Of a DNA stretch of 64,000 nt, positions 1 to 64,000 are shown in pieces. Made by a program: the position numbers and the translations under genes. The notes below the pieces were generated by a model. The model had not been told where the DNA came from. It was given only the letters and a program-made list of their open reading frames with translations, and did no database searches. Each line of letters begins with the position of its first letter. Within the stretch, counting starts at the first letter, position 1. The stretch spans positions 124,001 to 188,000 of the forward strand of contig NZ_JACHJJ010000004.1 in assembly GCF_014203605.1 (NCBI RefSeq), written 5' to 3'. This DNA is from Thiemannella venezuelensis (GTDB lineage: Bacteria; Actinomycetota; Actinomycetes; Streptosporangiales; Streptosporangiaceae).

Positions 1-251
1 TGGAGCGCCTCGCCGACGCGCTGCCCGGCGGCGAGCGGGTCTTCTGGTACGAGGAGGGCGGCTGCGGCTGCGCCCGCACCGGCCGGATGGATCTGGACGG
101 CATCGAGATCCCCCGGGGCGCGGTCGTCTACATGTGCGGTCCGCTGCCGTTCATGCGCGACGCGCGGGCCCGGCTCATCGCGGCGGGCGTCGCCCCGCGC
201 GACGTGCACTACGAGGTGTTCGGTCCCGACCTGTGGCTGGGCGCGGCCTGA
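1..251 (+). CDS. hmp: Flavohaemoglobin (nitric oxide dioxygenase), C-terminal fragment
   Basis: Only the last 82 codons are in the window, read in frame from base 3 to the TGA at 249-251. The fragment carries the end of a ferredoxin-reductase-type NAD-binding domain: a VYMCGPLPFM motif (the conserved CGP/MCGP nucleotide-contact loop) followed by the flavohaemoglobin-style ending DVHYEVFGPDLW. Flavohaemoglobins oxidise NO to nitrate in the cytoplasm using haem, FAD and NAD(P)H. The globin half lies outside, so another ferredoxin-reductase-like flavoenzyme with the same C-terminus cannot be excluded, although the FGPD tail strongly favours Hmp. A hairpin follows the stop codon. Confidence 0.75.
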   Translation, partial: ERLADALPGGERVFWYEEGGCGCARTGRMDLDGIEIPRGAVVYMCGPLPFMRDARARLIAAGVAPRDVHYEVFGPDLWLGAA

Positions 252-320
252 GCGGACGGAGGGGGCGAAGGTCCCTGCGGGAGGGGACCTCGGGACCGCG
301 GGTGCGAGCCGTACGGCTCT

Positions 321-348
321 GCGGGAAGACCGGGTCCCCGCTTCCCGC
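321..348 (+). terminator. Hairpin downstream of flavohaemoglobin gene
   Basis: GCGGGAAG (321-328) pairs perfectly with CTTCCCGC (341-348) around a 12-base loop that can itself pair CGGG with CCCG. It lies 70 bases after the hmp stop and before the next gene's ribosome-binding site. There is no U tract, as is usual in actinomycetes. Confidence 0.45.
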
Positions 349-455
349 GAAGGGGGGCACCGGCGGCCGGGGCCCGGCCGTTGCGGGCACAGGAGGCATG
401 ACAGGGAAGCGGTTCCCCGCCGGGTGAACCCGGACGTCCGCTCGCGAGGAGAATG

Positions 456-968
456 ATGGTCGCCGCGCTGGAGCTCTATCTCGACCCGGTCGCCGAGAAG
501 CGGATCAGGACGCTGTGGGACGCGCTGGCGAGGGCGGGCGTGCCGAGCATGCGCGACCTGCTGAAGGGCCGGCACCGCCCGCACGTCTCGCTGATCGGCG
601 CCCCCGAGCTGGACGGCCCCGCGGTGGCCGCTGCCCTGCGCGGAATGCGGGTCGCCGTCCCGCTCGACCTGCGCTTCGACTTCGCCGGGCAGTTCCTGGG
701 ACGGGTGCTCTGGCTCGGCCCGGTCCCCACGGCGGAGCTGCTGGCCCACCACGCGGCGGTGCACGCGCGGCTCGCCGAGGCCGGGATCGGCGGCTTCGAG
801 GTCTACCGCCCCGGACGGTGGACACCGCACTGCACGCTGTCCATGCGGGTGCCGTTCCCCAAACTGCTCGACGCGCTCCGGCTCTGCATGGACGTGCTGC
901 CCATCGAGGCCACCGTGGTCGCCGCGGCCGTCGCCGACCATTCCCGGGGCGTCTTCGTCCCGCTGTGA
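456..968 (+). CDS. 2'-5' RNA ligase-like 2H phosphoesterase
   Basis: A 170-residue soluble protein with the two H-x-[S/T] signatures that define the 2H phosphoesterase superfamily: HVSL near residue 45 in the N-terminal half and HCTL near residue 125 in the C-terminal half. These histidines form the catalytic pair acting on 2',3'-cyclic or 2'-5' phosphodiester bonds in LigT/ThpR relatives; the actual substrate here is unknown. Two adjacent ATG codons (453 and 456) follow a GAGGAG ribosome-binding site at 446-451. I chose the second because of spacing. It appears monocistronic: the next gene starts 83 bases later in a different functional class. Confidence 0.75.
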   Translation: MVAALELYLDPVAEKRIRTLWDALARAGVPSMRDLLKGRHRPHVSLIGAPELDGPAVAAALRGMRVAVPLDLRFDFAGQFLGRVLWLGPVPTAELLAHHAAVHARLAEAGIGGFEVYRPGRWTPHCTLSMRVPFPKLLDALRLCMDVLPIEATVVAAAVADHSRGVFVPL

Positions 969-1051
969 GACGGCGGGTCTCCTCAGCTCCGCGGGTCCGC
1001 CGCCGATGGTCCTTCGACGGCTCGTGCGTACGGCGTCGGAAAGGCGGTGAC

Positions 1052-2632
1052 ATGGTGGTCGTGTTCGGGTTGGTTCTGGTGTTCGGGCTGGCGGCCGTGG
1101 TGGCCGCCGCGGTGGCCGCCGTGGGCTGGAGGCGGAGGCGTCAGGCGCCGGTCTTCGGGGCGCTGGCCCTGTTCGCCGCGGGCGTCGTCGTGTGGGCGGT
1201 CTCCGACGTGCTCAACCTGCTGGTCACCGACCCGGGGCCGCTGCTGCTGTGGGGCAGCGTCCTGTTCCCGTCGGAGGCCGCCGTCGTGATCGGCTTCTTC
1301 TGCCTGACCTCGGCCGTGATGGACCGGACCTGGCGGCCCTCCCGGCGTACGGCCGCGCTGCTGGCGGTCGAGCCCGTGACCGTGCTCGTCCTGCTCGGCA
1401 CCAACCCGTGGCACCACCTGTTCTTCGCCGGAGTCGAGCGGGTGGGCTGGCAGGGTGAGCTCGTCCTGCAGCTCGGACCGCTGTACTGGGTGCACGTCGC
1501 CTACGGCTACATGCTGGTGCTCGCCGGCCTGGTCCGCGTGCTCCGGGCCCGGCGGGCGGCGCCGCGCGGGCAGCGCCGGATCTACACCTGGACCGTCGGC
1601 ACCGCGCTGCCGCCGCTGGCGGTCAACCTGGTGGGGCTGCCCCTGGAGAACCAGATCGCGGACCTGACCTCGGTCGGGTTCGTCCTCTCGGTGATCATCG
1701 CGTACCGGATGGTGGCCCACCCGACCCTGCCGGAGCAGATCCCGGTGGCGCGGCAGCAGGTGTTCGACACCCTGGCCGACGCGGTCGTCGTGGTCGACGG
1801 GTCCGGCCGGATCCTGGACCACAACGCCGCCGCCCGCGAACTGGTCCGGCGGATCCGCCCCGACCTGGCGGGCCGGATCTCCGGGTCGCCGGTCACCGAG
1901 GTGTTCGGCCCGGACGTGCCCATGACCGAGGACTCCGTGGCCGACCGGATCCTGGCCGGTGCGGGGGGAGGCGTCGTCGACCTGCACCTGCGGACCAGCC
2001 CGCTGCGCGACCGCAGGGACCGCTGCATCGGCTGGGCGCTGACCGCCCACGACATCACCGAGGCCAACCGGCTGCGCCGCCAGGTCGAGGAGGCCAACGT
2101 GCTCCTGCGGGAGCAGGTGGTGCGGGACGCGCTGACCGGCCTGTACAACCGCCGCCACCTGACCGACACGCTCCCGGCCCTGCTGACCCGCTCCCTCGAG
2201 GCCGAGACCCCGCTGAGCCTGGCCGTCGTCGACATCGACCATTTCAAAAAGGTCAACGACACCTACGGTCACGCCTGCGGCGACGCGGTCCTGATCCGGG
2301 TGGCGCAGCTCCTGGCCACCGGCGTCCGCTACGACGACCTGGTGGCCCGGCTGGGCGGGGAGGAGTTCGTGATCGTCCTGCCCGGGGCGTCCCCGGAGGC
2401 GGCCGTGGCCCGCCTGGAGAGGCTGCGGGAGCTGGTGGCCGACGCGCGGACCCGGACCGCCGGCCACGAGCTCCAGGTCACCGTCAGCATCGGCGTCACC
2501 GCCTTCACCGGCGCGCAGAGCAGCACCGAGCTGCTCGAGGCCGCCGACGAGGCCCTCTACGAGGCCAAGCGGCTGGGCCGCAACCGCATCGAGCAGGCCG
2601 TGCGCCCGGCCGCGGCGCGCCGGACGGCCTGA
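1052..2632 (+). CDS. Membrane-bound diguanylate cyclase (7TM-PAS-GGDEF)
   Basis: A 526-residue protein. Residues 1-215 hold about seven hydrophobic segments resembling the histidine-kinase-type N-terminal 7TM domain, then a PAS-like domain (about 225-335, LADAVVVVDGSGRILDHN) and a GGDEF domain (about 355-515) opening with RDALTGLYNRRHL. The signature is GGEEF, a catalytically competent variant. An RYDD motif sits exactly five residues before it, matching the RxxD inhibitory I-site, so product inhibition by c-di-GMP is predicted. No EAL domain is present. It would synthesise c-di-GMP at the membrane in response to an unknown ligand. The open frame continues upstream of 1052, but the ATG there begins the first membrane segment and follows a GGAAAGG-type site. 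Confidence 0.88.
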   Translation: MVVVFGLVLVFGLAAVVAAAVAAVGWRRRRQAPVFGALALFAAGVVVWAVSDVLNLLVTDPGPLLLWGSVLFPSEAAVVIGFFCLTSAVMDRTWRPSRRTAALLAVEPVTVLVLLGTNPWHHLFFAGVERVGWQGELVLQLGPLYWVHVAYGYMLVLAGLVRVLRARRAAPRGQRRIYTWTVGTALPPLAVNLVGLPLENQIADLTSVGFVLSVIIAYRMVAHPTLPEQIPVARQQVFDTLADAVVVVDGSGRILDHNAAARELVRRIRPDLAGRISGSPVTEVFGPDVPMTEDSVADRILAGAGGGVVDLHLRTSPLRDRRDRCIGWALTAHDITEANRLRRQVEEANVLLREQVVRDALTGLYNRRHLTDTLPALLTRSLEAETPLSLAVVDIDHFKKVNDTYGHACGDAVLIRVAQLLATGVRYDDLVARLGGEEFVIVLPGASPEAAVARLERLRELVADARTRTAGHELQVTVSIGVTAFTGAQSSTELLEAADEALYEAKRLGRNRIEQAVRPAAARRTA

Positions 2633-2655
2633 GACCGGCCGGCGGGGCGTACGGC

Positions 2656-4515
2656 TCAGGGCAGCGGGTCGAGGGCCCCCGTGGACAGGCCGCGGGCGAT
2701 CGCCTCGGCGGTCAGACCGGCGTTGAGGGCGATCTCCCGGAGCTCGGCCTCGAATACGAAGATCTTCCGGAAGGCGGTGCCGTACCGTGCCTGCTCCGCC
2801 GGGAGGATCCGCGGTACCTGGGCCCGGCGCGGGTCGAAACGGGTCGAGCCCGACTGGGTGCCGAGCGCCGCCGGAGGAGAGAGCGTCCGGACGAACCCGG
2901 CGAGGAAGAACGGGTCGAGCCGGCCGGGGTCGGGCCTCAGCAGGGTGAGCCGGGGACCGAGGAGCAGGCCGGGTTCCTCGACCACCGCGGTCGCCAGGAC
3001 GCTTCCGCGGGTGGCCACGACCACGTCGCCCGGTTCGAGCCGGATCCGGCCCTCAGGGCCGGTACGCGCCTCCGGGGCGGCCCCGTCCAGCACGTGGCGG
3101 TCGGTCATCACCGGCTCGCCCGAGTGGTCGATCTCGTAGCGCCCGGCCTGCCGGACCGTGAGCGCTCCGATCCGCTCCAGTTCCGAGAGCGCGACCATCG
3201 GCAGCTCCCGGCCGGTTCCCGGGGCGGCCTCGGGGACCAGGGAGGGGAGCCGTCCGAGCCGCCGGAGGAGGTGCTCGCGGGCGGAGAGGTATCCGGCCGC
3301 CGTGACCTGCTCGCCCGTCCTCAGATGGCGGGCGGGGGTGATGTCGACGTCCTCGTCGACCAGCTCGATGATCGGGACCGTACGGCTCTCGCCGGGCCGG
3401 CCGGGCTCCGCCTCCGGATCGGCCAGGAAGGCCCGCCACTGCTCGGCGACCGCGTCGAAGGTCGCCGGCTCGGCCTCGGCCAGCAGCACCCGCGACGGGG
3501 TGCGGTTCCCGGCGGCGGGTCTGCGCAGCACCCACACGTGCACCGGGAGCCCGGTGCCGGAGGCCATCTTCGGGGGCAGGCCGATGACGGCCTGGAGCGC
3601 GCCGCGCCGGAGCAGGTTGCTGCGGATGCGGCGGCCGGAACGGCGGTTGGCCGCGATCGCGGGCATCAGCAGCACCGCGACGCCGCCCGGCTTCAGGTGG
3701 GCGAGGGCGTGCTGGACCCAGGCGAGCTCGGACTCGGTCTTGGGCGGCAGGCCGTACTCCCAGCGCAGGTCGCCGGTGAGCTCGTCGTATCCCCAGTGGC
3801 GCTCGTTGAAGGGCGGATGGCACACGACGGCGTCGGCCGCCAGGCCCGGCCAGGCGTCGCGCCGCAGCGAGTCTCCCGTCCTGACCTCGCCCTCCGCGCC
3901 GGTCAGCGCCAGCCGGGACCGGGCCAGGCGGGCGAGGGAGCCGTCGTGCTCCTGCCCGAGGACCTGCTCCGCCCCGGCCGTCCGAGCCGCCGCGGCGAGC
4001 AGGACGCCCAGGCCGCAGGCGGGGTCGAGGACCGACCGCACGCCCGGCCCGGCCAGCCGCGCCATGAACTCCGCGACCTCGTCCGGGGTCTCGGACAGCC
4101 GCCGGGAGTGCACGTCGGCGTAGCGGTCGAGCAGGAAACGGGTGGCCTCCGCGGTCCCGCGCTCCCGGGCGTACCGCCTGACGAGCTCCCACGCGGCGGC
4201 CGGGACCACCTCCGGCCTGTCCCGGCCGTGCAGGAGCTCGGTCGCCTCGGCGACCACCTCGCCGAGACGCAGGTCGTCGGCGGCGGTCCGGATCTGCTGC
4301 CAGGCGCGCTCCCGCAGGGGGAGCTCCTCGACCTTGCCCTGGCTCAGCAGCCACGTCTCGACGGCCTTGAGGGAGAAGGCCGGGCTGGTCGCGGTCCCGC
4401 CGACGGGCTCGGGGAAGTCCTCGTGCCGCCGCCGCCAGTTGCTCACGGCCGCCCGGCCGACCCCCGCCATCCGCGCGATGTCGGCCGCGGTGACGGTCGC
4501 CTCGTCCGCTGACAC
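2656..4515 (-). CDS. Orphan N6-adenine DNA methylase with N-terminal HTH
   Basis: About 619 residues from a GTG start preceded by AAAGGCGGG. Residues 8-30 form a MerR/DNA-binding-like helix-turn-helix (ADIARMAGVGRAAVSNWRRR). Residues 155-350 are a HsdM-type methyltransferase with SAM motif DPACGLG (164-170) and a catalytic motif HPPF (233-236) where N/D/S-PP-Y/F is expected. The C-terminal part (about 470-619: EPGDVVVATRGS, LDPFFLAGFVRTL, TRFDPRRAQVPRILP) resembles the target-recognition portion of HsdS specificity subunits, so modification and specificity may be fused. No restriction endonuclease or other HsdS lies nearby. It may be an orphan epigenetic regulator or a defence remnant. The His in motif IV makes activity uncertain. 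Confidence 0.75.
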   Translation of the reverse strand: MSADEATVTAADIARMAGVGRAAVSNWRRRHEDFPEPVGGTATSPAFSLKAVETWLLSQGKVEELPLRERAWQQIRTAADDLRLGEVVAEATELLHGRDRPEVVPAAAWELVRRYARERGTAEATRFLLDRYADVHSRRLSETPDEVAEFMARLAGPGVRSVLDPACGLGVLLAAAARTAGAEQVLGQEHDGSLARLARSRLALTGAEGEVRTGDSLRRDAWPGLAADAVVCHPPFNERHWGYDELTGDLRWEYGLPPKTESELAWVQHALAHLKPGGVAVLLMPAIAANRRSGRRIRSNLLRRGALQAVIGLPPKMASGTGLPVHVWVLRRPAAGNRTPSRVLLAEAEPATFDAVAEQWRAFLADPEAEPGRPGESRTVPIIELVDEDVDITPARHLRTGEQVTAAGYLSAREHLLRRLGRLPSLVPEAAPGTGRELPMVALSELERIGALTVRQAGRYEIDHSGEPVMTDRHVLDGAAPEARTGPEGRIRLEPGDVVVATRGSVLATAVVEEPGLLLGPRLTLLRPDPGRLDPFFLAGFVRTLSPPAALGTQSGSTRFDPRRAQVPRILPAEQARYGTAFRKIFVFEAELREIALNAGLTAEAIARGLSTGALDPLP

Positions 4516-4643
4516 CGTGAGCCCGCCTTTCTGCCCGTCCCAGCACGTGGACACACCGTATCCTGATCGTACGTCGCCCGAAGGCTCGGATCGTGTATCA
4601 AATTCACGTTGTGCGGAGGGCGGTGCCGTACGGCGGAGCGGTC

Positions 4644-5024
4644 CTACCGGTACTGGAGTTTGTGCGGATCCGCCTGGGAGGCGGGCCTGCGGCGGGAGGT
4701 CGCGAAGACCAGCGCGCCCGCGGCGACGAGGACGAAGGCCCCGCCGGCCATGGCCCACGCGCCCGTCTGCTGGGTGGACTGCTCCTCCTGGCCCGTCTCG
4801 GCGAACCCGGCCCACCTCCGGGCCTCCTGGGTCAGTTCGTCGTACCGGGCCGGGTCGCTCTCCTTGACGGCGTCGGCGTCGCGGGCCGCCTGCTCGGCCT
4901 TGGCGAGGTGGCCCTCGATCCGCGCACCCGTCTCACTCGCCCGGGAGAACGGGACGCTGCTCACCGCCCCCACCACCAGGCCCAGCACCAGCAGTGCGAT
5001 TCCGATCCACGACCTGCGTCCCAC
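4644..5024 (-). CDS. Small two-TM membrane protein of unknown function
   Basis: About 126 residues. A hydrophobic segment near residues 7-24 (IALLVLGLVVGAVSSVPF) and another near 95-115 (GAWAMAGGAFVLVAAGALVF) flank a charged, probably helical extracytoplasmic stretch rich in Ala, Glu and Arg, and a short basic tail follows. I recognise no family. The GTG at 5024 is chosen because GGAAAGG lies about 8 bases upstream; an in-frame GTG at 5033 is the alternative. It starts about 500 bases from the divergently oriented YjbR-like gene and ends 128 bases upstream of the methylase start on the same strand, so a loose operon with the methylase is possible. Confidence 0.5.
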   Translation of the reverse strand: MGRRSWIGIALLVLGLVVGAVSSVPFSRASETGARIEGHLAKAEQAARDADAVKESDPARYDELTQEARRWAGFAETGQEEQSTQQTGAWAMAGGAFVLVAAGALVFATSRRRPASQADPHKLQYR

Positions 5025-5225
5025 CGATATCACCTTTCCGTGCCCGTCAGCTCCTCGCCGCGCGCTCTGACGGGGCACAGGGCTCCGGGACGCAGGGCGG
5101 GGCGGCGGGCGGGTTCCGCTCGCCGCCGTGACACGGTATCCGGCCGTCCTGCCTGGTCACGCCAGCCGTACGGATGATCCGGCCTCCCCCGTGCGGACGA
5201 GGCCGGGGCGGAGGGGCGCGGCGGG

Positions 5226-5468
5226 ATGTTCCTGCGCCTGCACGAGGAGCCCGGTCTCACGGTGGTCAAGGTCTCCCCGGAGGAGCGTGAGGCGCTCGCC
5301 GGGGAGCGGCCCGACGTCTTCCTCGTCACCCCGCACCACGAGAAGTACCCGTACATGCTGGTGCGGACGGCGGAGCCGGCCGCGGACGAGCTGCGCGAGC
5401 TGGTCACGGAGGCCTGGCGGATGAGCGCGCCCAAGCGGCTCGTGGCGTCCTTCGACGAGGACGCCTGA
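5226..5468 (+). CDS. MmcQ/YjbR-like protein, N-terminally truncated
   Basis: The 80 residues match the C-terminal two thirds of MmcQ/YjbR (DUF419) proteins: a MFLRLHEEPGLTVVKVSPEERE strand region, a PDVFLVTPHH.KYPYMLVR core, then ELVTEAWRMSAPKRLVASFD. Family members are usually about 110-120 residues and have an N-terminal helix and strand before the F-x-R-L segment. Here the frame is closed by a TGA at 5175-5177, and no frame upstream supplies the missing part. It is therefore either a short surviving paralogue, with a GGAGGGGCG ribosome-binding site at 5210-5218, or a decaying gene. The family's molecular function is poorly defined despite its DNA-binding label. Confidence 0.55.
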   Translation: MFLRLHEEPGLTVVKVSPEEREALAGERPDVFLVTPHHEKYPYMLVRTAEPAADELRELVTEAWRMSAPKRLVASFDEDA

Positions 5469-5518
5469 CGGGGGACCGCTCTGCGCGGACATGTCATCCG
5501 CGCGGGTGACGCCGGACC

Positions 5519-6172
5519 GTGTTCTGGTTCGTCACGATTCGAGGCGTGGTCGAAGAGGCGTTGTTTCGGGCGGGCTGGTGGCGGACCATCGGCAGGGGCG
5601 CGCGGTTGCTGGCGGCGGTCGCCGTCTCCTGGCCGGTCCTGGGCGTGGCGTACGCGGCCGGAGGATGGTGGTGGCTGCCGGGGCTGCTCGCCCTCGCCGT
5701 CCTGCTCGGGGTCTCCATCGTGCAGCTGGTCGGGATCTCCGAGGACGTGCCCTGGGCGGTCTGGGGGATGTGGCCGTTCTTCCTCGTCCTGGCGCTGACG
5801 GCCGGTCTTCCGGGCGAGTACTACATGCGCGCGTACGGCGAGCCGGTGAGCGCGGTCGTGGCGGAGCGGGAGTGGGTCGAGGGTTCGAGGCGGAAATACG
5901 ACCACTACGAGTACGTCCTGCGCACCGGCGACGGGCGGCTGGTCGCGGAGGAGTTCGAGAGCCACCGGGACGGGCTGGAGATCGGCGCGCGGGTCGAGGT
6001 GCTCACGGACCCCCTGGGAGTGCTCGAACCGCTGGAACCGTCGGAGGATCTCGGCCTCGCGGAAACGCTCGCCCGGGTCGCCTGGGGCTGGATCACGCTG
6101 ATGACGGTCGTGCTCAGCGTGCTGGGCGAACGGCGGCGCCGGACGATGCGGCCCAAGGGGTCCGGCGGGTGA
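5519..6172 (+). CDS. Membrane protein with DUF3592-like extracytoplasmic segment
   Basis: 217 residues from GTG 5519. Two or three hydrophobic helices occupy about residues 25-100 (LLAAVAVSWPVLGVAYAAG, WWWLPGLLALAVLLGVSIV, WPFFLVLALTAGL). A soluble region of about 80 residues follows, with strand-like text VSAVVAEREWVEG ... YEYVLRTGDGRLVAEEFES ... GARVEVLTDPLG, reminiscent of DUF3592-type domains. A last helix near residues 185-200 precedes a basic tail. No good ribosome-binding site marks the GTG, and an in-frame GTG at 5546 is possible. The gene runs convergently into the VOC gene with a 5-base gap. Function unknown. Confidence 0.5.
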   Translation: MFWFVTIRGVVEEALFRAGWWRTIGRGARLLAAVAVSWPVLGVAYAAGGWWWLPGLLALAVLLGVSIVQLVGISEDVPWAVWGMWPFFLVLALTAGLPGEYYMRAYGEPVSAVVAEREWVEGSRRKYDHYEYVLRTGDGRLVAEEFESHRDGLEIGARVEVLTDPLGVLEPLEPSEDLGLAETLARVAWGWITLMTVVLSVLGERRRRTMRPKGSGG

Positions 6173-6177
6173 GCACC

Positions 6178-6540
6178 TCAGGCCGGGGGCTCCCAGTAGA
6201 CCTCCACCCGGTGGCCGTCGGGGTCGGCGCACTTGAACGCCACGTAGGAGGGCCCGTCGTGGTGCTCGGCGACCGCGATCCCGTCGGCGCGCACGCGGTC
6301 GAGCAGGGCGCGCACCTCGCCGGGCTCGCCGAGCCGGAAGCCGAAGTGCAGGAAGGCGGGGAGCGGGCCCACCTCCTGGCCGCCGTGCAGCGCCAGGTCG
6401 AAGCCGTCGGCGTTGCGGACGATGACGGTGCCGTCCTCGTACCGCTGCGCGGTCGCGGGGTCGAACCCGAAGTAGGTCTCGTAGAACCGGAGGCTGCGCC
6501 GGGCGTCGCGCACGGGCAGGCCCAGATGGGTCAGATGCAT
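6178..6540 (-). CDS. VOC (glyoxalase/bleomycin resistance) family protein
   Basis: 120 residues forming one vicinal-oxygen-chelate unit: it opens with MHLTHLGLPVRDARRSLRFYE (beta-alpha motif with a potential metal His) and ends ADPDGHRVEVYWEPP, the usual D-P-D-G-H ... E-V strand carrying a metal-ligand Glu. Such proteins are metal-dependent lyases, dioxygenases or drug-sequestering proteins, and the sequence does not indicate which. The ATG at 6540 starts exactly at the conserved first strand; the reading frame extends further upstream but without family similarity. It is monocistronic, with the DinB gene upstream on the same strand after a 122-base gap. Confidence 0.75.
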   Translation of the reverse strand: MHLTHLGLPVRDARRSLRFYETYFGFDPATAQRYEDGTVIVRNADGFDLALHGGQEVGPLPAFLHFGFRLGEPGEVRALLDRVRADGIAVAEHHDGPSYVAFKCADPDGHRVEVYWEPPA

Positions 6541-6662
6541 GATCCCAGCGTGCGGCCGCCGGTCTCCCCCGACAAGGGATTTGTGCCGCTTCGGTCCGCG
6601 TGCGCCGGACCGCCCGCCGGACGCGGCGGGCCGCGCCCCCGGGCGGCCCGCCGACCGCGGCG

Positions 6663-7169
6663 TCAGCCCATGGTCCTCGCGCCGTCGATGGACTCGCGGA
6701 TGATGTCGGCGTGCCCGGCGTGCTGGGAGGTCTCGGCGATGACGTGCAGCAGGACCCGGCGGACCGACCAGCGCGCGCCCGGCTCGAACCACGGCGCCTC
6801 AGGGAGCGGGTGGGAGGCGTCCATGTCCAGCGTCTCCACCAGCTTCGCGGTCTCGCGCGCCACCCGCTCGTAGTCGTCGAGCAGGCCGTCCAGCGTCTCG
6901 CCGTCGAGCATGCGGAACTGGCCCTCCCAGTCGATCTGCTCGCGCTCCATCGCCTCGGCGCCGCCGACCGCGAACCGCATCCACCTCTCCTCCACCCCGG
7001 CCACGTGCTTGATCAGGCCGCCCAGGCAGAGCTCGCTGGCGGTGGGGCGCAGCGCCGCCTGCCCGTCGGTCAGGCCCCGGACCGTCTGGCGCAGGAAGCC
7101 GCGGTGCTTGTCCAGCGTCTGGAGCAGGTCGGCGCGCTCGCCGGTCGTGGTCTTCTCATGCGTGGTCAT
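6663..7169 (-). CDS. DinB/DUF664 family putative metalloenzyme
   Basis: 168 residues forming a DinB-like four-helix bundle of the DUF664 type common in mycothiol-producing actinobacteria. Expected helices and putative metal-ligand histidines are visible: GLIKHVAGVEERWM (His near residue 55) and VLLHVIAETSQHAGHADIIRE near the C-terminus. Relatives act as thiol-dependent transferases or isomerases (for example mycothiol S-transferases); a role in detoxification is inference. The start ATG follows AAGGGCGG. The pirin gene lies upstream in the same orientation, 89 bases away. Confidence 0.75.
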   Translation of the reverse strand: MTTHEKTTTGERADLLQTLDKHRGFLRQTVRGLTDGQAALRPTASELCLGGLIKHVAGVEERWMRFAVGGAEAMEREQIDWEGQFRMLDGETLDGLLDDYERVARETAKLVETLDMDASHPLPEAPWFEPGARWSVRRVLLHVIAETSQHAGHADIIRESIDGARTMG

Positions 7170-7258
7170 GGGTCCGCCCTTCGATGTCGTCGGCCGGCCC
7201 AGCCTATGACCGGCCACCGACATTTTCCGATCATCGGGCGGAGGCGCCGCGGCGGCGG

Positions 7259-8236
7259 TCAGCCGGTCGTACGGCCGTGCCGGTCGCGTGCCTTCAGGCG
7301 GACGGTCGGCATCTCCGGGGCGGGCAGCGGACCGGCGTCGCAGCCGCCCACCGTGCCGAAGCGCCGGCCCGCCGCCCAGTCGTCGCGCGCCCGCACGATC
7401 TCCTCGTGCGAGCGGCCGACGAAGTTCCACCACATCACGAGGGGTTCGTCGAACGGCTCGCCGCCGAACACGAACAGCCGGGCCGGGCCCGCCGCTCCGA
7501 CGGGGATCTCGGACCGGCCCCGCCCGAGGTAGAGCAGTGAACCGGGGGACAGCGGCGTGCCGGCGACCTCCGCGGCGCCGGACATGACCAGGACGGCGTT
7601 CTCGAAGCCGGGATCGGCCGGGATCACGCAGCCGCCGGGTCCGGCGAACAGGATCTCGGCGCCGACCAGCGGGGTGTGCACGCGTGCGGGGGAGCGGGCC
7701 GGCCCGAGCGCTCCCGCGACGACGGTGACGGTCGCCTCGCCCGTGCGCAGCACCGGCAGTTCGGCGTGGTGCTCGAACCGCGGTTCGCCGTGGCGGGCCT
7801 CCTCCGGCAGCGCCACCCACAGCTGCAGCCCGTGCATGCCCGGGGGGTGGTCCGGCGGGGACTGCTCGGAGTGCGCGATGCCGCGGCCCGAGGTCATCAG
7901 GTTGAGCTGTCCGGGGGTGATCGCCTGCGCGCTGCCGAGGCTGTCGCGGTGCATGATCTCGCCGTCGGCCAGCCAGGTGACGGTCTGCAGGCCGGTGTGC
8001 GGGTGCGGCGGCACCTGCATGCCGGGCCGCCCGCCGACGTCGTCCGGACCGAAGTGGTCCACGAAGCACCAGGCGCCGACCATCCGGCGCCTGCGCTGCG
8101 GCAGCAGCCGCCGGACCGTGGTGTACCGGCCCAGCGGCACGTCGTGACCGGGCAGGAGGACGCTCTCCGGCTCGGTCTCGACCGCGACCGCGCAGCCGTA
8201 CACGGCCTGGCCGGGCTCTCGCTCTGAGTCGCTCAT
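7259..8236 (-). CDS. Pirin family protein (bicupin)
   Basis: 325 residues with the two-cupin pirin architecture. The N-terminal cupin carries the metal motif HPHTG plus IMHRDSLG with a preceding E, and later GIAHSE, matching the conserved His/His/His/Glu set of pirins. The C-terminal cupin covers about residues 180-290. Pirins bind Fe(II) and include quercetin 2,3-dioxygenases; the substrate of this one is unknown. Length and motifs are normal for the family. It heads a leftward group with DinB and VOC and is divergent from the LPMO gene. Confidence 0.85.
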   Translation of the reverse strand: MSDSEREPGQAVYGCAVAVETEPESVLLPGHDVPLGRYTTVRRLLPQRRRRMVGAWCFVDHFGPDDVGGRPGMQVPPHPHTGLQTVTWLADGEIMHRDSLGSAQAITPGQLNLMTSGRGIAHSEQSPPDHPPGMHGLQLWVALPEEARHGEPRFEHHAELPVLRTGEATVTVVAGALGPARSPARVHTPLVGAEILFAGPGGCVIPADPGFENAVLVMSGAAEVAGTPLSPGSLLYLGRGRSEIPVGAAGPARLFVFGGEPFDEPLVMWWNFVGRSHEEIVRARDDWAAGRRFGTVGGCDAGPLPAPEMPTVRLKARDRHGRTTG

Positions 8237-8370
8237 GAGCCGACCCTACGGGCTCCCGCCGGCTCATCTCCGGAGGCGGCGGGGCCGGGGCCGTACGGCC
8301 GGGACGGCAGGTTTTCCCGCTCGGCACGCGCCGGGAAACACGCGCTCCTGTCTGACACGGTCCAGAAAAA

Positions 8371-8406
8371 AACAGTTACGCGGGCATTTACTGTTAGGAA
8401 ACTTTC
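8371..8406 (+). promoter_or_regulatory. Candidate operator region upstream of LPMO
   Basis: AACAGT (8371-8376) and ACTGTT (8390-8395) form a perfect inverted repeat with a 13-base spacer. It is followed at once by GGAAACTTTC, a GAAA-C-TTTC dyad at 8398-8406. The stretch is AT-rich, 40-75 bases ahead of the LPMO start, and lies in the 209-base gap between the divergent pirin and LPMO genes. The regulator is unknown; no DasR-type consensus is present. Confidence 0.35.
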
Positions 8407-8445
8407 TTTTACATTTCAAGCAACCCCCCAGCAGAGGAGTGCTCC

Positions 8446-9159
8446 ATGCGAAAAACGATCATGATTGTGGTGATGGCGCTGATAGCCGCCGGAGCCACCG
8501 TCCTCACGGCCTCCCCGGCTCTGGCGCACGGCTACGTGTCGTCGCCGCCGAGCCGCCAGGCGATGTGCGCCCAGGGCAAGGTCTCCAACTGCGGTCCCAT
8601 CATCTACGAGCCGCAGAGCGTGGAAGGCCCCAAGGGCCAGCGCAACTGCCACGGCGGCGTCGGCCGGTTCGCCCAGCTCAGCGACGAGAGCAAGAACTGG
8701 CCCGCGACCTCCGTCGGCACCAGCGTGAACTTCAACTGGGTGCTGACCGCGCGCCACGCCACCAGCACCTGGGAGTACTACATCGGCGGCACCCGGATCG
8801 CGGTCTTCAACGACCAGGGCCGCCAGCCGGGTGCGACGGTGACGCACAACGTGAACCTGTCCGGCTACAGCGGGCGGCAGAAGGTCCTGGCCATCTGGAA
8901 CATCGCCGACACCGCCATGGCCTTCTACTCCTGCATCGACCTGCAGATCGGCGGCGGCAACCCGGACCCGGACCCGACGCCGACGCCCACCCCGACTCCG
9001 GACCCGACGACTCCCTCGGGGACCTGGTCCGCCGGCACCGCGTACGCGGCCGGCGCCCAGGTCACCTACGGCGGCGCGACCTACCGGTGCCGCCAGGCGC
9101 ACACCGCCTACGCCGGCTGGGAGCCGCCGAACGTCCCCGCGCTGTGGCAGCGGCTCTGA
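8446..9159 (+). CDS. Secreted AA10 lytic polysaccharide monooxygenase with CBM5/12
   Basis: 237 residues. A 27-residue Sec signal peptide ends TASPALA, leaving His28 as the mature N-terminus (HGYVSSPPSR). That residue and His104 (TARHATSTWEYY) form the copper histidine brace of AA10 enzymes. The catalytic domain ends near residue 170. A Pro-Asp-Thr-rich linker follows, then a 45-residue C-terminal module WSAGTAYAAGAQVTYGGATYRC ... GWEPPNVPALW typical of CBM5/12 chitin/cellulose-binding domains. It should cleave crystalline chitin or cellulose oxidatively outside the cell. Chitin is favoured by the module but not proven. The ribosome-binding site is AGAGGAG. It is monocistronic. Confidence 0.92.
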   Translation: MRKTIMIVVMALIAAGATVLTASPALAHGYVSSPPSRQAMCAQGKVSNCGPIIYEPQSVEGPKGQRNCHGGVGRFAQLSDESKNWPATSVGTSVNFNWVLTARHATSTWEYYIGGTRIAVFNDQGRQPGATVTHNVNLSGYSGRQKVLAIWNIADTAMAFYSCIDLQIGGGNPDPDPTPTPTPTPDPTTPSGTWSAGTAYAAGAQVTYGGATYRCRQAHTAYAGWEPPNVPALWQRL

Positions 9160-9198
9160 CCGGCCGGTAGCGGCGCTCGTCTTCTCGAAAGGAGACCG

Positions 9199-9702
9199 AT
9201 GGATCACATCCACGGCGCAGTGCTGTCGCTGTTCAGGGCAGTGGTCGGGCTGCTGTTCGCCTGCCACGGAGCGGCGAGCCTGTTCGGCGTCCTCGGCGGC
9301 CCGCACGGCGGGCGGACACCGGAGTTCGGCGCCTGGCCGGGATGGTGGGCGGCGGCGATCGAGCTGACCGGCGGCGGCCTCGTGCTGCTCGGCCTGGCGA
9401 CCCGCGCCGCCGCCCTGCTCTGCTCAGGAACGATGGCCTACGCCTACTTCGTCGTGCACCAGCCGAAGGGACTGTTCCCGCTCGTCAACGGAGGCGAGCC
9501 CGCGGCGCTCTTCTCCTGGTCCTTCCTGCTGGTGGCCGTGGTCGGCGGCGGCCCCTGGGCGCTGGACGCGCTCCTGGCCCGGTACCGCGGACTCCCGGGC
9601 CCGTCGGCGGCCCCGCCGCAACCGCCGGCGTTATCGGAGAGGCGGCTCGGCGCGACCGCCGGCGGTGATCCGCAGGCGCGCGAGTACGGCTCCGGCGCCT
9701 GA
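9199..9702 (+). CDS. DoxX family membrane protein with a TTA codon
   Basis: 167 residues with four transmembrane helices in about the first 135 residues (AVVGLLFACHGAASLFG, WWAAAIELTGGGLVLLGLA, LCSGTMAYAYFVVH, FSWSFLLVAVVGGG), the DoxX arrangement. A Pro/Ala-rich cytoplasmic tail follows. Leu145 is encoded by TTA (9631-9633), a rare codon in such genomes and hence a possible point of bldA-dependent translation, although it sits in the non-conserved tail. DoxX proteins are loosely linked to redox and sulphur metabolism; no specific role can be assigned. AAAGGAG precedes the ATG. It lies 39 bases after the LPMO gene but has no evident functional link. Confidence 0.75.
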   Translation: MDHIHGAVLSLFRAVVGLLFACHGAASLFGVLGGPHGGRTPEFGAWPGWWAAAIELTGGGLVLLGLATRAAALLCSGTMAYAYFVVHQPKGLFPLVNGGEPAALFSWSFLLVAVVGGGPWALDALLARYRGLPGPSAAPPQPPALSERRLGATAGGDPQAREYGSGA

Positions 9703-9854
9703 CCCGCTGCGGGAAGGCGCCGCAGTGAAGGAGGAGTAGGCAGGGCGTCCGGGCCCGACCGGCGCGTGAGCGACCGGCGGGACTCGGGCGCCCTTTCCCG
9801 TGCGGCGCTCCTTCTCCCGGCGCGGCCGTCCGCCTGCCCCTCCCCGGCCGGCGG

Positions 9855-10538
9855 TCAGCCGGTCCCGGCCCGGATCTGGTCGAGGTAGTTGTAGGCGGTG
9901 ACGCGGGAGACCCCGAGCCGCCGGGCCACCCGGTCGACGGCGCGTTTGACGAAGAACGCGCCCTTCTGGTCGAGGAACCGGAGGACCTCGATCTTGTGCT
10001 CCCGGTCCATGAGGGCCACGGCTTTGCCGGTGTTGGCGATGGCGGTCTCGATCAGGTTGTCCAGGACCTCGTTGATGTCGCCGGCGAAGATCTCGTCGCG
10101 GTCGGGGGCGGCCCCGGCGCTCTTGAGCACCTCGTCGAGGCTGGCCCGGGCGACCTGCAGCGGGGTCATGTCGACGTTGACGCACAGGGCGGCGATGACC
10201 CGGCCGTCGGGGTCGCGCAGGTAGACCGAGGACGAGCGGAGTTCGCGGCCGTCACCGGTGCGTCCGCGGTAGCCGTACTCGTCGTGGTCCTCGGCCTCCT
10301 TCCGGCGCATCTCCAGGCCCAGGTTGGTCGAGGGCCCGCCGACGGCACGCCCGGTCACGTGCCCGTTCTCGATCGCGGCGATGGTGTGCTCCATGCCGTC
10401 GCCCGAGAGGTCGTGCAGGACGACTTCGCAGTGCGGGCCGACCGCGGCCGCGACGGCCTTCATGATCGGCCGCAGGATCGGTTCGAGATCGGCGAGATCT
10501 CGGGCCACCGAGGTCTCGGGCGAGGGAGGGGTGGACAT
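9855..10538 (-). CDS. YheO-like PAS/HTH transcriptional regulator
   Basis: 227 residues. The N-terminal YheO-like PAS domain spans about 12-125 (LEPILRPIMKAVAAAVGPHCEVVLHDL ... SSSVYLRDPDGRVIAALCVNVD), and a C-terminal helix-turn-helix spans about 175-225 (FFVKRAVDRVARRLGVSRVTAYNYLDQ). The family includes DauR, a regulator of D-amino-acid use. This one is divergent from a sugar-type ABC importer and shares a 157-base promoter region with dyads, so it probably controls that importer in response to a small metabolite. The ATG is at 10538. The gene ends 152 bases from the convergent DoxX gene. Confidence 0.75.
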   Translation of the reverse strand: MSTPPSPETSVARDLADLEPILRPIMKAVAAAVGPHCEVVLHDLSGDGMEHTIAAIENGHVTGRAVGGPSTNLGLEMRRKEAEDHDEYGYRGRTGDGRELRSSSVYLRDPDGRVIAALCVNVDMTPLQVARASLDEVLKSAGAAPDRDEIFAGDINEVLDNLIETAIANTGKAVALMDREHKIEVLRFLDQKGAFFVKRAVDRVARRLGVSRVTAYNYLDQIRAGTG

Positions 10539-10616
10539 GGGACTCCTTCTCGAACCGGCGCTGGTGACAGCTTCTCAGGTCCGCCGCGGACCGTCGCCCC
10601 CGGCCATCTTCTTTAT

Positions 10617-10650
10617 AGAAATTCTGTTAAGCATATTGACGAGTTGTCAA
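10617..10650 (+). promoter_or_regulatory. Divergent promoter dyads between YheO-like regulator and ABC importer
   Basis: Two dyads lie in the AT-rich centre of the 157-base divergent region: AGAA-A-TTCT (10617-10625) and TTGAC-GAGTT-GTCAA (10636-10650), a perfect 5-5-5 inverted repeat. Its left arm TTGACG could be a -35 element for the importer operon. The obvious candidate binder is the YheO-like protein encoded on the left. Confidence 0.4.
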
Positions 10651-10695
10651 CGGACTGCCCAGACTGAGCCAGCCGTACGAGAAGGAACGAACACC

Positions 10696-11967
10696 ATGAA
10701 ACGCGTAAAGATCCTGAAGTCGTATGCCGCCGGGCTGGCCCTGCTGACCCTCGCCGCCTGCGCACCGTCCACCGCGCCGTCGTCGGCCGGCGGGGACGAC
10801 AGGACCGGGACCGTGCGGGTGTGGCTCTTCGACGAGCCGAACCGCGCTCCCAAGGAGAAGGTCGTCGCCGAGGCGGTCAAGGAGTTCACCGCCGCCCATC
10901 CGGACGTGAAGGTCGAGGTCTCCTACATCCCGACCTCCCCGGCCCGGCACGAGAAGTTCAAGGGCGCGTTCAACGATCCCGCCAGCGCGCCCGACGTCGC
11001 CGAGTACGGCAACACCGACCTCGCCGAGTACGCCGCCGCGGGCGGGTTCGCCGACCTCGGCGCCGACGTCGGGGCCTGGGCCGAGGGCAAGGAGATCGGC
11101 GCCGACCTGCTGAAGTCGGCCACCGCGGGCGGCAAGCTGTACGGCGTGCCGTGGTACATCGGCGTCCGCGCGCTCTACTACCGGACCGACGTCTTCGCCG
11201 AGCTCGGCCTGGAGCCGCCCGCCACCCTGGAGGAACTGGCCACCACCGCCCGCGCCGTACGCGAGAAGAAGCCCGACCTGTACGGCATCGCGGTCGGCGG
11301 CGAGTACACCTTCGGCGCGCTGCCCTTCGTCTGGGACGCGGGCGGCGACATCGAGAAGCTCGACGGCCCCGAGTCCCGCAAGGGCGTCAAGGCCTACACC
11401 GACCTGCTGAGCGACGACGTCTGCCCGCCGCAGGCGTGCGCCGCGCTGACCGGCGGCAAGACCGTCGAGCTGTTCGCGAGCGGCAAGGCCGCCATGGGCA
11501 TCCTGGGCAACTTCAGCCGGTCCGCCGTGGACGCGGGACCCGCCGCGGGCAAGTACGCCGTGGTGCCGCTCCCGGGGTCCACGGCGGGCACGCCCGCCCC
11601 CGCGTTCGCCGGCGGCAACAACCTCGGCGTGATGCGCAGCAGCGGGCACCGCACACTGGCCGTACAGTTCGTCCAGCTGCTCGCGGGCAAGACCTACCAG
11701 GTCAAGATGTACGAGGCGATGGGCAACCTGCCCACGCTGACCTCGGCCAGGCAGGAACTGGCGGCCAAGGACCCCTTCCTCAAACCGTTCCTCGACACGG
11801 TCGCCGCCGGCACCCGCTTCGTGCCCGTCGACCCGGCCTGGGTGAAGATCGACAATCAGAAGGTCATCCCGACCATGCTGCAGAAGGTCGCGACCGGGCA
11901 GGCCACGGTGGAGCAGGCCACCACCGAGGCCGCCGCGGCGGTGAACGCCGCCTTCGGCCGGTCATGA
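10696..11967 (+). CDS. ABC transporter sugar-binding lipoprotein
   Basis: 423 residues beginning with a lipoprotein signal whose lipobox is LTLAAC (Cys near residue 21). It is then an extracellular solute-binding protein family 1 fold (MalE/UgpB type): VRVWLFDEPN, LYGVPWYIGVRALYYRTDVFAELGLEPPATLEEL, ASGKAAMGILGNFS. It captures a sugar or oligosaccharide for the two downstream permeases, and the substrate cannot be read from sequence. No ATP-binding subunit is encoded in the operon, as is common for actinobacterial CUT1 systems that share an MsiK-type ATPase. Start ATG 10696 follows GAAGGAAC; the open frame further upstream is not coding. The stop overlaps the next start (ATGA). Confidence 0.88.
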   Translation: MKRVKILKSYAAGLALLTLAACAPSTAPSSAGGDDRTGTVRVWLFDEPNRAPKEKVVAEAVKEFTAAHPDVKVEVSYIPTSPARHEKFKGAFNDPASAPDVAEYGNTDLAEYAAAGGFADLGADVGAWAEGKEIGADLLKSATAGGKLYGVPWYIGVRALYYRTDVFAELGLEPPATLEELATTARAVREKKPDLYGIAVGGEYTFGALPFVWDAGGDIEKLDGPESRKGVKAYTDLLSDDVCPPQACAALTGGKTVELFASGKAAMGILGNFSRSAVDAGPAAGKYAVVPLPGSTAGTPAPAFAGGNNLGVMRSSGHRTLAVQFVQLLAGKTYQVKMYEAMGNLPTLTSARQELAAKDPFLKPFLDTVAAGTRFVPVDPAWVKIDNQKVIPTMLQKVATGQATVEQATTEAAAAVNAAFGRS

Positions 11968-12908
11968 CCACGCTCGCCACCACCCCGGCGGGCCCGCAGG
12001 CCCGGGCCCGCCGGGCGGGGCCCCGCCCCCGCCGGAGGGACGGGCTGCGGCCCTGGCTCTACCTGCTGCCCGCGGCGGCGGTACTGCTCCCGCTGCTCGG
12101 CTACCCGATCTACATGCTGGGCCTGCTCTCGGTGTTCGACTATCGGCAGGCCCAGGTCAGCGGTGGGGAACCGACGACCTTCGTCGGATTCGGCAACTAC
12201 GCGACCCTCCTGGGCGACCAGCGTTTCTGGTCGGTCCTCGGGCAGACCGTGGCCTTCGCGGCGGCGCTCGTGGTCGCCACGCTGGCCGTCGGAGCGACGC
12301 TGGCCGTGGTGCTGTCCAGGGCGGGTCGGGTGCCGCGCCTGCTGCTCTCCCTGGCGGCGATGGCGGCATGGGCGGCTCCCGCGATGACCGGCTCCACCGT
12401 CTGGATGTTCCTGTTCGACGCCGACCTCGGCCTGGTCAACCAGGTGCTGGGCATCGAGGGCTTCAACTGGTTCTACGACCGGTGGGTCGCGTTCGGGGTG
12501 GTCGGCGCCACCGTGGTCTGGCACTCCTTCCCCTTCGTCATGGTGACGCTGTACGCCGGGATCCAGGCGGTCCCCGCCTCGGTCATCGAGGCCGCCGCGC
12601 TGGACGGGGCCTCGGCGTGGCAGTCGTTCTGGAAGGTCCTCGTGCCGATCCTGCGGCCGCTGATCACGATCGTGGTCATCCAGTCGATCATCTGGGACTT
12701 CAAGATATTCACCCAGATCTACGTGATGACCAACGGCGGAGGCATCGCGGGGCAGAACTCGGTGCTCAACGTGTACGCCTACCAGACCGCCTTCGGATCC
12801 TCCGAGTACGGCCTCGGCTCGGCGATCGGCATGGTCATGACGCTGATCCTGCTCGCGGTCACCCTGCTCTACATCCGCGCGCTGCACCGCAGGGGGGAGA
12901 GTCTTTGA
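11964..12908 (+). CDS. ABC sugar transporter permease 1 (MalF-like)
   Basis: 314 residues with six predicted membrane helices after a basic N-terminal tail (residues 1-30). The EAA loop contacting the ATPase reads VIEAAALDGASAWQSFWKVLVPILRP near residues 210-235. It forms the inner-membrane channel with the next gene product. The ATG start overlaps the substrate-binding-protein stop by 4 bases (ATGA), so translation is coupled. Length is typical for CUT1 MalF/UgpA-like subunits without the large MalF periplasmic loop. Confidence 0.9.
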   Translation: MTTLATTPAGPQARARRAGPRPRRRDGLRPWLYLLPAAAVLLPLLGYPIYMLGLLSVFDYRQAQVSGGEPTTFVGFGNYATLLGDQRFWSVLGQTVAFAAALVVATLAVGATLAVVLSRAGRVPRLLLSLAAMAAWAAPAMTGSTVWMFLFDADLGLVNQVLGIEGFNWFYDRWVAFGVVGATVVWHSFPFVMVTLYAGIQAVPASVIEAAALDGASAWQSFWKVLVPILRPLITIVVIQSIIWDFKIFTQIYVMTNGGGIAGQNSVLNVYAYQTAFGSSEYGLGSAIGMVMTLILLAVTLLYIRALHRRGESL

Positions 12909-13744
12909 ACAGGTCCCGGCTCGCGGCGAACGCGGTGGCGGTGGCCGCCGCCGCCGTGACGCTCTTCCCGATCTACTGGATGGTTCTCTCCGCGGTGAAA
13001 CCGGCCGGTGAGATCCAGTCGCTCCAGGCCCGCCCGTGGACCCTGGCGCCCACGCTGGAGCACTTCCGGCGGGTGCTCGGCGCCGAGAACTTCGGCCGGT
13101 ACTTCCTCAACAGCGCGGCCGTCGCGCTCTCGGTCGTCGTGCTCTCCGCGGTGGTGGCGTTCCTGGCGGCCTTCGCGGTGACCCGGTTCCGGTTCAGGTT
13201 CCGCACGAGCGTGCTGATCATGTTTCTGGTGGCGCAGATGGTCCCGGTCGAGGCGCTCACCATCCCGCTGTTCTTCCTGGTCCGGGATCTGGGCGGAGTG
13301 GTGCCCGGCGTGGGGCTCAACACCCTGGGCTCGCTCGTCCTGGTCCACCTGGCCTTCTCGCTGCCGTTCGCGATCTGGATGATGCGGGGCTTCGTCGCCG
13401 CGGTGCCGGAGGCGATCGAGGAGGCGGCGATGATCGACGGAGCGAGCCGGGCGGTCATCCTGTGGCGGATCATCTTCCCGCTGGTCGCCCCCGGCCTCGT
13501 CGCGACCGGCGTGTTCTCCTTCATCACCGCCTGGAACGACTTCATCTTCGCCAGGACCTTCATCATCTCGGCCACCCACAACCAGACCCTGCCCGCGGCG
13601 CTGCTCGTCTTCTTCAAACCCGACGAGAACGACTGGGGCGGGATCATGGCCGCGTCGACGCTGATGACCGTCCCCGTCCTGGTCTTCTTCATCGCCGTGC
13701 AGCGCCGGCTGGTCGCCGGGCTGGGCGGTGCGGTGAAGGACTGA
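12905..13744 (+). CDS. ABC sugar transporter permease 2 (MalG-like)
   Basis: 279 residues from a TTG start (12905) preceded by GGGGGAGAG and overlapping the previous stop by 4 bases. Six membrane helices; the EAA motif is AIEEAAMIDGASRAVILWRIIFPLVAPGL. The N-terminal NAVAVAAAAVTLFPIYWMVLSAVKP and the ending TVPVLVFFIAVQRRLVAGLGGAVKD are classic MalG/UgpE-type boundaries. It completes the channel with permease 1. The operon ends here, 24 bases from the convergent MMPL gene. Confidence 0.9.
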   Translation: MNRSRLAANAVAVAAAAVTLFPIYWMVLSAVKPAGEIQSLQARPWTLAPTLEHFRRVLGAENFGRYFLNSAAVALSVVVLSAVVAFLAAFAVTRFRFRFRTSVLIMFLVAQMVPVEALTIPLFFLVRDLGGVVPGVGLNTLGSLVLVHLAFSLPFAIWMMRGFVAAVPEAIEEAAMIDGASRAVILWRIIFPLVAPGLVATGVFSFITAWNDFIFARTFIISATHNQTLPAALLVFFKPDENDWGGIMAASTLMTVPVLVFFIAVQRRLVAGLGGAVKD

Positions 13745-13768
13745 GCGCCCTCCGCCGCCACCGCCGGT

Positions 13769-15916
13769 TCAGGGGACGGTGACGGGAACGGGGTCGGGGC
13801 GGGAGGACTCCGCCGCGGAGGGCGGCACCCGGAGCAGGCGGGCCGCCCACACGGGCAGCCACCAGTTCCACCTCCCCATGAGGGAGACCAGGGCCGGGAC
13901 CAGGAGGGCGCGGATCACCGTGGCGTCCAGCAGGACGCCCAGGCCCAGCCCCGTCGCGAATATCTTGAGCTCGACGGCGGGGGCCGCCGCCAGCGAGGCG
14001 AACGCCAGGAACAGGATGAGCGCCGCGCTGGTCACCAGCCGCCCGGTACGGCCGATGCCCTCGACGATCGCCGAGTGGGTCGAGCCGGTGCGGTCGTACT
14101 CCTCCCGCATCCTGGCGAGGATGAACACCTCGTAGTCCATCGACAGGCCGTAGAGGAACGCGAAGACCATCACCGGGACGAAGTCGACGATGGCGCCGGT
14201 CGGCTCGATGTTCCAGATCAGCTTGGAGCCGTAGCCGTACTGCCAGACGAGCACCATCGCGCCGATGACGGCGGCGAGCGACAGCAGGTTGAGGAGGATG
14301 GCCTTCAGCGGGAGCAGCAGGGACCGGAATCCTCTGGCGAGCAGCAGGAACGTCACCACGGAGATGAGCAGGAGCATCAGCGGGAACGACCCGTAGACCG
14401 CCTGGACGAAGTCCATGTTCTCCGCGGTGGGGCCGCCGACCCGGGCGCTCTCCGGTACGGCGGCGCGGACCCGCTCGACCGTCTCCTGGCCCTCCCGGGA
14501 GCTGCCTTCGGCGGCGGGGACGACCGTGATCAGCGCCGTGCCCTCCTTGCGCCACGCCGGAGAGTCGGGGGCGGCGGCCGTGCGGACTCCGGGAACGGCC
14601 GCGAGGCGGGCGGCGACCGGCGCCGGGTCGCCGGACACCAGGACGTCGATCGGGGTCAGCACGCCCGAGGAGACGCCCTGGCTCTTGAGGGTGGTCAGAG
14701 CCTCGTAGGCGGGCCCCGACTTGGCCAGCGATCCGCTGTCGGCCTCACCCAGCCGGAGGCCCAGGGCGGTCCCGGCGAGTGCCAGCAGCACGGCGCACGA
14801 CGCCACGGCGGCCGGCCAGCGGTACCGCACGACGCGCCGGGCCCAGGCCGTCCAGCCGGGGCTGGCCGAGGAGTCCTTGCGCAGTCTCGGCCAGTCCAGC
14901 CGCCGGCCCATCGTGGCCAGGATCACGGGCAGCAGCGTGATCACCGCCAGCATGCTGACCACGGGGATCAGCAGGCCGCCGTAACCGACGCTGCGCAGGA
15001 ACGGCACGGGCAGCAGCACCATGGCGAACAGCCCGATCGCGACGGTGACCCCACTGAAGATCACCGCGCGTCCGGCGGTCGCCATCGCCCGCCGGACCGC
15101 CTCGTCCCCGCGGTGGCCGCTCGACTGCTCCTCCCTCCACCGGGTGACCAGCAGAAGCGAGTAGTCGATGGCCACCCCCAGCCCGAGCATCGCGACGATG
15201 TACTGCACGATGTCGCTGACCGGGGTGACCCCCGCCAGCCCGTAGATGGACAGGAAGCACGCCAGGATCGAGACCGCGGCGATGAGGAGCGGCACGAGCG
15301 CGAGGAACGACCCGAAGACGAAGGCGAGGACCGCCAGTGCGCCCACGCCGCCGATCAGGGTCTCGGCCAGCAGGCTGATCCCGCCTCCGCCGCCTCCGCC
15401 GTCACCGCTCTCCTCCAGCGGGTCCATGCCTGTGACCTGCACCGCGGTGCCGTCGGGCAGCGCGGATCCGAGCGCCGCGGCGACGGGACCGCTCTGGTCC
15501 GCGCCGCGGAACTCCTCGGCGACGTCCGGGGTGAAGACCAAGGCGAAGGTGGTACGGCCGTCGCGGCCGACGAAGCGGGGGTCACCGGTGTCGGCGTAGG
15601 AGACGACCCGGGCTCCTGTCGTCTCCGCCACCGACGCGAAGGCCTTGCCCAGCACCTCCCTGGTGCCGGGGCTGTCCACGGTCCGCCCCTCGGGGAGTGT
15701 GATCACCGGGATGAGCGGCTCGTTGCCCGCTTCGCTGCCGTAGGTCCGCGCGATCGCCTGGTTCGTCTCGAAGGCGGCCTGCCCGGGCTGGGAGAACCCC
15801 TCGGAGAGGCGCCCTTCCATCCGGGTGATCGCCACCACTCCGGCCGCCGACAGGGCCAGCCATATCAGGGTCACCAGCAGCTTGTGCCGCAGCACGAACT
15901 CAGAGAATCTCTGCAT
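13769..15916 (-). CDS. MMPL/RND family exporter
   Basis: 715 residues with the duplicated MMPL architecture: a helix at residues 10-30, an extracytoplasmic domain to about 190 (including a GDGGGGGGG stretch), a helix bundle to about 350 with the proton-relay-type segment GLGVAIDYSLLLVTRWREE, a second outer domain, and a second bundle with YGLSMDYEVFILARMREEY. Such RND proteins use proton-motive force to export lipids or hydrophobic compounds. The position just upstream of the polyketide cluster makes it a possible efflux component, but that is inference. The ATG at 15916 gives the expected cytoplasmic N-terminus QRFSEFVLRHKLLV. Confidence 0.85.
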   Translation of the reverse strand: MQRFSEFVLRHKLLVTLIWLALSAAGVVAITRMEGRLSEGFSQPGQAAFETNQAIARTYGSEAGNEPLIPVITLPEGRTVDSPGTREVLGKAFASVAETTGARVVSYADTGDPRFVGRDGRTTFALVFTPDVAEEFRGADQSGPVAAALGSALPDGTAVQVTGMDPLEESGDGGGGGGGISLLAETLIGGVGALAVLAFVFGSFLALVPLLIAAVSILACFLSIYGLAGVTPVSDIVQYIVAMLGLGVAIDYSLLLVTRWREEQSSGHRGDEAVRRAMATAGRAVIFSGVTVAIGLFAMVLLPVPFLRSVGYGGLLIPVVSMLAVITLLPVILATMGRRLDWPRLRKDSSASPGWTAWARRVVRYRWPAAVASCAVLLALAGTALGLRLGEADSGSLAKSGPAYEALTTLKSQGVSSGVLTPIDVLVSGDPAPVAARLAAVPGVRTAAAPDSPAWRKEGTALITVVPAAEGSSREGQETVERVRAAVPESARVGGPTAENMDFVQAVYGSFPLMLLLISVVTFLLLARGFRSLLLPLKAILLNLLSLAAVIGAMVLVWQYGYGSKLIWNIEPTGAIVDFVPVMVFAFLYGLSMDYEVFILARMREEYDRTGSTHSAIVEGIGRTGRLVTSAALILFLAFASLAAAPAVELKIFATGLGLGVLLDATVIRALLVPALVSLMGRWNWWLPVWAARLLRVPPSAAESSRPDPVPVTVP

Positions 15917-16427
15917 GCGGTCAGTAGACCGTCCCGGCCTTCTGCCGCGGTGAGATCTCCCTGAGAGAGCCCTGTGCATCTCCTTCACAATTCAGAATGG
16001 AATCGGGACACAGTCGTGAACGGACGCGGACAGTTCGTCCCGCCGTGGATCATTGAATCATTAACTTGATTGCGGAACGTTTTCCGAGGCGCTTCCAACC
16101 TTTGTCGAACCCCGGAGGGGCGATGATTCCACAGGGCTTTCTAAGGGATCGCCGAGCATCTCGGGCGCAGTGGGAGTGTAGTATCCGCCGGCTTCGAGCG
16201 GGGCGGTCGGGTGGAAATTTTCGCAGGCCAGACGGGATCGAGCGGGTCGCTCGGGTTCCGAGGCCCCGGGGGTCGCCTGTCTCCGCTGGTCGCTCGGGTA
16301 TGCCGCGGCAGAACCGAATATTGTTTCATTTAGACGCCTCCCGCCGGGCCGCCACGGCATTTCGCGTTAAGTGACTGCGGCATTGCGAGATGTGACGCCG
16401 AGAACTGGGAGTCGGCTTAGGGATCCC

Positions 16428-16456
16428 TTGAGAATGTGTGGGGAACAGATTAGTGT
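16428..16456 (+). promoter_or_regulatory. Candidate promoter for the cluster sensor kinase
   Basis: TTGAGA (16428-16433) and TAGTGT (16451-16456) are separated by 17 bases, giving a plausible housekeeping-type -35/-10 pair about 130 bases upstream of the kinase start codon. The long leader would contain the TCAAAAC inverted repeat. Assigned by eye only. Confidence 0.3.
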
Positions 16457-16470
16457 CATCTGTCATGAGT

Positions 16471-16493
16471 TCAAAACGGGGGGCTAGTTTTGA
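16471..16493 (+). promoter_or_regulatory. Perfect 7-bp inverted repeat, candidate operator
   Basis: TCAAAAC (16471-16477) and GTTTTGA (16487-16493) are exact reverse complements separated by 9 G-rich bases, just downstream of the candidate promoter. Two TGTCAT direct repeats (16454, 16461; 7-base period) lie immediately upstream. The arrangement suits autoregulation by the neighbouring NarL-type response regulator or another dimeric regulator. Confidence 0.4.
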
Positions 16494-16585
16494 GGACCGC
16501 TTTCTATTGGGCGGGAGCCCGGTCGCGTCCCTGAAGTCCGCCGCCTCCACGGTCGCAGGATCTGCGGCGCCGGAGGGGGTCGGTA

Positions 16586-17365
16586 ATGTTATTTGAGGGG
16601 GGACTCTGTGCGTTGTCCGGGTTCTTCCTCGGCGTTCTCACCGCACTGCTCTTCTCCGTGCGAAGAATCCGGCAGGCGCGTCACGACGCCGTCACGGCCG
16701 TCCGCGGGGAGCGGCGCCGTATCGCCCGGGAGCTGCACGACATCGTCGGGCACGGACTGCTCGTCATCGCGATGCACGCTCGCCGGCTTCCGGGGATGGC
16801 CAGGCAGACGAGTCCGATCGCGGGGGCGATCGACGACATGGCCAGGGTGACGATGCGCGACGTCCGGGAGCTGATCGGAACGCTCCGCGACAGCGATCCC
16901 GGAGACGCCCGGCGGGCCGCGCGGCCGCTCTCCCAGGCCATCACCGAGCTGGGAGCCCGGCTGCCGGGCGGGGAGCTCGCCTTCACCCTGGAGAACGTGG
17001 GGCATGAGCACCACATCCCGCCCGAGCTGCGCAACACCGTCCTGCGCATCGTCCAGGAGGGCATCACCAACGCGATCAAGCACGGTGCCGGCAAGCCCGT
17101 CCGGGTGGTGCTCTCCTTCGGCGACGAACTCGCCGTCAGTGTGGCGAGCGGCGCCGTACCGGCGGGGTGCGGCGTGGGCGGCCTGCGGAGCCCGAAGGGG
17201 TACGGCCTGATCGGCCTGCGCGAGCGGGTCGCCGTGCACGGCGGCTCCTTCGAGGGCGGGCACACCGCGCAGGGAGGATTCCTCCTGCGCGCGTGCTTCC
17301 CCGTTCCGGAGCCGGGGCAACGACCGAACGAGATGGAGGTTGAATGCGCGAAATACGCATCCTGA
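16586..17365 (+). CDS. NarL-type sensor histidine kinase with TTA second codon
   Basis: 259 residues. One membrane helix (residues 5-25, LCALSGFFLGVLTALLF) leads straight into a HisKA_3 dimerisation domain, RRRIARELHDIVGHGLL, with phospho-acceptor His51. A HATPase domain follows, ending with KGYGLIGLRERVAVHGG. There is no extracellular sensor domain, so the signal is membrane or cytoplasmic. The second codon (16589-16591) is TTA, so translation would need the rare leucyl-tRNA encoded by bldA in Streptomyces. GGAGGGGGT precedes the ATG. The gene overlaps the response regulator by 22 bases, and the pair flanks the PKS operons, making it the likeliest pathway-specific controller. Confidence 0.85.
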   Translation: MLFEGGLCALSGFFLGVLTALLFSVRRIRQARHDAVTAVRGERRRIARELHDIVGHGLLVIAMHARRLPGMARQTSPIAGAIDDMARVTMRDVRELIGTLRDSDPGDARRAARPLSQAITELGARLPGGELAFTLENVGHEHHIPPELRNTVLRIVQEGITNAIKHGAGKPVRVVLSFGDELAVSVASGAVPAGCGVGGLRSPKGYGLIGLRERVAVHGGSFEGGHTAQGGFLLRACFPVPEPGQRPNEMEVECAKYAS

Positions 17366-18000
17366 TCGCCGATGACCAGCCACTGGTCCGCAGCGGGCTG
17401 AAGGCGACCTTCGATGCGGTACCGGACATCATCATCGCGGGTGAAGCGGTGAACGGCGTCGAGGCGGTGCGCGGTGTCCGGAGGCTGAATCCCGACATCG
17501 TGCTGATGGACATCCACATGCCGCGCATGGACGGGCTGGAGGCCACCAGGGAGATCTACGAGCTCCAGCAGAACGACGCGACCAAAGTGATCATCCTGAC
17601 CATGTACGACCAGGACGAGCATGTCTTCGAGGCGCTCAGAGTGGGGGCGAGCGGCTTCATCCTGAAGGACGCCCCCACCGAGAAGCTGATCGAGGCGGTG
17701 CGCGAGGTCGCCACGGGTGAGGCGCTCCTGTCGCCTTCGGTGACCCGCAGGCTCATCGCCGAGTTCGCCCGCAGGCCGGTCCTCTCCACGGCCACGGCCC
17801 CGGAGCTGGCGAACCTGACCGATCGCGAGCTCGACGTCTTCAAATTGCTGGTCCGGGGATACGGCAACGACGACATGGCCAAGATGCTCGTGCTGGGTGA
17901 GAGCACGGTGAAGTCCCACGTGCAGCACCTGTACCAGAAGCTGGGTGTGCGCAACAGGGTTCAGGTCGTCATCTACGCCTACGAGAACGGCCTGGTCTAG
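17344..18000 (+). CDS. NarL/LuxR-type response regulator
   Basis: 218 residues. The receiver domain occupies 1-125, with acidic residues D10/D11, phospho-acceptor D56 (VLMDIHMP) and a Thr/Lys switch (ILTMY, ILKDAP). A LuxR-type helix-turn-helix occupies about 152-215 (LTDRELDVFKLLVRGYGNDDMAKMLVLGESTVKSHVQHLYQKLGVRNR). It is the cognate partner of the overlapping kinase and probably activates or represses one or both PKS operons. The gene ends before a strong hairpin and is convergent with the left PKS operon. Confidence 0.9.
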   Translation: MREIRILIADDQPLVRSGLKATFDAVPDIIIAGEAVNGVEAVRGVRRLNPDIVLMDIHMPRMDGLEATREIYELQQNDATKVIILTMYDQDEHVFEALRVGASGFILKDAPTEKLIEAVREVATGEALLSPSVTRRLIAEFARRPVLSTATAPELANLTDRELDVFKLLVRGYGNDDMAKMLVLGESTVKSHVQHLYQKLGVRNRVQVVIYAYENGLV

Positions 18001-18079
18001 CCGCCCCGTCACGCGGCCCCGCCCGGATCCCGGGAACACGGCGCAGCCGCTCGTCCGGCCGCCGGGGGCCGGAGACGCG

Positions 18080-18113
18080 GACCGGCGAGGGCGTGGGGGC
18101 GCCCTCGCCGGTC
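18080..18113 (+). terminator. Bidirectional terminator between response regulator and left PKS operon
   Basis: A perfect 14-bp stem (18080-18093 with 18100-18113; core CCGGCGAGGGCG paired with CGCCCTCGCCGG) encloses a TGGGGG loop. It sits between convergent transcription units and should end both. Confidence 0.7.
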
Positions 18114-18151
18114 ACCGCGAGGCCGGCGTCCGGCTCCCGCCTCCTCGCCGG

Positions 18152-18496
18152 TCAGGCCGGCACCCGGCCGGCCGTCTCCGCCTCGATGAGGAAGCGCAGC
18201 GACCTGGCCTCGGTGATGCAGTCCCGCAACGGCTTGACCAGGTCCCTGTGCTCGGAGGTGGCCTCCCAGGCGAGGAAGGACTCCAGGTCGGACCACTCGC
18301 TGGTGATCAGCCACTGCTCCGGGTCCGTGGCCGACCGGCACACCTGGTCCACCAGGTGGCCGGGCACGCCCTCCGCGACGAGGAACCGGATCTGCTCGTA
18401 GGCCGCGAGGAAGTCGTCCCGCCGTTCGACGGGAACCTTGACCAGGAACACGATCCTGGCCCTACCGTGTGATCTTTCGGACATCTCGGACACCAT
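18152..18496 (-). CDS. ABM (antibiotic biosynthesis monooxygenase)-fold protein
   Basis: About 114 residues with a dimeric alpha-beta barrel ABM signature: RIVFLVKVPVERRDDFLAAYEQIR, then PGHLVDQVCRSATDPEQWLITSEWSDLESFLAWEAT and EHRDLVKPLRDCITEARSLRFLI. In aromatic polyketide pathways, cofactor-independent ABM proteins oxidise anthrone-type rings to quinones or assist cyclisation; which applies here is inference. The starts ATG 18496 or ATG 18484 are both possible; 18496 follows the amidohydrolase stop by one base. It is the last gene of the leftward operon, followed by the hairpin at 18080-18113. Confidence 0.7.
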   Translation of the reverse strand: MVSEMSERSHGRARIVFLVKVPVERRDDFLAAYEQIRFLVAEGVPGHLVDQVCRSATDPEQWLITSEWSDLESFLAWEATSEHRDLVKPLRDCITEARSLRFLIEAETAGRVPA

Positions 18497-18497
18497 C

Positions 18498-19448
18498 TCA
18501 GACACCGTCCCCGACAAGCTCTTCGGTGAGCGCGAACAGGCGCGAGGCGTTGCCCCTGCTGATGCCCCGGAGCTCCTCCTCGTCCGTCACCTCACTCCGG
18601 ACGGCGTCGAGGATGCGGCTCACGGAGTTCATGAGCGGGGGCGCGTCGGTGCCGAACAGGATGTTCCCGGCCCCGAACACCTCGAGGTTCGCCCTGAGCT
18701 GCACCCTGCTGGGGACGGACGTCTCCACGAAGATCCGTCGCAGGGACTCGCTCGGGCGGGAGGCGAGCCGCGAGGGCTCCGCACCGGGGCGCGGAGCCAC
18801 GGCCAGGTCGAGCTTCTCCAGGAGGCCGGCCAGCCCGCCGCCTCCCGCCGCCGCGATGAGACGCAGCCCGGGATGGCGTTCCAGCCACCCCGCGCAGATC
18901 AGCGCGGCGACCCCCATGGTCACGTCGCCGGGCCGGGCCACATGCTCCACCAGGCCGGGATGCCGGACGCTGGAGGTGCCCACCGGCTCGGCCGGGGGGT
19001 GGAGCAGCACCGGGACGCCGGTCTCGGCGGCCATGGCGAAGAAGTCCCCGGCGGCCGCGGAGTCCAGATACTCGCCGTTGACGCTGGTGTTGACGATGAG
19101 GCCGACGAACCGCCAGTCCTTGACGAGCTCCGCCGCCTGGGACAGCATCGCGTCGCCGCCGAACGGGTCCAGATAGGCGTACGCCCGCAGGGCGCCGGGA
19201 AAGCGGCCGACGAGGTCGCCGATGGCCTCGTTGTAGGCGCGCACCTGGTCGGCCGACTGCGCGTAGTTGGCGGCGCCGGACCCCGGCCGCATGGATCCGG
19301 CCCCGCAAGGGCTGCCGATGATCGTCAGATCGATGCCGAGCGCCTGCTTCGCGGCGATCGACCCCTCGGCGTCGAACAGGCTCGGCGGACCGAAGCCTTC
19401 GCCGCCCGGAGCGGCGAGGTGGCCGTGGACGTCGACGAACACGCTCAC
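18498..19448 (-). CDS. Amidohydrolase_2 (ACMSD-like decarboxylase/hydrolase)
   Basis: 316 residues with the TIM-barrel metal signature of the ACMSD-like amidohydrolase family: DVHGHL (H-x-H at residues 8-10), GVPVLLHPPAEP (metal His near 170), FGTDAPP (Asp near 270) and GNASRLF at the end, typical of amidohydrolase_2. Members decarboxylate or hydrolyse aromatic acids. In this cluster, removal of the terminal carboxylate of the polyketide is a reasonable guess. It starts with GTG at 19448, overlapping the SDR stop by 4 bases; a second GTG at 19442 has a better-spaced GGGAGG. Confidence 0.8.
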   Translation of the reverse strand: MSVFVDVHGHLAAPGGEGFGPPSLFDAEGSIAAKQALGIDLTIIGSPCGAGSMRPGSGAANYAQSADQVRAYNEAIGDLVGRFPGALRAYAYLDPFGGDAMLSQAAELVKDWRFVGLIVNTSVNGEYLDSAAAGDFFAMAAETGVPVLLHPPAEPVGTSSVRHPGLVEHVARPGDVTMGVAALICAGWLERHPGLRLIAAAGGGGLAGLLEKLDLAVAPRPGAEPSRLASRPSESLRRIFVETSVPSRVQLRANLEVFGAGNILFGTDAPPLMNSVSRILDAVRSEVTDEEELRGISRGNASRLFALTEELVGDGV

Positions 19449-20305
19449 CTCCCGCTTCCCGGCCCGCCCGGACCCCCGGGGCCTCCTGGCCCGCCCGGCC
19501 CGCCCGGACCTCCGGGGCGGCCCGGACCGCCCGGCCCGCCGGGGGGAGGTCCCGCCAGCGCCGAGGTGAACCCGAACCTGCCCAGGACCGGGACGCAGCT
19601 CCCGTAGAGGCCGTCGGAGGCGGAGTCGGTCAGGAAACCCACGACGCGGGCGACCAGCTCGGGAGTGACCGTCTGGTCGAAGTCGATGTGCGGCCGGGAA
19701 CTGCGCATCTGCTCGGTGTCCGCGATCGTCATCACGATGGCGTTGGCGTGGATGCCGCGTCGCTTCACCTCGTGGGACATCGACCGCATCCAGGCCATCA
19801 GCGCGGCCTTCGAGGCGGCGTAGGCCGACAGGGCCGGCAGCGGCTCGTCGGCCAGCGGGCTGCTGAAGTAGACCAGCCGCCCCCCCTCGCCGAGGTGGGG
19901 CAGGACCGCCTGGGTGGCGGTCACCGCCGACCGGAAGTTGGCCCGCATCAGCTCGTCGTACCGGTCGAGGCCGGTCATCGCCACCGGTCCGGCGTGGAAG
20001 GCGCCGACCAGGTGGACGAGGCCGTCCAGCCGGCCCAGCCGCCGCACCGCCTCGGCGGCGGCGTCCTGGGCGCCCTCCGGCTCGCTCACGTCGGTCCGCA
20101 GGACCTCCACCCGGCCCGGCGCGCCGTACGACTTCTCCAGCTCCTCCAGCCGCTCGGCGTTGCGCGCGGTCAGGAGCAGCCTGTCACCGCGCTCGGACAG
20201 GAGCCTGATCGAGGCCTCCGCGAGATGCCCGGTGGCACCGGTGATCAGGAACGCCCTGCCGGATCCGGATCCGGATCCCGGCCCGTTCGCGACCGGGCCG
20301 GTCAT
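19445..20305 (-). CDS. SDR-family oxidoreductase with collagen-like Gly-Gly-Pro tail
   Basis: 286 residues. A classical short-chain dehydrogenase spans residues 17-250: the nucleotide motif is TGATGHL, the catalytic Ser is in VYFSSPLA and the catalytic Y-x-x-x-K is YAASK. After a Gly/Ser-rich start (GSGSGSGR) and the enzyme domain, the last 35 residues (about 252-286, bases 19448-19552) are almost entirely a Gly-Gly-Pro repeat, unlike any standard SDR ending. The reaction is unknown: a polyketide ketoreductase or dehydrogenase acting after cyclisation is likely. It overlaps both operon neighbours by 4 bases (ATGA upstream, GTGA downstream). Confidence 0.8.
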   Translation of the reverse strand: MTGPVANGPGSGSGSGRAFLITGATGHLAEASIRLLSERGDRLLLTARNAERLEELEKSYGAPGRVEVLRTDVSEPEGAQDAAAEAVRRLGRLDGLVHLVGAFHAGPVAMTGLDRYDELMRANFRSAVTATQAVLPHLGEGGRLVYFSSPLADEPLPALSAYAASKAALMAWMRSMSHEVKRRGIHANAIVMTIADTEQMRSSRPHIDFDQTVTPELVARVVGFLTDSASDGLYGSCVPVLGRFGFTSALAGPPPGGPGGPGRPGGPGGPGGPGGPGGPGGPGSGR

Positions 20306-20655
20306 GACGTGGCCACTCGGGTGGTGACGTGCTCCATCATCGCCCGCCGGAAGAAGGCGCGTGCGCCGTCGGGGGTGCCGGTGTCGCGCCGGTCCTCCTC
20401 CACGATGTGCTCGTCGAGCTCCCGTTCGAGCTGCTGGACGCTCGGCTGGGTCGCGAGGTGCGCCATCAGGCTCGGCAGGTTCCCGTCGATCTCGATCAGG
20501 CGGACGAGCAGGCCGTCCTTCAGGAACACCGAGGTGCTCAGCAGGCGGGTGCCGTCGGGGGTGACCCACTCCGGCGGGGCGTAACCGGACAGGAGGGTCT
20601 TCACCTTCTCCTCGCTTCCCGGCTTGATCCGGAACATGATCGCGTAGCGCTGCAT
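20302..20655 (-). CDS. SchA/CurD-like polyketide tailoring protein
   Basis: 117 residues beginning MQRYAIMFRIKPGSEEKVKT and continuing with GTRLLSTSVFLKDGLLVRLIEIDG ... LATQPSVQQLERELDE ... ARAFFRRAMMEHVTTRVA. This is the SchA/CurD-like domain found in spore-pigment clusters (schA, curD, WhiE ORFI). The fold is a small dimeric barrel, and the biochemical role is not well established. Its presence ties this operon to WhiE-type aromatic pathways. GAGGAAGG precedes the ATG. It is co-transcribed with the monooxygenase upstream (108-base gap) and overlaps the SDR. Confidence 0.85.
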   Translation of the reverse strand: MQRYAIMFRIKPGSEEKVKTLLSGYAPPEWVTPDGTRLLSTSVFLKDGLLVRLIEIDGNLPSLMAHLATQPSVQQLERELDEHIVEEDRRDTGTPDGARAFFRRAMMEHVTTRVATS

Positions 20656-20763
20656 CGTGGTCCTTCCTCTGGAGGTCGTGGCCAGCCTTGCCGCCCCCGC
20701 CCCGCCGCGTCTTCCGCCGGCCGCATGAGATGCGGCCTCCCCTCGGCGGAGGAGCACCGCCCC

Positions 20764-21945
20764 TCAGTGGGAGAGGCCGGTGTCCATCGTCAGCTCGTAG
20801 GTCTTGCGGTAGACCAGCCGGTCGAAGGTGAGCCGCATGAAGGCGTCCCGGAACCAGCAGGCCGCCGGGGCGCTCCACCGGCTGAACGCGCCGTTCGCGC
20901 GCGACCGCCTGACCACCTTGGCGGTACGGGCGACCCTGCGCCGCTCGTACTCGGCGAGCGCCCCGGGCACGTCACGCGCTCCGGCGAGGCAGGACGCCAG
21001 GACCACCGCTCCCTCGATCGCCTGGTTGGCCCCCTGCCCGAGGTTGAACGTCATCGGGTGCGCGGCGTCCCCGACCAGCGTGGCGCGGTCGGTGCTCCAG
21101 CGGGTCACCGGGTCGCGGTCGAAGATGTCGATGGGGGAGACCCCTCCCATCGGGGTGGCCTCGACCAGCTCCGCGACCGGTACCGGCCATCCGGCGAACT
21201 CCCGGGTGACGATCTCCCGCCAGGTCTGGCCGAAGGCGTCCATCCGGCGGCTGATCCGGTCGCTGATGATGGCGTCCCAGTACACGTGGCCGTCGGTGAG
21301 CGGGTAGTACACGAACCAGCGGCCCCGGCCGAAGGTGCTGACGAAGGTGTGGCCGGGCGTGCCGAGGCCGGGGACGTGGGCGATGCCCTGCCAGGCGGTG
21401 ACGCCCGCGTACCGGGGCGGCGGCTCGTAGGGCATCATGGCGCCCCGTACGGCGGAGCGCAGCCCGTCCGCGCCGACCAGGAGGTCTCCCCGCTCCTCCC
21501 GCCCGTCCTCGAACCGCACGGTGACGCCGTCCGCGTCGGAGTCGAACCCGGCGCACCGGGCCCCGAGGACCAGGTCGTCGCCGACCTCGGCGCTCAGCGT
21601 CCGGTGCAGCTCCGCGCGGCTGACCGTGTAGGCGGGCGCGCCCAGCCGGCCGGCCATCCGCTCGATGGACCAGTCGGCGAGGTCCCTGTCGCGCCACGAC
21701 CTGAACCGGTACCGCCTGAGCTCGTGGCCGATCTTCTGGACCGGCTCCTCCATGCCGATCCCGCGCAGCGCCGGGATCGCGTTGTGCCACAGGACCAGCC
21801 CTCCGCCGGCCTGGATGTCACGCAGGCGGGAGGCCCGTTCGTACACGCGGGCGGAGATGCCGGCCCGGCGCAGGGCGAGGGCCGTCGTGAGGCCGCCGAT
21901 GCCGCCGCCGACGACGACGACCTCCTTGATCGGGCTTCGGGACAC
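20764..21945 (-). CDS. FAD-dependent monooxygenase (group A hydroxylase)
   Basis: 393 residues, a PHBH-fold flavoprotein. The FAD motif VVVVGGGIGGLTTALALRRAG is at the N-terminus, the DG motif is LLVGADGLRSAVR near residue 165, and the GD motif is LVGDAAHPMTFNLGQGANQA near 290. Such enzymes hydroxylate aromatic polyketides with NAD(P)H and O2; a WhiE ORFVIII-like role is plausible. A GTG start with AAGGAG 8 bases upstream. It heads the leftward operon and is divergent from the cyclase operon across a 233-base region with a palindrome. Length is short compared with 500-residue PgaE/RdmE-type enzymes, as it lacks their thioredoxin-like C-terminal domain. Confidence 0.88.
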   Translation of the reverse strand: MSRSPIKEVVVVGGGIGGLTTALALRRAGISARVYERASRLRDIQAGGGLVLWHNAIPALRGIGMEEPVQKIGHELRRYRFRSWRDRDLADWSIERMAGRLGAPAYTVSRAELHRTLSAEVGDDLVLGARCAGFDSDADGVTVRFEDGREERGDLLVGADGLRSAVRGAMMPYEPPPRYAGVTAWQGIAHVPGLGTPGHTFVSTFGRGRWFVYYPLTDGHVYWDAIISDRISRRMDAFGQTWREIVTREFAGWPVPVAELVEATPMGGVSPIDIFDRDPVTRWSTDRATLVGDAAHPMTFNLGQGANQAIEGAVVLASCLAGARDVPGALAEYERRRVARTAKVVRRSRANGAFSRWSAPAACWFRDAFMRLTFDRLVYRKTYELTMDTGLSH

Positions 21946-22007
21946 GGGTCGTCTCCTTGGGTTCGTCGCGAGCTCTGCCGGAAGCCTGGTGGCAAATCAG
22001 GTTTCCG

Positions 22008-22029
22008 TCTTCCACCGCGCGGTGGAGGA
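22008..22029 (+). promoter_or_regulatory. Palindromic operator in the PKS divergent promoter
   Basis: TCCACCGCGCGGTGGA (22011-22026) is a perfect 16-bp palindrome, extending to 22 bp (22008-22029) with a single mismatched pair. It lies 62 bases upstream of the monooxygenase start and about 150 bases upstream of the cyclase start, so one dimeric regulator could control both PKS operons. A terminator role is unlikely because both flanking genes diverge. Confidence 0.5.
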
Positions 22030-22178
22030 GGGGGCCGGAAGAGGGAAGCGGGTCCCTCACTCGTAGGAGCCGTTCCCCTGGGAGGGGGAGACCGCAGTTC
22101 GTTTTCCCGGTGGGCGACAGCGGAGCCGGCGCTTCCTAGCGTTGCGGTGACCTGATCCGCCGGATACCGAGGAGTCTC

Positions 22179-22505
22179 GTGAGCGATCGGATTCTGATCG
22201 TGGCCCGCATGGAGCCGGGCGCGCAGGGCGATGTGGCAAAGCTGTTCGCGGCGTCGGACGAGACCGACCTGCCCCGGGTGCTCGGGGTGACGCGCCGCCA
22301 TCTCTTCAGCTACCACGACCTGTACTTCCACTACGCCGAATTCGAGGGAGAGGCCTCGGCGGCGATGGGGAAGGCGCGGGACCGGGACGACTTCCGGGAG
22401 CTGAGCGACCGGTTGAGCCCCTACGTCAAGCCGTTCGACCCCGAAACGTGGCGCAGCCCCGCCGACGCGATGGCGCGGGGCTTCTACTCCTGGGAGCCGA
22501 AGTGA
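22179..22505 (+). CDS. TcmI-type polyketide cyclase
   Basis: 108 residues matching TcmI/WhiE ORFVII-type second- or third-ring cyclases: RILIVARMEPGAQGDVAKLFAASDETDLPRVLGV, then RRHLFSYHDLYFHYAEFEG, a helix with RDRDDFRELSDRLSPYV, and ending ARGFYSWEPK. It steers regiospecific aldol cyclisation of the aromatic intermediate. A GTG start with GAGGAG upstream. It is the first gene of the rightward operon; its stop overlaps the carboxyltransferase start (GTGA). Confidence 0.9.
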   Translation: MSDRILIVARMEPGAQGDVAKLFAASDETDLPRVLGVTRRHLFSYHDLYFHYAEFEGEASAAMGKARDRDDFRELSDRLSPYVKPFDPETWRSPADAMARGFYSWEPK

Positions 22506-24184
22506 CGATCTCGCCGGTGGTCCAGGGAGCCGGCCAGGCGCAGGAGGACCGGTGGACGGTGTGCGGCCGCTGCCGTACGACCGTCTACGTGCCGCGGCTC
22601 GTCCGGGGGCAGCACGTCTGCCCCGAGTGCGGCCACCACCACAGGATCGGGGCCCGTGAGCGGATCCGGGGGCTCGTCGACGAGGGCTCCTTCCGTCCCG
22701 CCGCCGACCCGGTCCGGAGCACGGACCCGCTGGGCTTCGTGGACTCCCGCCCCTACGCCGACCGGCTCACCGAGGCGGTGCGGCGGACCGGCCTGGACGA
22801 CGCGGTCGTGTACGGCAGGGCCACCGTCGGCGGGTACCCCGTGGTGGTCCTCGCGATGGACTTCACCTTCCTCGGCGGCAGCATGGGCTCCGCGGTGGGC
22901 GAGGCGGTGACCCGTTCGGCCGGGGAGGCCGCGGACACCGGCACGCCTCTGATCCTCGTCTCCGCGTCCGGCGGGGCGCGGATGCAGGAGGGCGCGCTGT
23001 CGCTGATGCAGATGGCCAAGACGAGCCAGGCCATGCGGCGGCTGCAGCAGAGCGGCGTCCTGTCGGTGTGCCTGCTCACCGATCCGACGTTCGGCGGCGT
23101 CACCGCGTCGTTCGCGACGCTCGCCGACATCCTGATCGCCGAGCGGGGCAGCCTGATCGGCTTCGCCGGCCCCCGGGTCATCGCGTCGGCGACGCGGGAA
23201 CGGCTGCCGGAGGGCTTCCAGACCGCCGAGTACCTCCACGCCCGCGGCATGCTGGACCGGGTCGAGACGCGCGAGGGCGTCCGCCCGCTGCTCACGCGGC
23301 TGCTCGCGCTGCACCGCGGCGGCAAGCGGGCCACGTTCTCCGAGCTCTCGGCGATCGTCCGCGATCCCGGGGAGCTGCGCCCGCACCGCGCGGCGTGGGA
23401 GACGGTACGGCTGGCGCGCGACATCAGCCGCCCCACGACGCTCGACTACGTCTGGCACATGTGCGACGACTTCGTCGAGCTCCACGGTGACCGCGGGCAC
23501 GGCGACGACTCCGCCGTGGTCGGGGGCATCGGGTCGATCGACGGGACCAGCGTGTTGGTGCTCGGCCATCAGAAGGGCCACGACACCAAGGAACTGGTCG
23601 CGCGCAACTTCGGCATGGCCCACCCCGAGGGGTACCGCAAGGCCCTGCGCCTGATGCTCCTGGCCGAGCGGCACGGCCTGCCCGTGGTGACCTTCGTCGA
23701 CACCCAGGGCGCCGCGCCCGGGGTGGGGGCCGAGGAACGGGGGCAGGCGTGGGCGATCGCGGAGTGCATCGCGGGCATGTCGGAGCTGGGTGTCCCCGTG
23801 GTGTCCACGATCACCGGAGAGGGCGGCAGCGGCGGCGCGCTCGCGCTGGCCGTCGCGAACCAGGTGCTGATGATGGAGAACGCGTCCTACTCCGTGATCA
23901 GCCCCGAGAGCTGCTCCACCATCCTGCACGGCGACCCCTCGCACGCCTCGGCCATGTCCGAGGCGCTGCGGATCACCGGTCCCGAACTGCTCCGGCTCGG
24001 CGTCGTCGACGGGGTGGTCCGCGAGCCGGAGGGCGGCGCGCAGGCCGCACCGGCGCAGGCGGCGGCGAACCTGAAGGCGGCGATCCTCACCGCCCTGGAC
24101 GGGCTGTCGGGTCTGTCCCCCGAGGAACTGCGCAAGCACAGGTACGAGCGGTTCCGCGGACTGGGAGTGATCGCCGGTGTCTGA
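22502..24184 (+). CDS. Acetyl-CoA carboxylase carboxyltransferase, fused beta-alpha subunits
   Basis: 560 residues. The N-terminal half is AccD-like with an intact zinc ribbon (CGRC ... CPEC at about residues 19-41) and SASGGARMQEG. The C-terminal half is AccA-like with DFVELHGDRGHGDD, GHQKGHDTKE, TFVDTQGAAPGVGAEERGQ, ITGEGGSGGALALAVAN and ISPESCSTILH. Together with the following two genes it makes malonyl-CoA from acetyl-CoA, the extender for the PKS. Dedicated carboxylases occur in several type II PKS clusters. Gene overlaps on both sides indicate one translationally coupled operon. Confidence 0.93.
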   Translation: MTISPVVQGAGQAQEDRWTVCGRCRTTVYVPRLVRGQHVCPECGHHHRIGARERIRGLVDEGSFRPAADPVRSTDPLGFVDSRPYADRLTEAVRRTGLDDAVVYGRATVGGYPVVVLAMDFTFLGGSMGSAVGEAVTRSAGEAADTGTPLILVSASGGARMQEGALSLMQMAKTSQAMRRLQQSGVLSVCLLTDPTFGGVTASFATLADILIAERGSLIGFAGPRVIASATRERLPEGFQTAEYLHARGMLDRVETREGVRPLLTRLLALHRGGKRATFSELSAIVRDPGELRPHRAAWETVRLARDISRPTTLDYVWHMCDDFVELHGDRGHGDDSAVVGGIGSIDGTSVLVLGHQKGHDTKELVARNFGMAHPEGYRKALRLMLLAERHGLPVVTFVDTQGAAPGVGAEERGQAWAIAECIAGMSELGVPVVSTITGEGGSGGALALAVANQVLMMENASYSVISPESCSTILHGDPSHASAMSEALRITGPELLRLGVVDGVVREPEGGAQAAPAQAAANLKAAILTALDGLSGLSPEELRKHRYERFRGLGVIAGV

Positions 24185-24686
24185 GAGCGAACGGCCTGAG
24201 ACGGCCGACGGGCACGTCGGCTGGAGCGACACGCTCAAGATGCTCCGCGAAGAGGTGAGCAGCCTCGTCAAGACCGTCCCCGGGCCCGTCGCGAGCGTCT
24301 CGCTCCGCATCGGGGAGTGCGCCCTCGACGTCACGTGGGCGTCCGCGGCCGGCCCGCAGGCGCAGGTCGCGCAGGCGCCGGTCGCGCAGGTGGTCGCCGC
24401 CGAGCCGGCGGGCGAGGCGGAGGCCGCCAGGGACGCCGCGCTGCACGAGGTGACCGCCCCCCTGGTCGGAACCTTCTACGTCGCCCCGGAGCCGGGGGCC
24501 GGTCCGTTCGTGAAGCGGGGCGACCGGGTCGAGGCCGGGCAGACGATCGGCATCGTCGAGGCGATGAAGCTCATGAACCCGGTGGCGGCCGAGCGGGCGG
24601 GCGAGGTCGTGGAGGTGCTGGTGGGCGACGGCGAACCGGTCGAGTTCGGCCAGTGCCTGGTGCGAGTGAGGACGGACACGGCATGA
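24177..24686 (+). CDS. accB: Biotin carboxyl carrier protein
   Basis: 169 residues from GTG, overlapping the carboxyltransferase by 8 bases. The N-terminal domain is followed by an Ala/Gln/Val-rich flexible linker (about 56-90). The biotinyl domain follows with VTAPLVGTFYVAPEPGAGPFVKRGD and the biotinylation motif EAMKLMN, where Lys131 would carry biotin. It shuttles carboxybiotin between the biotin carboxylase and carboxyltransferase encoded on either side. Confidence 0.93.
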   Translation: MSESERPETADGHVGWSDTLKMLREEVSSLVKTVPGPVASVSLRIGECALDVTWASAAGPQAQVAQAPVAQVVAAEPAGEAEAARDAALHEVTAPLVGTFYVAPEPGAGPFVKRGDRVEAGQTIGIVEAMKLMNPVAAERAGEVVEVLVGDGEPVEFGQCLVRVRTDTA

Positions 24687-26065
24687 AACCGCTCTTCGAC
24701 AAGGTCCTCATCGCCAACCGGGGGGAGATCGCCCTGCGCGTGGCGCGCACCTGCCGGGAGATGGGCATCCGGACGGTGGCCGTCCACTCGACCGCGGACC
24801 GCGACGCCCGCTTCGTCTCCTACGCCGACGAGTCGGTGCACATCGGGCCGGGGCCCGCCAAGCGGAGCTACCTGTACGTGCCGAACGTCATCGAGGCCGC
24901 GCTCCGGACCGGAGCCGAGGCCATCCACCCGGGCTACGGCTTCCTGTCCGAGGACGCGGACTTCGCGCAGGTGTGCGCGGAGAACGGGATCACCTTCATC
25001 GGGCCGCGCCCCGAGGTCATGGAGTGCGTGGGCGACAAGGCGCGCGTCCGCTCCCTGATGGCCGCCGCGGGCCTGCCGGTCCTGCCGGGAAGCGAGGGGA
25101 CCGTTCCCACCCTCGGGGACGCGGAGGCGATCGCCGGCGAGATCGGCTACCCGGTCATCGTGAAGGCGGCGGCGGGCGGCGGCGGGCGGGGGATCGAGGT
25201 CGCCGGGGACCGCGCCGAGCTCCAGGAGGTCTACCGCAGGACGACCGCCCTGGCCCGGCAGGTGTTCGGCAACGGCGACGTCTACATCGAGCGCTACCTG
25301 CCCGCGGCGCGCCACGTGGAGATCCAGCTGCTCTGCGACGAGCTGGGCAACGCCGTCCATCTCGGGGAGCGTGACTGCTCGCTCCAGCGCAGGAACCAGA
25401 AGCTGATCGAGGAGGCTCCCTCGCCCGCCCTGCCGCAGCGGCTGCGGGCGCTGCTCGGCGAGTACGCGGTCGCCGGGGCGCGCAGCGTCGGCTACACCGG
25501 CGCGGGGACCATGGAATTCCTGGTGGACCCGGCGGGCAACGTGACGTTCATGGAGATCAACGGCCGGATCCAGGTGGAGCATCCGGTCACCGAGATGCTC
25601 ACCGGAATCGACCTCGTCAGGGAGCAGATCCGCGTCGCGGCGGGTCACCCGCTGCCGTTCACGCAGCAGGAGGTCCGGTTCACCGGCGCGGCCGTCGAGT
25701 GCCGGGTCAACGCCGAGGACCCGAGGGCGGGCTTCCGCCCCACGCCGGGCCGGCTCGAGGTCTTCCGCGTCCCCGGCGGCCCGGGGACCAGGGTCGACTC
25801 GGGGTTCGCGCAGGGGGACACGGTGCCGCCGAACTACGACTCGCTGGTGGCCAAGGTGATCGTCTGGGCGCCGAGCCGGGAGGAGGCCATCGCGCGGGCG
25901 CAGCGTGCCCTGGCCGAGTTCGAGGTCGGCGGGCCGGGCGTGGCGACCACGATCCCCCTGCTGCGGCAGCTGCTCGCCCACCCGTCGTTCGAGCGGGCCG
26001 AGCACACGACGCGCTTCGTCGACGAGCTGATGGCGGAGCAGCCGACGACCAGGTGGGCGGCGTGA
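24683..26065 (+). CDS. accC: Biotin carboxylase subunit of acetyl-CoA carboxylase
   Basis: 460 residues with the complete ATP-grasp biotin carboxylase: IANRGEIALRVARTCREMG at the start, AIHPGYGFLSEDADFA, the Gly-rich ATP loop VKAAAGGGGRGIEV, HVEIQLLCDELGN, GERDCSLQRRNQKLIEEAPSPAL and EINGRIQVEHPVTEM. Glu, Asn and Arg of the active-site strand are kept, while the usual Thr between Asn and Arg is Gly, a minor departure. It carboxylates biotin on AccB using ATP and bicarbonate. ATGA overlap with accB. Confidence 0.93.
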   Translation: MKPLFDKVLIANRGEIALRVARTCREMGIRTVAVHSTADRDARFVSYADESVHIGPGPAKRSYLYVPNVIEAALRTGAEAIHPGYGFLSEDADFAQVCAENGITFIGPRPEVMECVGDKARVRSLMAAAGLPVLPGSEGTVPTLGDAEAIAGEIGYPVIVKAAAGGGGRGIEVAGDRAELQEVYRRTTALARQVFGNGDVYIERYLPAARHVEIQLLCDELGNAVHLGERDCSLQRRNQKLIEEAPSPALPQRLRALLGEYAVAGARSVGYTGAGTMEFLVDPAGNVTFMEINGRIQVEHPVTEMLTGIDLVREQIRVAAGHPLPFTQQEVRFTGAAVECRVNAEDPRAGFRPTPGRLEVFRVPGGPGTRVDSGFAQGDTVPPNYDSLVAKVIVWAPSREEAIARAQRALAEFEVGGPGVATTIPLLRQLLAHPSFERAEHTTRFVDELMAEQPTTRWAA

Positions 26066-26551
26066 CCGCACGCGCGGCCCCCCTGCCGGGCACCGGGCCC
26101 GGCACCGGGCCCGGCACCGGGGCGGACGGCGCGCGGCCCCTGGTGGTCGTCGTGGACGGAAGCGCGGACGGCTACACGGCGGCCGGGTACGCCGGCTCCC
26201 TGGCCGCCGGTTCCGGCTCCGCCCTGACGGTCGCGCTCCTGCTCACGACTCCGTGGACGCTGGCCCTGGAACCCCTGGCGATGGCCTACCACTCCGCCGG
26301 CGACGCCGAGATCGACATGGTCACCCGGCTGTCGCGGCTGCTGGACCCGTACGGGGTCCGGTGGGATCCGCAGCCGGTGACGTACGACCCGGTCGCCACC
26401 ATCGGCGCGGCCGCCGTCCGGCGCGGGGCCGACCGGGTGGTCGCCGGGCGGCGCCGTACGGCCCGCATCGCGCGGGCACTCGGCCGGCGCTACGCGCTGG
26501 CCGTCCTCGACACCCCCGCACATCTCTACACCCTGAAAAAGGACGGAAACC

Positions 26552-26565
<14 letters not shown>
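26062..26565 (+). CDS. UspA-like protein inside the PKS operon
   Basis: 167 residues, weakly resembling the universal stress protein fold: first strand VVVVDGSADGYTAAGYAGSLAAGSGSALTVALL, a central helix region, then AAVRRGADRVVAGRRR. The N-terminus holds a GTGPGTGPGTG stretch encoded by a 12-base tandem repeat (26089-26122). The family's ATP-binding G-x2-G-x9-G-[ST] signature is not obvious, so it may be a degenerate, non-nucleotide-binding member. It overlaps accC by 4 bases and the ACP gene by 14, so it is firmly part of the operon. I know of no equivalent in standard type II clusters; the role is unknown. Confidence 0.55.
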
Positions 26566-28897
<2,332 letters not shown>

Positions 28898-28901
<4 letters not shown>

Positions 28902-30139
28902 GCCGCCGCGCCGCGATCACCGGGATCGGGGTGGTCGCCCCCACCGGCATCGGCATCGCCGAGCACTGGGAGAACACCCTCGCCGGAACGTGCAGGATCG
29001 GGCCCATCACGACCTTCGACACCTCCGGGCTCCCGGTGAGCCTGGGGGGCGAGGTCCCCGGCTTCGACGAGAGCGAGTTCGTCCCGAGCAAGCTCCTCGT
29101 CCAGACCGACCGCTGGACCTGGATGGCGCTGGCCGCCACCCGGCTGGCGCTGGACGACGCCGCCCTGGATCCGGACAGGGAGTACCCGTTCGGCCTGTCG
29201 GTGGTGACGGCGAGCGCGTCGGGTGGGAACGCGTTCGGCCAGCGGGAGATCCAGGCCCTCTGGCGGGACAGCCCGCGAGCCGTGAGCGCCTACCAGTCGA
29301 TCGGCTGGTTCTACGCGGCGAGCAGCGGCCAGATCTCCATCCGCCACCAGCTCAAGGGAGCCTGCTCGGTGCTCGTGGCCGACTCCGCCGGCGGGATCGA
29401 GGCGGTCGCCCAGGCGAAGCGGCTGATCCGGCGCGGGACCGGCGCGGTCGTCGCCGGCGGCACCGAGGCGCCGCTGTCGCCGTACGCGCTCGTCTGCCAG
29501 TCGAGCCAGGACACCCTCAGCCGGAGCACGGACCCGGCGACCGCCTACCGCCCCTTCGCCCCGGACGCGGGCGGTTACGTCCCGGGAGAGGGCGGCGCCA
29601 TCGTCGTCGTGGAGGAGTGGGCCAGGGCGCACTCCCGCGGGGTGCCGCAGGTCTACGCGGAGATCGCGGGCACGGCCTCCACCCACGACGCCCACCACCC
29701 CACCGAGCCGCCCGCCGACCACCGCCAGCTCGCCCGGGCCATGCGCGAGGCGGTCGACCGCGCCGGGTGCTCGCCCGGCGACGTGGACGTCGTCTTCGCC
29801 GACGGCTCCGGGGACGTGACCCTCGACCGCCACGAGGCGGCGGCGATCCGCGAGGTCTTCGGCGGGAGGCGGGTGCCCGTCACCGTCCCCAAGACGATGA
29901 CCGGCCGCCTGTACTCCGGCGGAGCGGCCCTCGACCTCGCCTGGGCGGCGCTCGCGCTCACCCACGGCGTGATCCCTCCCTCGGTGAACCTCGACGCCGC
30001 CGGGGGCGGGCACGGGCTCGACCTCGTGACCGAGGCCCGCGAGGCTCCGCACCTCCGCACGGCACTCGTCGTCGCGCGCGGGACCGGCGGGTTCAACTCC
30101 GCGGCCGTGCTGCGCTCGCCCCGCCACCAAGCCGCCTGA
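28898..30139 (+). CDS. Type II PKS chain-length factor (KS-beta)
   Basis: 413 residues paralogous to KS-alpha but without the nucleophilic Cys. The aligned site is Ser163 in LVADSAGGIEAV, whereas most chain-length factors carry Gln there. Later His residues of KS-alpha are also replaced (FADGSGDVTLDRHE). Residues aligned with the act-CLF gate (Phe109, Thr112, Phe116) are Asn111, Gly114 and Ile118 in SASGGNAFGQREIQ, which are smaller and imply a deeper tunnel and a longer chain than an octaketide. It sets chain length and supports priming by malonyl decarboxylation. Confidence 0.95.
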
Positions 30140-30156
30140 ATCGATCTGGAGCAGCC

Positions 30157-31794
30157 ATGACACATTCCCGGTTCGACGTCGCCATCCTGGGATCAGGGAT
30201 CGCGGGGTCCGTGCTCGGCGCCATCCTCGCCAAGAACGGCGCCAGCGTGCTGCTGGTGGACGGCGGGGTGCACCCCAGGTTCGCCGTCGGAGAGTCGACC
30301 ACCCTCTACACGCTGAACATGTTCCGCGTGCTCGCGGAGCGGTACGGCGTGCCGGAGCTGGCGAACTTCCTCACCACCGACGCGTGCTACGAGCACATCG
30401 GCCCGACCTTCGGCACCAAGCGCAACTTCGGCTTCATGATCCACCGGGAGGGCGAGGAGCCGGACCCCCGGGAGGTCAACCAGTTCAGCCCGCCCTCGCT
30501 CAAGCTCCAGACCAGCCACCTGCACCGGCAGGACAGCGACACGTACCTGTTCCACACGGCGATCAAGTACGGCTGCGTCGCCCGGCAGGGCCTGCGCGTC
30601 ACCGGGGTGAACCTCGGCGACGACGAGGTGGAGATCACCGGACAGGGCGGCGAGCGGTTCACCGCCCGCTACCTCGTGGACGCGAGCGGCTTCCGCTCCC
30701 CCCTGGCCACGCAGCTGGGCCTGCGGGCCGAGCCGTCCGCGCTGAAGCACCACTCGCGGTCGCTGTTCACCCACATGCTCGACGTGCGCCCGACGGACGA
30801 GTGCCTGGACATGCCCCAGAGCGAGATGCCCCCCATCCCGTGGGAGCAGGGCACCATGCACCATCTCATCGAGCGCGGCTGGTTCTGGATCATCCCGTTC
30901 AACAACGACCCGCGGTCCAAGAACCCCCTGGTGAGCGTGGGCCTCACCTTCGACGAGCGGGTCTACCCCAAGCCCTCCGACATGACCCCGGAGGAGGAGT
31001 TCCACCACCACGTCAGCCGGTACCCGGTGCTCGAGCGCATCTTCGCCGACGCGAAGACGGTGCGGCCCTGGGTCTCGACCGACCGGATCCAGTACACCTC
31101 CACGAAGACCGTGGGCCACCGGTGGTGCCTGATGTCGCACGCCGCCGGCTTCATCGACCCGCTCTACTCGCGCGGCCTCACCAACACGGGCGAAGTGATC
31201 AACTCGCTCGCCTGGCGGCTGCTGGAGGCGCTGCAGGAGGACGACTTCTCGCAGGAGCGCTTCGCCTACATCGACGAGCTGCAGAGCGGTCTGATCAAGT
31301 ACAACGACGAGATGGTCAACTGCTCGTTCATCTCCTTCTCCGACTACGAGCTGTGGAACGCGGTCTGCCGGGTGTGGGCCGCCGCGGAGATCCCGATCAA
31401 CCTGCGCTTCGAGCGCTTCCTGGACCGCTACCAGGCGTCGGGCGACGACAACGTGTTCCGGGAGATGGAGAAGGCGCCGTACCCCGGTTCCTTCGTCCCG
31501 GACAACGCGGCCTACCAGGAGCTGTTCGCCGAGATGGTGCGGCTGTGCGAGGCGGTCGACCGGTCCGAGCGCGATGCCACGGAGGCGGGCCGGGAGCTCA
31601 TGAAGCTCGTCCAGGAGTCCGAGGCGGTCCTGCCCTTCATCGGTCTCGACGAGCGGGACCACCGCTTCATCTACCCCCAGCCTCCGTCGCTGATGAAGCT
31701 GTTCGGCTGGCTCGGCACCGAGGGGCCCGAGGAGATGCGCTACCTCGCCACGCTGCCCGGGGGTGGTCACTTCCCGCCCGGAGCCCCGCGATGA
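30157..31794 (+). CDS. Flavin-dependent halogenase (tryptophan-halogenase-like)
   Basis: 545 residues. The FAD-binding motif GSGIAG is at residues 12-17, and GES is at 45-47. Lys88 in FGTKRNFGFM is a good candidate for the catalytic lysine that relays HOCl/HOBr. The halogenase hallmark W-x-W-x-I-P is W242-P247 (GWFWIIP). A C-terminal helical region extends to the end. It would chlorinate or brominate an electron-rich ring of the polyketide using FADH2, supplied by the flavin reductase encoded 1.5 kb downstream. The ATG follows TGGAGCAGCC 17 bases after the chain-length factor stop. Timing (ACP-bound versus free substrate) is not deducible. Confidence 0.88.
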   Translation: MTHSRFDVAILGSGIAGSVLGAILAKNGASVLLVDGGVHPRFAVGESTTLYTLNMFRVLAERYGVPELANFLTTDACYEHIGPTFGTKRNFGFMIHREGEEPDPREVNQFSPPSLKLQTSHLHRQDSDTYLFHTAIKYGCVARQGLRVTGVNLGDDEVEITGQGGERFTARYLVDASGFRSPLATQLGLRAEPSALKHHSRSLFTHMLDVRPTDECLDMPQSEMPPIPWEQGTMHHLIERGWFWIIPFNNDPRSKNPLVSVGLTFDERVYPKPSDMTPEEEFHHHVSRYPVLERIFADAKTVRPWVSTDRIQYTSTKTVGHRWCLMSHAAGFIDPLYSRGLTNTGEVINSLAWRLLEALQEDDFSQERFAYIDELQSGLIKYNDEMVNCSFISFSDYELWNAVCRVWAAAEIPINLRFERFLDRYQASGDDNVFREMEKAPYPGSFVPDNAAYQELFAEMVRLCEAVDRSERDATEAGRELMKLVQESEAVLPFIGLDERDHRFIYPQPPSLMKLFGWLGTEGPEEMRYLATLPGGGHFPPGAPR

Positions 31795-31828
31795 CCGCTG
31801 CGGCACGCGACGGAGACCGTGATCGCGC

Positions 31829-33292
31829 GTGGTGACGAAGGAACTGGACGCGGTCGAAGGCCTCACCGGCAGGGCGCGCAACGGACGGCTCCGGCTGGCC
31901 GTCGCCGTCCTGCTGGGGGCCACCGCGCTCTCGGTCGCCTACGTGCTGAGCATGGGCGGCGACGGGCGGGGGACGGGTTCGCAGCAGGCCGCCTCCCGGG
32001 TGCTGGGGCAGTGGGAGCCCGCGACCCACTTCCTGCTCGCGGTCATCCTCGTGGTCGCCTCCACGCACACCGTCGGCGCCCTCGTCGGGCGGCTCGGCCA
32101 GCCGCCCGTCGTGGGCGACATCCTCGCCGGCATCCTGCTGGGGCCCACCCTGCTGGGCGCGGTGAGCCCCGGGGCCTGGGCCTGGGTGTTCCCCGAGGAG
32201 ATCCTCGGGGCCCTCGACATGACGGCCCAGCTCGGCCTGGTGGCGTTCATGTTCCTGCTGGGGTGCGAGCTCCGCACCGACCGGCTGCGCGGGGCCGGTC
32301 CGCTCGCCGCGGCGGTGGGCAGCAGCAATCTGGCGGTCCCCTTCCTCTGCGCGATCCCGCTCGCGATCCCCCTCTTCCGGGACCACGCGGGCCCCGCCGC
32401 GTCCCCGTCCACGTTCGTGCTCTTCATGGGGCTCGCGATATCCATCACGGCGCTGCCCGTACTGGCCAGGATCCTGCGGGACAAGGGGCTCGCCGGGACG
32501 GCCACCGGAACGCTCGCCCTCACCTCCGCGGTGATCGGCGACGTGGTGGCCTGGGCCGTGCTGGCGTTCGTCCTGGCGAGCTCCGGGGCGGCCGGCGGCG
32601 CGGAGGCCGTCATGACCCTCGTGCTCGCGGCCGGGTTCGTCCTGGTGATGGCGCTCCTGGTGCGGCCGCTGCTGGCCGCCCTGGTACGGCGCTGCGAGGA
32701 GGACCGGTCCGGGGAGGGGACGCTGCTGCCCGTCGTGCTCCTCGGAAGCATCGCCAGCGCCGTGGTGACGCAGCTCATCGGAGTGCACGCGATCTTCGGC
32801 GCGTTCCTCTTCGGGATCATGATGCCGAGGAGGTCCGCGGTCGTCGAGCGGCTGACCGGGCGGATCGAGGGGATCACCCTCACCGTCCTGCTCCCGCTCT
32901 TCTTCGCCCACATCGGCATCCACACCTCGATCAGCGCCCTCGGCGCGTCCGCGGCGGAGTGGCTGGTCTTCGCCGCGGTCCTCGCCGTGGCGGTCGGCAG
33001 CAAACTGCTCGGGGTCACCGTGGTGGGCCGGATCGCCGGCCTGCCGCCCGAGCGCGCCCTGTCGCTGGGCGTGCTGATGAACTGCAGAGGACTCACCGAG
33101 CTGGTCATCGCGAACATCGGGTTCCAGCTCGGGATCATCGACGCGTACCTGTTCACGGTGCTCGTCCTCGTCGCACTCATCACGACGGCGCTCACCGTGC
33201 CGCTCCTGAACGGCGTCTCCTGGTGGGCACGCCGGAGCGGTTGGCGGAGCCGTCCCGCAGAGAGTCGTTCCAGAGAGGGAGCCGGCACGTGA
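31829..33292 (+). CDS. Cation/proton antiporter (CPA2-type), probable export/self-resistance
   Basis: About 487 residues. An N-terminal helix (AVAVLLGATALSVAYVLSM) precedes a 12-helix Na+/H+ exchanger domain with PPVVGDILAGILLGPTLLG, LGLVAFMFLLGCELR, AISITALPVLARILRDKG, TSAVIGDVVAWAVLA (the ion-site Asp), FGAFLFGIMMPRR and MNCRGLTELVIANIG. Antiporters of this family recur in aromatic polyketide clusters, where export or pH protection is assumed. Tandem GTG codons at 31829/31832 are possible starts; the ribosome-binding site is weak. The stop overlaps the flavin reductase start. Confidence 0.88.
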   Translation: MVTKELDAVEGLTGRARNGRLRLAVAVLLGATALSVAYVLSMGGDGRGTGSQQAASRVLGQWEPATHFLLAVILVVASTHTVGALVGRLGQPPVVGDILAGILLGPTLLGAVSPGAWAWVFPEEILGALDMTAQLGLVAFMFLLGCELRTDRLRGAGPLAAAVGSSNLAVPFLCAIPLAIPLFRDHAGPAASPSTFVLFMGLAISITALPVLARILRDKGLAGTATGTLALTSAVIGDVVAWAVLAFVLASSGAAGGAEAVMTLVLAAGFVLVMALLVRPLLAALVRRCEEDRSGEGTLLPVVLLGSIASAVVTQLIGVHAIFGAFLFGIMMPRRSAVVERLTGRIEGITLTVLLPLFFAHIGIHTSISALGASAAEWLVFAAVLAVAVGSKLLGVTVVGRIAGLPPERALSLGVLMNCRGLTELVIANIGFQLGIIDAYLFTVLVLVALITTALTVPLLNGVSWWARRSGWRSRPAESRSREGAGT

Positions 33293-33843
33293 AGGACACG
33301 ATGGACCCGCCCACGATGGACCCGCCCGCGACGGACCCGCTGGAGCCCAGGACGCTGCGGGCGGTGCTCGGCAGATTCGCCACCGGCGTCGCCGTGGTGA
33401 CCGCGGCGTCGCCGGGCGGGCCGGTGGGGATGACGGTGAACTCGTTCTCGTCGGTCTCCCTGGACCCGCCCCTCGTCCTGTTCTGCGTCAACCGGCGCTC
33501 GCGCCTGCATCCCGCCTTCGCGGAGGCGGAGGCCTTCGCCGTCCACATGCTGGGGGAGGGGCAGCGCGACATCTCCCAGCGTTTCGCGACGCCCGGCTTC
33601 GACCGCTTCGGTGAGATCCGCCCGCGGGAGGGGCTCAGGGGAACGCCGCTGCTGGACGGGACGCTCGCCGTCATCGAGTGCGCCACCGAGCAGATCGTCG
33701 CCGCGGGCGACCACGACATCGTCATCGGCAGGGTGGTCATGGTGGAGGCGGCGCCCGGAGCCGCGGAGGACCCGCTGCTCTACTACGGCGGCGCCTACCG
33801 GTCGATCGAGTCGCAGTCGGGCTGGTGGGCGCAGCTCGCCTGA
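33289..33843 (+). CDS. Flavin reductase (partner of halogenase/monooxygenases)
   Basis: 184 residues. A Pro/Asp-rich leader with a repeated MDPP motif precedes a flavin-reductase-like FMN-binding split-barrel: LGRFATGVAVVTAASPGGPVGMTVNSFSSVSLDPPLVLFCVNRRS, HMLGEGQRDISQRFA, GTLAVIECATEQIVAAGDHDIVIGRVV and PLLYYGGAYRSI. It reduces FAD/FMN with NAD(P)H and releases FADH2 for the upstream halogenase and possibly other oxygenases. GTG start with GAGGGAG upstream. Last gene of the rightward operon; a strong hairpin follows. Confidence 0.92.
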   Translation: MKDTMDPPTMDPPATDPLEPRTLRAVLGRFATGVAVVTAASPGGPVGMTVNSFSSVSLDPPLVLFCVNRRSRLHPAFAEAEAFAVHMLGEGQRDISQRFATPGFDRFGEIRPREGLRGTPLLDGTLAVIECATEQIVAAGDHDIVIGRVVMVEAAPGAAEDPLLYYGGAYRSIESQSGWWAQLA

Positions 33844-33856
33844 CCCGGACCTGGCC

Positions 33857-33898
33857 CGTCCGCCCGCCGCCCGCCGTACGGCGGGCGGCGGGCGGACG
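33857..33898 (+). terminator. Perfect 42-bp palindrome, bidirectional terminator
   Basis: Every base from 33857 to 33898 pairs about a GTAC centre (19-bp stem, arms CGTCCGCCCGCCG ... CGGCGGGCGGACG). It lies between the convergent flavin-reductase and monooxygenase genes, 13 bases after the former's stop, and should end the 11.7 kb PKS operon and the opposing gene. Confidence 0.8.
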
Positions 33899-33900
33899 CC

Positions 33901-35163
33901 TCAGCTCTCCCGGTGGCCGGTGTCGTTGAACATCCTGTGCTTCAGCCAGGGGAACCTCTCGGCGAAGCGGAGGAACTGCTTGAACGCGATCCGGCCCAGG
34001 CCGCTGTCGGCGACGAACTGCTGCGCGGTGCGGCGGGACGCGCGCACCGCGGCGAAGCCGTACTCCCGCATGGCCGTCTCGTACTCCTCGACGGCCTGCA
34101 GGAGATCCTTCTCGCCGTTCCACGCGTCGGTCAGGCACCGGCTGAGCAGGTGCCCGTCGCGCAGCGCCGTGTTCGCGCCGATGCCCCGCATGGGGGTCAT
34201 GCTGTGGATGGCGTCGCCGAGCAGGGTGATGTTGCCGGTCTCCCACGGGTCGATCGGCACCGACGTGCGGATGGGCAGCAGGGCGACGGTCTGCGGGTCC
34301 GATTCGGTGACGAGCGTGCGCAGATCGGGATGCCACTGGCGGACCATCACGGCGACGACGTCCCGGAGGTCCTCGCCCGTGCAGGAGCGGAGGTCGACTC
34401 CGGCGGGCAGCATCCGCCGGGCGCAGCCGTACGCCCACAGGACATAGCTGGTCGCGTCCCACTCGGGGGAGTTCTCGTCCAGCTCGTGCGGGGCGATGAA
34501 CATCCCGCAGCCCCTGGGGGGGATGACGTTGTTCGGGCCCTCGTAGAGCCGCGCCGGGATCAGCTTCTTGGTCTGCTCGGTCAGGGGGAACTTGCCGGCG
34601 ATCGTGATGATCCCGGTGTCGATCCGCTGGGCGTGGGGCAGGTACTGCCGCCGCACCCGCGAGTTGCCGCCGTCCGCGCCGACCACCAGGTCCGCGACCG
34701 CGGTGGAGCCGTCGTCGAAATGGCAGACGACCTTGCCGTCGCCGGCCCGCTCGTAGCGCTCGAAGGTCTTGCCGAAGACGACCACGTCCTCCAGCCCGGA
34801 CAGCAGCACCTCGCGCAACGTGATCCGGCTCACCGCGTGGTGGCTTCTGACCGGGTCGGGCTGGGCGGTGGCCTTGACCGTCAGGAGTTCCCTCATCTGC
34901 TCGGTGAGGAACGCGAAATCCTGCCCTCCGCTCACCGTGGACGCCACGAAGGCGTCCCAGAGGCGGGGGGGAAGGCAGTCGTGCAACGCGCGAGCACCCT
35001 GGGGGCTGATCCGGATGTGGTAGAAACCCTGGCTCCGGTCCACGGCCGACCGGTCCCGTTCGTAGACGGTGACGCTCACTCCCGCTCTGCGCAGTCCCTG
35101 GGCGAGGCAGAGCCCGCCGATGCCGCCGCCGATGACGGCCACGTGGAAGCGTTCCCTAATCAT
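33901..35163 (-). CDS. FAD-dependent monooxygenase
   Basis: 420 residues of PHBH fold: VAVIGGGIGGLCLAQGLRRAG (FAD), DLVVGADGGNSRVRRQYLP (DG motif) and NITLLGDAIHSMTPMRGIGANTAL (GD motif). It is distinct from the hydroxylase at 20.8-21.9 kb and more like the salicylate-hydroxylase/KMO-type enzymes seen near aromatic clusters. It likely adds a hydroxyl group or initiates oxidative ring modification of the cluster product, which is inference from position. The ATG is at 35163. The start codon is embedded in a GAATG/CATTC repeat array, implying tight separate regulation. Confidence 0.87.
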   Translation of the reverse strand: MIRERFHVAVIGGGIGGLCLAQGLRRAGVSVTVYERDRSAVDRSQGFYHIRISPQGARALHDCLPPRLWDAFVASTVSGGQDFAFLTEQMRELLTVKATAQPDPVRSHHAVSRITLREVLLSGLEDVVVFGKTFERYERAGDGKVVCHFDDGSTAVADLVVGADGGNSRVRRQYLPHAQRIDTGIITIAGKFPLTEQTKKLIPARLYEGPNNVIPPRGCGMFIAPHELDENSPEWDATSYVLWAYGCARRMLPAGVDLRSCTGEDLRDVVAVMVRQWHPDLRTLVTESDPQTVALLPIRTSVPIDPWETGNITLLGDAIHSMTPMRGIGANTALRDGHLLSRCLTDAWNGEKDLLQAVEEYETAMREYGFAAVRASRRTAQQFVADSGLGRIAFKQFLRFAERFPWLKHRMFNDTGHRES

Positions 35164-35195
35164 TCTCCGCAGAATGTCCGGTCATTCAAGGAATG
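35161..35195 (+). promoter_or_regulatory. Alternating CATTC/GAATG half-site array
   Basis: CATTC (35161-35165), GAATG (35172-35176), CATTC (35183-35187) and GAATG (35191-35195) alternate in orientation. The first three are exactly 11 bp apart, one helical turn. The array overlaps the monooxygenase start codon and faces the methyltransferase promoter. It looks like a multi-site operator for a dimeric regulator. Confidence 0.45.
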
Positions 35196-35308
35196 TCTTC
35201 CGCCTGCCGTACGGATCTGAGCCCCTCCGCAGGGGGGAGGCGATGTCCGGGTGGATGTAGACAGCGCCGATACAACGAAAGGCACAGACCCAGTAAAGGG
35301 AGAGGCCG

Positions 35309-35923
35309 ATGACGGAGAGCAGGTTCGACACCGCCTATCAGGGTGGTGGGACGACGGGTTCGCCCTTGGCGACGCCGCCGTGGGAGATCGGTCGGCCGCA
35401 GCCCGCCGTGGTCCGGCTGGAGGAGGCCGGCCTGATCGGCGGTCAGGTGCTCGACGCCGGCTGCGGAACCGGTGAGAACGCGCTGTACCTGGCGGAGCGG
35501 GGCCACAAGGTCACCGGTGTGGACATCGCGCCCACCGCGATCGCCGCCGCGCGCGACAAGGCCGCCGGGCGGGGCCTGGACGTGCCTTTCGAGGTGGCCG
35601 ACGCCGTCGAGCTGGCCGGCTACGACGACCGGTTCGACACCGTGCTCGACGTCGGGCTGTTCCACTCGCTGGACCCGGCGGGGCGGGACCGGTACCTGGC
35701 GGCCCTCCACCGGGTCTGCCGCACCGGCGCCACCGTGTACCTGCTGTGCATCAGCGACCGGGCGCGGATCCCCGGCCCCCATCTGGTGGACGAGAAGACC
35801 CTGCGGGACGCCTTCGCCGACGGCTGGACGCTGCACTCGCTCCGGCCGGAGGTGCTGGAGGCGGTGCTCCCCGGCGGTCCCCGCGAGCTGGAGACCTGGC
35901 TCGCCGTAGCACAGCGCGACTGA
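35309..35923 (+). CDS. Class I SAM-dependent methyltransferase
   Basis: 204 residues with SAM motif I VLDAGCGTGENAL near residue 48, motif II VTGVDIAPTAIAAAR, and DRFDTVLDVGLFHSLDPAGR corresponding to the motif IV region. It is short and compact, resembling TehB/thiopurine-type small methyltransferases rather than the larger dimeric O-methyltransferases of classic polyketide pathways. An O- or C-methylation of the cluster product is possible but unproven. AAAGGGAGAGG precedes the ATG. It is probably co-transcribed with the secreted protein 19 bases downstream. Confidence 0.85.
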   Translation: MTESRFDTAYQGGGTTGSPLATPPWEIGRPQPAVVRLEEAGLIGGQVLDAGCGTGENALYLAERGHKVTGVDIAPTAIAAARDKAAGRGLDVPFEVADAVELAGYDDRFDTVLDVGLFHSLDPAGRDRYLAALHRVCRTGATVYLLCISDRARIPGPHLVDEKTLRDAFADGWTLHSLRPEVLEAVLPGGPRELETWLAVAQRD

Positions 35924-35942
35924 GACGACAGAGGAGACGACG

Positions 35943-36731
35943 ATGGTTGTCCGGAAGAACAGAAGGCTGGCCAACGTGATCGCCTCCGGGCTGGTCGGAG
36001 CCGGAGTCATGCTCGGACTGTCGGGCATGGCGGGCGCCTCGGCCCCGGATCACGGGACCCACCGCGCCGGGGGCGGCGACCCCGGACCGGCGCCCGCGCA
36101 GAGCGCCGCGGACGCCAAGGCGATGAAGGAGACGCGCGCGTACCTCGCGGGGGTCCCGGACGGGCCGCGCATCGCCCTGCAGGTGCTGAAGAGCGGGAAG
36201 GCCCGGGAACTCGCCCGCGTCTACCGCGCGACCCTGAAGTACCGCGACATCGACAAGGCGCTCGCGGACGGCTACTCGCCCGGCCCCAACACGATGTACT
36301 GCGTCGAGAAGCCGGGGGTGGGCGGCATGGGCTTCCACCTCGGCAACCACACCTACATCGACGAGACGGCCAGGACCGGCGTCTACGACCTCGAACACCC
36401 GCACATCCTGGTGTACACGCGGACGCCGTCGGGGCGCATGGAGCTCGCCGTCGCCGAGTGGGGGAAGATCGACGAGGACCAGAACCTCGCGACCGACGAC
36501 GACCGGCCGAGCATGCTCGGCATGCCGTTCGAGGGCCCGATGCTGGGCCACGTGCCGATGACGCACGGTCCGGGCGGCTGGATGCCGATCCACTTCGACA
36601 AGCACTTCTGGCTGTACAAGTACAACCCCGCCGGGCTCGCCAAGCCGTGGAACCCGCGGGTGACCTGCCCGGCCGGCACGACGCCGCCGCCGCACCCCGA
36701 CGCGGGCGCGAACGCGCACGCCTCGCACTGA
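35943..36731 (+). CDS. Conserved secreted protein of unknown function
   Basis: 262 residues. A Sec signal peptide (basic start, VIASGLVGAGVMLGLSGMAGASA) gives a mature Pro/Ala-rich start. From about residue 85 is a conserved-looking domain: YRDIDKALADGYSPG, CVEKPGVGGMGFHLGNH, PHILVYTRTPSGRMELAVAEW, DDRPSMLGMPFEGPMLGH and MPIHFDKHFWLYKYNPAGL. The His-rich pattern (FHLGNH, GHVPMTHG, IHFDKH) could bind metal. I have seen this family as hypothetical proteins only. GAGGAG upstream and the tight gap suggest an operon with the methyltransferase. A hairpin follows. Confidence 0.7.
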   Translation: MVVRKNRRLANVIASGLVGAGVMLGLSGMAGASAPDHGTHRAGGGDPGPAPAQSAADAKAMKETRAYLAGVPDGPRIALQVLKSGKARELARVYRATLKYRDIDKALADGYSPGPNTMYCVEKPGVGGMGFHLGNHTYIDETARTGVYDLEHPHILVYTRTPSGRMELAVAEWGKIDEDQNLATDDDRPSMLGMPFEGPMLGHVPMTHGPGGWMPIHFDKHFWLYKYNPAGLAKPWNPRVTCPAGTTPPPHPDAGANAHASH

Positions 36732-36737
36732 GGCGGC

Positions 36738-36780
36738 CCCGCCGCGGCTCGGCGCGGGAGCGGCACCGGGCCGCGGCGGG
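36738..36780 (+). terminator. Hairpin after the secreted-protein gene
   Basis: CCCGCCGCGG (36738-36747) pairs exactly with CCGCGGCGGG (36771-36780) across a 23-base loop, starting 7 bases after the stop codon. It marks a likely right-hand limit of the PKS region. Confidence 0.5.
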
Positions 36781-36858
36781 ACGGGAAGGCATTTCCTGAG
36801 CTGGAGGAACGAATCGGCGGGAACGGTCCGGAGCTGCTCGGACGAGATTACACATTAT

Positions 36859-36893
36859 GAGTAATCCATACTTTACATCGCGAGTAATATAGT
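36859..36893 (+). promoter_or_regulatory. Promoter and direct repeats of a leaderless response-regulator gene
   Basis: GAGTAAT occurs at 36859-36865 and 36882-36888 (23-base period) in a strikingly AT-rich stretch. TATAGT at 36888-36893 is a good -10 box whose spacing places transcription start at the A of the ATG (36900), that is a leaderless mRNA. No clear -35 is visible, so activation by a regulator bound at the repeats is plausible. Confidence 0.45.
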
Positions 36894-36899
36894 CTTTCT

Positions 36900-37631
36900 A
36901 TGCGTTTACACAGAACGACAGGTGACACTGGGACCGTGACGCAAACAATCCGGATCCTGGTTGTCGATGATGAGCACTACCTTGCCGACCTCGTGGCGAC
37001 GGCCTTGCGGTACGAGGGTTTCGAGACGGCCATCGCGAGGTCGGGCGCCGAGACGCTCAGTCAGGTGGGCGCCTTCCGGCCAGATTTGATCGTGCTCGAC
37101 GTCATGCTTCCGGACGGCTCGGGAATGGAGACCTGCGCGAGGCTGCGCAGGGACGGCTGCGAGGCCCCCGTGGTGTTCCTCACCGCCAAGGACGCCCCGG
37201 AAGACAAGATCGCGGGATTGACGATCGGCGGCGACGACTACGTCACCAAGCCGTTCAGCCTTGAGGAGCTGATCGCACGGATCAGGGCGGTGCTCCGGCG
37301 CACCCATCGCGCGGAACAGGGATCCGCGCGGCTGTCCCTCGCCGACCTGGAGATAGACGAGGACGCCCACGAGGTGCGCCGCCACGGCACGTTGATCGAT
37401 CTGACCCCGACCGAGTTCAAGCTGCTCCGGTACCTTCTGGTGAACGCGGGGAGGGTGGTGTCCAAGAGGCAGATCCTCGACCACGTCTGGGAGTACGACT
37501 TCGGCGGCAACGACGGCGTCGTGCAGACCTATGTCAGCTATCTCCGCCGCAAGGTCGACGCCAGCGGCCCGCCGCTGATCCACACCGTTCCGCGGGTCGG
37601 CTACATCATGCGCCTGCCCCGGGAGGCCTGA
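36900..37631 (+). CDS. OmpR-family response regulator with TTA third codon
   Basis: 243 residues from ATG 36900. The receiver domain is at about 17-130 with phospho-acceptor D67 (LIVLDVMLP), LTAKD and TKPF. The winged-helix DNA-binding domain is at about 145-240 (LTPTEFKLLRYLLVNAGRVVSKRQILDHVW, TYVSYLRRKV, HTVPRVGYIMR). If the ATG is right, codon 3 (36906-36908) is TTA, making translation dependent on the rare tRNA. An internal GTG at 36936 would remove it. The -10 position favours the ATG. Co-transcribed with the kinase (adjacent stop and start). Confidence 0.88.
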   Translation: MRLHRTTGDTGTVTQTIRILVVDDEHYLADLVATALRYEGFETAIARSGAETLSQVGAFRPDLIVLDVMLPDGSGMETCARLRRDGCEAPVVFLTAKDAPEDKIAGLTIGGDDYVTKPFSLEELIARIRAVLRRTHRAEQGSARLSLADLEIDEDAHEVRRHGTLIDLTPTEFKLLRYLLVNAGRVVSKRQILDHVWEYDFGGNDGVVQTYVSYLRRKVDASGPPLIHTVPRVGYIMRLPREA

Positions 37632-39119
37632 ATGCTGCTGCGGACCAGGCTCACCATCGCGGTGCTGGGGCTTCTGGCCCTGGGGCTGGTGGGGATGGCC
37701 GTGGCCACGTTCGAGGCCACCCGCGACTTCGCGGGGGAACGGGCGAAGCGCAAGCTCGCGCAGGCCGGTGACGCGGTCGTGAGCCTGCTGGCCGAGGAGC
37801 GCCCGCTCGGCTCGCTGACCCTCGGCGACGACAGGCTGATGAAGGCCGCCGTCCTGGACGGGGGGGTCCCGTCCTTCTTCCAGGTCCGCACCGCGGACGG
37901 CCGGGTGGCGGACGCACTCGCGCTCGACGGCGAACCCGCCGCCGCGGACCTGGCGGACCTGGTGCGGAGGATCCCCGCCGAGGCGCCCGTGGTCGGCCGC
38001 GTGGACGGCGAGCGGGGCGGGGTCGAGGACTGGGACATCCGCGGTTCCCGGCTCGCCGACGGCCGGATCCTCATCGTGGGGCTGCGGACCGCGGAGTTCG
38101 ACGACCTGGTCGGCAGACTGGCCGGTGTCGAGACCGTGGTCACGCTGTGCGTCCTGGGGGGCATCACCCTGGTCGCCCGCAGGACGCTGCGGCGGGTGAT
38201 GCGGCCGCTCGACGAGATCGCCGTCACCGCTCGCGCGATCGGCCGGGGGGACCTGGCGCAGCGGGTTGGGGAGGGCGACGAGCGGACGGAGGTCGGCCGT
38301 CTCCGCCTGGCCCTGAACGAGATGCTGGGCCAGATCGAGTCGGCGTTCAGGGAACGCGAGGCGTCGGAGGAGCGGCTCCGCCGGTTCGTCGCGGACGCCT
38401 CCCACGAGCTGCGCACCCCGATCGCCTCCATCCGCGGCTACGCCGAACTGTTCCGTCGGGGCGCGGCCTCGCGCCCCGACGACCTCGCCAAGGCCATGGA
38501 CAGGATCGAGTCCGAGGGCACGCGCATGGGCTCCCTCGTCGAGGAGATGCTGCTGCTGGCCCGCCTCGACGAGGGCAGGCCCCTGGAGATGCGGCCCGTC
38601 GACCTGGCCGTGCTCGCGGCCGACGCCGTCGCCGACGCGCGCGCGAGGGAGCCGGACAGGCCCCTGACCCTGGAGTGCGACGGCGAGGTGCCGGTGCTCG
38701 GCGACGCGCCGCGGCTCCGCCAGGTGCTGGCCAACCTGATGTCCAACGTCCTGCACCACACGCCCGGGGGCACCCCGGCCGTCGTGCGCGTGGGGACGAC
38801 GGCGGGTCACGCGGTGATCGAGGTCGCCGACCAGGGCCCGGGGATGACGGAGGAGCAGAGCGCGCACGTCTTCGAGCGGTTCTTCCGGGCCGACTCCTCC
38901 CGGTCCAGGGATCACGGCGGAGCCGGGCTCGGGCTGTCCATCGTGGCGGCGATCACGGCCGCACACGGCGGTACGGCGAGCGTCACGGCGCGGGAGGGGA
39001 AGGGCGCCACGTTCTCCGTGCGGATCCCGTGCCCCGCCCCCGTAAGCCGAGCCCCGGGTCACGCCCCGGCCGACCCCGGAGAGGTCCTCACTCCCGCGCG
39101 GGCGGACCGGCACGGGTGA
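37632..39119 (+). CDS. HAMP-domain sensor histidine kinase
   Basis: 495 residues. Helices at about 8-28 and 160-178 flank an extracytoplasmic sensor region of about 130 residues. HAMP follows (RRVMRPLDEIAVTARAIGRGDLAQRV), then HisKA with FVADASHELRTPIASIRGYAELF (phospho-acceptor His) and HATPase motifs MSNVLHHTPGG (N-box with a His variant), VADQGPGMTEE and GGAGLGLSIVAAI. This is the TcrY/TrcS-like layout typical of actinobacteria. It phosphorylates the adjacent OmpR-type regulator. Signal unknown. It starts directly after the regulator stop. Confidence 0.9.
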   Translation: MLLRTRLTIAVLGLLALGLVGMAVATFEATRDFAGERAKRKLAQAGDAVVSLLAEERPLGSLTLGDDRLMKAAVLDGGVPSFFQVRTADGRVADALALDGEPAAADLADLVRRIPAEAPVVGRVDGERGGVEDWDIRGSRLADGRILIVGLRTAEFDDLVGRLAGVETVVTLCVLGGITLVARRTLRRVMRPLDEIAVTARAIGRGDLAQRVGEGDERTEVGRLRLALNEMLGQIESAFREREASEERLRRFVADASHELRTPIASIRGYAELFRRGAASRPDDLAKAMDRIESEGTRMGSLVEEMLLLARLDEGRPLEMRPVDLAVLAADAVADARAREPDRPLTLECDGEVPVLGDAPRLRQVLANLMSNVLHHTPGGTPAVVRVGTTAGHAVIEVADQGPGMTEEQSAHVFERFFRADSSRSRDHGGAGLGLSIVAAITAAHGGTASVTAREGKGATFSVRIPCPAPVSRAPGHAPADPGEVLTPARADRHG

Positions 39120-39241
39120 ACCTCCCCAAGAGGGGAACACGCGATGCCGTCGCCGGGCGGCCGGAGCCTGGCAGGGTCTGAACCTGCTCGGGTTCGCGTC
39201 GATGGAGGTACGGCAGGCGCTGCGGCGGCGGTAGGACCGGC

Positions 39242-39820
39242 TCAGGACGGGGGGCGCCCGCCCCCGTTCCCGCCCAGGACCCCGGCGGCGAGCCCTGCCA
39301 GCGCGGAGGCGATCTGCCGGGGCGTCAGGCCGCGGTCCGTGCGCTGGAAGCCGTACACCTCCGGGGCGAGCGGGGCGAGGAGGGGCTCCACCAGCGCGTC
39401 GGGGTCCGGCAGGCCCGCGGCGGTCAGCAGGGACCGGACATGGGCCCGCCAGAAGCCGTACGCCCCGGTCTCGAACCGCGAACGGCCGGTCTCGGCGCCG
39501 AGGACCAGGTGGGCGTGGTCTTCGAGCAGCCGCACCATGGCGGAGTAGAAGGCCGCCAGGCGCTCGGCGGGCGGTGCCCCGGGGCCCAGGGGAGGAGCGC
39601 CGCGCAGCAGCTCCTCCTGGAGGGCGCGCTCGTGCTCGTCGAGAAGGGCGAGGGCGATCGAGGCGCGGTCCGGATAGCGCCGGTACAGGGTGCCGCGGCC
39701 CACCCCCGCGGCGCGGGCGATGTCGTCCATGGTGACGTTCGGCGCGCCCGCGGTCGCGAACAGGCGCGCGGCCGCCTCCAGGATCCGGGCGCGGTTGCGT
39801 GCGGCGTCGGCTCTCTCCAC
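39242..39820 (-). CDS. TetR-family repressor of azoreductase/SMR operon
   Basis: About 192 residues. The N-terminal TetR helix-turn-helix reads NRARILEAAARLFATAGAPNVTMDDIARAAGVGRGTLYRRYPDRASI, and a variable ligand-binding domain ends Gly-rich. The GTG at 39820 is favoured because CATATA just upstream can serve as its -10; an ATG at 39832 is the alternative. It is divergent from the azoreductase gene, with two perfect GGACA/TGTCC operators between, so it should repress both itself and the operon and be released by a toxic aromatic or cationic ligand. Confidence 0.85.
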   Translation of the reverse strand: MERADAARNRARILEAAARLFATAGAPNVTMDDIARAAGVGRGTLYRRYPDRASIALALLDEHERALQEELLRGAPPLGPGAPPAERLAAFYSAMVRLLEDHAHLVLGAETGRSRFETGAYGFWRAHVRSLLTAAGLPDPDALVEPLLAPLAPEVYGFQRTDRGLTPRQIASALAGLAAGVLGGNGGGRPPS

Positions 39821-39836
39821 GGGACACAGCATATAT

Positions 39837-39887
39837 GGACAGAGTGTCCGCTTATCCGCTACCTTCGGCGAAGTGGACACGGTGTCC
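39837..39887 (+). promoter_or_regulatory. Two TetR operators and azoreductase promoter
   Basis: Site 1 is GGACA-GAG-TGTCC (39837-39849) and site 2 is GGACAC-G-GTGTCC (39875-39887), both perfect inverted repeats with centres 38 bp apart and flanking ATAT. A consensus TATAAT follows site 2 at 39889-39894, so repressor there would block the rightward promoter; site 1 covers the repressor's own promoter. Confidence 0.65.
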
Positions 39888-39908
39888 ATATAATCGAGGG
39901 GAGGCACC

Positions 39909-40553
39909 ATGGGCCACCTGCTGCACCTGGACGCCAGCGCCCGTCGCGGCTCGATCTCCCGGGAGCTCTCCCGGACGTTCGCCGAGACCTGGCGCGCGGC
40001 CCACCCGGACGGGGGCTACACCTACCGGGACCTGGCGGCCGACCCCGTGCCGCACATCACCGAGGCGTGGACCGAGCTCTGCGACCACGTGCTGGAGCAC
40101 GGCATCACCGAGATCGGCCGCTACCGGGAGGCGGTGCGGACCCCCGCGCAGGAGGCGGCGTGGGCGGTGCTCTCGCCGCTGCTGGACGAGCTGGTGGCCG
40201 CCGACGTCGTGCTCATCGGCACGCCGATGTACAACTTCTCGATCCCGTCGGCGCTCAAGGCCTGGCTCGACCAGGTGACCTTCCCGAAGATGTCCCTGGC
40301 CGGCCGCCGGTTCGTGGTGGCCGGCGCCCGCGGCGGCGCCTACGGGCCGGGCACTCCCCGCGAGCCGGTGGACCACGAGGAGCGCTACCTGCGGGACTTC
40401 TTCAAGGGGCACTTCGCCGTCGAGGACGTCGTGTTCGTCCACGCCGAGCTGACCAACGCCCTGATCGACCCGGGCCTGGCGCACCTGCGCGGCAGGCAGG
40501 CGGACTCGCACGCCGCGGCCCGGCTCGGCGTCCTGGCGGAGGCGAAGCGGTGA
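39909..40553 (+). CDS. azoR: FMN-dependent NADH-azoreductase
   Basis: 214 residues of flavodoxin-like fold: HLLHLDASARRGSISRELSRTFAETW, VVLIGTPMYNFSIPSALKAWLDQVTF (the FMN-binding PMYNFxIP motif) and RFVVAGARGGAYGPG. Azoreductases reduce quinones and azo compounds with NADH by a two-electron route, protecting against redox stress. A perfect TATAAT and the ribosome-binding site GAGGGGAGG precede the ATG. Co-transcribed with the SMR transporter (GTGA overlap). The gene may protect against quinones, including any made by the neighbouring cluster, but that link is inference. Confidence 0.9.
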   Translation: MGHLLHLDASARRGSISRELSRTFAETWRAAHPDGGYTYRDLAADPVPHITEAWTELCDHVLEHGITEIGRYREAVRTPAQEAAWAVLSPLLDELVAADVVLIGTPMYNFSIPSALKAWLDQVTFPKMSLAGRRFVVAGARGGAYGPGTPREPVDHEERYLRDFFKGHFAVEDVVFVHAELTNALIDPGLAHLRGRQADSHAAARLGVLAEAKR

Positions 40554-40861
40554 GCTGGACGTTCCTGGTCCTGGCCGGGCTGGTCGAGGTCGCCTGGTCG
40601 CAGAGCATCAAGCCGACGGAGAACTTCACCCGGCCGCTTCCCACCCTGGTCTGCTTCGTGCTGGCGGCCGGCGCGGTCTGGCTGCTGTCGAAGGCGATGG
40701 ACGGCGTCCCGGTCGGCACCGCCTACGCCGTCTTCACCGGCATCGGAGCCGTCGGCGCGGTCGTCCTCGGCGTCCTGCTGAACGACGACCCCGTCACCGT
40801 CACCCGCGTCGCCGCCCTCGCGCTGATCGTCGGCGGCGTCGTGCTCGCCAGGCTCGCCTGA
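40550..40861 (+). CDS. SMR-family transporter (Gdx/SugE-like)
   Basis: 103 residues with four membrane helices. The essential membrane Glu is in LAGLVEVAWSQSIK (Glu13 region), and the C-terminal signature VPVGTAYAVFTGIGAVGAVVLGVLLNDD matches SugE/Gdx guanidinium exporters better than EmrE-type drug pumps. It works as an antiparallel dimer exchanging protons for a small cation. GTG start overlapping the azoreductase stop. Under TetR control by position. Confidence 0.9.
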   Translation: MSWTFLVLAGLVEVAWSQSIKPTENFTRPLPTLVCFVLAAGAVWLLSKAMDGVPVGTAYAVFTGIGAVGAVVLGVLLNDDPVTVTRVAALALIVGGVVLARLA

Positions 40862-40931
40862 GGCGCGGCGGCCGTACCCGCGCTGCGAGGCGGCCGTGCG
40901 GGACCGGGGAGGCGGCCGGCCCCGGACGGGG

Positions 40932-41897
40932 TCACGGCGTCCGGTCGAGCTCCGCGAGGAGGGCGGTGAGGGCCGGGCCGAGGGGGACGCCGAGGGTCAG
41001 GAGGGCGTGGGCGTCGCCGCGGGTCGGGCCCTGGTTGACGATCGCGATGGGGATGGACCTCTCGGCGGCGTGGAGGACGAACCGGTAGCCGGACATCACG
41101 GTCAGCGAGGAGCCGAGGACCAGGAGCAGCCCGGCGCGCTCGGTCAGCGCGTAGCACTCCTCGACCCGGGCCCGGGGCACGTTCTCGCCGAAGAAGATCA
41201 CGTCGGGCTTGAGCACGCCCCCGCAGCCCAGGCAGTCCACGACGCGGAAGGACTCGACCCGCTCGTCGGCGAGCACGGCGTCGCCGTCGGGGTTGATCGC
41301 TCCGGCATCGGCCTGCCAGTCGGCGTTGGCCGCGCGCAGGCGTTCGTCGAGCAGCCGCCGGGGGGTGCGCTCGCCGCAGCCGAGGCAGCGGACGCGGTCG
41401 AGGCCGCCGTGCAGCTCGACCACCTCCCGGGTGCCGGAGGCCTGGTGGAGGCCGTCGACGTTCTGGGTGATGACGCCGGCGACCAGCCCGCGCTCCTGGA
41501 GGGCGGTGACCGCGTGATGGCCGGCGTTGGGCGCGGCGCGGGCGATGTGCCGCCATCCCAGGTGGCTGCGGGCCCAGTACCGCCTGCGGGCCTCGGCGCT
41601 GCCGGTGAACGCCTGGTATGTCATCGGCTCGGCCCGCCGCCTGCGGCCGCTCTCCCCGCGGTAGTCCGGGATGCCGGACTCGGTGGAGATGCCGGCCCCG
41701 CTCAGGACCACGACCTCGCCGTCCGCGACGAGATCGGCCAGCATCCGGAGCCGGGGGTCGGAGCCCGTGCCCGGGTGGTCCGGCAGCGCGCCGGAGACCG
41801 TGTCCGGGCGGCCCTGCAGTACGCCCGAGACCCTGTCCGGGTGTCCGGGCGGCGCGCCGGAGACGCCGCCGGAACCCTCGCCCACCGCCTGAGTCAC
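40932..41897 (-). CDS. Sir2-family NAD-dependent protein deacylase with repeat-bearing N-terminus
   Basis: About 321 residues. From residue ~60 is a sirtuin domain: VVVLSGAGISTESGIPDYRG, VITQNVDGLHQASG, ELHGGLDRVRCLGC ... VVDCLGCGGVLKPDVIFFGE (two zinc CxxC pairs, catalytic His in ELHG) and LLVLGSSLTVMSGYR. It removes acyl groups from lysines using NAD+. The N-terminal ~50 residues hold three 11-residue VSG-x-x-x-x-x-P repeats encoded by a 33-base tandem repeat. Start uncertain: GTG 41897 or GTG 41921, neither with a strong ribosome-binding site. Confidence 0.85.
   Translation of the reverse strand: MTQAVGEGSGGVSGAPPGHPDRVSGVLQGRPDTVSGALPDHPGTGSDPRLRMLADLVADGEVVVLSGAGISTESGIPDYRGESGRRRRAEPMTYQAFTGSAEARRRYWARSHLGWRHIARAAPNAGHHAVTALQERGLVAGVITQNVDGLHQASGTREVVELHGGLDRVRCLGCGERTPRRLLDERLRAANADWQADAGAINPDGDAVLADERVESFRVVDCLGCGGVLKPDVIFFGENVPRARVEECYALTERAGLLLVLGSSLTVMSGYRFVLHAAERSIPIAIVNQGPTRGDAHALLTLGVPLGPALTALLAELDRTP
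41767..41865 (-). repeat. Three 33-base tandem repeats within the Sir2 gene
   Basis: Three consecutive imperfect 33-base units (41767-41799, 41800-41832, 41833-41865), in frame, encode an 11-residue unit beginning VSG in the N-terminal extension of the sirtuin. Each unit ends GAGAC[C/G] on the + strand. Such repeats can change copy number between strains. Confidence 0.75.
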
Positions 41898-42002
41898 CTG
41901 TCCATGGTGCCCGACGTCCACCCCTGCTCGGTCCGGATGGGGGAACGGGCACCGTGCGGATCCCTTCGCGGACCTTTTGTCCCGGCTTCCCGTGCATCAA
42001 AA

Positions 42003-42020
42003 ACTAACCAGATGGTAGGT
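42003..42020 (+). promoter_or_regulatory. Operator A upstream of GH1 gene
   Basis: ACTAACCA-GA-TGGTAGGT, an 18-bp dyad 54 bases ahead of the GH1 start. Its half-sites are identical to those of site B at 46562-46579 in the opposite order, and similar to site C at 53542-53559. Probable binding site of the TetR at 45.8-46.5 kb. Confidence 0.65.
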
Positions 42021-42074
42021 TTTCTGCCAGTCCTCGCGTCGACCCGTACGTCGAGGCAGACAAGGGGAGGCGGT

Positions 42075-43280
42075 ATGGGACTCTCGTTCCCGGAAGGTTT
42101 TCTGTGGGGGGCGGCAGGCAGTGCCCACCAGACCGAGGGCAACAACGTCGCCAGCGACCTGTGGGCGATGGAGAACGGCTCCGGCGGGAGCCTGCCCGAG
42201 CGCAGCGGGGACGCCTGCGACGGCTACCACCGCTGGCGAGAGGACCTCGACATCGTGCGGGACCTGGGCCTGACCGCCTACCGCTTCAGCGTCGAGTGGG
42301 CGCGGGTGGAGCCGGTGGAGGGACGGATCTCCCGGGCGGCACTGGCGCACTACCGCCGCGTGGTCGAGGGCTGCCTGGAGCGCGGCCTGACCCCCGTGGT
42401 GACGCTGCACCACTTCACCAGCCCGCTCTGGTTCCAGCAGGCGGGCGGGTGGTCGTCCGGCGAGGCGGTCGAGCGGTTCCGCCGCTACGTGCGCGCGGTG
42501 CTGCCGATCCTGGACGGCGTCGAGTGGGTCTGCACCATCAACGAGCCCAACATGCTCGCGATGGTGGCCAGCATGATGAAGCAGGGCAAACGCGAGGAGG
42601 GCGTGGCCGGGGCCATGCCCCCGCCCGACCAGGCGGTGGCCGACGCCCTCGTGGCCGCCCACCGCGCCGCACGCGAGGAACTCGGCACGCTGGGCGTCAA
42701 GTCCGGCTGGACGGTCGCCAACCAGAACTTCGAGGCCGCCGGCGGTGCGGAGGCGGAGTGCGACGCGTGGGCGTGGCCGCGCGAGGACCGGTTCCTGGAC
42801 GCCGCGGCGGGTGACGACTTCATCGGCGTGCAGGCGTACACGCGCGTGCTGATCGGGCCGGACGGCGCGCTCCCGGTGCCGGACGACGCCCGCCGGACCC
42901 TCATGGGGTGGGAGTTCTACCCGGCGGCGCTCGGCAACGCCGTACGGCACACGGCGGCGCGGCTGCCGGGGGTGCCGATCCTGGTGACCGAGAACGGCAT
43001 CGCGACGGCGGACGACGCCGAGCGCGTCGAGTACACGCACGGCGCCCTGACCGGGCTGCACGACGCGATCTCCGACGGGATCGACGTGCGCGGATACCTG
43101 CACTGGTCGCTGCTGGACAACTACGAGTGGGGCTCCTGGCGGCCGACCTTCGGGCTGGTCGAGGTGGACCGCGAGACGTTCGCGCGGACGGTCAAGCCGA
43201 GCGCCCGCTGGCTGGGCGGGATCGCCCGGACCGGCGTGCTCCCGGCCGGGGCGGTCCGCGAGGAGCTGTCACCCGCCTGA
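42075..43280 (+). CDS. GH1 beta-glycosidase
   Basis: 401 residues, cytoplasmic (no signal peptide). It begins FPEGFLWGAAGSAHQTEGNN, with catalytic acid/base Glu157 in TINEPN and nucleophile Glu306 in VTENGI; HWSLLDNYEWGSWRPTFGLVEVD is the usual aglycone-side loop. It is shorter than the typical 440-480 residue GH1. It hydrolyses beta-linked disaccharides or glycosides, with specificity undetermined. AGGGGAGG precedes the ATG. Operator A places it in the same regulon as the GH3, importer and GH20 genes. Confidence 0.92.
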   Translation: MGLSFPEGFLWGAAGSAHQTEGNNVASDLWAMENGSGGSLPERSGDACDGYHRWREDLDIVRDLGLTAYRFSVEWARVEPVEGRISRAALAHYRRVVEGCLERGLTPVVTLHHFTSPLWFQQAGGWSSGEAVERFRRYVRAVLPILDGVEWVCTINEPNMLAMVASMMKQGKREEGVAGAMPPPDQAVADALVAAHRAAREELGTLGVKSGWTVANQNFEAAGGAEAECDAWAWPREDRFLDAAAGDDFIGVQAYTRVLIGPDGALPVPDDARRTLMGWEFYPAALGNAVRHTAARLPGVPILVTENGIATADDAERVEYTHGALTGLHDAISDGIDVRGYLHWSLLDNYEWGSWRPTFGLVEVDRETFARTVKPSARWLGGIARTGVLPAGAVREELSPA

Positions 43281-43325
43281 CCGGATCCGCTCGGCGGCCC
43301 GGTGACCGCGTCCCGCCGGGCCGCT

Positions 43326-43404
43326 CCGCCCGCGCCGGTCACTCCGGCGCGGGCGGGCGCGACGCGCGCCCGCCGTACCGGTGCCCTTCCGGCCCGGTAC
43401 GGCG
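43326..43404 (+). terminator. Cluster of hairpins between convergent GH1 and GH3 genes
   Basis: CCGCCCGCGCCGG (43326-43338) pairs with CCGGCGCGGGCGG (43344-43356) over a 5-base loop. A second hairpin pairs CGCCGTACCGG (43371-43381) with CCGGTACGGCG (43394-43404). Together they should stop transcription from both directions. Confidence 0.65.
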
Positions 43405-43423
43405 GGGCGCCACGGGGTGCGGC

Positions 43424-45790
43424 TCAGCGCGCCCCGCCGGAGCCGAGTCCCTCGGCAGTAGTGGCGGAGCCGAGTCCCTCGGCAGCGGCGGCGGAGCCGA
43501 GTTCCCGGGCGGTGGCGACGAGCCGGTCCACCACCTCGGGGGTCAGGCCGATGCCGAAGGTACTGAACTTGATCAGCGGGAAGCCGAGGGCCATGCCGAG
43601 CAGCGCCGGATCCACCTGGTCGAGGGCGGCCAGGGCGGGCGCGTCGCCGAGCACCTTGCGCAGCGCCGCGCCGCCGGAGGGATGGGCGAGCCACTCGCCC
43701 AGGGTGGACATCCCGCTCAGCGGGGCCGTGTAGCCGTCACCCGGGGTGGTCAGCCCGGCGCGCAGGCGGATGTCCCGCGAGGAGGCTCCGACCTCGACGG
43801 TGAAGGAGCCGGGATCGATCTTCCAGTCCTTGCGGGAGACCGACCACTGCGCGACGTCCCGCCCGGTGAGGGTGAAGCGGACCCGCCGCCCGGCGCCGGG
43901 CTCCAGGCCGACCTTGGCGAAGCCGCGCAGTTCGTGCCGGGGGCGCGACGGCCGCTCCTCCTCGAACGCCACGTAGAGCTGGACGACCTCGTGCGCGAAG
44001 CGCCCGCCGGTGTTGGTGACGGTGACCTCGACGCTCCACTCGTTGTCCCCGGTCGCGCGGGCGTCGAGGTCGGAGTACTCGAACCGCGAGTAGGTCAGGC
44101 CGTGGCCGAACGGGTAGGCGACGTCCGTGCCGAGCGTGTCGTGGTGGCGGTAGCCGACGTAGCGGCCCTCGCCGTACACGACGTGCCCGTCGGCGCCGGG
44201 GAAGTGCAGGTGGGAGGGGACGTCGGCGAGGCGGTTCGGGATCGTCTCGGTGAGCCGGCCGGACGGGCTGTGCGTGCCGAGCAGCAGGTCGGCCAGGGCG
44301 GACCCGCCCGCCTGGCCGAGCAGCCACCCCTCCAGGATCGCCGAGGCCGAGTCCTGCCACCCGGCGACCGACACCACGCCCCCGTTGGACAGGACCACGA
44401 CGACCCGCGGGCAGACCTCGGCCACCCGGCGCAGCAGGGCGACCTGGACCGCGGGCAGGTCGATGGTGGTGCGGTCGTAGCCCTCCGACTCCGCGGCGTC
44501 CGGCAGGCCCAGGAAGACCAGCGCCGTGCCGGCCTCCGCCGCCGCGGCCACCGCCTCCCGCTCCAGCTCGGCGTCGGCCTCGCCGTCCAGCCGGTAGCCC
44601 GCCGCGAACGTCGGCGCGGCGTCCTGCCCGACGGCCTGCCCGATGGCGCGGCCCAGCGCGTCCCACGCGCTGTCCAGGCGGGTGGGGACCACGTGCGAGC
44701 TGCCGCCGCCCTGGTAGCGCGGGGTGCGGGCCAGTTCTCCCAGTACGGCGACGCGCGGGTGCGCCGCCAGGTCCAGGGGCAGGACGGGCCCCTCGTCCTG
44801 CACGCCGTCGTTCTTCAGCAGGACGGCCGAGGCGCGGGCCGCCTCGCGGGCGATCTCGTGGTGGGCGTCGGCGTCCCAGCCGTCGAACCGCTCCCTGCCG
44901 CCGGTCCGCCGGGCGAGCGCGAGCAGGCGCCCGGCCGCCCGGTCCAGCACCGCCTCGGGCAGCCGGCCGGAGCGCACCGCCTCGACGATCTCCCCGTCGG
45001 TCCCGGTGGGCGGCATCTCCAGGTCGAGGCCCGCCTCCAGGGCCGCCACCCGGTCGTTGACCGCGCCCCAGTCCGACGTCACCAGCCCGTCGAAGCCCCA
45101 CTCGCCGCGCAGCAGGTCGGTCAGGAGCCACCGGTTCTGGCTCGCGTAGACCCCGTTGATCCTGTTGTAGGAGCACATGACGGTGTACGGCCGCGCCTCG
45201 CGCACGATGTGCTCGAAGGCCGGCAGGTAGATCTCGCGCAGGGTCTGCTCGTCGACCTCCGCGCTGACCCGCATGCGGTCGGTCTCCTGGTTGTTGACCG
45301 CGAAGTGCTTGACGCACGCGCCGACGCCGAGCGACTGGATGCCGGCGACGACGGCCGCGCCCATCACCCCGGTGAGGTGGGGGTCCTCGGAGAAGTACTC
45401 GAAGTTGCGGCCGCACAGCGGGGAGCGCTTGATGTTGACCCCGGGACCGAGCACGACGTCGACCCCGAGGGCGGAGGCCTCGCGTCCCAGGGCCGCGCCC
45501 ACCCGGCGGGCCAGCTCCGGGTCCCAGGAGGAGCCGAGCGCGACGGCGGGCGGGAAGCAGGTCGCCGGGAGGCTGTTGTGGATGCCGAGGGCGTCACCCG
45601 TGCTCTCGGGCTGGCGGCGCATCCCGTGCGGGCCGTCGGAGAGCGTGAGGGCGCGCACCGTGCCCGGGACGGCCGTGGTGTTCCAGGTGCCGCTCCCTGA
45701 GGTGAGGGAGGCCTTCTCCTCCAGGCCGAGTCCGGAGACCTCCTCCGGGACGGGCCCGGCGGTCGATGCTTCACGGCCGTTCTGTGTCAT
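43424..45790 (-). CDS. GH3 beta-glycosidase
   Basis: 788 residues, no signal peptide. The N-terminal (alpha/beta)8 domain has substrate loop LSDGPHGMRRQ, GRNFEYFSEDPHLTG, KHFAVNNQETDR, and nucleophile Asp240 in GLVTSDWGA. A central alpha/beta sandwich follows, then a fibronectin III-like C-terminal domain (YPFGHGLTYSRFEYS ... VTVTNTGGRFAHEVVQLYV). An added tail after residue ~700 ends in a nine-residue LGS-x-x-x-AEG repeat. It resembles intracellular beta-glucosidases/xylosidases. GAGGCACC precedes the ATG. The TetR gene lies 23 bases upstream, so they form an operon. Confidence 0.92.
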   Translation of the reverse strand: MTQNGREASTAGPVPEEVSGLGLEEKASLTSGSGTWNTTAVPGTVRALTLSDGPHGMRRQPESTGDALGIHNSLPATCFPPAVALGSSWDPELARRVGAALGREASALGVDVVLGPGVNIKRSPLCGRNFEYFSEDPHLTGVMGAAVVAGIQSLGVGACVKHFAVNNQETDRMRVSAEVDEQTLREIYLPAFEHIVREARPYTVMCSYNRINGVYASQNRWLLTDLLRGEWGFDGLVTSDWGAVNDRVAALEAGLDLEMPPTGTDGEIVEAVRSGRLPEAVLDRAAGRLLALARRTGGRERFDGWDADAHHEIAREAARASAVLLKNDGVQDEGPVLPLDLAAHPRVAVLGELARTPRYQGGGSSHVVPTRLDSAWDALGRAIGQAVGQDAAPTFAAGYRLDGEADAELEREAVAAAAEAGTALVFLGLPDAAESEGYDRTTIDLPAVQVALLRRVAEVCPRVVVVLSNGGVVSVAGWQDSASAILEGWLLGQAGGSALADLLLGTHSPSGRLTETIPNRLADVPSHLHFPGADGHVVYGEGRYVGYRHHDTLGTDVAYPFGHGLTYSRFEYSDLDARATGDNEWSVEVTVTNTGGRFAHEVVQLYVAFEEERPSRPRHELRGFAKVGLEPGAGRRVRFTLTGRDVAQWSVSRKDWKIDPGSFTVEVGASSRDIRLRAGLTTPGDGYTAPLSGMSTLGEWLAHPSGGAALRKVLGDAPALAALDQVDPALLGMALGFPLIKFSTFGIGLTPEVVDRLVATARELGSAAAAEGLGSATTAEGLGSGGAR
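43438..43503 (-). repeat. 27-base tandem repeat at the 3' end of the GH3 gene
   Basis: Units 43438-43464 and 43465-43491 plus a partial third unit to 43503 differ by few bases and encode an LGS-x-x-x-AEG repeat in the last 25 residues of the enzyme, outside the folded domains. Confidence 0.7.
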
Positions 45791-45813
45791 GCGGTGCCTC
45801 GTGTTCGTGATCG

Positions 45814-46455
45814 TCAGGACGGGTGGGGCGGGTCCGGCTCGGCGCGCCCGGCCGGCACGTCCAGGCCCAGCTGGCGGAGGAAGGCGACGACCGACGCGCG
45901 CATGTCGACCGCCTCGGGTTCGAGCAGCCACTGGGTCTGCAGGCCGTCTATCAGCGCGATGAGCTGCTGGGCGACGGCGCCCGGGTCATGGCCCGGCGGG
46001 GGCGTGACGCGGGAGAACAGGGAGGAGAGCAGCCAGGCCGCCTGCCCGCGCAGCCGCCGGTAGCGCTGGACGAAGTAGTCGTGCGCGGGATGCTCCGGGT
46101 CGGCCGCCTCGCCTGAGATCTTCACGTAGAGACCGACCAGGCCCGGGGTGCGCATGTTCCGCGCCACCTGGTCGATGACCCGTTCGAGGAGCTCCTCGGG
46201 GCCGGCCTCGTGGTCGGGCCCGCTCATCACCCTCGCGTCGACCTCGTCGCGGCGGCTGAGCACCTGGATGAGCAGGTCGTCCTTGCCGGGGAAGTGGTGC
46301 AGCAGCCCGGCGTGGGTCAGGCCCGCGTGCGCGGCGATGTCGCGCAGGGAGACGGCGTGGAAGCCGGAGCGGGAGAACAGCTCCGTGGCGGAGTCGAGGA
46401 TGCGCGAGCGGGTGCGCTCGCCCTTGCGCCCTCGGCGGGGGATCGCTTCGGTCAC
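45814..46455 (-). CDS. TetR-family regulator of the glycosidase/importer regulon
   Basis: About 213 residues. The TetR helix-turn-helix is RTRSRILDSATELFSRSGFHAVSLRDIAAHAGLTHAGLLHHFPGKDDL, with a large C-terminal ligand domain. GTG 46455 is chosen for the AAAGG 8 bases upstream; ATG 46482 is possible. It is in an operon with GH3 and divergent from the ABC importer. An 18-bp dyad lies between them and copies lie before GH1 and GH20. A likely inducer is an oligosaccharide or breakdown product from the imported substrate. TetR proteins rarely control sugar catabolism, where LacI or ROK are usual, which is notable. Confidence 0.85.
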   Translation of the reverse strand: MTEAIPRRGRKGERTRSRILDSATELFSRSGFHAVSLRDIAAHAGLTHAGLLHHFPGKDDLLIQVLSRRDEVDARVMSGPDHEAGPEELLERVIDQVARNMRTPGLVGLYVKISGEAADPEHPAHDYFVQRYRRLRGQAAWLLSSLFSRVTPPPGHDPGAVAQQLIALIDGLQTQWLLEPEAVDMRASVVAFLRQLGLDVPAGRAEPDPPHPS

Positions 46456-46561
46456 CGACCGGCCTTTCTGCGGTCTGGGCATGTGGGGTCTCGGGCACGT
46501 GGGGTGCGAGTACGTGCCGCGGTATCGCGAGACTAGCCCGGCCCTCGGCGGCTCACATTAA

Positions 46562-46579
46562 ACCTACCACGTGGTTAGT
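46562..46579 (+). promoter_or_regulatory. Operator B in the TetR/ABC importer divergent promoter
   Basis: ACCTACCA-CG-TGGTTAGT, an 18-bp dyad 67 bases upstream of the substrate-binding-protein start and about 107 bases from the TetR start. Its two half-sites are exactly those of site A, reversed. Confidence 0.65.
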
Positions 46580-46646
46580 TTTGGGGGTATGCTCGCCGCA
46601 CATTCGGCCGAGACAGTCGTCCCCGCCTTGAGACGGAGTGAGCTCC

Positions 46647-48188
46647 ATGAAGAAATCCGCCAGGGTCGCCATCGCCGCGCTTGCCCTTCTGGCTGCGCCG
46701 ACGGTGCTCGCAGGCTGTTCGGACTCCGGCGGCGGCGCCGCGCCGGACAGCGGGCCCAAGGCCCTGAGCATCGCGACGATGACGCTCCCGCAGAGCCTCG
46801 ACCCGAAGGACGCCAGCGGCAGCGCGCTCCCGTTCTTCCAGGCCGTCTACGACACCCTGGTCAAGCGCGAGCCGGACGGCTCCTACAGCCCGATGCTCGC
46901 CACCGAGTGGAAGTACAACGAGGACCTCACCGAACTGGCGCTCACGCTGCGCAGCGGCGTGAAGTTCGACGACGGCACCCCGTTCGACGCCGAGGCCGTC
47001 AAGGCGAACATGGAGCGCTTCCGCAAGGGCGGCGGCGCGCAGGCCAAGACGCTCAACGACGTCAAGACGATCAAGGTGGTCGACGCCGCCCACGTGACCC
47101 TGGAGCTGGCGCAGCCCAACCCCGCGATGCTGTTCTACCTGAGCGACGCGGCCGGCCTCATGGCCAACCCCGCCGACTTCGCCAAGGGCGACGCGCTCAA
47201 GACCAAGCCCAGCGGGACCGGCCCCTACGACCTGGACCAGAACCTGACCTTCATCGGGACCCGGTGGACGTTCACCCGGGCACCCGGGTACTGGGGCGCC
47301 AGGCTCCCCTACGACACGGTCACGATCAACTACTTCGACAACGAGACGGCCATCGTCAACGGCCTCAAGACCGGGCAGGTCAACGCCGCCCTGATCCAGG
47401 ACGCCGACCAGCAGATCAGCGCCGAGAGCGACCCGAAGGTCAAGAGCACCAAGCAGGAGTTCGACTTCCAGGGCCTGGTCCTGTTCGACCGGGGCGGCAT
47501 GGTCACCCCTGAGCTGCGCGACCCCCGGGTGCGCCAGGCGCTGAACTACGCGATCGACCGCAAGACGATGCTGGAGAAGATCCGCCAGAACCGCGGCGAG
47601 ATCACCAACCAGGTCTTCGGCCCGAGCACCGCGGCCTACAAGCCCGAGCTCGACGGCCACTACTCCCACGACCCGGCCAAGGCGCGCGAGCTGCTCAAGG
47701 AGGCCGGCCTCGGCGGCGGTTTCACCCTCAAGCTGCCGCGCATCGCGGCGATCGTCTCCGACGCTCTCGCCGCCTCGCTCCAGGCCGACCTGGGCGCCGT
47801 CGGCATCAAGCTGAGCTGGGAGGACGTCGACGCCGGCTCCGCCATCAAGCGCATCTTCACCGACCGTGCCTTCTCCGGCCTGGTCATGAACATCGGCCAG
47901 TCCTCGACCGACTGGGTCGTGGTCGGCGAGCTGGTCCTGCCCGGCGCGTTCAACATGTTCGGCTACACCGACGACACGGTGAAGGAACTGCTGCCCAAGA
48001 TCCAGGGCAGGGACGCCCAGGCCGCCAAGGCGGAGCTGCAGGCGCTCAACGAGCACCTCGTCAAGGACGGCTGGTTCGTGCCCTTCTACCGGATGACGTT
48101 CCTGCACGTCTCGGACGGCACCGTGACGATCACTCCGCAGGACGGCATGGCCGTGCCGTCCATCTACAACTACGCGCCCGCCAAGTAG
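46647..48188 (+). CDS. Dipeptide/oligopeptide-type ABC substrate-binding lipoprotein
   Basis: 513 residues. A lipoprotein signal with lipobox VLAGC (Cys near residue 22) precedes a family 5 solute-binding protein: LDPKDASGSALPFFQAVYDTLVKREPDGSYSPMLATEWKYNEDLTELALTLR, GVKFDDGTPFDAEAVKANMER and DPRVRQALNYAIDRK. Family 5 proteins bind peptides but also beta-linked oligosaccharides in several bacteria and archaea. The glycosidase regulon here makes an oligosaccharide the better guess. The ATG follows GGAGTGAGCTCC. A hairpin after the gene may lower expression of the membrane genes relative to this one. Confidence 0.88.
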   Translation: MKKSARVAIAALALLAAPTVLAGCSDSGGGAAPDSGPKALSIATMTLPQSLDPKDASGSALPFFQAVYDTLVKREPDGSYSPMLATEWKYNEDLTELALTLRSGVKFDDGTPFDAEAVKANMERFRKGGGAQAKTLNDVKTIKVVDAAHVTLELAQPNPAMLFYLSDAAGLMANPADFAKGDALKTKPSGTGPYDLDQNLTFIGTRWTFTRAPGYWGARLPYDTVTINYFDNETAIVNGLKTGQVNAALIQDADQQISAESDPKVKSTKQEFDFQGLVLFDRGGMVTPELRDPRVRQALNYAIDRKTMLEKIRQNRGEITNQVFGPSTAAYKPELDGHYSHDPAKARELLKEAGLGGGFTLKLPRIAAIVSDALAASLQADLGAVGIKLSWEDVDAGSAIKRIFTDRAFSGLVMNIGQSSTDWVVVGELVLPGAFNMFGYTDDTVKELLPKIQGRDAQAAKAELQALNEHLVKDGWFVPFYRMTFLHVSDGTVTITPQDGMAVPSIYNYAPAK

Positions 48189-48195
48189 TCCCGCA

Positions 48196-48223
48196 GGCCG
48201 GGGCGGCCCACCCCGCCCCGGCC
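48196..48223 (+). terminator. Intra-operon hairpin after the binding-protein gene
   Basis: GGCCGGGGCGG (48196-48206) pairs perfectly with CCGCCCCGGCC (48213-48223), loop CCCACC, 7 bases after the stop. Such hairpins often stabilise or attenuate transcripts so that binding protein exceeds permease. Confidence 0.55.
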
Positions 48224-48245
48224 CGACAACGGATGTCGAGTTCCC

Positions 48246-49187
48246 ATGCTGAGCTTCATCGCGCGCAGGACCGCGGCGGGGGCGGTGCTCCTCTTCGTGA
48301 TCTCCTTCCTCTCCTACACGCTCCTGTCGATCCCCGACACGGACGTGGGCCGGCAGCTCCTCGGGCAGGGCGCGAGCCAGGACCTCGTCGACGCCAGGAA
48401 CGCCGCCCTCGGCCTGGACCGCCCCACCGCCGTGCAGTACGCGGACTGGCTGGCGCACGCCGTCCGGGGCGACTTCGGAACCTCCTGGTTCAGCGGTGAG
48501 AACGTGATGCGGGCGATCGCCAACCGGCTGCCCGTCACGATCAGCCTGATGGTCGGCGTCACCCTCGTCACGGCCGTGCTCGCGTTCGGGCTCGGCGTGT
48601 GGGCGGGCGTGCGCCGCGGCGCGGTCGACCGGTTCGTCCAGGTGTTCGCCGTCGTGGGCTACGCCCTGCCCGCCTTCCTGGTCACGCTGGTCATCGTCCT
48701 GGTCTTCGCCGTGCACCTGCGCTGGTTCCCGGCCATCGGCTACGTGGGCCTCACCGAGTCCTTCACCGGCTGGCTCTCCACGGTGACGCTGCCCGTCGTC
48801 TCCCTGGCGGTCGTCTCCGTCGCCGGCGTCGCGCAGCAGGTCCGCGGGTCGGTGATCGACGTCATGCGCCAGGACTACGTGCGGACCCTGCGCGCGCGGG
48901 GGCTGCCGCCGTGGCGGATCATCCTCCGGCACGTCGTCAGGAACGCCTCGGCGCCCGCGCTCGCGGTGCTCGGCATGCAGTTCGTCGGCATGCTGGGCGG
49001 GGCCGTGCTGGTGGAGCAGATCTTCGGGCTGCCCGGCATCGGGAGCATGACCGTCAACTACACCACCCGCGGCGACATCCCCGTCATCATGGCGCTGGTC
49101 ATGGTCTCCGTGACCGTCGTGATCGTGATCAACCTCGTCGTCGACATCCTGATCGGATGGCTGAACCCGAAAGCGAGGATCGCATGA
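48246..49187 (+). CDS. ABC permease (DppB-like)
   Basis: 313 residues with six membrane helices. It opens LSFIARRTAAGAVLLFVISFLSY, and the EAA-type loop is RQDYVRTLRARGLPPWRIILRHVVRNASAP, followed by GGAVLVEQIFGLPGIGSM, the standard DppB/OppB C-terminal motif. It forms half of the import channel with the permease domain of the next gene. The stop overlaps the next start (ATGA). Confidence 0.92.
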   Translation: MLSFIARRTAAGAVLLFVISFLSYTLLSIPDTDVGRQLLGQGASQDLVDARNAALGLDRPTAVQYADWLAHAVRGDFGTSWFSGENVMRAIANRLPVTISLMVGVTLVTAVLAFGLGVWAGVRRGAVDRFVQVFAVVGYALPAFLVTLVIVLVFAVHLRWFPAIGYVGLTESFTGWLSTVTLPVVSLAVVSVAGVAQQVRGSVIDVMRQDYVRTLRARGLPPWRIILRHVVRNASAPALAVLGMQFVGMLGGAVLVEQIFGLPGIGSMTVNYTTRGDIPVIMALVMVSVTVVIVINLVVDILIGWLNPKARIA

Positions 49188-50971
49188 GCGAGAGCACGCC
49201 GGCCGCGCTCCCGTCCGCGCCCGGGCCCGTGCGGCGGGCCGGTGCCGCCCGGCTGCTGCTGGCGCACCCGCTGGGGCTGGTCTCCGCGATCGTGCTGGCC
49301 GCCGTCGTCGCAGGCGTGCTGCTCGCGCCCGTGCTCAGCCCGCAGGATCCGGACGTCTCCAACCTGCGCGACGCGTTCGGCGGCCCGGCCGCCGGCCACC
49401 CGCTCGGCTTCGACTCGGCCGGCCGGGACATCCTGACCCGCCTGCTGCACGGCGGGCGGAACACGCTGGGCGGCGCGGTGATCGCGCTGGCGGTCGCGCT
49501 GGCCCTGGGCGTGCCGAGCGGCCTGCTGGCCGGCTACCGCGGCGGCCGGTTCGACTCCGCGGCCGGCTGGGTCGTCAACCTGGTCATGGCACTGCCCGCC
49601 ATGGTCGTGCTGCTGGCCTCGCGCGCCATCCTCGGCCCCACCGTCTGGGTCCTCATGGTGGTCCTCGGATTCCTCGTCGCGCCCGTCTTCTTCCGGCTGG
49701 TCCGCGGCATCGTCGCGAACGTCCGCAACGAGCTCTACGTCGACGCCGCGAAGGTGTCCGGGCTGCGCGACCGGCGGATCGTGGCGCGCCACGTTCTCAT
49801 CGTGGTGCGCGCCCCCATCATCATCCAGGTGGCGCTCGTCTCGGGCATCGCCGTCGGCCTCCAGGCGGGTCTGGAGTTCCTCGGCATCGGCAGCGGGGAC
49901 ACGCCGACGTGGGGCGCGATGCTCAACGAGGCGTTCAAGAACATCCAGCGGGCACCGCTGCTGATGCTCTGGCCCGGCCTCGCTCTGGGCCTGACCAACG
50001 GTGCGCTGGTGCTGCTCGCCGCCGCCCTGCGCGACGTGCTGGAGGACCGGGGCGCGGCGCCCGCCGTACGGCGCCGCCGCGCCCCGGCCCCGGAGGCCCC
50101 GCGGGGGACGGACGGGACTCCGGCGGGTGCGGGCGGGCGCGCCCGGCTGCTGTCCGTGCGCGACCTGGCCGTCTCCTACGCCCTGCCCGGCGGCGGCGAG
50201 CGGGAGGTGGTCCACGGCGTGGACCTCGACGTGCGGGCGGGGGAGATCGTCGGACTGGTCGGTGAGTCCGGGTCGGGCAAGACCCAGACGGCCTTCTCGA
50301 TCCTCGGCATCCTCCCCGAGGGCGGGCGCGTCAGCCGCGGGAGCATCACCGTGGAGGGGCAGGAGATCGTCGGCATGCCCGAGCGCAGGCACCGCGCCCT
50401 CCGCGGGGACGTGGTCGCCTACGTCCCCCAGGAGCCGATGAGCAACCTCGACCCGGCGTTCACGGTCGGCAGCCAGCTCGTCGAGCCCATGCGCTGCAAG
50501 CTCGGGATCTCCAGGGCGGAGGCCACCCGGCGCGCGCTCGACCTGCTGAGCCTGGTCGAGATCGCGGATCCGCGGCGGACCTTCGGCTCCTACCCCCACG
50601 AGATCTCCGGCGGCATGGCGCAGCGCGTCCTGATCGCGGGCGCCATGTCGTGCGACCCCAGGCTCCTCATCGCCGACGAGCCCACCACGGCACTCGACGT
50701 CATGGTCCAGGCGGAGGTGCTCGGCCTGCTCCGCAGGCTGCAGCGGGAACGCGGGCTCGGCGTCCTGCTCGTCACCCACAACCTCGGTGTGGTCGCCGAC
50801 CTGTGCGACCGCGTGGCCGTGATGAAACAGGGGCGCATCGTCGAGACCGGGACGGCGGAGCAGGTCCTGCACGCCCCCGGCGATCCCTACACCCAGAGGC
50901 TGCTCGGCGCCGTGCTGGACGACGTCCCGGCGCGCGGGCCCTGGCGGCCGTCGAACGCGGAGGTCTCGTGA
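49184..50971 (+). CDS. ABC permease-ATPase fusion (DppC-DppD)
   Basis: 595 residues. Residues 1-285 are a DppC-like permease (SPQDPDVSNLRDAFGGP, HPLGFDSAGRDILTRLLHGGR, YVDAAKVSGLRDRRIVARHVL). After a Pro/Ala/Arg linker, residues 320-580 are a DppD-like ATPase with Walker A GESGSGKT, Q-loop VPQEPMSNLDP, signature HEISGGMAQRV, Walker B RLLIADEP and switch His in VTHNLG. Fusions of this type are known in actinobacteria and fix the channel:ATPase ratio at 1:1. The next gene supplies the second ATPase. Confidence 0.93.
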   Translation: MSESTPAALPSAPGPVRRAGAARLLLAHPLGLVSAIVLAAVVAGVLLAPVLSPQDPDVSNLRDAFGGPAAGHPLGFDSAGRDILTRLLHGGRNTLGGAVIALAVALALGVPSGLLAGYRGGRFDSAAGWVVNLVMALPAMVVLLASRAILGPTVWVLMVVLGFLVAPVFFRLVRGIVANVRNELYVDAAKVSGLRDRRIVARHVLIVVRAPIIIQVALVSGIAVGLQAGLEFLGIGSGDTPTWGAMLNEAFKNIQRAPLLMLWPGLALGLTNGALVLLAAALRDVLEDRGAAPAVRRRRAPAPEAPRGTDGTPAGAGGRARLLSVRDLAVSYALPGGGEREVVHGVDLDVRAGEIVGLVGESGSGKTQTAFSILGILPEGGRVSRGSITVEGQEIVGMPERRHRALRGDVVAYVPQEPMSNLDPAFTVGSQLVEPMRCKLGISRAEATRRALDLLSLVEIADPRRTFGSYPHEISGGMAQRVLIAGAMSCDPRLLIADEPTTALDVMVQAEVLGLLRRLQRERGLGVLLVTHNLGVVADLCDRVAVMKQGRIVETGTAEQVLHAPGDPYTQRLLGAVLDDVPARGPWRPSNAEVS

Positions 50972-51831
50972 TGTCCGGAAGCACACCCGGCGGTGCGACC
51001 GCCGGCCCCCTCCTGGCGGTCGAGGACCTGCGGGTCTCCTTCCCCGGCAAGGGGTGGCGCGCCCCGCGCGTCGAGGTCCTGAAGGGGGTGTCGCTGGACA
51101 TCCGTCCCGGCGAGACCCTGGGGCTGGTGGGGGAGTCGGGGTCGGGCAAGACCACGATCGGCCGCGCGATCCTGGGCCTCGTCCCGGTCGGCTCCGGGGC
51201 GATCACGTTCGCCGGGGAGCGCATCGACCGTGCCGCGGCCCGGCGCCGGCGCGAGCTGAGCCGCGACATCCAGGTCATCTTCCAGGACCCGTACACCTCG
51301 CTGAACCCCTCGCTGACCGTGGGGGACACGCTCTCGGAGCCGCTGCTCGCGCAGGGGTACGCCGCCCGGGAGGCCCGCGAGAGGGTCGGCCGGCTCCTCG
51401 ACCGGGTGGAACTGCCCGCGGACGCCGCCCACCGGCTGCCCCGCGAGTTCTCCGGCGGGCAGCGCCAGCGGGTGGCGATCGCCCGCGCCCTGGCGATCGG
51501 CCCCAGGCTGATCGTGTGCGACGAGCCGGTCTCGGCCCTCGACCTGACCACCCAGAAGACGGTGCTCGACCTGCTGGTGGAGATCCAGGAGCGGACGGGG
51601 GTCTCCTACCTGTTCGTCTCCCACGACCTGTCGGTGGTCCGGTTCATGAGCCACCGGGTGGCGGTCATCCACCGCGGCGAGATCGTGGAGACGGGCGAGG
51701 CGGCCGAGGTGACGGCCGAGCCGCGGCACCCCTACACCCGGGGGCTGCTGCTGGCGGCCCCGGTCGCCGACGTCGCCGCGCAGCGGGCGCGGCGGCAGGC
51801 GTTCGAGCGCGAGTACGGCGCCGCCACCTGA
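50971..51831 (+). CDS. ABC transporter ATP-binding protein (DppF-like)
   Basis: 286 residues: Walker A GESGSGKTT, Q-loop VIFQDPYTSLNPSLTVGDTL, signature REFSGGQRQRVAIARALAIGP, Walker B LIVCDEPVSALD, switch SHDLSVVRFM, and the OppF-type C-terminus AEPRHPYTRGLLLAAP. It pairs with the ATPase half of the upstream fusion. GGAGG lies 7 bases before ATG 50971; GTG 50968 is also possible. The stop is 3 bases from the convergent GH20 stop, leaving no room for a separate terminator. Confidence 0.93.
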   Translation: MSGSTPGGATAGPLLAVEDLRVSFPGKGWRAPRVEVLKGVSLDIRPGETLGLVGESGSGKTTIGRAILGLVPVGSGAITFAGERIDRAAARRRRELSRDIQVIFQDPYTSLNPSLTVGDTLSEPLLAQGYAAREARERVGRLLDRVELPADAAHRLPREFSGGQRQRVAIARALAIGPRLIVCDEPVSALDLTTQKTVLDLLVEIQERTGVSYLFVSHDLSVVRFMSHRVAVIHRGEIVETGEAAEVTAEPRHPYTRGLLLAAPVADVAAQRARRQAFEREYGAAT

Positions 51832-51834
51832 CCC

Positions 51835-53493
51835 TCAGGGGCGCCCGGCCCCCGCGGCGCCGAAGACGTCCGCCGAGCGGTAGTAGCCTTCCCAGCCGAG
51901 GCGCTCCCACCACCGCGCGTGCGCGGACACCCGGCTCCGGTAGTCCGTCCAGCCGGTGGCCTGCGGGGTCCACGCCTTCTCGGAGATCCCCGGCAGCCGG
52001 GGGAGCAGGAGGAAGGCGAGGTCGTCGAAGCCCGTGACGGTCTCGCACCAGATCGCGGCCTCCACCCCGGCGAGCCGGGCGCCCGGGGGGATCTCGGCCA
52101 GGGTCTCCGGCCGCCAGCCGAACAGCTCGCGGCTGGTGCGCGGCTCGTAGTCGGCGAAGCCGACCTGCGCGCGCCGGGCCGTCTGCTCGGCCAGCAGCGA
52201 GTCCTCGGCGTACCGGCGGTCGAGGTACAGCACGCTGCTCGGCGTGGCGAGCACCGGGGCGCCCGCGGCGACGGCCGCCGGCACGTCCTGCGCGGCTCCC
52301 TCGAACGAGCGCGCCACGAGGTCGATGAGCGGGTGGTACTCGGCGGGGGCGAGCTCACGGGCGGCCTCGGCGTCGAAGGCGTGATCGGAGCCGATCCAGC
52401 ACTGCGCCAGGTCCGCGGGCGTGAGCGCGCCGGAGCGGGCCGCCTCCTGCCAGGCCACGGCGCGCTTGCCGGTGGCCCGCACGAGCTCCAGCGCCCGCGC
52501 CGTGAACGCGGCGTACAGCTCGGGCGGCATGCCGACGGCCTCGTCGCCGCCGATGTGCAGGAACGGTCCCGGGGTGAGTTCGGCCAGCTCGCGCAGCACG
52601 TCCGCCACGAAGCCGGGCGTCGCCGGGGCGCGCGGGTCGAGGAAGGGCAGGAGCGGGTGCGGCGGCTCGTCGGCGCCGGCCAGCTCCGGGCGGGCGCGGA
52701 CGGCTGCGAGCGCGTGGCCGGGCATGTCGATCTCGGGGACGACGGTGACGAAGCGCGCCGCCGCGTACGCGACGATCTCGCGGTAGTCGTCGCGGCCGTA
52801 GAACTGCGGGCCGTCGCCGTTGCGGGAGCCGTCGCCGCCGGGCCAGTTCGCGGGATCGGTGAGCTCGGGCCTGCCGGCGATCTCCAGGCGCCAGGCCTGG
52901 CTGTCGGTGAGGTGCAGGTGCAGCACGTTGAACCGGTACAGGGCGAGCAGGTCGACGACCTTCTTGACCTGCTCGACGGAGAAGAACCGCCGCACCACGT
53001 CGAGGGAGAGGCCGCGCCAGCGCAGGGCGGGCCCGTCCAGGACGCGCACTCCGGGAGCGGTGAGGCCGCCTGCGGAGCCGTCCCGGGCGAGCAGCTGGCA
53101 GAAGGCGACCGCGCCGCGGAACAGGCCCTCCGCCGAGGACGCCGTCACCGTGGCCCCGTCCGCGGTCACCACGAGCTCGTGGCACTCGCGGGATCCGGCG
53201 GACCCGGTCTCCCGGTCCAGCGGGTCGACGCCCCGCGCCGGGGCGAGCTCCGCGGCGCCCGGGACCTCGGGGGCGAGCACGAGGCGGAGCTCGGCCTCGC
53301 CCCCGGCCTGGACGGACGGGTCCACGCCGTGCATGCGGCCGAGGAGTCCGGCGACGACCTCGCCGAGGCCGAACAGCTCGGTGGAGGGCACCGCGACGCG
53401 CGGTCGCGCGCCCAGCCGCAGGGTGCCCTCTCCCGCCGGAGCGAGCCGCTGGGGCAGGGGGACGAGCGGAACGGGCGGGACGGATTCGGACAT
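51835..53493 (-). CDS. GH20 beta-N-acetylhexosaminidase, intracellular
   Basis: 552 residues with no signal peptide. The N-terminal GH20b domain (about 1-150) precedes the catalytic barrel from RWRGLSLDVVRRFFSVEQVKKVVDLLALYRFNVLHLHLTD. The catalytic Asp-Glu pair is D317-E318 in FLHIGGDEAVG. VPEIDMPGHALAA and the C-terminal VEAAIWCETV ... LPRLPGISEKAW are conserved GH20 loops. It removes terminal beta-GlcNAc/GalNAc from imported oligosaccharides. It lies convergent with the importer and carries operator C upstream, so it belongs to the same regulon. Confidence 0.92.
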   Translation of the reverse strand: MSESVPPVPLVPLPQRLAPAGEGTLRLGARPRVAVPSTELFGLGEVVAGLLGRMHGVDPSVQAGGEAELRLVLAPEVPGAAELAPARGVDPLDRETGSAGSRECHELVVTADGATVTASSAEGLFRGAVAFCQLLARDGSAGGLTAPGVRVLDGPALRWRGLSLDVVRRFFSVEQVKKVVDLLALYRFNVLHLHLTDSQAWRLEIAGRPELTDPANWPGGDGSRNGDGPQFYGRDDYREIVAYAAARFVTVVPEIDMPGHALAAVRARPELAGADEPPHPLLPFLDPRAPATPGFVADVLRELAELTPGPFLHIGGDEAVGMPPELYAAFTARALELVRATGKRAVAWQEAARSGALTPADLAQCWIGSDHAFDAEAARELAPAEYHPLIDLVARSFEGAAQDVPAAVAAGAPVLATPSSVLYLDRRYAEDSLLAEQTARRAQVGFADYEPRTSRELFGWRPETLAEIPPGARLAGVEAAIWCETVTGFDDLAFLLLPRLPGISEKAWTPQATGWTDYRSRVSAHARWWERLGWEGYYRSADVFGAAGAGRP

Positions 53494-53541
53494 GGCACTC
53501 CCGGCGCGACAACATGCCCGTGCCGTACGGACACCCGATTT

Positions 53542-53559
53542 TTCTACCACATGGTAAGT
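53542..53559 (-). promoter_or_regulatory. Operator C upstream of GH20 gene
   Basis: TTCTACCA-CA-TGGTAAGT, an 18-bp dyad 49 bases upstream of the GH20 start, matching sites A and B in the core C[T/A]ACCA-N2-TGGT. Also within reach of the divergent monooxygenase promoter. Confidence 0.6.
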
Positions 53560-53705
53560 AATTCGTCTCGCCGGGCGCGGGAGGGGAAGGCGGCGGCTCT
53601 TGCCGGAGGCATTACCGAATGACATTCTGATATCGCCGGGGGGCGGACGCCGTCGGGCGGCCGCCGTCCCGCCGCCCGCCCGCCGCCGACGCCCCCGGAG
53701 CGCGC

Positions 53706-55526
53706 ATGACCGTCGCCGACCGCCCCGCCAGGCCCGAGGGCACCGCCGTCGACAAGGAGGCGCTGCGCCGGAAGTACCGCCAGGAGCGCGACAAGCGGCT
53801 CCGCCCCGACGGCAACGACCAGTACCTCCGGCTGACCGGCAGGTTCGCGCACTACCTCGACGACCCCTACACGCCGAAGGTCCCGCGTGAGCCGAGGACC
53901 GACCACGTGACCGTCGCGTTCATCGGCGGCGGCTTCGCCGGGCTCGTCACCGGCGCGCGGCTGAAGGAGGCCGGCGTCGGTGATGTCCGCATCGTCGAGA
54001 AGGGCGGCGACTTCGGCGGCACCTGGTACTGGAACCGCTACCCGGGCGCGCAGTGCGACACGGCGTCGTTCGTCTACATGCCGCTCCTGGAGGAGACCGG
54101 CCACATGCCGACGGAGAAGTACGCGCACGGGCCCGAGATCCTCGAACACTGCCGGCGCATCGGCAAGCACTACGACCTGTACGGCGACGCGCTCTTCCAC
54201 ACCGAGGTCGAGGACCTCGAATGGGACGCGGCGCGGTCGTGCTGGATCGTCCGCACCGACCGGGGCGACGCGTTCACCGCCCGGTTCGTCGCCATGGGCA
54301 CCGGCCCGCTGCACGTGCCGAAGCTGCCGGGGATCCCCGGGATCGAGTCGTTCACCGGGCACTCGTTCCACACGAGCCGGTGGGACTACGGCTACACCGG
54401 CGGCGACCCGTCGGGCGCGCCGATGGACCGGCTCGCCGACCGGCGGGTCGCCGTCATCGGGACCGGGGCGACGGCCGTGCAGTGCGTGCCCCACCTGGCC
54501 CGGGCGTGCGGGGAGCTGTACGTGTTCCAGCGCACGCCGTCCTCGGTCGACGTCCGCGGCAACCGGCCGACCGATCCCGAGTGGTTCGCCCGGATCGCGA
54601 CGCCGGGCTGGCAGCGGCGCTGGCTGGAGAACTTCACGGCCAACCAGACGGGCGGCCTGGCCGGAGAGGACCTGGTGATGGACGGCTGGACCGACATCGC
54701 CCGGCGGGTGCGCTCCAGGATCACGGCGCTCCCGCCCGGGGACCTCACCCCGGAGAAGATGATGGAGGCCTTCGAGGACTCCGACTTCGAGAAGATGGAG
54801 GAGATCCGCGCGCGCGTCGACGCGATCGTCGAGGACCCCGCGACCGCCGGGAAGCTGAAGGCCTGGTACCGCCAGCTCTGCAAGCGGCCGTGCTTCCACG
54901 ACGAGTACCTGCAGGCCTACAACCTCCCCGGCACGCATCTCGTCGACACCGACGGCAGGGGCGTGGAGCGGATCACCGAGCGAGGGGTCGTCGCCGCGGG
55001 CGAGGAGTACGAGGTCGACTGCATCGTCTACGCCTCCGGCTTCGAGGTCGGCACCGAGTACACGCGGCGGGCCGGCTACGACATGACCGGCCGCGACGGC
55101 GTCAGGCTCTCCGAGTACTGGGCCGAGGGCATGCGGACCCTGCACGGCATCCACGTGCACAACTTCCCGAACGCCTTCGTCGTGCAGCCGACGCAGGGCG
55201 CGAACCTCATCTCCAACGTCCCGCACAACCTCACGGAGTCGGGCCGGACCATCGCCGCGGTCATCGGGCACGCCATCGCGGGCGGGTTCGACGAGGTCGA
55301 GGTCACCGGGGAGGCCGAGGACGCGTGGGTCGGGCTCCTGCTCTCGGGGCCGGGCATGCTGCTGGGGTCGCCGGACTGCACGCCGGGCTACTACAACAAC
55401 GAGGGACGGGACCCCGGGCCGCGGGCGCGGCTCAACGTCGGCTACCCGCAGGGGGCGGCGGCCTACTTCGCCTACCTCGACCGGTGGCGGACGTCCGGAG
55501 CGTTCGAGGGACTGGAGTTCCGCTGA
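53706..55526 (+). CDS. Baeyer-Villiger-type flavin monooxygenase
   Basis: 606 residues. Two Rossmann motifs, GGGFAG (residues 74-79, FAD) and IGTGATAVQ (NADPH), flank the Baeyer-Villiger fingerprint F-x-G-x3-H-x3-W-D (F216 to D227, [12 protein letters not shown]). [19 protein letters not shown] is a hallmark of type I BVMOs such as cyclohexanone and steroid monooxygenases. The N-terminal ~60 residues form the extra segment seen in the longer subgroup. It inserts oxygen beside a ketone; the substrate is unknown. GGAG precedes the ATG. It is divergent from GH20. Confidence 0.9.
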
Positions 55527-55615
55527 CGCGTGTCCGGCGGTACGGCCGCCGTCCGCCCTGCCGGGCCGTGCTGGGAGAATGGCGGGAGGGCGGCGGAGGA
55601 ACCGGAGGCAGGATC

Positions 55616-55990
55616 ATGAGCGATCTTCCCGGCGACCGGACCGCGCGCCCGCGGAGGGCCGGGAGCGGGGACGTGCCGCACGGGGGGCCGGGTCCGGACG
55701 CGGGCCGTGACCTCGCCGCGCTGACGCGGGAGAAGCAACTGGCCGTCGTCGGTCTGATCAGCGCGTACATCCACTCTCCGGACATGGGCGAGGACCTGGT
55801 CGCCGACCTGGTCGCCGAGTTCCTGCCCACCGTGGACGACCGGTCGGACAGCGGGGCCGCCGCGGTGCAGAACGCGTACATGAACGTGATCGCGCACCTG
55901 CTGGGGGAACTGGCGCACGAGCGCGGCGAGCCGGCCGAGCGGGTCTGGCAGCGTGCCGCGGTGGAGCTGATGATGGGGCGCGCCCGCTGA
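55616..55990 (+). CDS. Hypothetical small protein
   Basis: 124 residues. A polar N-terminal 40 residues rich in Arg, Gly and Pro precedes a helical region, LTREKQLAVVGLISAYIHSPDMGEDLVADLVAEFLPTVDD, then AAAVQNAYMNVIAHLLGELAHERGEPAERVWQRAAVELM. No family recognised. The start ATG follows GGAGGCAGG. Codon bias and length support a real gene. It follows the monooxygenase by 89 bases but no functional link is evident. Confidence 0.55.
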   Translation: MSDLPGDRTARPRRAGSGDVPHGGPGPDAGRDLAALTREKQLAVVGLISAYIHSPDMGEDLVADLVAEFLPTVDDRSDSGAAAVQNAYMNVIAHLLGELAHERGEPAERVWQRAAVELMMGRAR

Positions 55991-56114
55991 GCGGCCCCGC
56001 GGGGGTCTGCGCCGCCCGCGGACGGCGATCCGCGTTCGCCGGATATGCGCCGTTGCGGCCCGCCCGGAAAGGGTAGTGCTCCTGATGGGCTATCCGGGGG
56101 AACGGTGTGAGCGT

Positions 56115-56495
56115 ATGGCGGACATTCTGGTTGTCGAGGACGAGGCCGACATCAGAGAGCTGATCGTCTTCCAGCTGGGCCATGACGGCCATGAGGTGCG
56201 TGCCGTCGCCGACGGGACGGCCGCGCTGGACGCCGTCGCGTCGCGGCTCCCGGATGTGATCGTGCTGGACTGGGGGCTGCCGAAGCTCCCCGGGCCGCAG
56301 GTGTGCCGCCGGGTGCGGGCCATGCCCGGGGCCGGGAGGATCGGGGTCCTGATGCTGACCGTGCGGATCACGGACGCCGAGGTGGCCGAGTGCCTGGCCG
56401 CGGGAGCGGACGAGTTCATGGCCAAACCCTTCGACCTCAACGAACTGCGGGCGAGGATCGATGCCCTACTGGCGCGGTCCCGCGGCGGGTCCTGA
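56115..56495 (+). CDS. Stand-alone receiver-domain response regulator
   Basis: 126 residues comprising only a receiver domain: ILVVEDEADIRELIVFQ, phospho-acceptor D52 (VIVLDWGLP), LMLTVRITD and the Lys of AKPFDLNEL. There is no output domain, so it would act by protein interaction, as in CheY- or Spo0F-like relays. ATG 56115 begins the conserved first strand; the frame extends to a GTG at 56076. Its 3' end overlaps the convergent histidine-kinase gene by 30 bases, and the kinase is the obvious partner. Confidence 0.8.
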   Translation: MADILVVEDEADIRELIVFQLGHDGHEVRAVADGTAALDAVASRLPDVIVLDWGLPKLPGPQVCRRVRAMPGAGRIGVLMLTVRITDAEVAECLAAGADEFMAKPFDLNELRARIDALLARSRGGS

Positions 56496-58562
56496 AGGAT
56501 CCGGCGCCGGAGCGTCCGCGGCGGGCAGCGTGAAGTGGAACCGCGATCCCCCTCCGGGGTTGTCCTCGACCCCGATCGTGCCGCCGTGCCGCTCGACGAT
56601 GCGCTTGCAGATGGCCAGGCCCAGCCCGCTTCCGCTGTAGGGGCCGCCCTCGTGGGCCCGGTGGAAGCTCTCGAAGATCGCCTCGTGCTGCCCCTGGGGG
56701 ATGCCGATGCCCCGGTCGGCGATCTCGACCCGGATCCACCCCGGCCGCTCGGCCGCGGAGGTGACGGTGATGTCCGGCCGTTCCCCCGGGGCGGTGTACT
56801 TCACCGCGTTGCCGACCAGGTTGTCCAGTAACTGGCGGAGCAGCGCCCGGTCGGCCCGTACCGCGTCCAGTCCGCCGATGCGGAACACTGGTGTCCGCTC
56901 GTCGTCCGCTCCCGCGGGGAGGTCGCCGCGGGCCGCGGCGACCTCCCGCACGATCTGCCCGAGATCGACCGGGACGGGGGTGAGGAGCGCGTCCCGCGCG
57001 GTGGCGTGCGCCAGCAGGTCCTGGATCAGCTCCCGCATCCGGGCCGAGGCCCGCTGGATGCGTTCGATGCCGTCGCGTGTGCCGCCCGGGCCGTCCTGGT
57101 CGCCGGTCCGCCCGGAGGCCAGGACCTGCGCCCAGCCGTCGATGGTGGTCAGCGGGTTGAGCAGGTCGTGGGCGACGACGCCGGCGAAGGCCGTCAGCTC
57201 GTCGCGCTGGCGCCGTTCCGCGGTGACGTCGTGGAAGACCACGACCGCCGTCCGGTCGCCGGTGGGCAGCGGGGTGGCGCTGACGTTGAGTACGCGGTTC
57301 TCGACCGGACCGGGAGTGCGCACCAGCACGTCCATGTCGCGGACCTCGCGCCCGGCCAGGGCCAGCATGTACGGCATCTGCTCCCGGCTGATGGGCGTGC
57401 CGTCGAGGTGGCACAGGTCGTAGGCCCCTGCGGTGGCCGGGCCGGTGCCGCCGAGCAGCCGCCGGGCGGCCGGGTTGCGCATGACGAAGCGCCCGTCGGC
57501 GTCGACGACCGTCAGGGCGTCGTGCATCGAGTCGACGATCGCCGACAACATCCCGGCCTGCTCGGAGGTCTCCCGCTGGGCCGCGGTCAGCTGCCCCACC
57601 AGGGACTCCCGCTCGTCCCGGCCGAGCGCCAGCGCCAGGCCGACCACGGCGACCATACCGACGAAGACCTGGGCCACGAGCACCCGGGCGGAGGGCGAGG
57701 CGACCGAGGCGAACGGGCCGTGGCCGTACAGGGTGAAGGCGATGGCGGCGGTGCCGAGGACCAGGATGTGCAGGGCCGCGAAGGTGGTGCCGAACCGGAC
57801 GGCGGCCCAGACGGTCACGGTGATCAGGAGGAACGCCAGGGGCAGGTCGTGGCTGATCCGGAACGTCACGGTGTACGCCGCGGCCGAGACCGCCAGCAGG
57901 GTCAGGAACTCGGCGACCCGCCGGCCGGGGACGCGGCCCAGCGCCTCCCGCGCCGCCTGCCGGGCGGAGGGCGGCCGCGCCCGGGCGGGGAACCGGGAAC
58001 CGAGCAGCCGTCCCAGCCGCAGGCCCAGCGCGGTGATCACCACGATGCTCACGATGTTGCGCGCCGTCCAGACCGTGGTGGTCAGGACCGACCAGTGCTC
58101 GGCGGACGACCCCAGCGCGGCGGAGGCGATGAGCCCGCTGAGCGTCGCTCCGCAGAGCGCGCCCGCCAGTAGCCCCCACAGGTGCCGGACCCTGCTGAAA
58201 TCCCCCCATCTCCGACCGTTCCACACGTCGGGACACAACCGGGCGAATATCCACAGGAACACCATGACCTGTGCCAGGTTCGCCGCGGTGAAGGAGACGC
58301 TGAGCCGCAGGGGAACGCCGGTCGCCAGGTTGACCACGAGTGAGATCGCGGTCAGCGCCGACGCGTCCAGCCACCGGGACCGCTCGTGCCGCTGGGCCAG
58401 CAGCCACACCGCCCCCGCCCCGGCCGCCGGCCACACCAGGCCCAGGACCGTCCCGCCCACCTGGCCCGTCCGCCCGAGGAGCATCGCGGCAGCGTACAGC
58501 GCGGCGAACGCCGCCGTACGGCGGAGCGCCGCCCCGCCGGGCCTCACCGGGCCGTCCGGCAC
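56466..58562 (-). CDS. MASE1-PAS sensor histidine kinase
   Basis: 698 residues. The N-terminal ~310 residues contain about eight membrane helices of MASE1 type (FTAANLAQVMVFLWIFARL, VRHLWGLLAGALCGATLSGL). A PAS domain spans about 335-450 (LSAIVDSMHDALTVVDADGRFVMRNPAARRLLGG), then HisKA with GVVAHDLLNPLTTIDGWAQVL (phospho-acceptor His) and HATPase with LVGNAVKYTAPGERP, EIADRGIGIPQ and YSGSGLGLAICKRIVERHGG. It probably phosphorylates the stand-alone receiver whose gene overlaps its 3' end tail to tail. GTG 58562 start has only a weak ribosome-binding site. Confidence 0.87.
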   Translation of the reverse strand: MPDGPVRPGGAALRRTAAFAALYAAAMLLGRTGQVGGTVLGLVWPAAGAGAVWLLAQRHERSRWLDASALTAISLVVNLATGVPLRLSVSFTAANLAQVMVFLWIFARLCPDVWNGRRWGDFSRVRHLWGLLAGALCGATLSGLIASAALGSSAEHWSVLTTTVWTARNIVSIVVITALGLRLGRLLGSRFPARARPPSARQAAREALGRVPGRRVAEFLTLLAVSAAAYTVTFRISHDLPLAFLLITVTVWAAVRFGTTFAALHILVLGTAAIAFTLYGHGPFASVASPSARVLVAQVFVGMVAVVGLALALGRDERESLVGQLTAAQRETSEQAGMLSAIVDSMHDALTVVDADGRFVMRNPAARRLLGGTGPATAGAYDLCHLDGTPISREQMPYMLALAGREVRDMDVLVRTPGPVENRVLNVSATPLPTGDRTAVVVFHDVTAERRQRDELTAFAGVVAHDLLNPLTTIDGWAQVLASGRTGDQDGPGGTRDGIERIQRASARMRELIQDLLAHATARDALLTPVPVDLGQIVREVAAARGDLPAGADDERTPVFRIGGLDAVRADRALLRQLLDNLVGNAVKYTAPGERPDITVTSAAERPGWIRVEIADRGIGIPQGQHEAIFESFHRAHEGGPYSGSGLGLAICKRIVERHGGTIGVEDNPGGGSRFHFTLPAADAPAPDPSGPAAGPRQ

Positions 58563-58813
58563 GCCGGATCCGCGGCCGGGCGCAGCCGTGCGGACGGCGG
58601 GGTCTTCAGCGGCGTCACGGACGTCTCACCCTCCCGGAGATGCGCAGGCCGGCGGTGGCGTCCGATGCCCGCCCAGGTGGGAACCCGGTGCTCCCGAAGC
58701 CGCGGCCAGAGGCAAGGTAACCGAGAGTGACCGGTCGCCCAAGGACGACACGTCCCGGCGGCGCGCCGATCTCGCGGGGCGCGGGAGCGGGGTGCGGGAG
58801 CGGGGCGCCCGGT

Positions 58814-59566
58814 TCAGCCGAGGATCTCGGGGACGCCGGGGGTGAGCCAGTGGAGGCGGCCGGCGAGTCCCGCGGCGGTGAAGGACGCGGTGACCTGGTC
58901 GCGGTCCTCGGTGAAGTGCTCCCAGGACGTGTAGTGGATCGGGCAGACCCTGCGGGCTCCCAGCGAGCGGGTGAGCGCCGCTCCCTGCGCCCCGTCCATG
59001 CAGATCAGCTCGCCGCCCCCGAAGTTCCGGATGCGCGGGGCCCCCAGGTGCAGCAGCGCGGTGCCGATCGTGAACCGGCGGCCGATCTCGTCGAGCTCGT
59101 CGAAGTAGACGGTGTCGCCGGAGATGTAGAGGGCCTCGTCCTGTCCCGGCTCCTCGACGACGAAGCCGGTGACGTCGCCGAAGGGGCCGTGCACGCCGGG
59201 GGTGCCGGTGACCCGCAGGGTCCGGCCGCCGACGGTCAGCTCGCGGGTCGTCCACGGCTCCAGGCCGACGGCCTCGCCGCCGAGGCGCCCGGCGCCGCTG
59301 ACGGTGGTCAGCACCGGGCGCCCGTCGAGCAGCGTGCGGCCGATGGTGTCCAGGTTGTCGTAGTGCTCGTCATGGCTCAGCAGGACGGCGTCCACCGGCG
59401 GCAGGTCGCCGGCCTGGACCGCCGGGCCCTCGGTGCTGCGCAGGACGACGGGGCCGTAGTCGTACTCGGCCGGAGCGGGGTCGAAGACCGGGTCGGTGAG
59501 CAGGCGCAGCCCGCCGATCTCCAGCAGGACGGTCGCGGTGCCGATATGGGTGGCAGTGATCTTCAT
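58814..59566 (-). CDS. MBL-fold metallo-hydrolase
   Basis: 250 residues. The metal-binding motif is LLSHDEHYDNLD, the variant common in UlaG-like actinobacterial MBL proteins. VHGPFGDVTGFVVEE (second His), ALYISGDTVYFDELD (Asp) and CPIHYTSWEHFTE (final His) complete the dinuclear site. The substrate is not known; relatives are lactonases or phosphodiesterases. GGAAAGAGAACG precedes the ATG. The GlxA-type regulator upstream in the same orientation may control it. Confidence 0.85.
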   Translation of the reverse strand: MKITATHIGTATVLLEIGGLRLLTDPVFDPAPAEYDYGPVVLRSTEGPAVQAGDLPPVDAVLLSHDEHYDNLDTIGRTLLDGRPVLTTVSGAGRLGGEAVGLEPWTTRELTVGGRTLRVTGTPGVHGPFGDVTGFVVEEPGQDEALYISGDTVYFDELDEIGRRFTIGTALLHLGAPRIRNFGGGELICMDGAQGAALTRSLGARRVCPIHYTSWEHFTEDRDQVTASFTAAGLAGRLHWLTPGVPEILG

Positions 59567-59679
59567 GTCGTTCTCTTTCCGGTGGAGTGCGCGCCCTGCC
59601 GGGGCGCGCGGGGCCGGCCGGTGCCGCGGGTGCGGCCTCGGCTGCGGGAGGGGTGAAGGGGGGAGCGGCCTGCCGGGGA

Positions 59680-60684
59680 TCAGGCGGGAGCGGTGGTGCG
59701 GAACCTGCGCCGGTACTCGCCGGGCGTGGTGCCCAGCCGGTCGCGGAAGACCCGGTGCAGGGTCTCCACCGAACGGAACCCGCACGCCCTGGCGATGTCG
59801 GCGGGCAGGCGGCCGGTGCGCTCCAGCAATCTGCGGGCGGCCTCCAGCCGCATGCTCTCGACGAACGCGCCCGGCGTGCTGCCGGTCTCGGTGTGGAAGA
59901 CGCGGGCGAAGTTCCGCTCGCTCATCGCCATCCGCGCCGCCAGCGCGGGCACCGACAGGTCGGCGTCCAGGTTCTCGCCGATCCACAACCGCAGGCCGCG
60001 GATGTCCGTGCGGCCGCCGGGACGCTGCGCCAGCGGCACGCTGAACTGGCTCTGGCCGCCCGGCCGCTGCAGGTACATGACCATGGCGCGGGCGACGTCG
60101 AGCGCGATCTCGTCGCCGTGGTCCTCGGCGACCAGCGCCAGGGCGAGATCCATCGAGGAGGTGATGCCGGCGCTGGTCCACATCCGTCCCGAGCGGACGA
60201 AGATGGGGTCGGACTCGACCTCGATCCCGGGGTGGTCGGCGGCGAGCCGTCCGACGGTCGCCCAGTGCGTGGTGGCGCGGTGGCCGTCCAGCAGCCCGGC
60301 GGCCGCGGTGATGTGCGCGCCGGCGCACACCGAGGCGACCCGGCCCGCGCCGGGCCCCGCCTCGCGCAGCCACGCCACCACGCCCGCGTCGACCTGCGGG
60401 ACCGGCCCGCCCGGGCCGATCAGCATCCGGCCCGGCACCAGCAGCGTGTCGATCCCCCGGCGCTGCTCGGCGAACACCTCCTCCACGCACAGCCGCACCC
60501 CCGAGAAGGTCGGCACCGGGCCGCGCCGCTCCCCGGCCAGGCGCACCTCGTAACCGGGGCGCCGTCCGCCGAGGAACTGACCGGCCATCGCGAAGACCTC
60601 GGCCGGACCGGTCACGTCCAGCGTGTCGACGCCCGGGAACATCGCGATCACGACCACGTGGGGGACGGCGGGGGAGGTGCTCAT
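59680..60684 (-). CDS. GlxA/FtrA-type AraC-family regulator (DJ-1/PfpI domain)
   Basis: 334 residues. The N-terminal DJ-1/PfpI domain (about 8-185) has PHVVVIAMFPGVDTLDVTGPAEVF and the nucleophile elbow VASVCAGAHITAAAGLLDG. The C-terminal AraC double helix-turn-helix (about 235-330) reads LSVPALAARMAMSERNFARVFHTETGSTPGAFVESMRLEAARRLLE and IARACGFRSVETLHRVFRDRLGTTPGEYRRRF. The ligand is unknown. The ATG follows GAGGGC. It is likely in the same transcription unit as, or regulates, the MBL-fold gene 113 bases downstream. Confidence 0.9.
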   Translation of the reverse strand: MSTSPAVPHVVVIAMFPGVDTLDVTGPAEVFAMAGQFLGGRRPGYEVRLAGERRGPVPTFSGVRLCVEEVFAEQRRGIDTLLVPGRMLIGPGGPVPQVDAGVVAWLREAGPGAGRVASVCAGAHITAAAGLLDGHRATTHWATVGRLAADHPGIEVESDPIFVRSGRMWTSAGITSSMDLALALVAEDHGDEIALDVARAMVMYLQRPGGQSQFSVPLAQRPGGRTDIRGLRLWIGENLDADLSVPALAARMAMSERNFARVFHTETGSTPGAFVESMRLEAARRLLERTGRLPADIARACGFRSVETLHRVFRDRLGTTPGEYRRRFRTTAPA

Positions 60685-60771
60685 GCCCTCAACTATCGGG
60701 GGGCCGGCGCTTGTCTGCAATGACAGGACATTGCAAGATCCCGCCATGATCACGTCGCTGGCGGATCCCGG

Positions 60772-61674
60772 CTATCGGCCGAGGGCGGCGGGATAGGTCA
60801 TCTCGGCCAGCAGGCGCTGCCCGGAGGTGCTCGGGTGGAAGTAGTCCCACCGGCTCACGTGGGAGAGCTCGAACGGATACCCGAACACCGTGCCGCCGTC
60901 GTACCGGCACGCGACCTGCTCGGCGCAGACCCTTCCGAGCACCGCGTTGAAGTCGATCACCCGCTGGCGCACCCGCGCACGGCGGTCCGCGTCGGCCTGG
61001 TCGGCCGAGCGCGGCCTGGCCAGCAGCGACTGGCAGATCCCGAGCGCCGCCCACGCCGCGCGGGCCGACGAGCTGCCCTTGCCGACCTCCCACAGCCGCC
61101 CGATGTCCGGGATGCTCGCCACGAAGACCGACGCCTCGGGCAGGCCCGTGACGAGCGTCTGCATCGCCGTACGGAACGAGGCCTCGAAGTCCGCCACCGG
61201 TGTCATCCCCGCCTCCGACGAGGTGCAGGCGTCGTTGGCGCCGATCAGGATCGTGACGTAACCGGCCCCCTGGGAGACGGCCTGCTCCGCCTGCCCGGGG
61301 AGATCCGCGACCTTGGCGCCCGACCGGGCGTCGTTGTGGGCGACCAGGGAGAGTCCGTCGGCCAGCAGCCGGCGGTAGTGGCTGTTCACCGTCGAGCTGG
61401 ACCCGGTCGACCAGGATCTGGACGGGCAGTCGACGTAGAAGCCGCAGGCGTTGAAGCCCCGGGTGATGGAGTCGCCCAGCGACGCCATCGAAGTCACCGG
61501 GAGCACTGAGGTCACCGGGAGCACTGAGGTCACCGGGAGCGCGGAGGCCGCCGGGGCCGGCGCGCCCCGGGCGGCGGCCGGGCCCCGCGCCGACGCGGCG
61601 GCGGGGAGCGACGCCAGGAGCATGGTCCCCGCAAGGGAGACGGTGAGGACGAGGAACCGGCGGGTGGTGTTCAT
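60772..61674 (-). CDS. Secreted GDSL/SGNH-family lipase or esterase
   Basis: 300 residues. A Sec signal peptide (RRFLVLTVSLAGTMLLASLPAAASA) precedes a low-complexity segment with an LPVTSV triple repeat, then the SGNH hydrolase domain: block I MASLGDSITRG (catalytic Ser), an oxyanion Gly/Asn region with ILIGANDACTS, and DYFHPSTSGQRLLAE carrying the catalytic Asp/His. Internal Cys residues (GFNACGFYVDCPS and others) suggest disulphides as in Streptomyces extracellular lipases. AGGAGG precedes the ATG. Downstream of, and same strand as, the cholesterol-oxidase-like gene. Confidence 0.9.
   Translation of the reverse strand: MNTTRRFLVLTVSLAGTMLLASLPAAASARGPAAARGAPAPAASALPVTSVLPVTSVLPVTSMASLGDSITRGFNACGFYVDCPSRSWSTGSSSTVNSHYRRLLADGLSLVAHNDARSGAKVADLPGQAEQAVSQGAGYVTILIGANDACTSSEAGMTPVADFEASFRTAMQTLVTGLPEASVFVASIPDIGRLWEVGKGSSSARAAWAALGICQSLLARPRSADQADADRRARVRQRVIDFNAVLGRVCAEQVACRYDGGTVFGYPFELSHVSRWDYFHPSTSGQRLLAEMTYPAALGR
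61493..61546 (-). repeat. 18-base tandem repeat in the lipase gene
   Basis: Units 61493-61510 and 61511-61528 are identical and 61529-61546 is a diverged third copy. They encode the LPVTSV repeat just after the signal peptide, outside the catalytic domain, so copy-number change would be tolerated. Confidence 0.75.
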
Positions 61675-61760
61675 GCGGCCTCCTGGGCTCTCCCCGATCA
61701 GCTCGTTGCCCAGAATGTTCACCCGCATCATGAAGTTGACAAGTTCACATCACATATTCA

Positions 61761-61774
61761 TTACTCGCCAGTAA
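61761..61774 (-). promoter_or_regulatory. TTACT-N4-AGTAA dyad upstream of the lipase gene
   Basis: TTACTCGCCAGTAA (61761-61774) is a perfect 5-4-5 inverted repeat in the AT-rich part of the lipase upstream region. A second imperfect palindrome, GAAGTTGACAAGTTC (61732-61746), lies between it and the gene. Candidate operator or promoter elements. Confidence 0.4.
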
Positions 61775-61813
61775 GGAAGGGGGCGGGCCGGGAGGGCCTG
61801 CGCGCCCGGAGGG

Positions 61814-61845
61814 AAGGCCGGCCACGGGCCCCCGTGACCGGCCTT
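61814..61845 (-). terminator. Terminator of the cholesterol-oxidase-like gene
   Basis: AAGGCCGG (61814-61821) pairs with CCGGCCTT (61838-61845), and the stem continues as CACGGG with CCCGTG after one mismatch, closing on a two-base CC loop. It lies 16 bases beyond the stop codon of the leftward gene. Confidence 0.65.
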
Positions 61846-61860
61846 TGCGCGGGATCGCCG

Positions 61861-63555
<1,695 letters not shown>

Positions 63556-63612
63556 TCAGTTCACTTCACGCCCGTGGCGGCCCGTGGCGGGCAGCCCGTC
63601 CGCGGCGCCGGG

Positions 63613-64000
63613 TCACCGCGCGTCCGGCCGCGTGGCGGCAGGCGAGGAACCGCCGGTCAGCACGCATACGGTGTCGATGCCCAGCACGTGGTTGAGCCGG
63701 CCGAACGCCAGCCAGGAGCCGATGCTCATGCTCAGCTCCACGATCTCCGGCTGGCTGTAGTGCGCGGTCATCCGGGTCCAGAACTCGTCGTCGAGCCCGT
63801 GGTGGTCCAGGGCGTACCGTTCCGCGTACTCGGCGGCCAGCCGGGTGCGGTCGTCGAAGGCGTCGGTGGTGCGCCACCGGGTCACCGCGTCGGCGAACTC
63901 CTCCTCGACCCTCCGCCCGTCCCGCTCGGTCCGCCAGTCGAGGCAGAACGCGCACCCGTTGATCTGCGCGATCCGCAGCCGCGCGGCCTCGAACTCGCGC
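63613..64000 (-). CDS. Carboxymuconolactone decarboxylase/AhpD-like protein, 5' end outside window
   Basis: The last 128 codons of a leftward gene that enters from beyond base 64000. It contains the AhpD-family redox motif CAFC (INGCAFCLDW) and, downstream, RLAAEYAERYALDHHGLDDEFWTRMTAHYSQPEIVELSMSIGSWLAFGRLNHVLGID, the usual helical CMD domain. AhpD-like proteins act as thiol peroxidase partners; others of this fold are decarboxylases. The N-terminal ~40-50 residues are missing. It ends 61 bases upstream of the inverted repeat before the cholesterol-oxidase-like gene. Confidence 0.85.
   Translation of the reverse strand, partial: REFEAARLRIAQINGCAFCLDWRTERDGRRVEEEFADAVTRWRTTDAFDDRTRLAAEYAERYALDHHGLDDEFWTRMTAHYSQPEIVELSMSIGSWLAFGRLNHVLGIDTVCVLTGGSSPAATRPDAR

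Follow-up and report, generated by a model that had tools for sequence, protein, structure and literature searches.

Recurrent TTA codons in a polyketide-cluster sensor kinase of Streptosporangiaceae and a short-variable-loop tRNA-Leu(UAA): a possible rare-codon brake

Described UUA-reading systems and the host

The bldA gene of Streptomyces encodes a class II tRNA with a long variable arm. Regulation through bldA and TTA codons in Streptomyces combines extreme rarity of TTA, a single tRNA gene with the UAA anticodon and a TTA codon in a cluster regulator, and the codon may lie anywhere in a gene and is poorly conserved between species (PMC4255298, PMC10327506, PMC4932002). The same features were found in the locus described here, which lies in a window of 64,000 nucleotides (C4:124001-188000) from the 8.18 Mb, 85-contig draft genome of a member of the Streptosporangiaceae. 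The host differs from Streptomyces in its family, in the short variable loop of its UAA tRNA, in the presence of TTA in tilS and in the carrier of the codon, which is a two-component pair. Outside Streptomycineae, TTA has been described as lacking a gene-start bias and as occurring sometimes in growth-associated genes (PMC4255298, a review citing earlier work).

Short variable loops have been described in other leucine tRNAs. Animal mitochondrial tRNA-Leu(UUR) reads UUR with a short variable loop, as does the host tRNA-Leu(UAA), but the host gene is a bacterial chromosomal one; the identity of the human mitochondrial tRNA rests on A73 and A14 (review, PMC9976931). A short-loop tRNA-Leu(TAG), bacterial and actinobacterial like that of the host, is present within a cluster of tRNA genes in Mycobacterium (PMC6582537), where it is an extra copy beside the normal isoacceptor, whereas the short-loop genes of the host are the only Leu(UAA), Leu(CAA) and Leu(UAG) tRNA genes found there. 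In the literature searched, which left subscription papers mostly uncovered, no account was found of actinomycetes generally decoding UUA with a class I tRNA-Leu(UAA).

The kinase locus and TTA usage in the host

The kinase ORF (16586-17365, +) has 259 codons and opens ATG-TTA-TTT-GAG, as the earlier note had correctly read it (ATG 16586-16588, TTA 16589-16591). Pfam matches place a HisKA_3 domain in its product, and the ATPase domain matched below cut-off only. In the window, the kinase gene and the adjacent response regulator gene share 22 bp. A HisKA_3 kinase domain with a Response_reg and GerE partner assigns the pair to the NarL-type two-component systems, with which it shares domains and gene order. 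The kinase differs from other NarL/LuxR-type kinases in its small size (259 aa), its minimal sensor part, where a single short hydrophobic segment is visible by eye at the N-terminus, and its scores against the NCBIfam models, none of which reached a cut-off. Scans around the kinase returned no promoter-like site and one terminator-like site, the latter at chance level.

Table 1. Predicted features of the window and short-loop leucine tRNA genes of the host
Feature	Coordinates	Strand	Remarks
MMPL-family exporter	13769..15988 (script's start 15916)	-	PF03176
Shine-Dalgarno-like sequence	16572..16579	+	GGAGGGGG
ATG start codon, kinase	16586..16588	+	GGAGGGGG at 16572-16579
TTA (Leu), codon 2	16589..16591	+	TTA is 23/47,320 Leu codons in genome sample
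Alternative in-frame TTG start, codon 10	16613..16615	+	own Shine-Dalgarno-like, purine-rich GAGGGGGGA at 16595-16603
Sensor histidine kinase, HisKA_3 type	16586..17365	+	PF07730, E 7e-14
NarL/LuxR-type response regulator	17344..18000	+	PF00072 (Response_reg), PF00196 (GerE)
Antibiotic-biosynthesis monooxygenase (ABM)	18152..18517	-	PF03992
Amidohydrolase	18498..19448	-	PF04909
SDR / ketoreductase-like	19445..20305	-	PF00106
SchA/CurD-like protein	20302..20757	-	PF04486
FAD monooxygenase	20764..21945	-	PF01494
Polyketide cyclase	22179..22505	+	PF04673
Acetyl-CoA carboxylase genes	22502..26065	+	carboxyltransferase 22502-24184, biotin carrier 24240-24686, biotin carboxylase 24683-26065
ACP; aromatase/cyclase-cupin	26552-26797; 26812-27642	+	
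Ketosynthase alpha; chain-length factor (CLF)	27654-28901; 28898-30139	+	PF00109/PF02801; alpha versus CLF inferred from order
Halogenase-like flavoprotein	30157..31794	+	PF04820
Leu(UAA) tRNA	G000:C5:101331-101404 (L185)		74 nt, short variable loop; reads UUA
Leu(CAA) tRNA	C13:106926-106999 (L187)		74 nt, short variable loop; reads UUG
Leu(UAG) tRNA	C19:158379-158452 (L186)		74 nt, short variable loop; reads CUA

The kinase/regulator pair adjoins a type II polyketide synthase (PKS) cluster (Table 1), in which a flavin reductase gene is also present. Up to 20 kb was fetched around the kinase in the best 18 of 39 other matching genomes of the family, and the assignment of the kinase to the PKS cluster was upheld: homologues of the ketosynthase alpha and/or acetyl-CoA carboxylase genes lie alongside in 14 of these 18 stretches. 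In 3 further relatives, SchA/CurD, SDR and amidohydrolase homologues stand beside the kinase, and the last, on a contig that ends early, has kinase and regulator only. WhiE-type spore pigment clusters are small gene sets not known to include carboxylase, halogenase-like or exporter genes, and their product is found in spores. The window cluster shares with them the minimal PKS, aromatase/cyclase and SchA/CurD-type genes, and to this extent the earlier label of a spore-pigment-like pathway stands, but carboxylase, ketoreductase-like SDR, halogenase-like, flavin reductase and MMPL exporter genes are present too, with putative membership of the pathway. The gene set looks more like that of a tailored, exported aromatic polyketide. 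Also near the cluster, an ORF at 8446-9159 combines LPMO_10 with a CBM5/12 module and probably encodes a secreted polysaccharide mono-oxygenase.

TTA usage was measured in a genome sample (1.66 of 8.18 Mb, ~20%) made up of the window and of 80 segments, 20 kb each, of the larger contigs, in which a script based on codon likelihood and Shine-Dalgarno sequences called 1,313 genes (446,356 codons). TTA occurred 23 times in this 20% sample, in 23 genes (1.75%), and at 23 of 47,320 Leu codons it is indeed extremely rare, as had been stated from the window. A smaller subset (window plus 40 stretches) gave 12 TTA in 669 genes, and the window itself has TTA in 3 of 61 called genes. The share of TTA genes resembles that of Streptomyces coelicolor, with 147 such chromosomal genes (PMC4255298). 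Pfam domains show the products of TTA genes to include two histidine kinases besides that of the cluster, a regulator with HTH_31/DUF5753, a GGDEF protein and an NRPS-like product, as well as peptidases and glycosidases; 2 of 20 sampled TTA proteins searched had no Pfam match. Within the window, a MASE1-PAS histidine kinase gene (56466-58562, -) carries TTA at codon 578. An OmpR-type regulator ORF (36900-37631) would also open early with TTA (ATG-CGT-TTA, codon 3); this TTA was not counted, since relatives put the real start probably at GTG 36936, with the TTA then in the leader.

One further TTA is codon 278 of tilS (L224:18333-19439, -), identified by a TIGR02432 match over its cut-off; by eye, the neighbouring genes look like hpt (phosphoribosyltransferase), ftsH and folate genes. 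By analogy with other bacteria tilS is probably essential, and its TTA suggests that UUA is probably read during growth, which agrees with the point made in the review on growth-associated genes (PMC4255298).

Leucine tRNAs and the reading of UUA

An Rfam search of the host returned 66 tRNA genes at E<=0.001 and 72 matches at E<=10, and ARAGORN made 69 calls, at loci covering all 66 Rfam matches and some weaker ones. Among these 69 calls from the 85-contig draft is one tRNA-Leu(UAA), and the check proposed earlier, locating this gene, thus returned a single copy (G000:C5:101331-101404). A missing UAA tRNA had been suspected until the short-loop gene was found through a covariance model built from five Leu tRNAs; the first pass with that model scored 150 candidates per genome, and absences there are uninformative. 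Pattern searches of the host for a class II Leu(UAA) gave no tRNA, their single match not being one.

The variable loop measures 5 nt by eye in all three 74-nt Leu tRNAs, and class II Leu tRNAs were called by ARAGORN only for GAG and CAG, which read CUC/CUU and CUG. Minimum-energy folds contain the acceptor and T stems in each of the three short-loop tRNAs, although the complete cloverleaf did not form in every case. By eye, the UAA, CAA and UAG genes all have A73, A14, G18G19 and a Leu-type D-loop, and the 15-48 pair is A15-U48 in UAA and CAA and G15-C48 in UAG. The leucine determinants of E. coli include A73, A14 and A15-U48, and tRNA variants lacking the long arm retain activity there (PMC9976931). 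One LeuRS gene scored over the TIGR00396 cut-off; a second LeuRS was rejected, the remaining matches falling below it. Two long ORFs with weak LeuRS matches, G000:C4:398774-400918 (870 aa) and C11:55442-57811 (867 aa), are perhaps of the ValRS type.

Because the UAA, CAA and UAG tRNAs lack the long arm, codon reassignment was tested. The aligned partner was Leu at 66% of 218 TTG sites, 70% of 41 CTA sites and 70% for CTG, and at 47% of 14 TTA sites, several of which are duplicates; in the kinase, TTA stands at two nearly invariant Leu columns. Reassignment was dropped, since TTG and CTA align with Leu as CTG does and TTA is consistent on few sites, and the genetic code of the host looks standard.

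Short-variable-loop Leu(UAA) genes are widespread in actinomycetes. In named genomes, from Nonomuraea, Streptosporangium, Planobispora, Planomonospora and other genera, all 54 of the 54 loci with an exact pattern match were confirmed by ARAGORN. With a looser pattern, matches came from 130 of 394 genomes of the class, in 54 of 137 genera, some unfetched low-GC matches among these perhaps not being tRNAs; all 30 of the 30 loci fetched were Leu(UAA), of 74-79 nt. In genus g87, probably Streptomyces, 1 of 39 genomes matched, although a missing exact pattern is not proof of absence. A wider family pattern matched 269 of 341 genomes, a count that was not used because many of these matches lay falsely within other tRNAs, Leu(GAG) and Ser among them (14 of 30 fetched loci were Leu(UAA)). 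Directly 5' of the Leu(UAA) gene, a TATGAT hexamer is present in 13 of 15 family loci (the host, its congener, L238, L239, L254, L255 and L261-L267) and absent from L246 and L247. A scan for the BldD box consensus in the 160 bp upstream of UAA tRNAs yielded a single weak match, in L268; the Streptosporangiaceae loci had none. Elsewhere in the host, G000:C1:4767-5638 (L180) packs an array of seven unusual tRNA-like genes into 0.9 kb, two of them short-loop Leu(CAG), and tRNA arrays were also seen in L260 (24 tRNAs in 3 kb) and L243 (10).

Recurrence of TTA in sister-cluster kinases and its possible meaning

A kinase search of 341 family genomes returned 40 with E<=1e-30, the host included; matches other than the best 18 of 39 described above have 34-41% identity. 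A Nonomuraea gerenzanensis locus that was added duplicates one of the 18 (identical kinase), and L098 was dropped from the tallies, its kinase being identical to that of L104. A kinase TTA is present at 9 of 19 non-redundant loci when the window is counted, and at 8 of 18 when it is left out. Family counts run from the start of the match to the stop codon, leaving out N-termini ahead of the match; within this aligned part, 9 TTA fall in 7 of 19 loci (the codon 2 of the window included), and in 2 more loci, L108 and L114, TTA lies just upstream of it. The N-terminal starts of several homologues are uncertain, and L113 and L115, with TTA near such starts, are uncounted; 11 of 19 loci would have a kinase TTA if the most upstream starts were taken, and 10 of 19 have none in the tally used here. 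In Nonomuraea L073/L104 (G155) and L098, neither ATG nor GTG nor TTG occurs in the reading frame of the kinase homologue from the preceding stop codon up to its conserved region. Kinase and regulator genes were both matched in full in 16 non-redundant relatives; in 12 of these the two genes overlap, by exactly 22 bp in L102, L103, L113, L114, L116 and L117.

The frequency of TTA in the kinase was compared with that in several sets of genes, and the tests were rerun without the window, since the window had prompted the search; the p-values are indicative only, because they ignore kinship among loci. Of the 326 remaining genes called in the relatives' loci, 7 have TTA (the set includes the duplicate L098, and the caller missed the kinase of L100, L113 and L116); against these, the 9 of 19 kinases gave a Fisher p of 5e-9, and 8 of 18 without the window gave 5e-8. 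In the 16 other cluster families together, TTA was found in 2 genes out of 174, compared with 7 of 19 kinases (9e-7; 6 of 18 versus 2 of 158 without the window, 1e-5). The excess over paralogous HisKA_3 kinases was modest, at 9 of 19 versus 3 of 29 (p 0.006; 8 of 18 without the window, 0.012), the 29 being those of the fetched loci out of 112 matches, from the host and its congener, and counted stop to stop. The ratio of TTA to TTG+CTA+CTT was 9 to 43 in the kinase and 2 to 137 in the other families (p 1.6e-4; 6e-4 without the window). The regulator has 2 TTA in 17 genes and, relative to other rare Leu codons (2 to 65), no enrichment (p 0.6). Part of the kinase excess is compositional, because kinase and regulator are richer in A/T third positions (0.099 and 0.092) than the 16 other families (0.022-0.077).

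The kinase TTAs lie mostly in different alignment columns, which indicates repeated gain. One well-aligned column is common to the congeners G188 and G189, and the few other coinciding columns are confined to the badly aligned N-terminus. The position of TTA differs among species, so that placement at codon 2, which the earlier note took for an efficient switch, is no conserved feature of the kinase. In L102 and L104, which have no counted kinase TTA, the adjacent regulator carries one; in L100, a contig end cuts the regulator adjoining the kinase at codon 45, the TTA codon, which was uncounted and is a possible third regulator TTA. L104 also has two NarL-type regulator homologues a few kb apart (8983-9627 and 5312-5947; 72% and 71% identity to that of the window).

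The rarity of TTA, the single decoding tRNA and the repeated appearance of TTA at different places in the kinase fit selection for a brake. We tentatively favor, at somewhat under even chances, the reading that the kinase TTA is a selected rare-codon brake on the two-component system of the cluster, limited by the supply of tRNA-Leu(UAA), and that the TTA of the window is one case of a recurrent enrichment, across Streptosporangiaceae, in the sensor kinase of this type II PKS cluster. Translation of the kinase would be limited by the supply of the single tRNA, and that of the response regulator probably too through the gene overlap, so that cluster output would then depend on tRNA supply or growth state. 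Such a brake would presuppose that UUA is decoded slowly in the host, that the supply of tRNA-Leu(UAA) varies with growth, that coupling passes the effect from kinase to regulator and that the pair controls the PKS.

The strongest competitor, possible but on the unlikely side, is tolerated drift, in which fast-evolving, AT-richer regulatory genes gain TTA under weak purifying selection with no regulatory effect. The higher A/T content at third positions of the kinase accords with it, as do the unconserved positions of TTA among the kinases, the TTA in tilS and the poor conservation of TTA in Streptomyces as well (PMC10327506); drift of this kind accounts less readily for an excess of TTA that tops TTG+CTA+CTT in the same genes, or for the excess over the 29 paralogous kinases, whose A/T third-position value is 0.080. 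Less probable again, as a cause of TTA at codon 2, is selection acting on start regions at large in favor of weakly paired, A/T-rich codons. In the genome sample, TTA occurs at codons 2-5 in 3 of 1,313 genes and at codons 2-20 in 6 of 1,313 (6 of the 23 TTA), and per Leu codon it is 16-fold commoner at codons 2-5 (3 of 475) than beyond codon 100 (13 of 33,192). AGA, AAA, ACA, ATA and TTT rise ~4- to 12-fold in the same comparison, so that codon-2 placement alone is weak evidence. Against start-region selection, the TTAs of the orthologues are spread along the whole gene, and predicted start-site folding is equal for TTA and TTG and with TTA at most 2.7 kcal/mol weaker than with CTN codons; given these differences, mRNA structure is a weak candidate for the cause of the TTA.

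Translation might instead begin at TTG 16613, the sole close alternative start of the ORF, and if this were the only start, TTA 16589-16591 would be untranslated leader. We consider this improbable: the TTG has a Shine-Dalgarno-like GAGGGGGGA ahead of it and the alignments of 13 of 18 relatives open at query residues 8-12, but TTG accounts for only 14 of 669 starts in the gene calls of the script, ATG 16586 is the better start codon with a good Shine-Dalgarno sequence, and several relatives have putative starts 5' of the same hydrophobic segment. Least probable, by a small step, is a full bldA-type developmental switch, with UUA left untranslated until tRNA-Leu(UAA) appears late in development. 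The earlier note had proposed dependence on bldA; the single UAA tRNA found, the extreme rarity of TTA, its presence in a cluster regulator and its recurrence in the sister kinases speak for that proposal, and the other TTA genes appear mostly auxiliary from their Pfam domains. Against it, the host is not Streptomyces, its tRNA has a short loop rather than the class II form of bldA, and TTA occurs in tilS, beside hpt-, ftsH- and folate-like genes, which makes a strict on/off switch less likely. Both the tilS codon and the different type of tRNA speak against transferring the bldA model of development to this host, and the review doubts a developmental role of bldA outside Streptomycineae (PMC4255298).

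TTA-based control has been regarded as a speciality of Streptomycineae, and the short-loop tRNA-Leu genes challenge the rule that all tRNA-Leu outside animal mitochondria have a long variable arm. A more speculative and doubtful extension is that many actinomycetes other than Streptomyces read UUA by a short-loop, class I tRNA-Leu aminoacylated by their ordinary LeuRS, and that in Streptosporangiaceae this tRNA would form an independent, bldA-like control layer over polyketide two-component systems. The kinase TTA also matters for heterologous expression of such clusters, and the cluster family with its repeated kinase TTA offers a natural experiment for TTA control beyond Streptomycineae.
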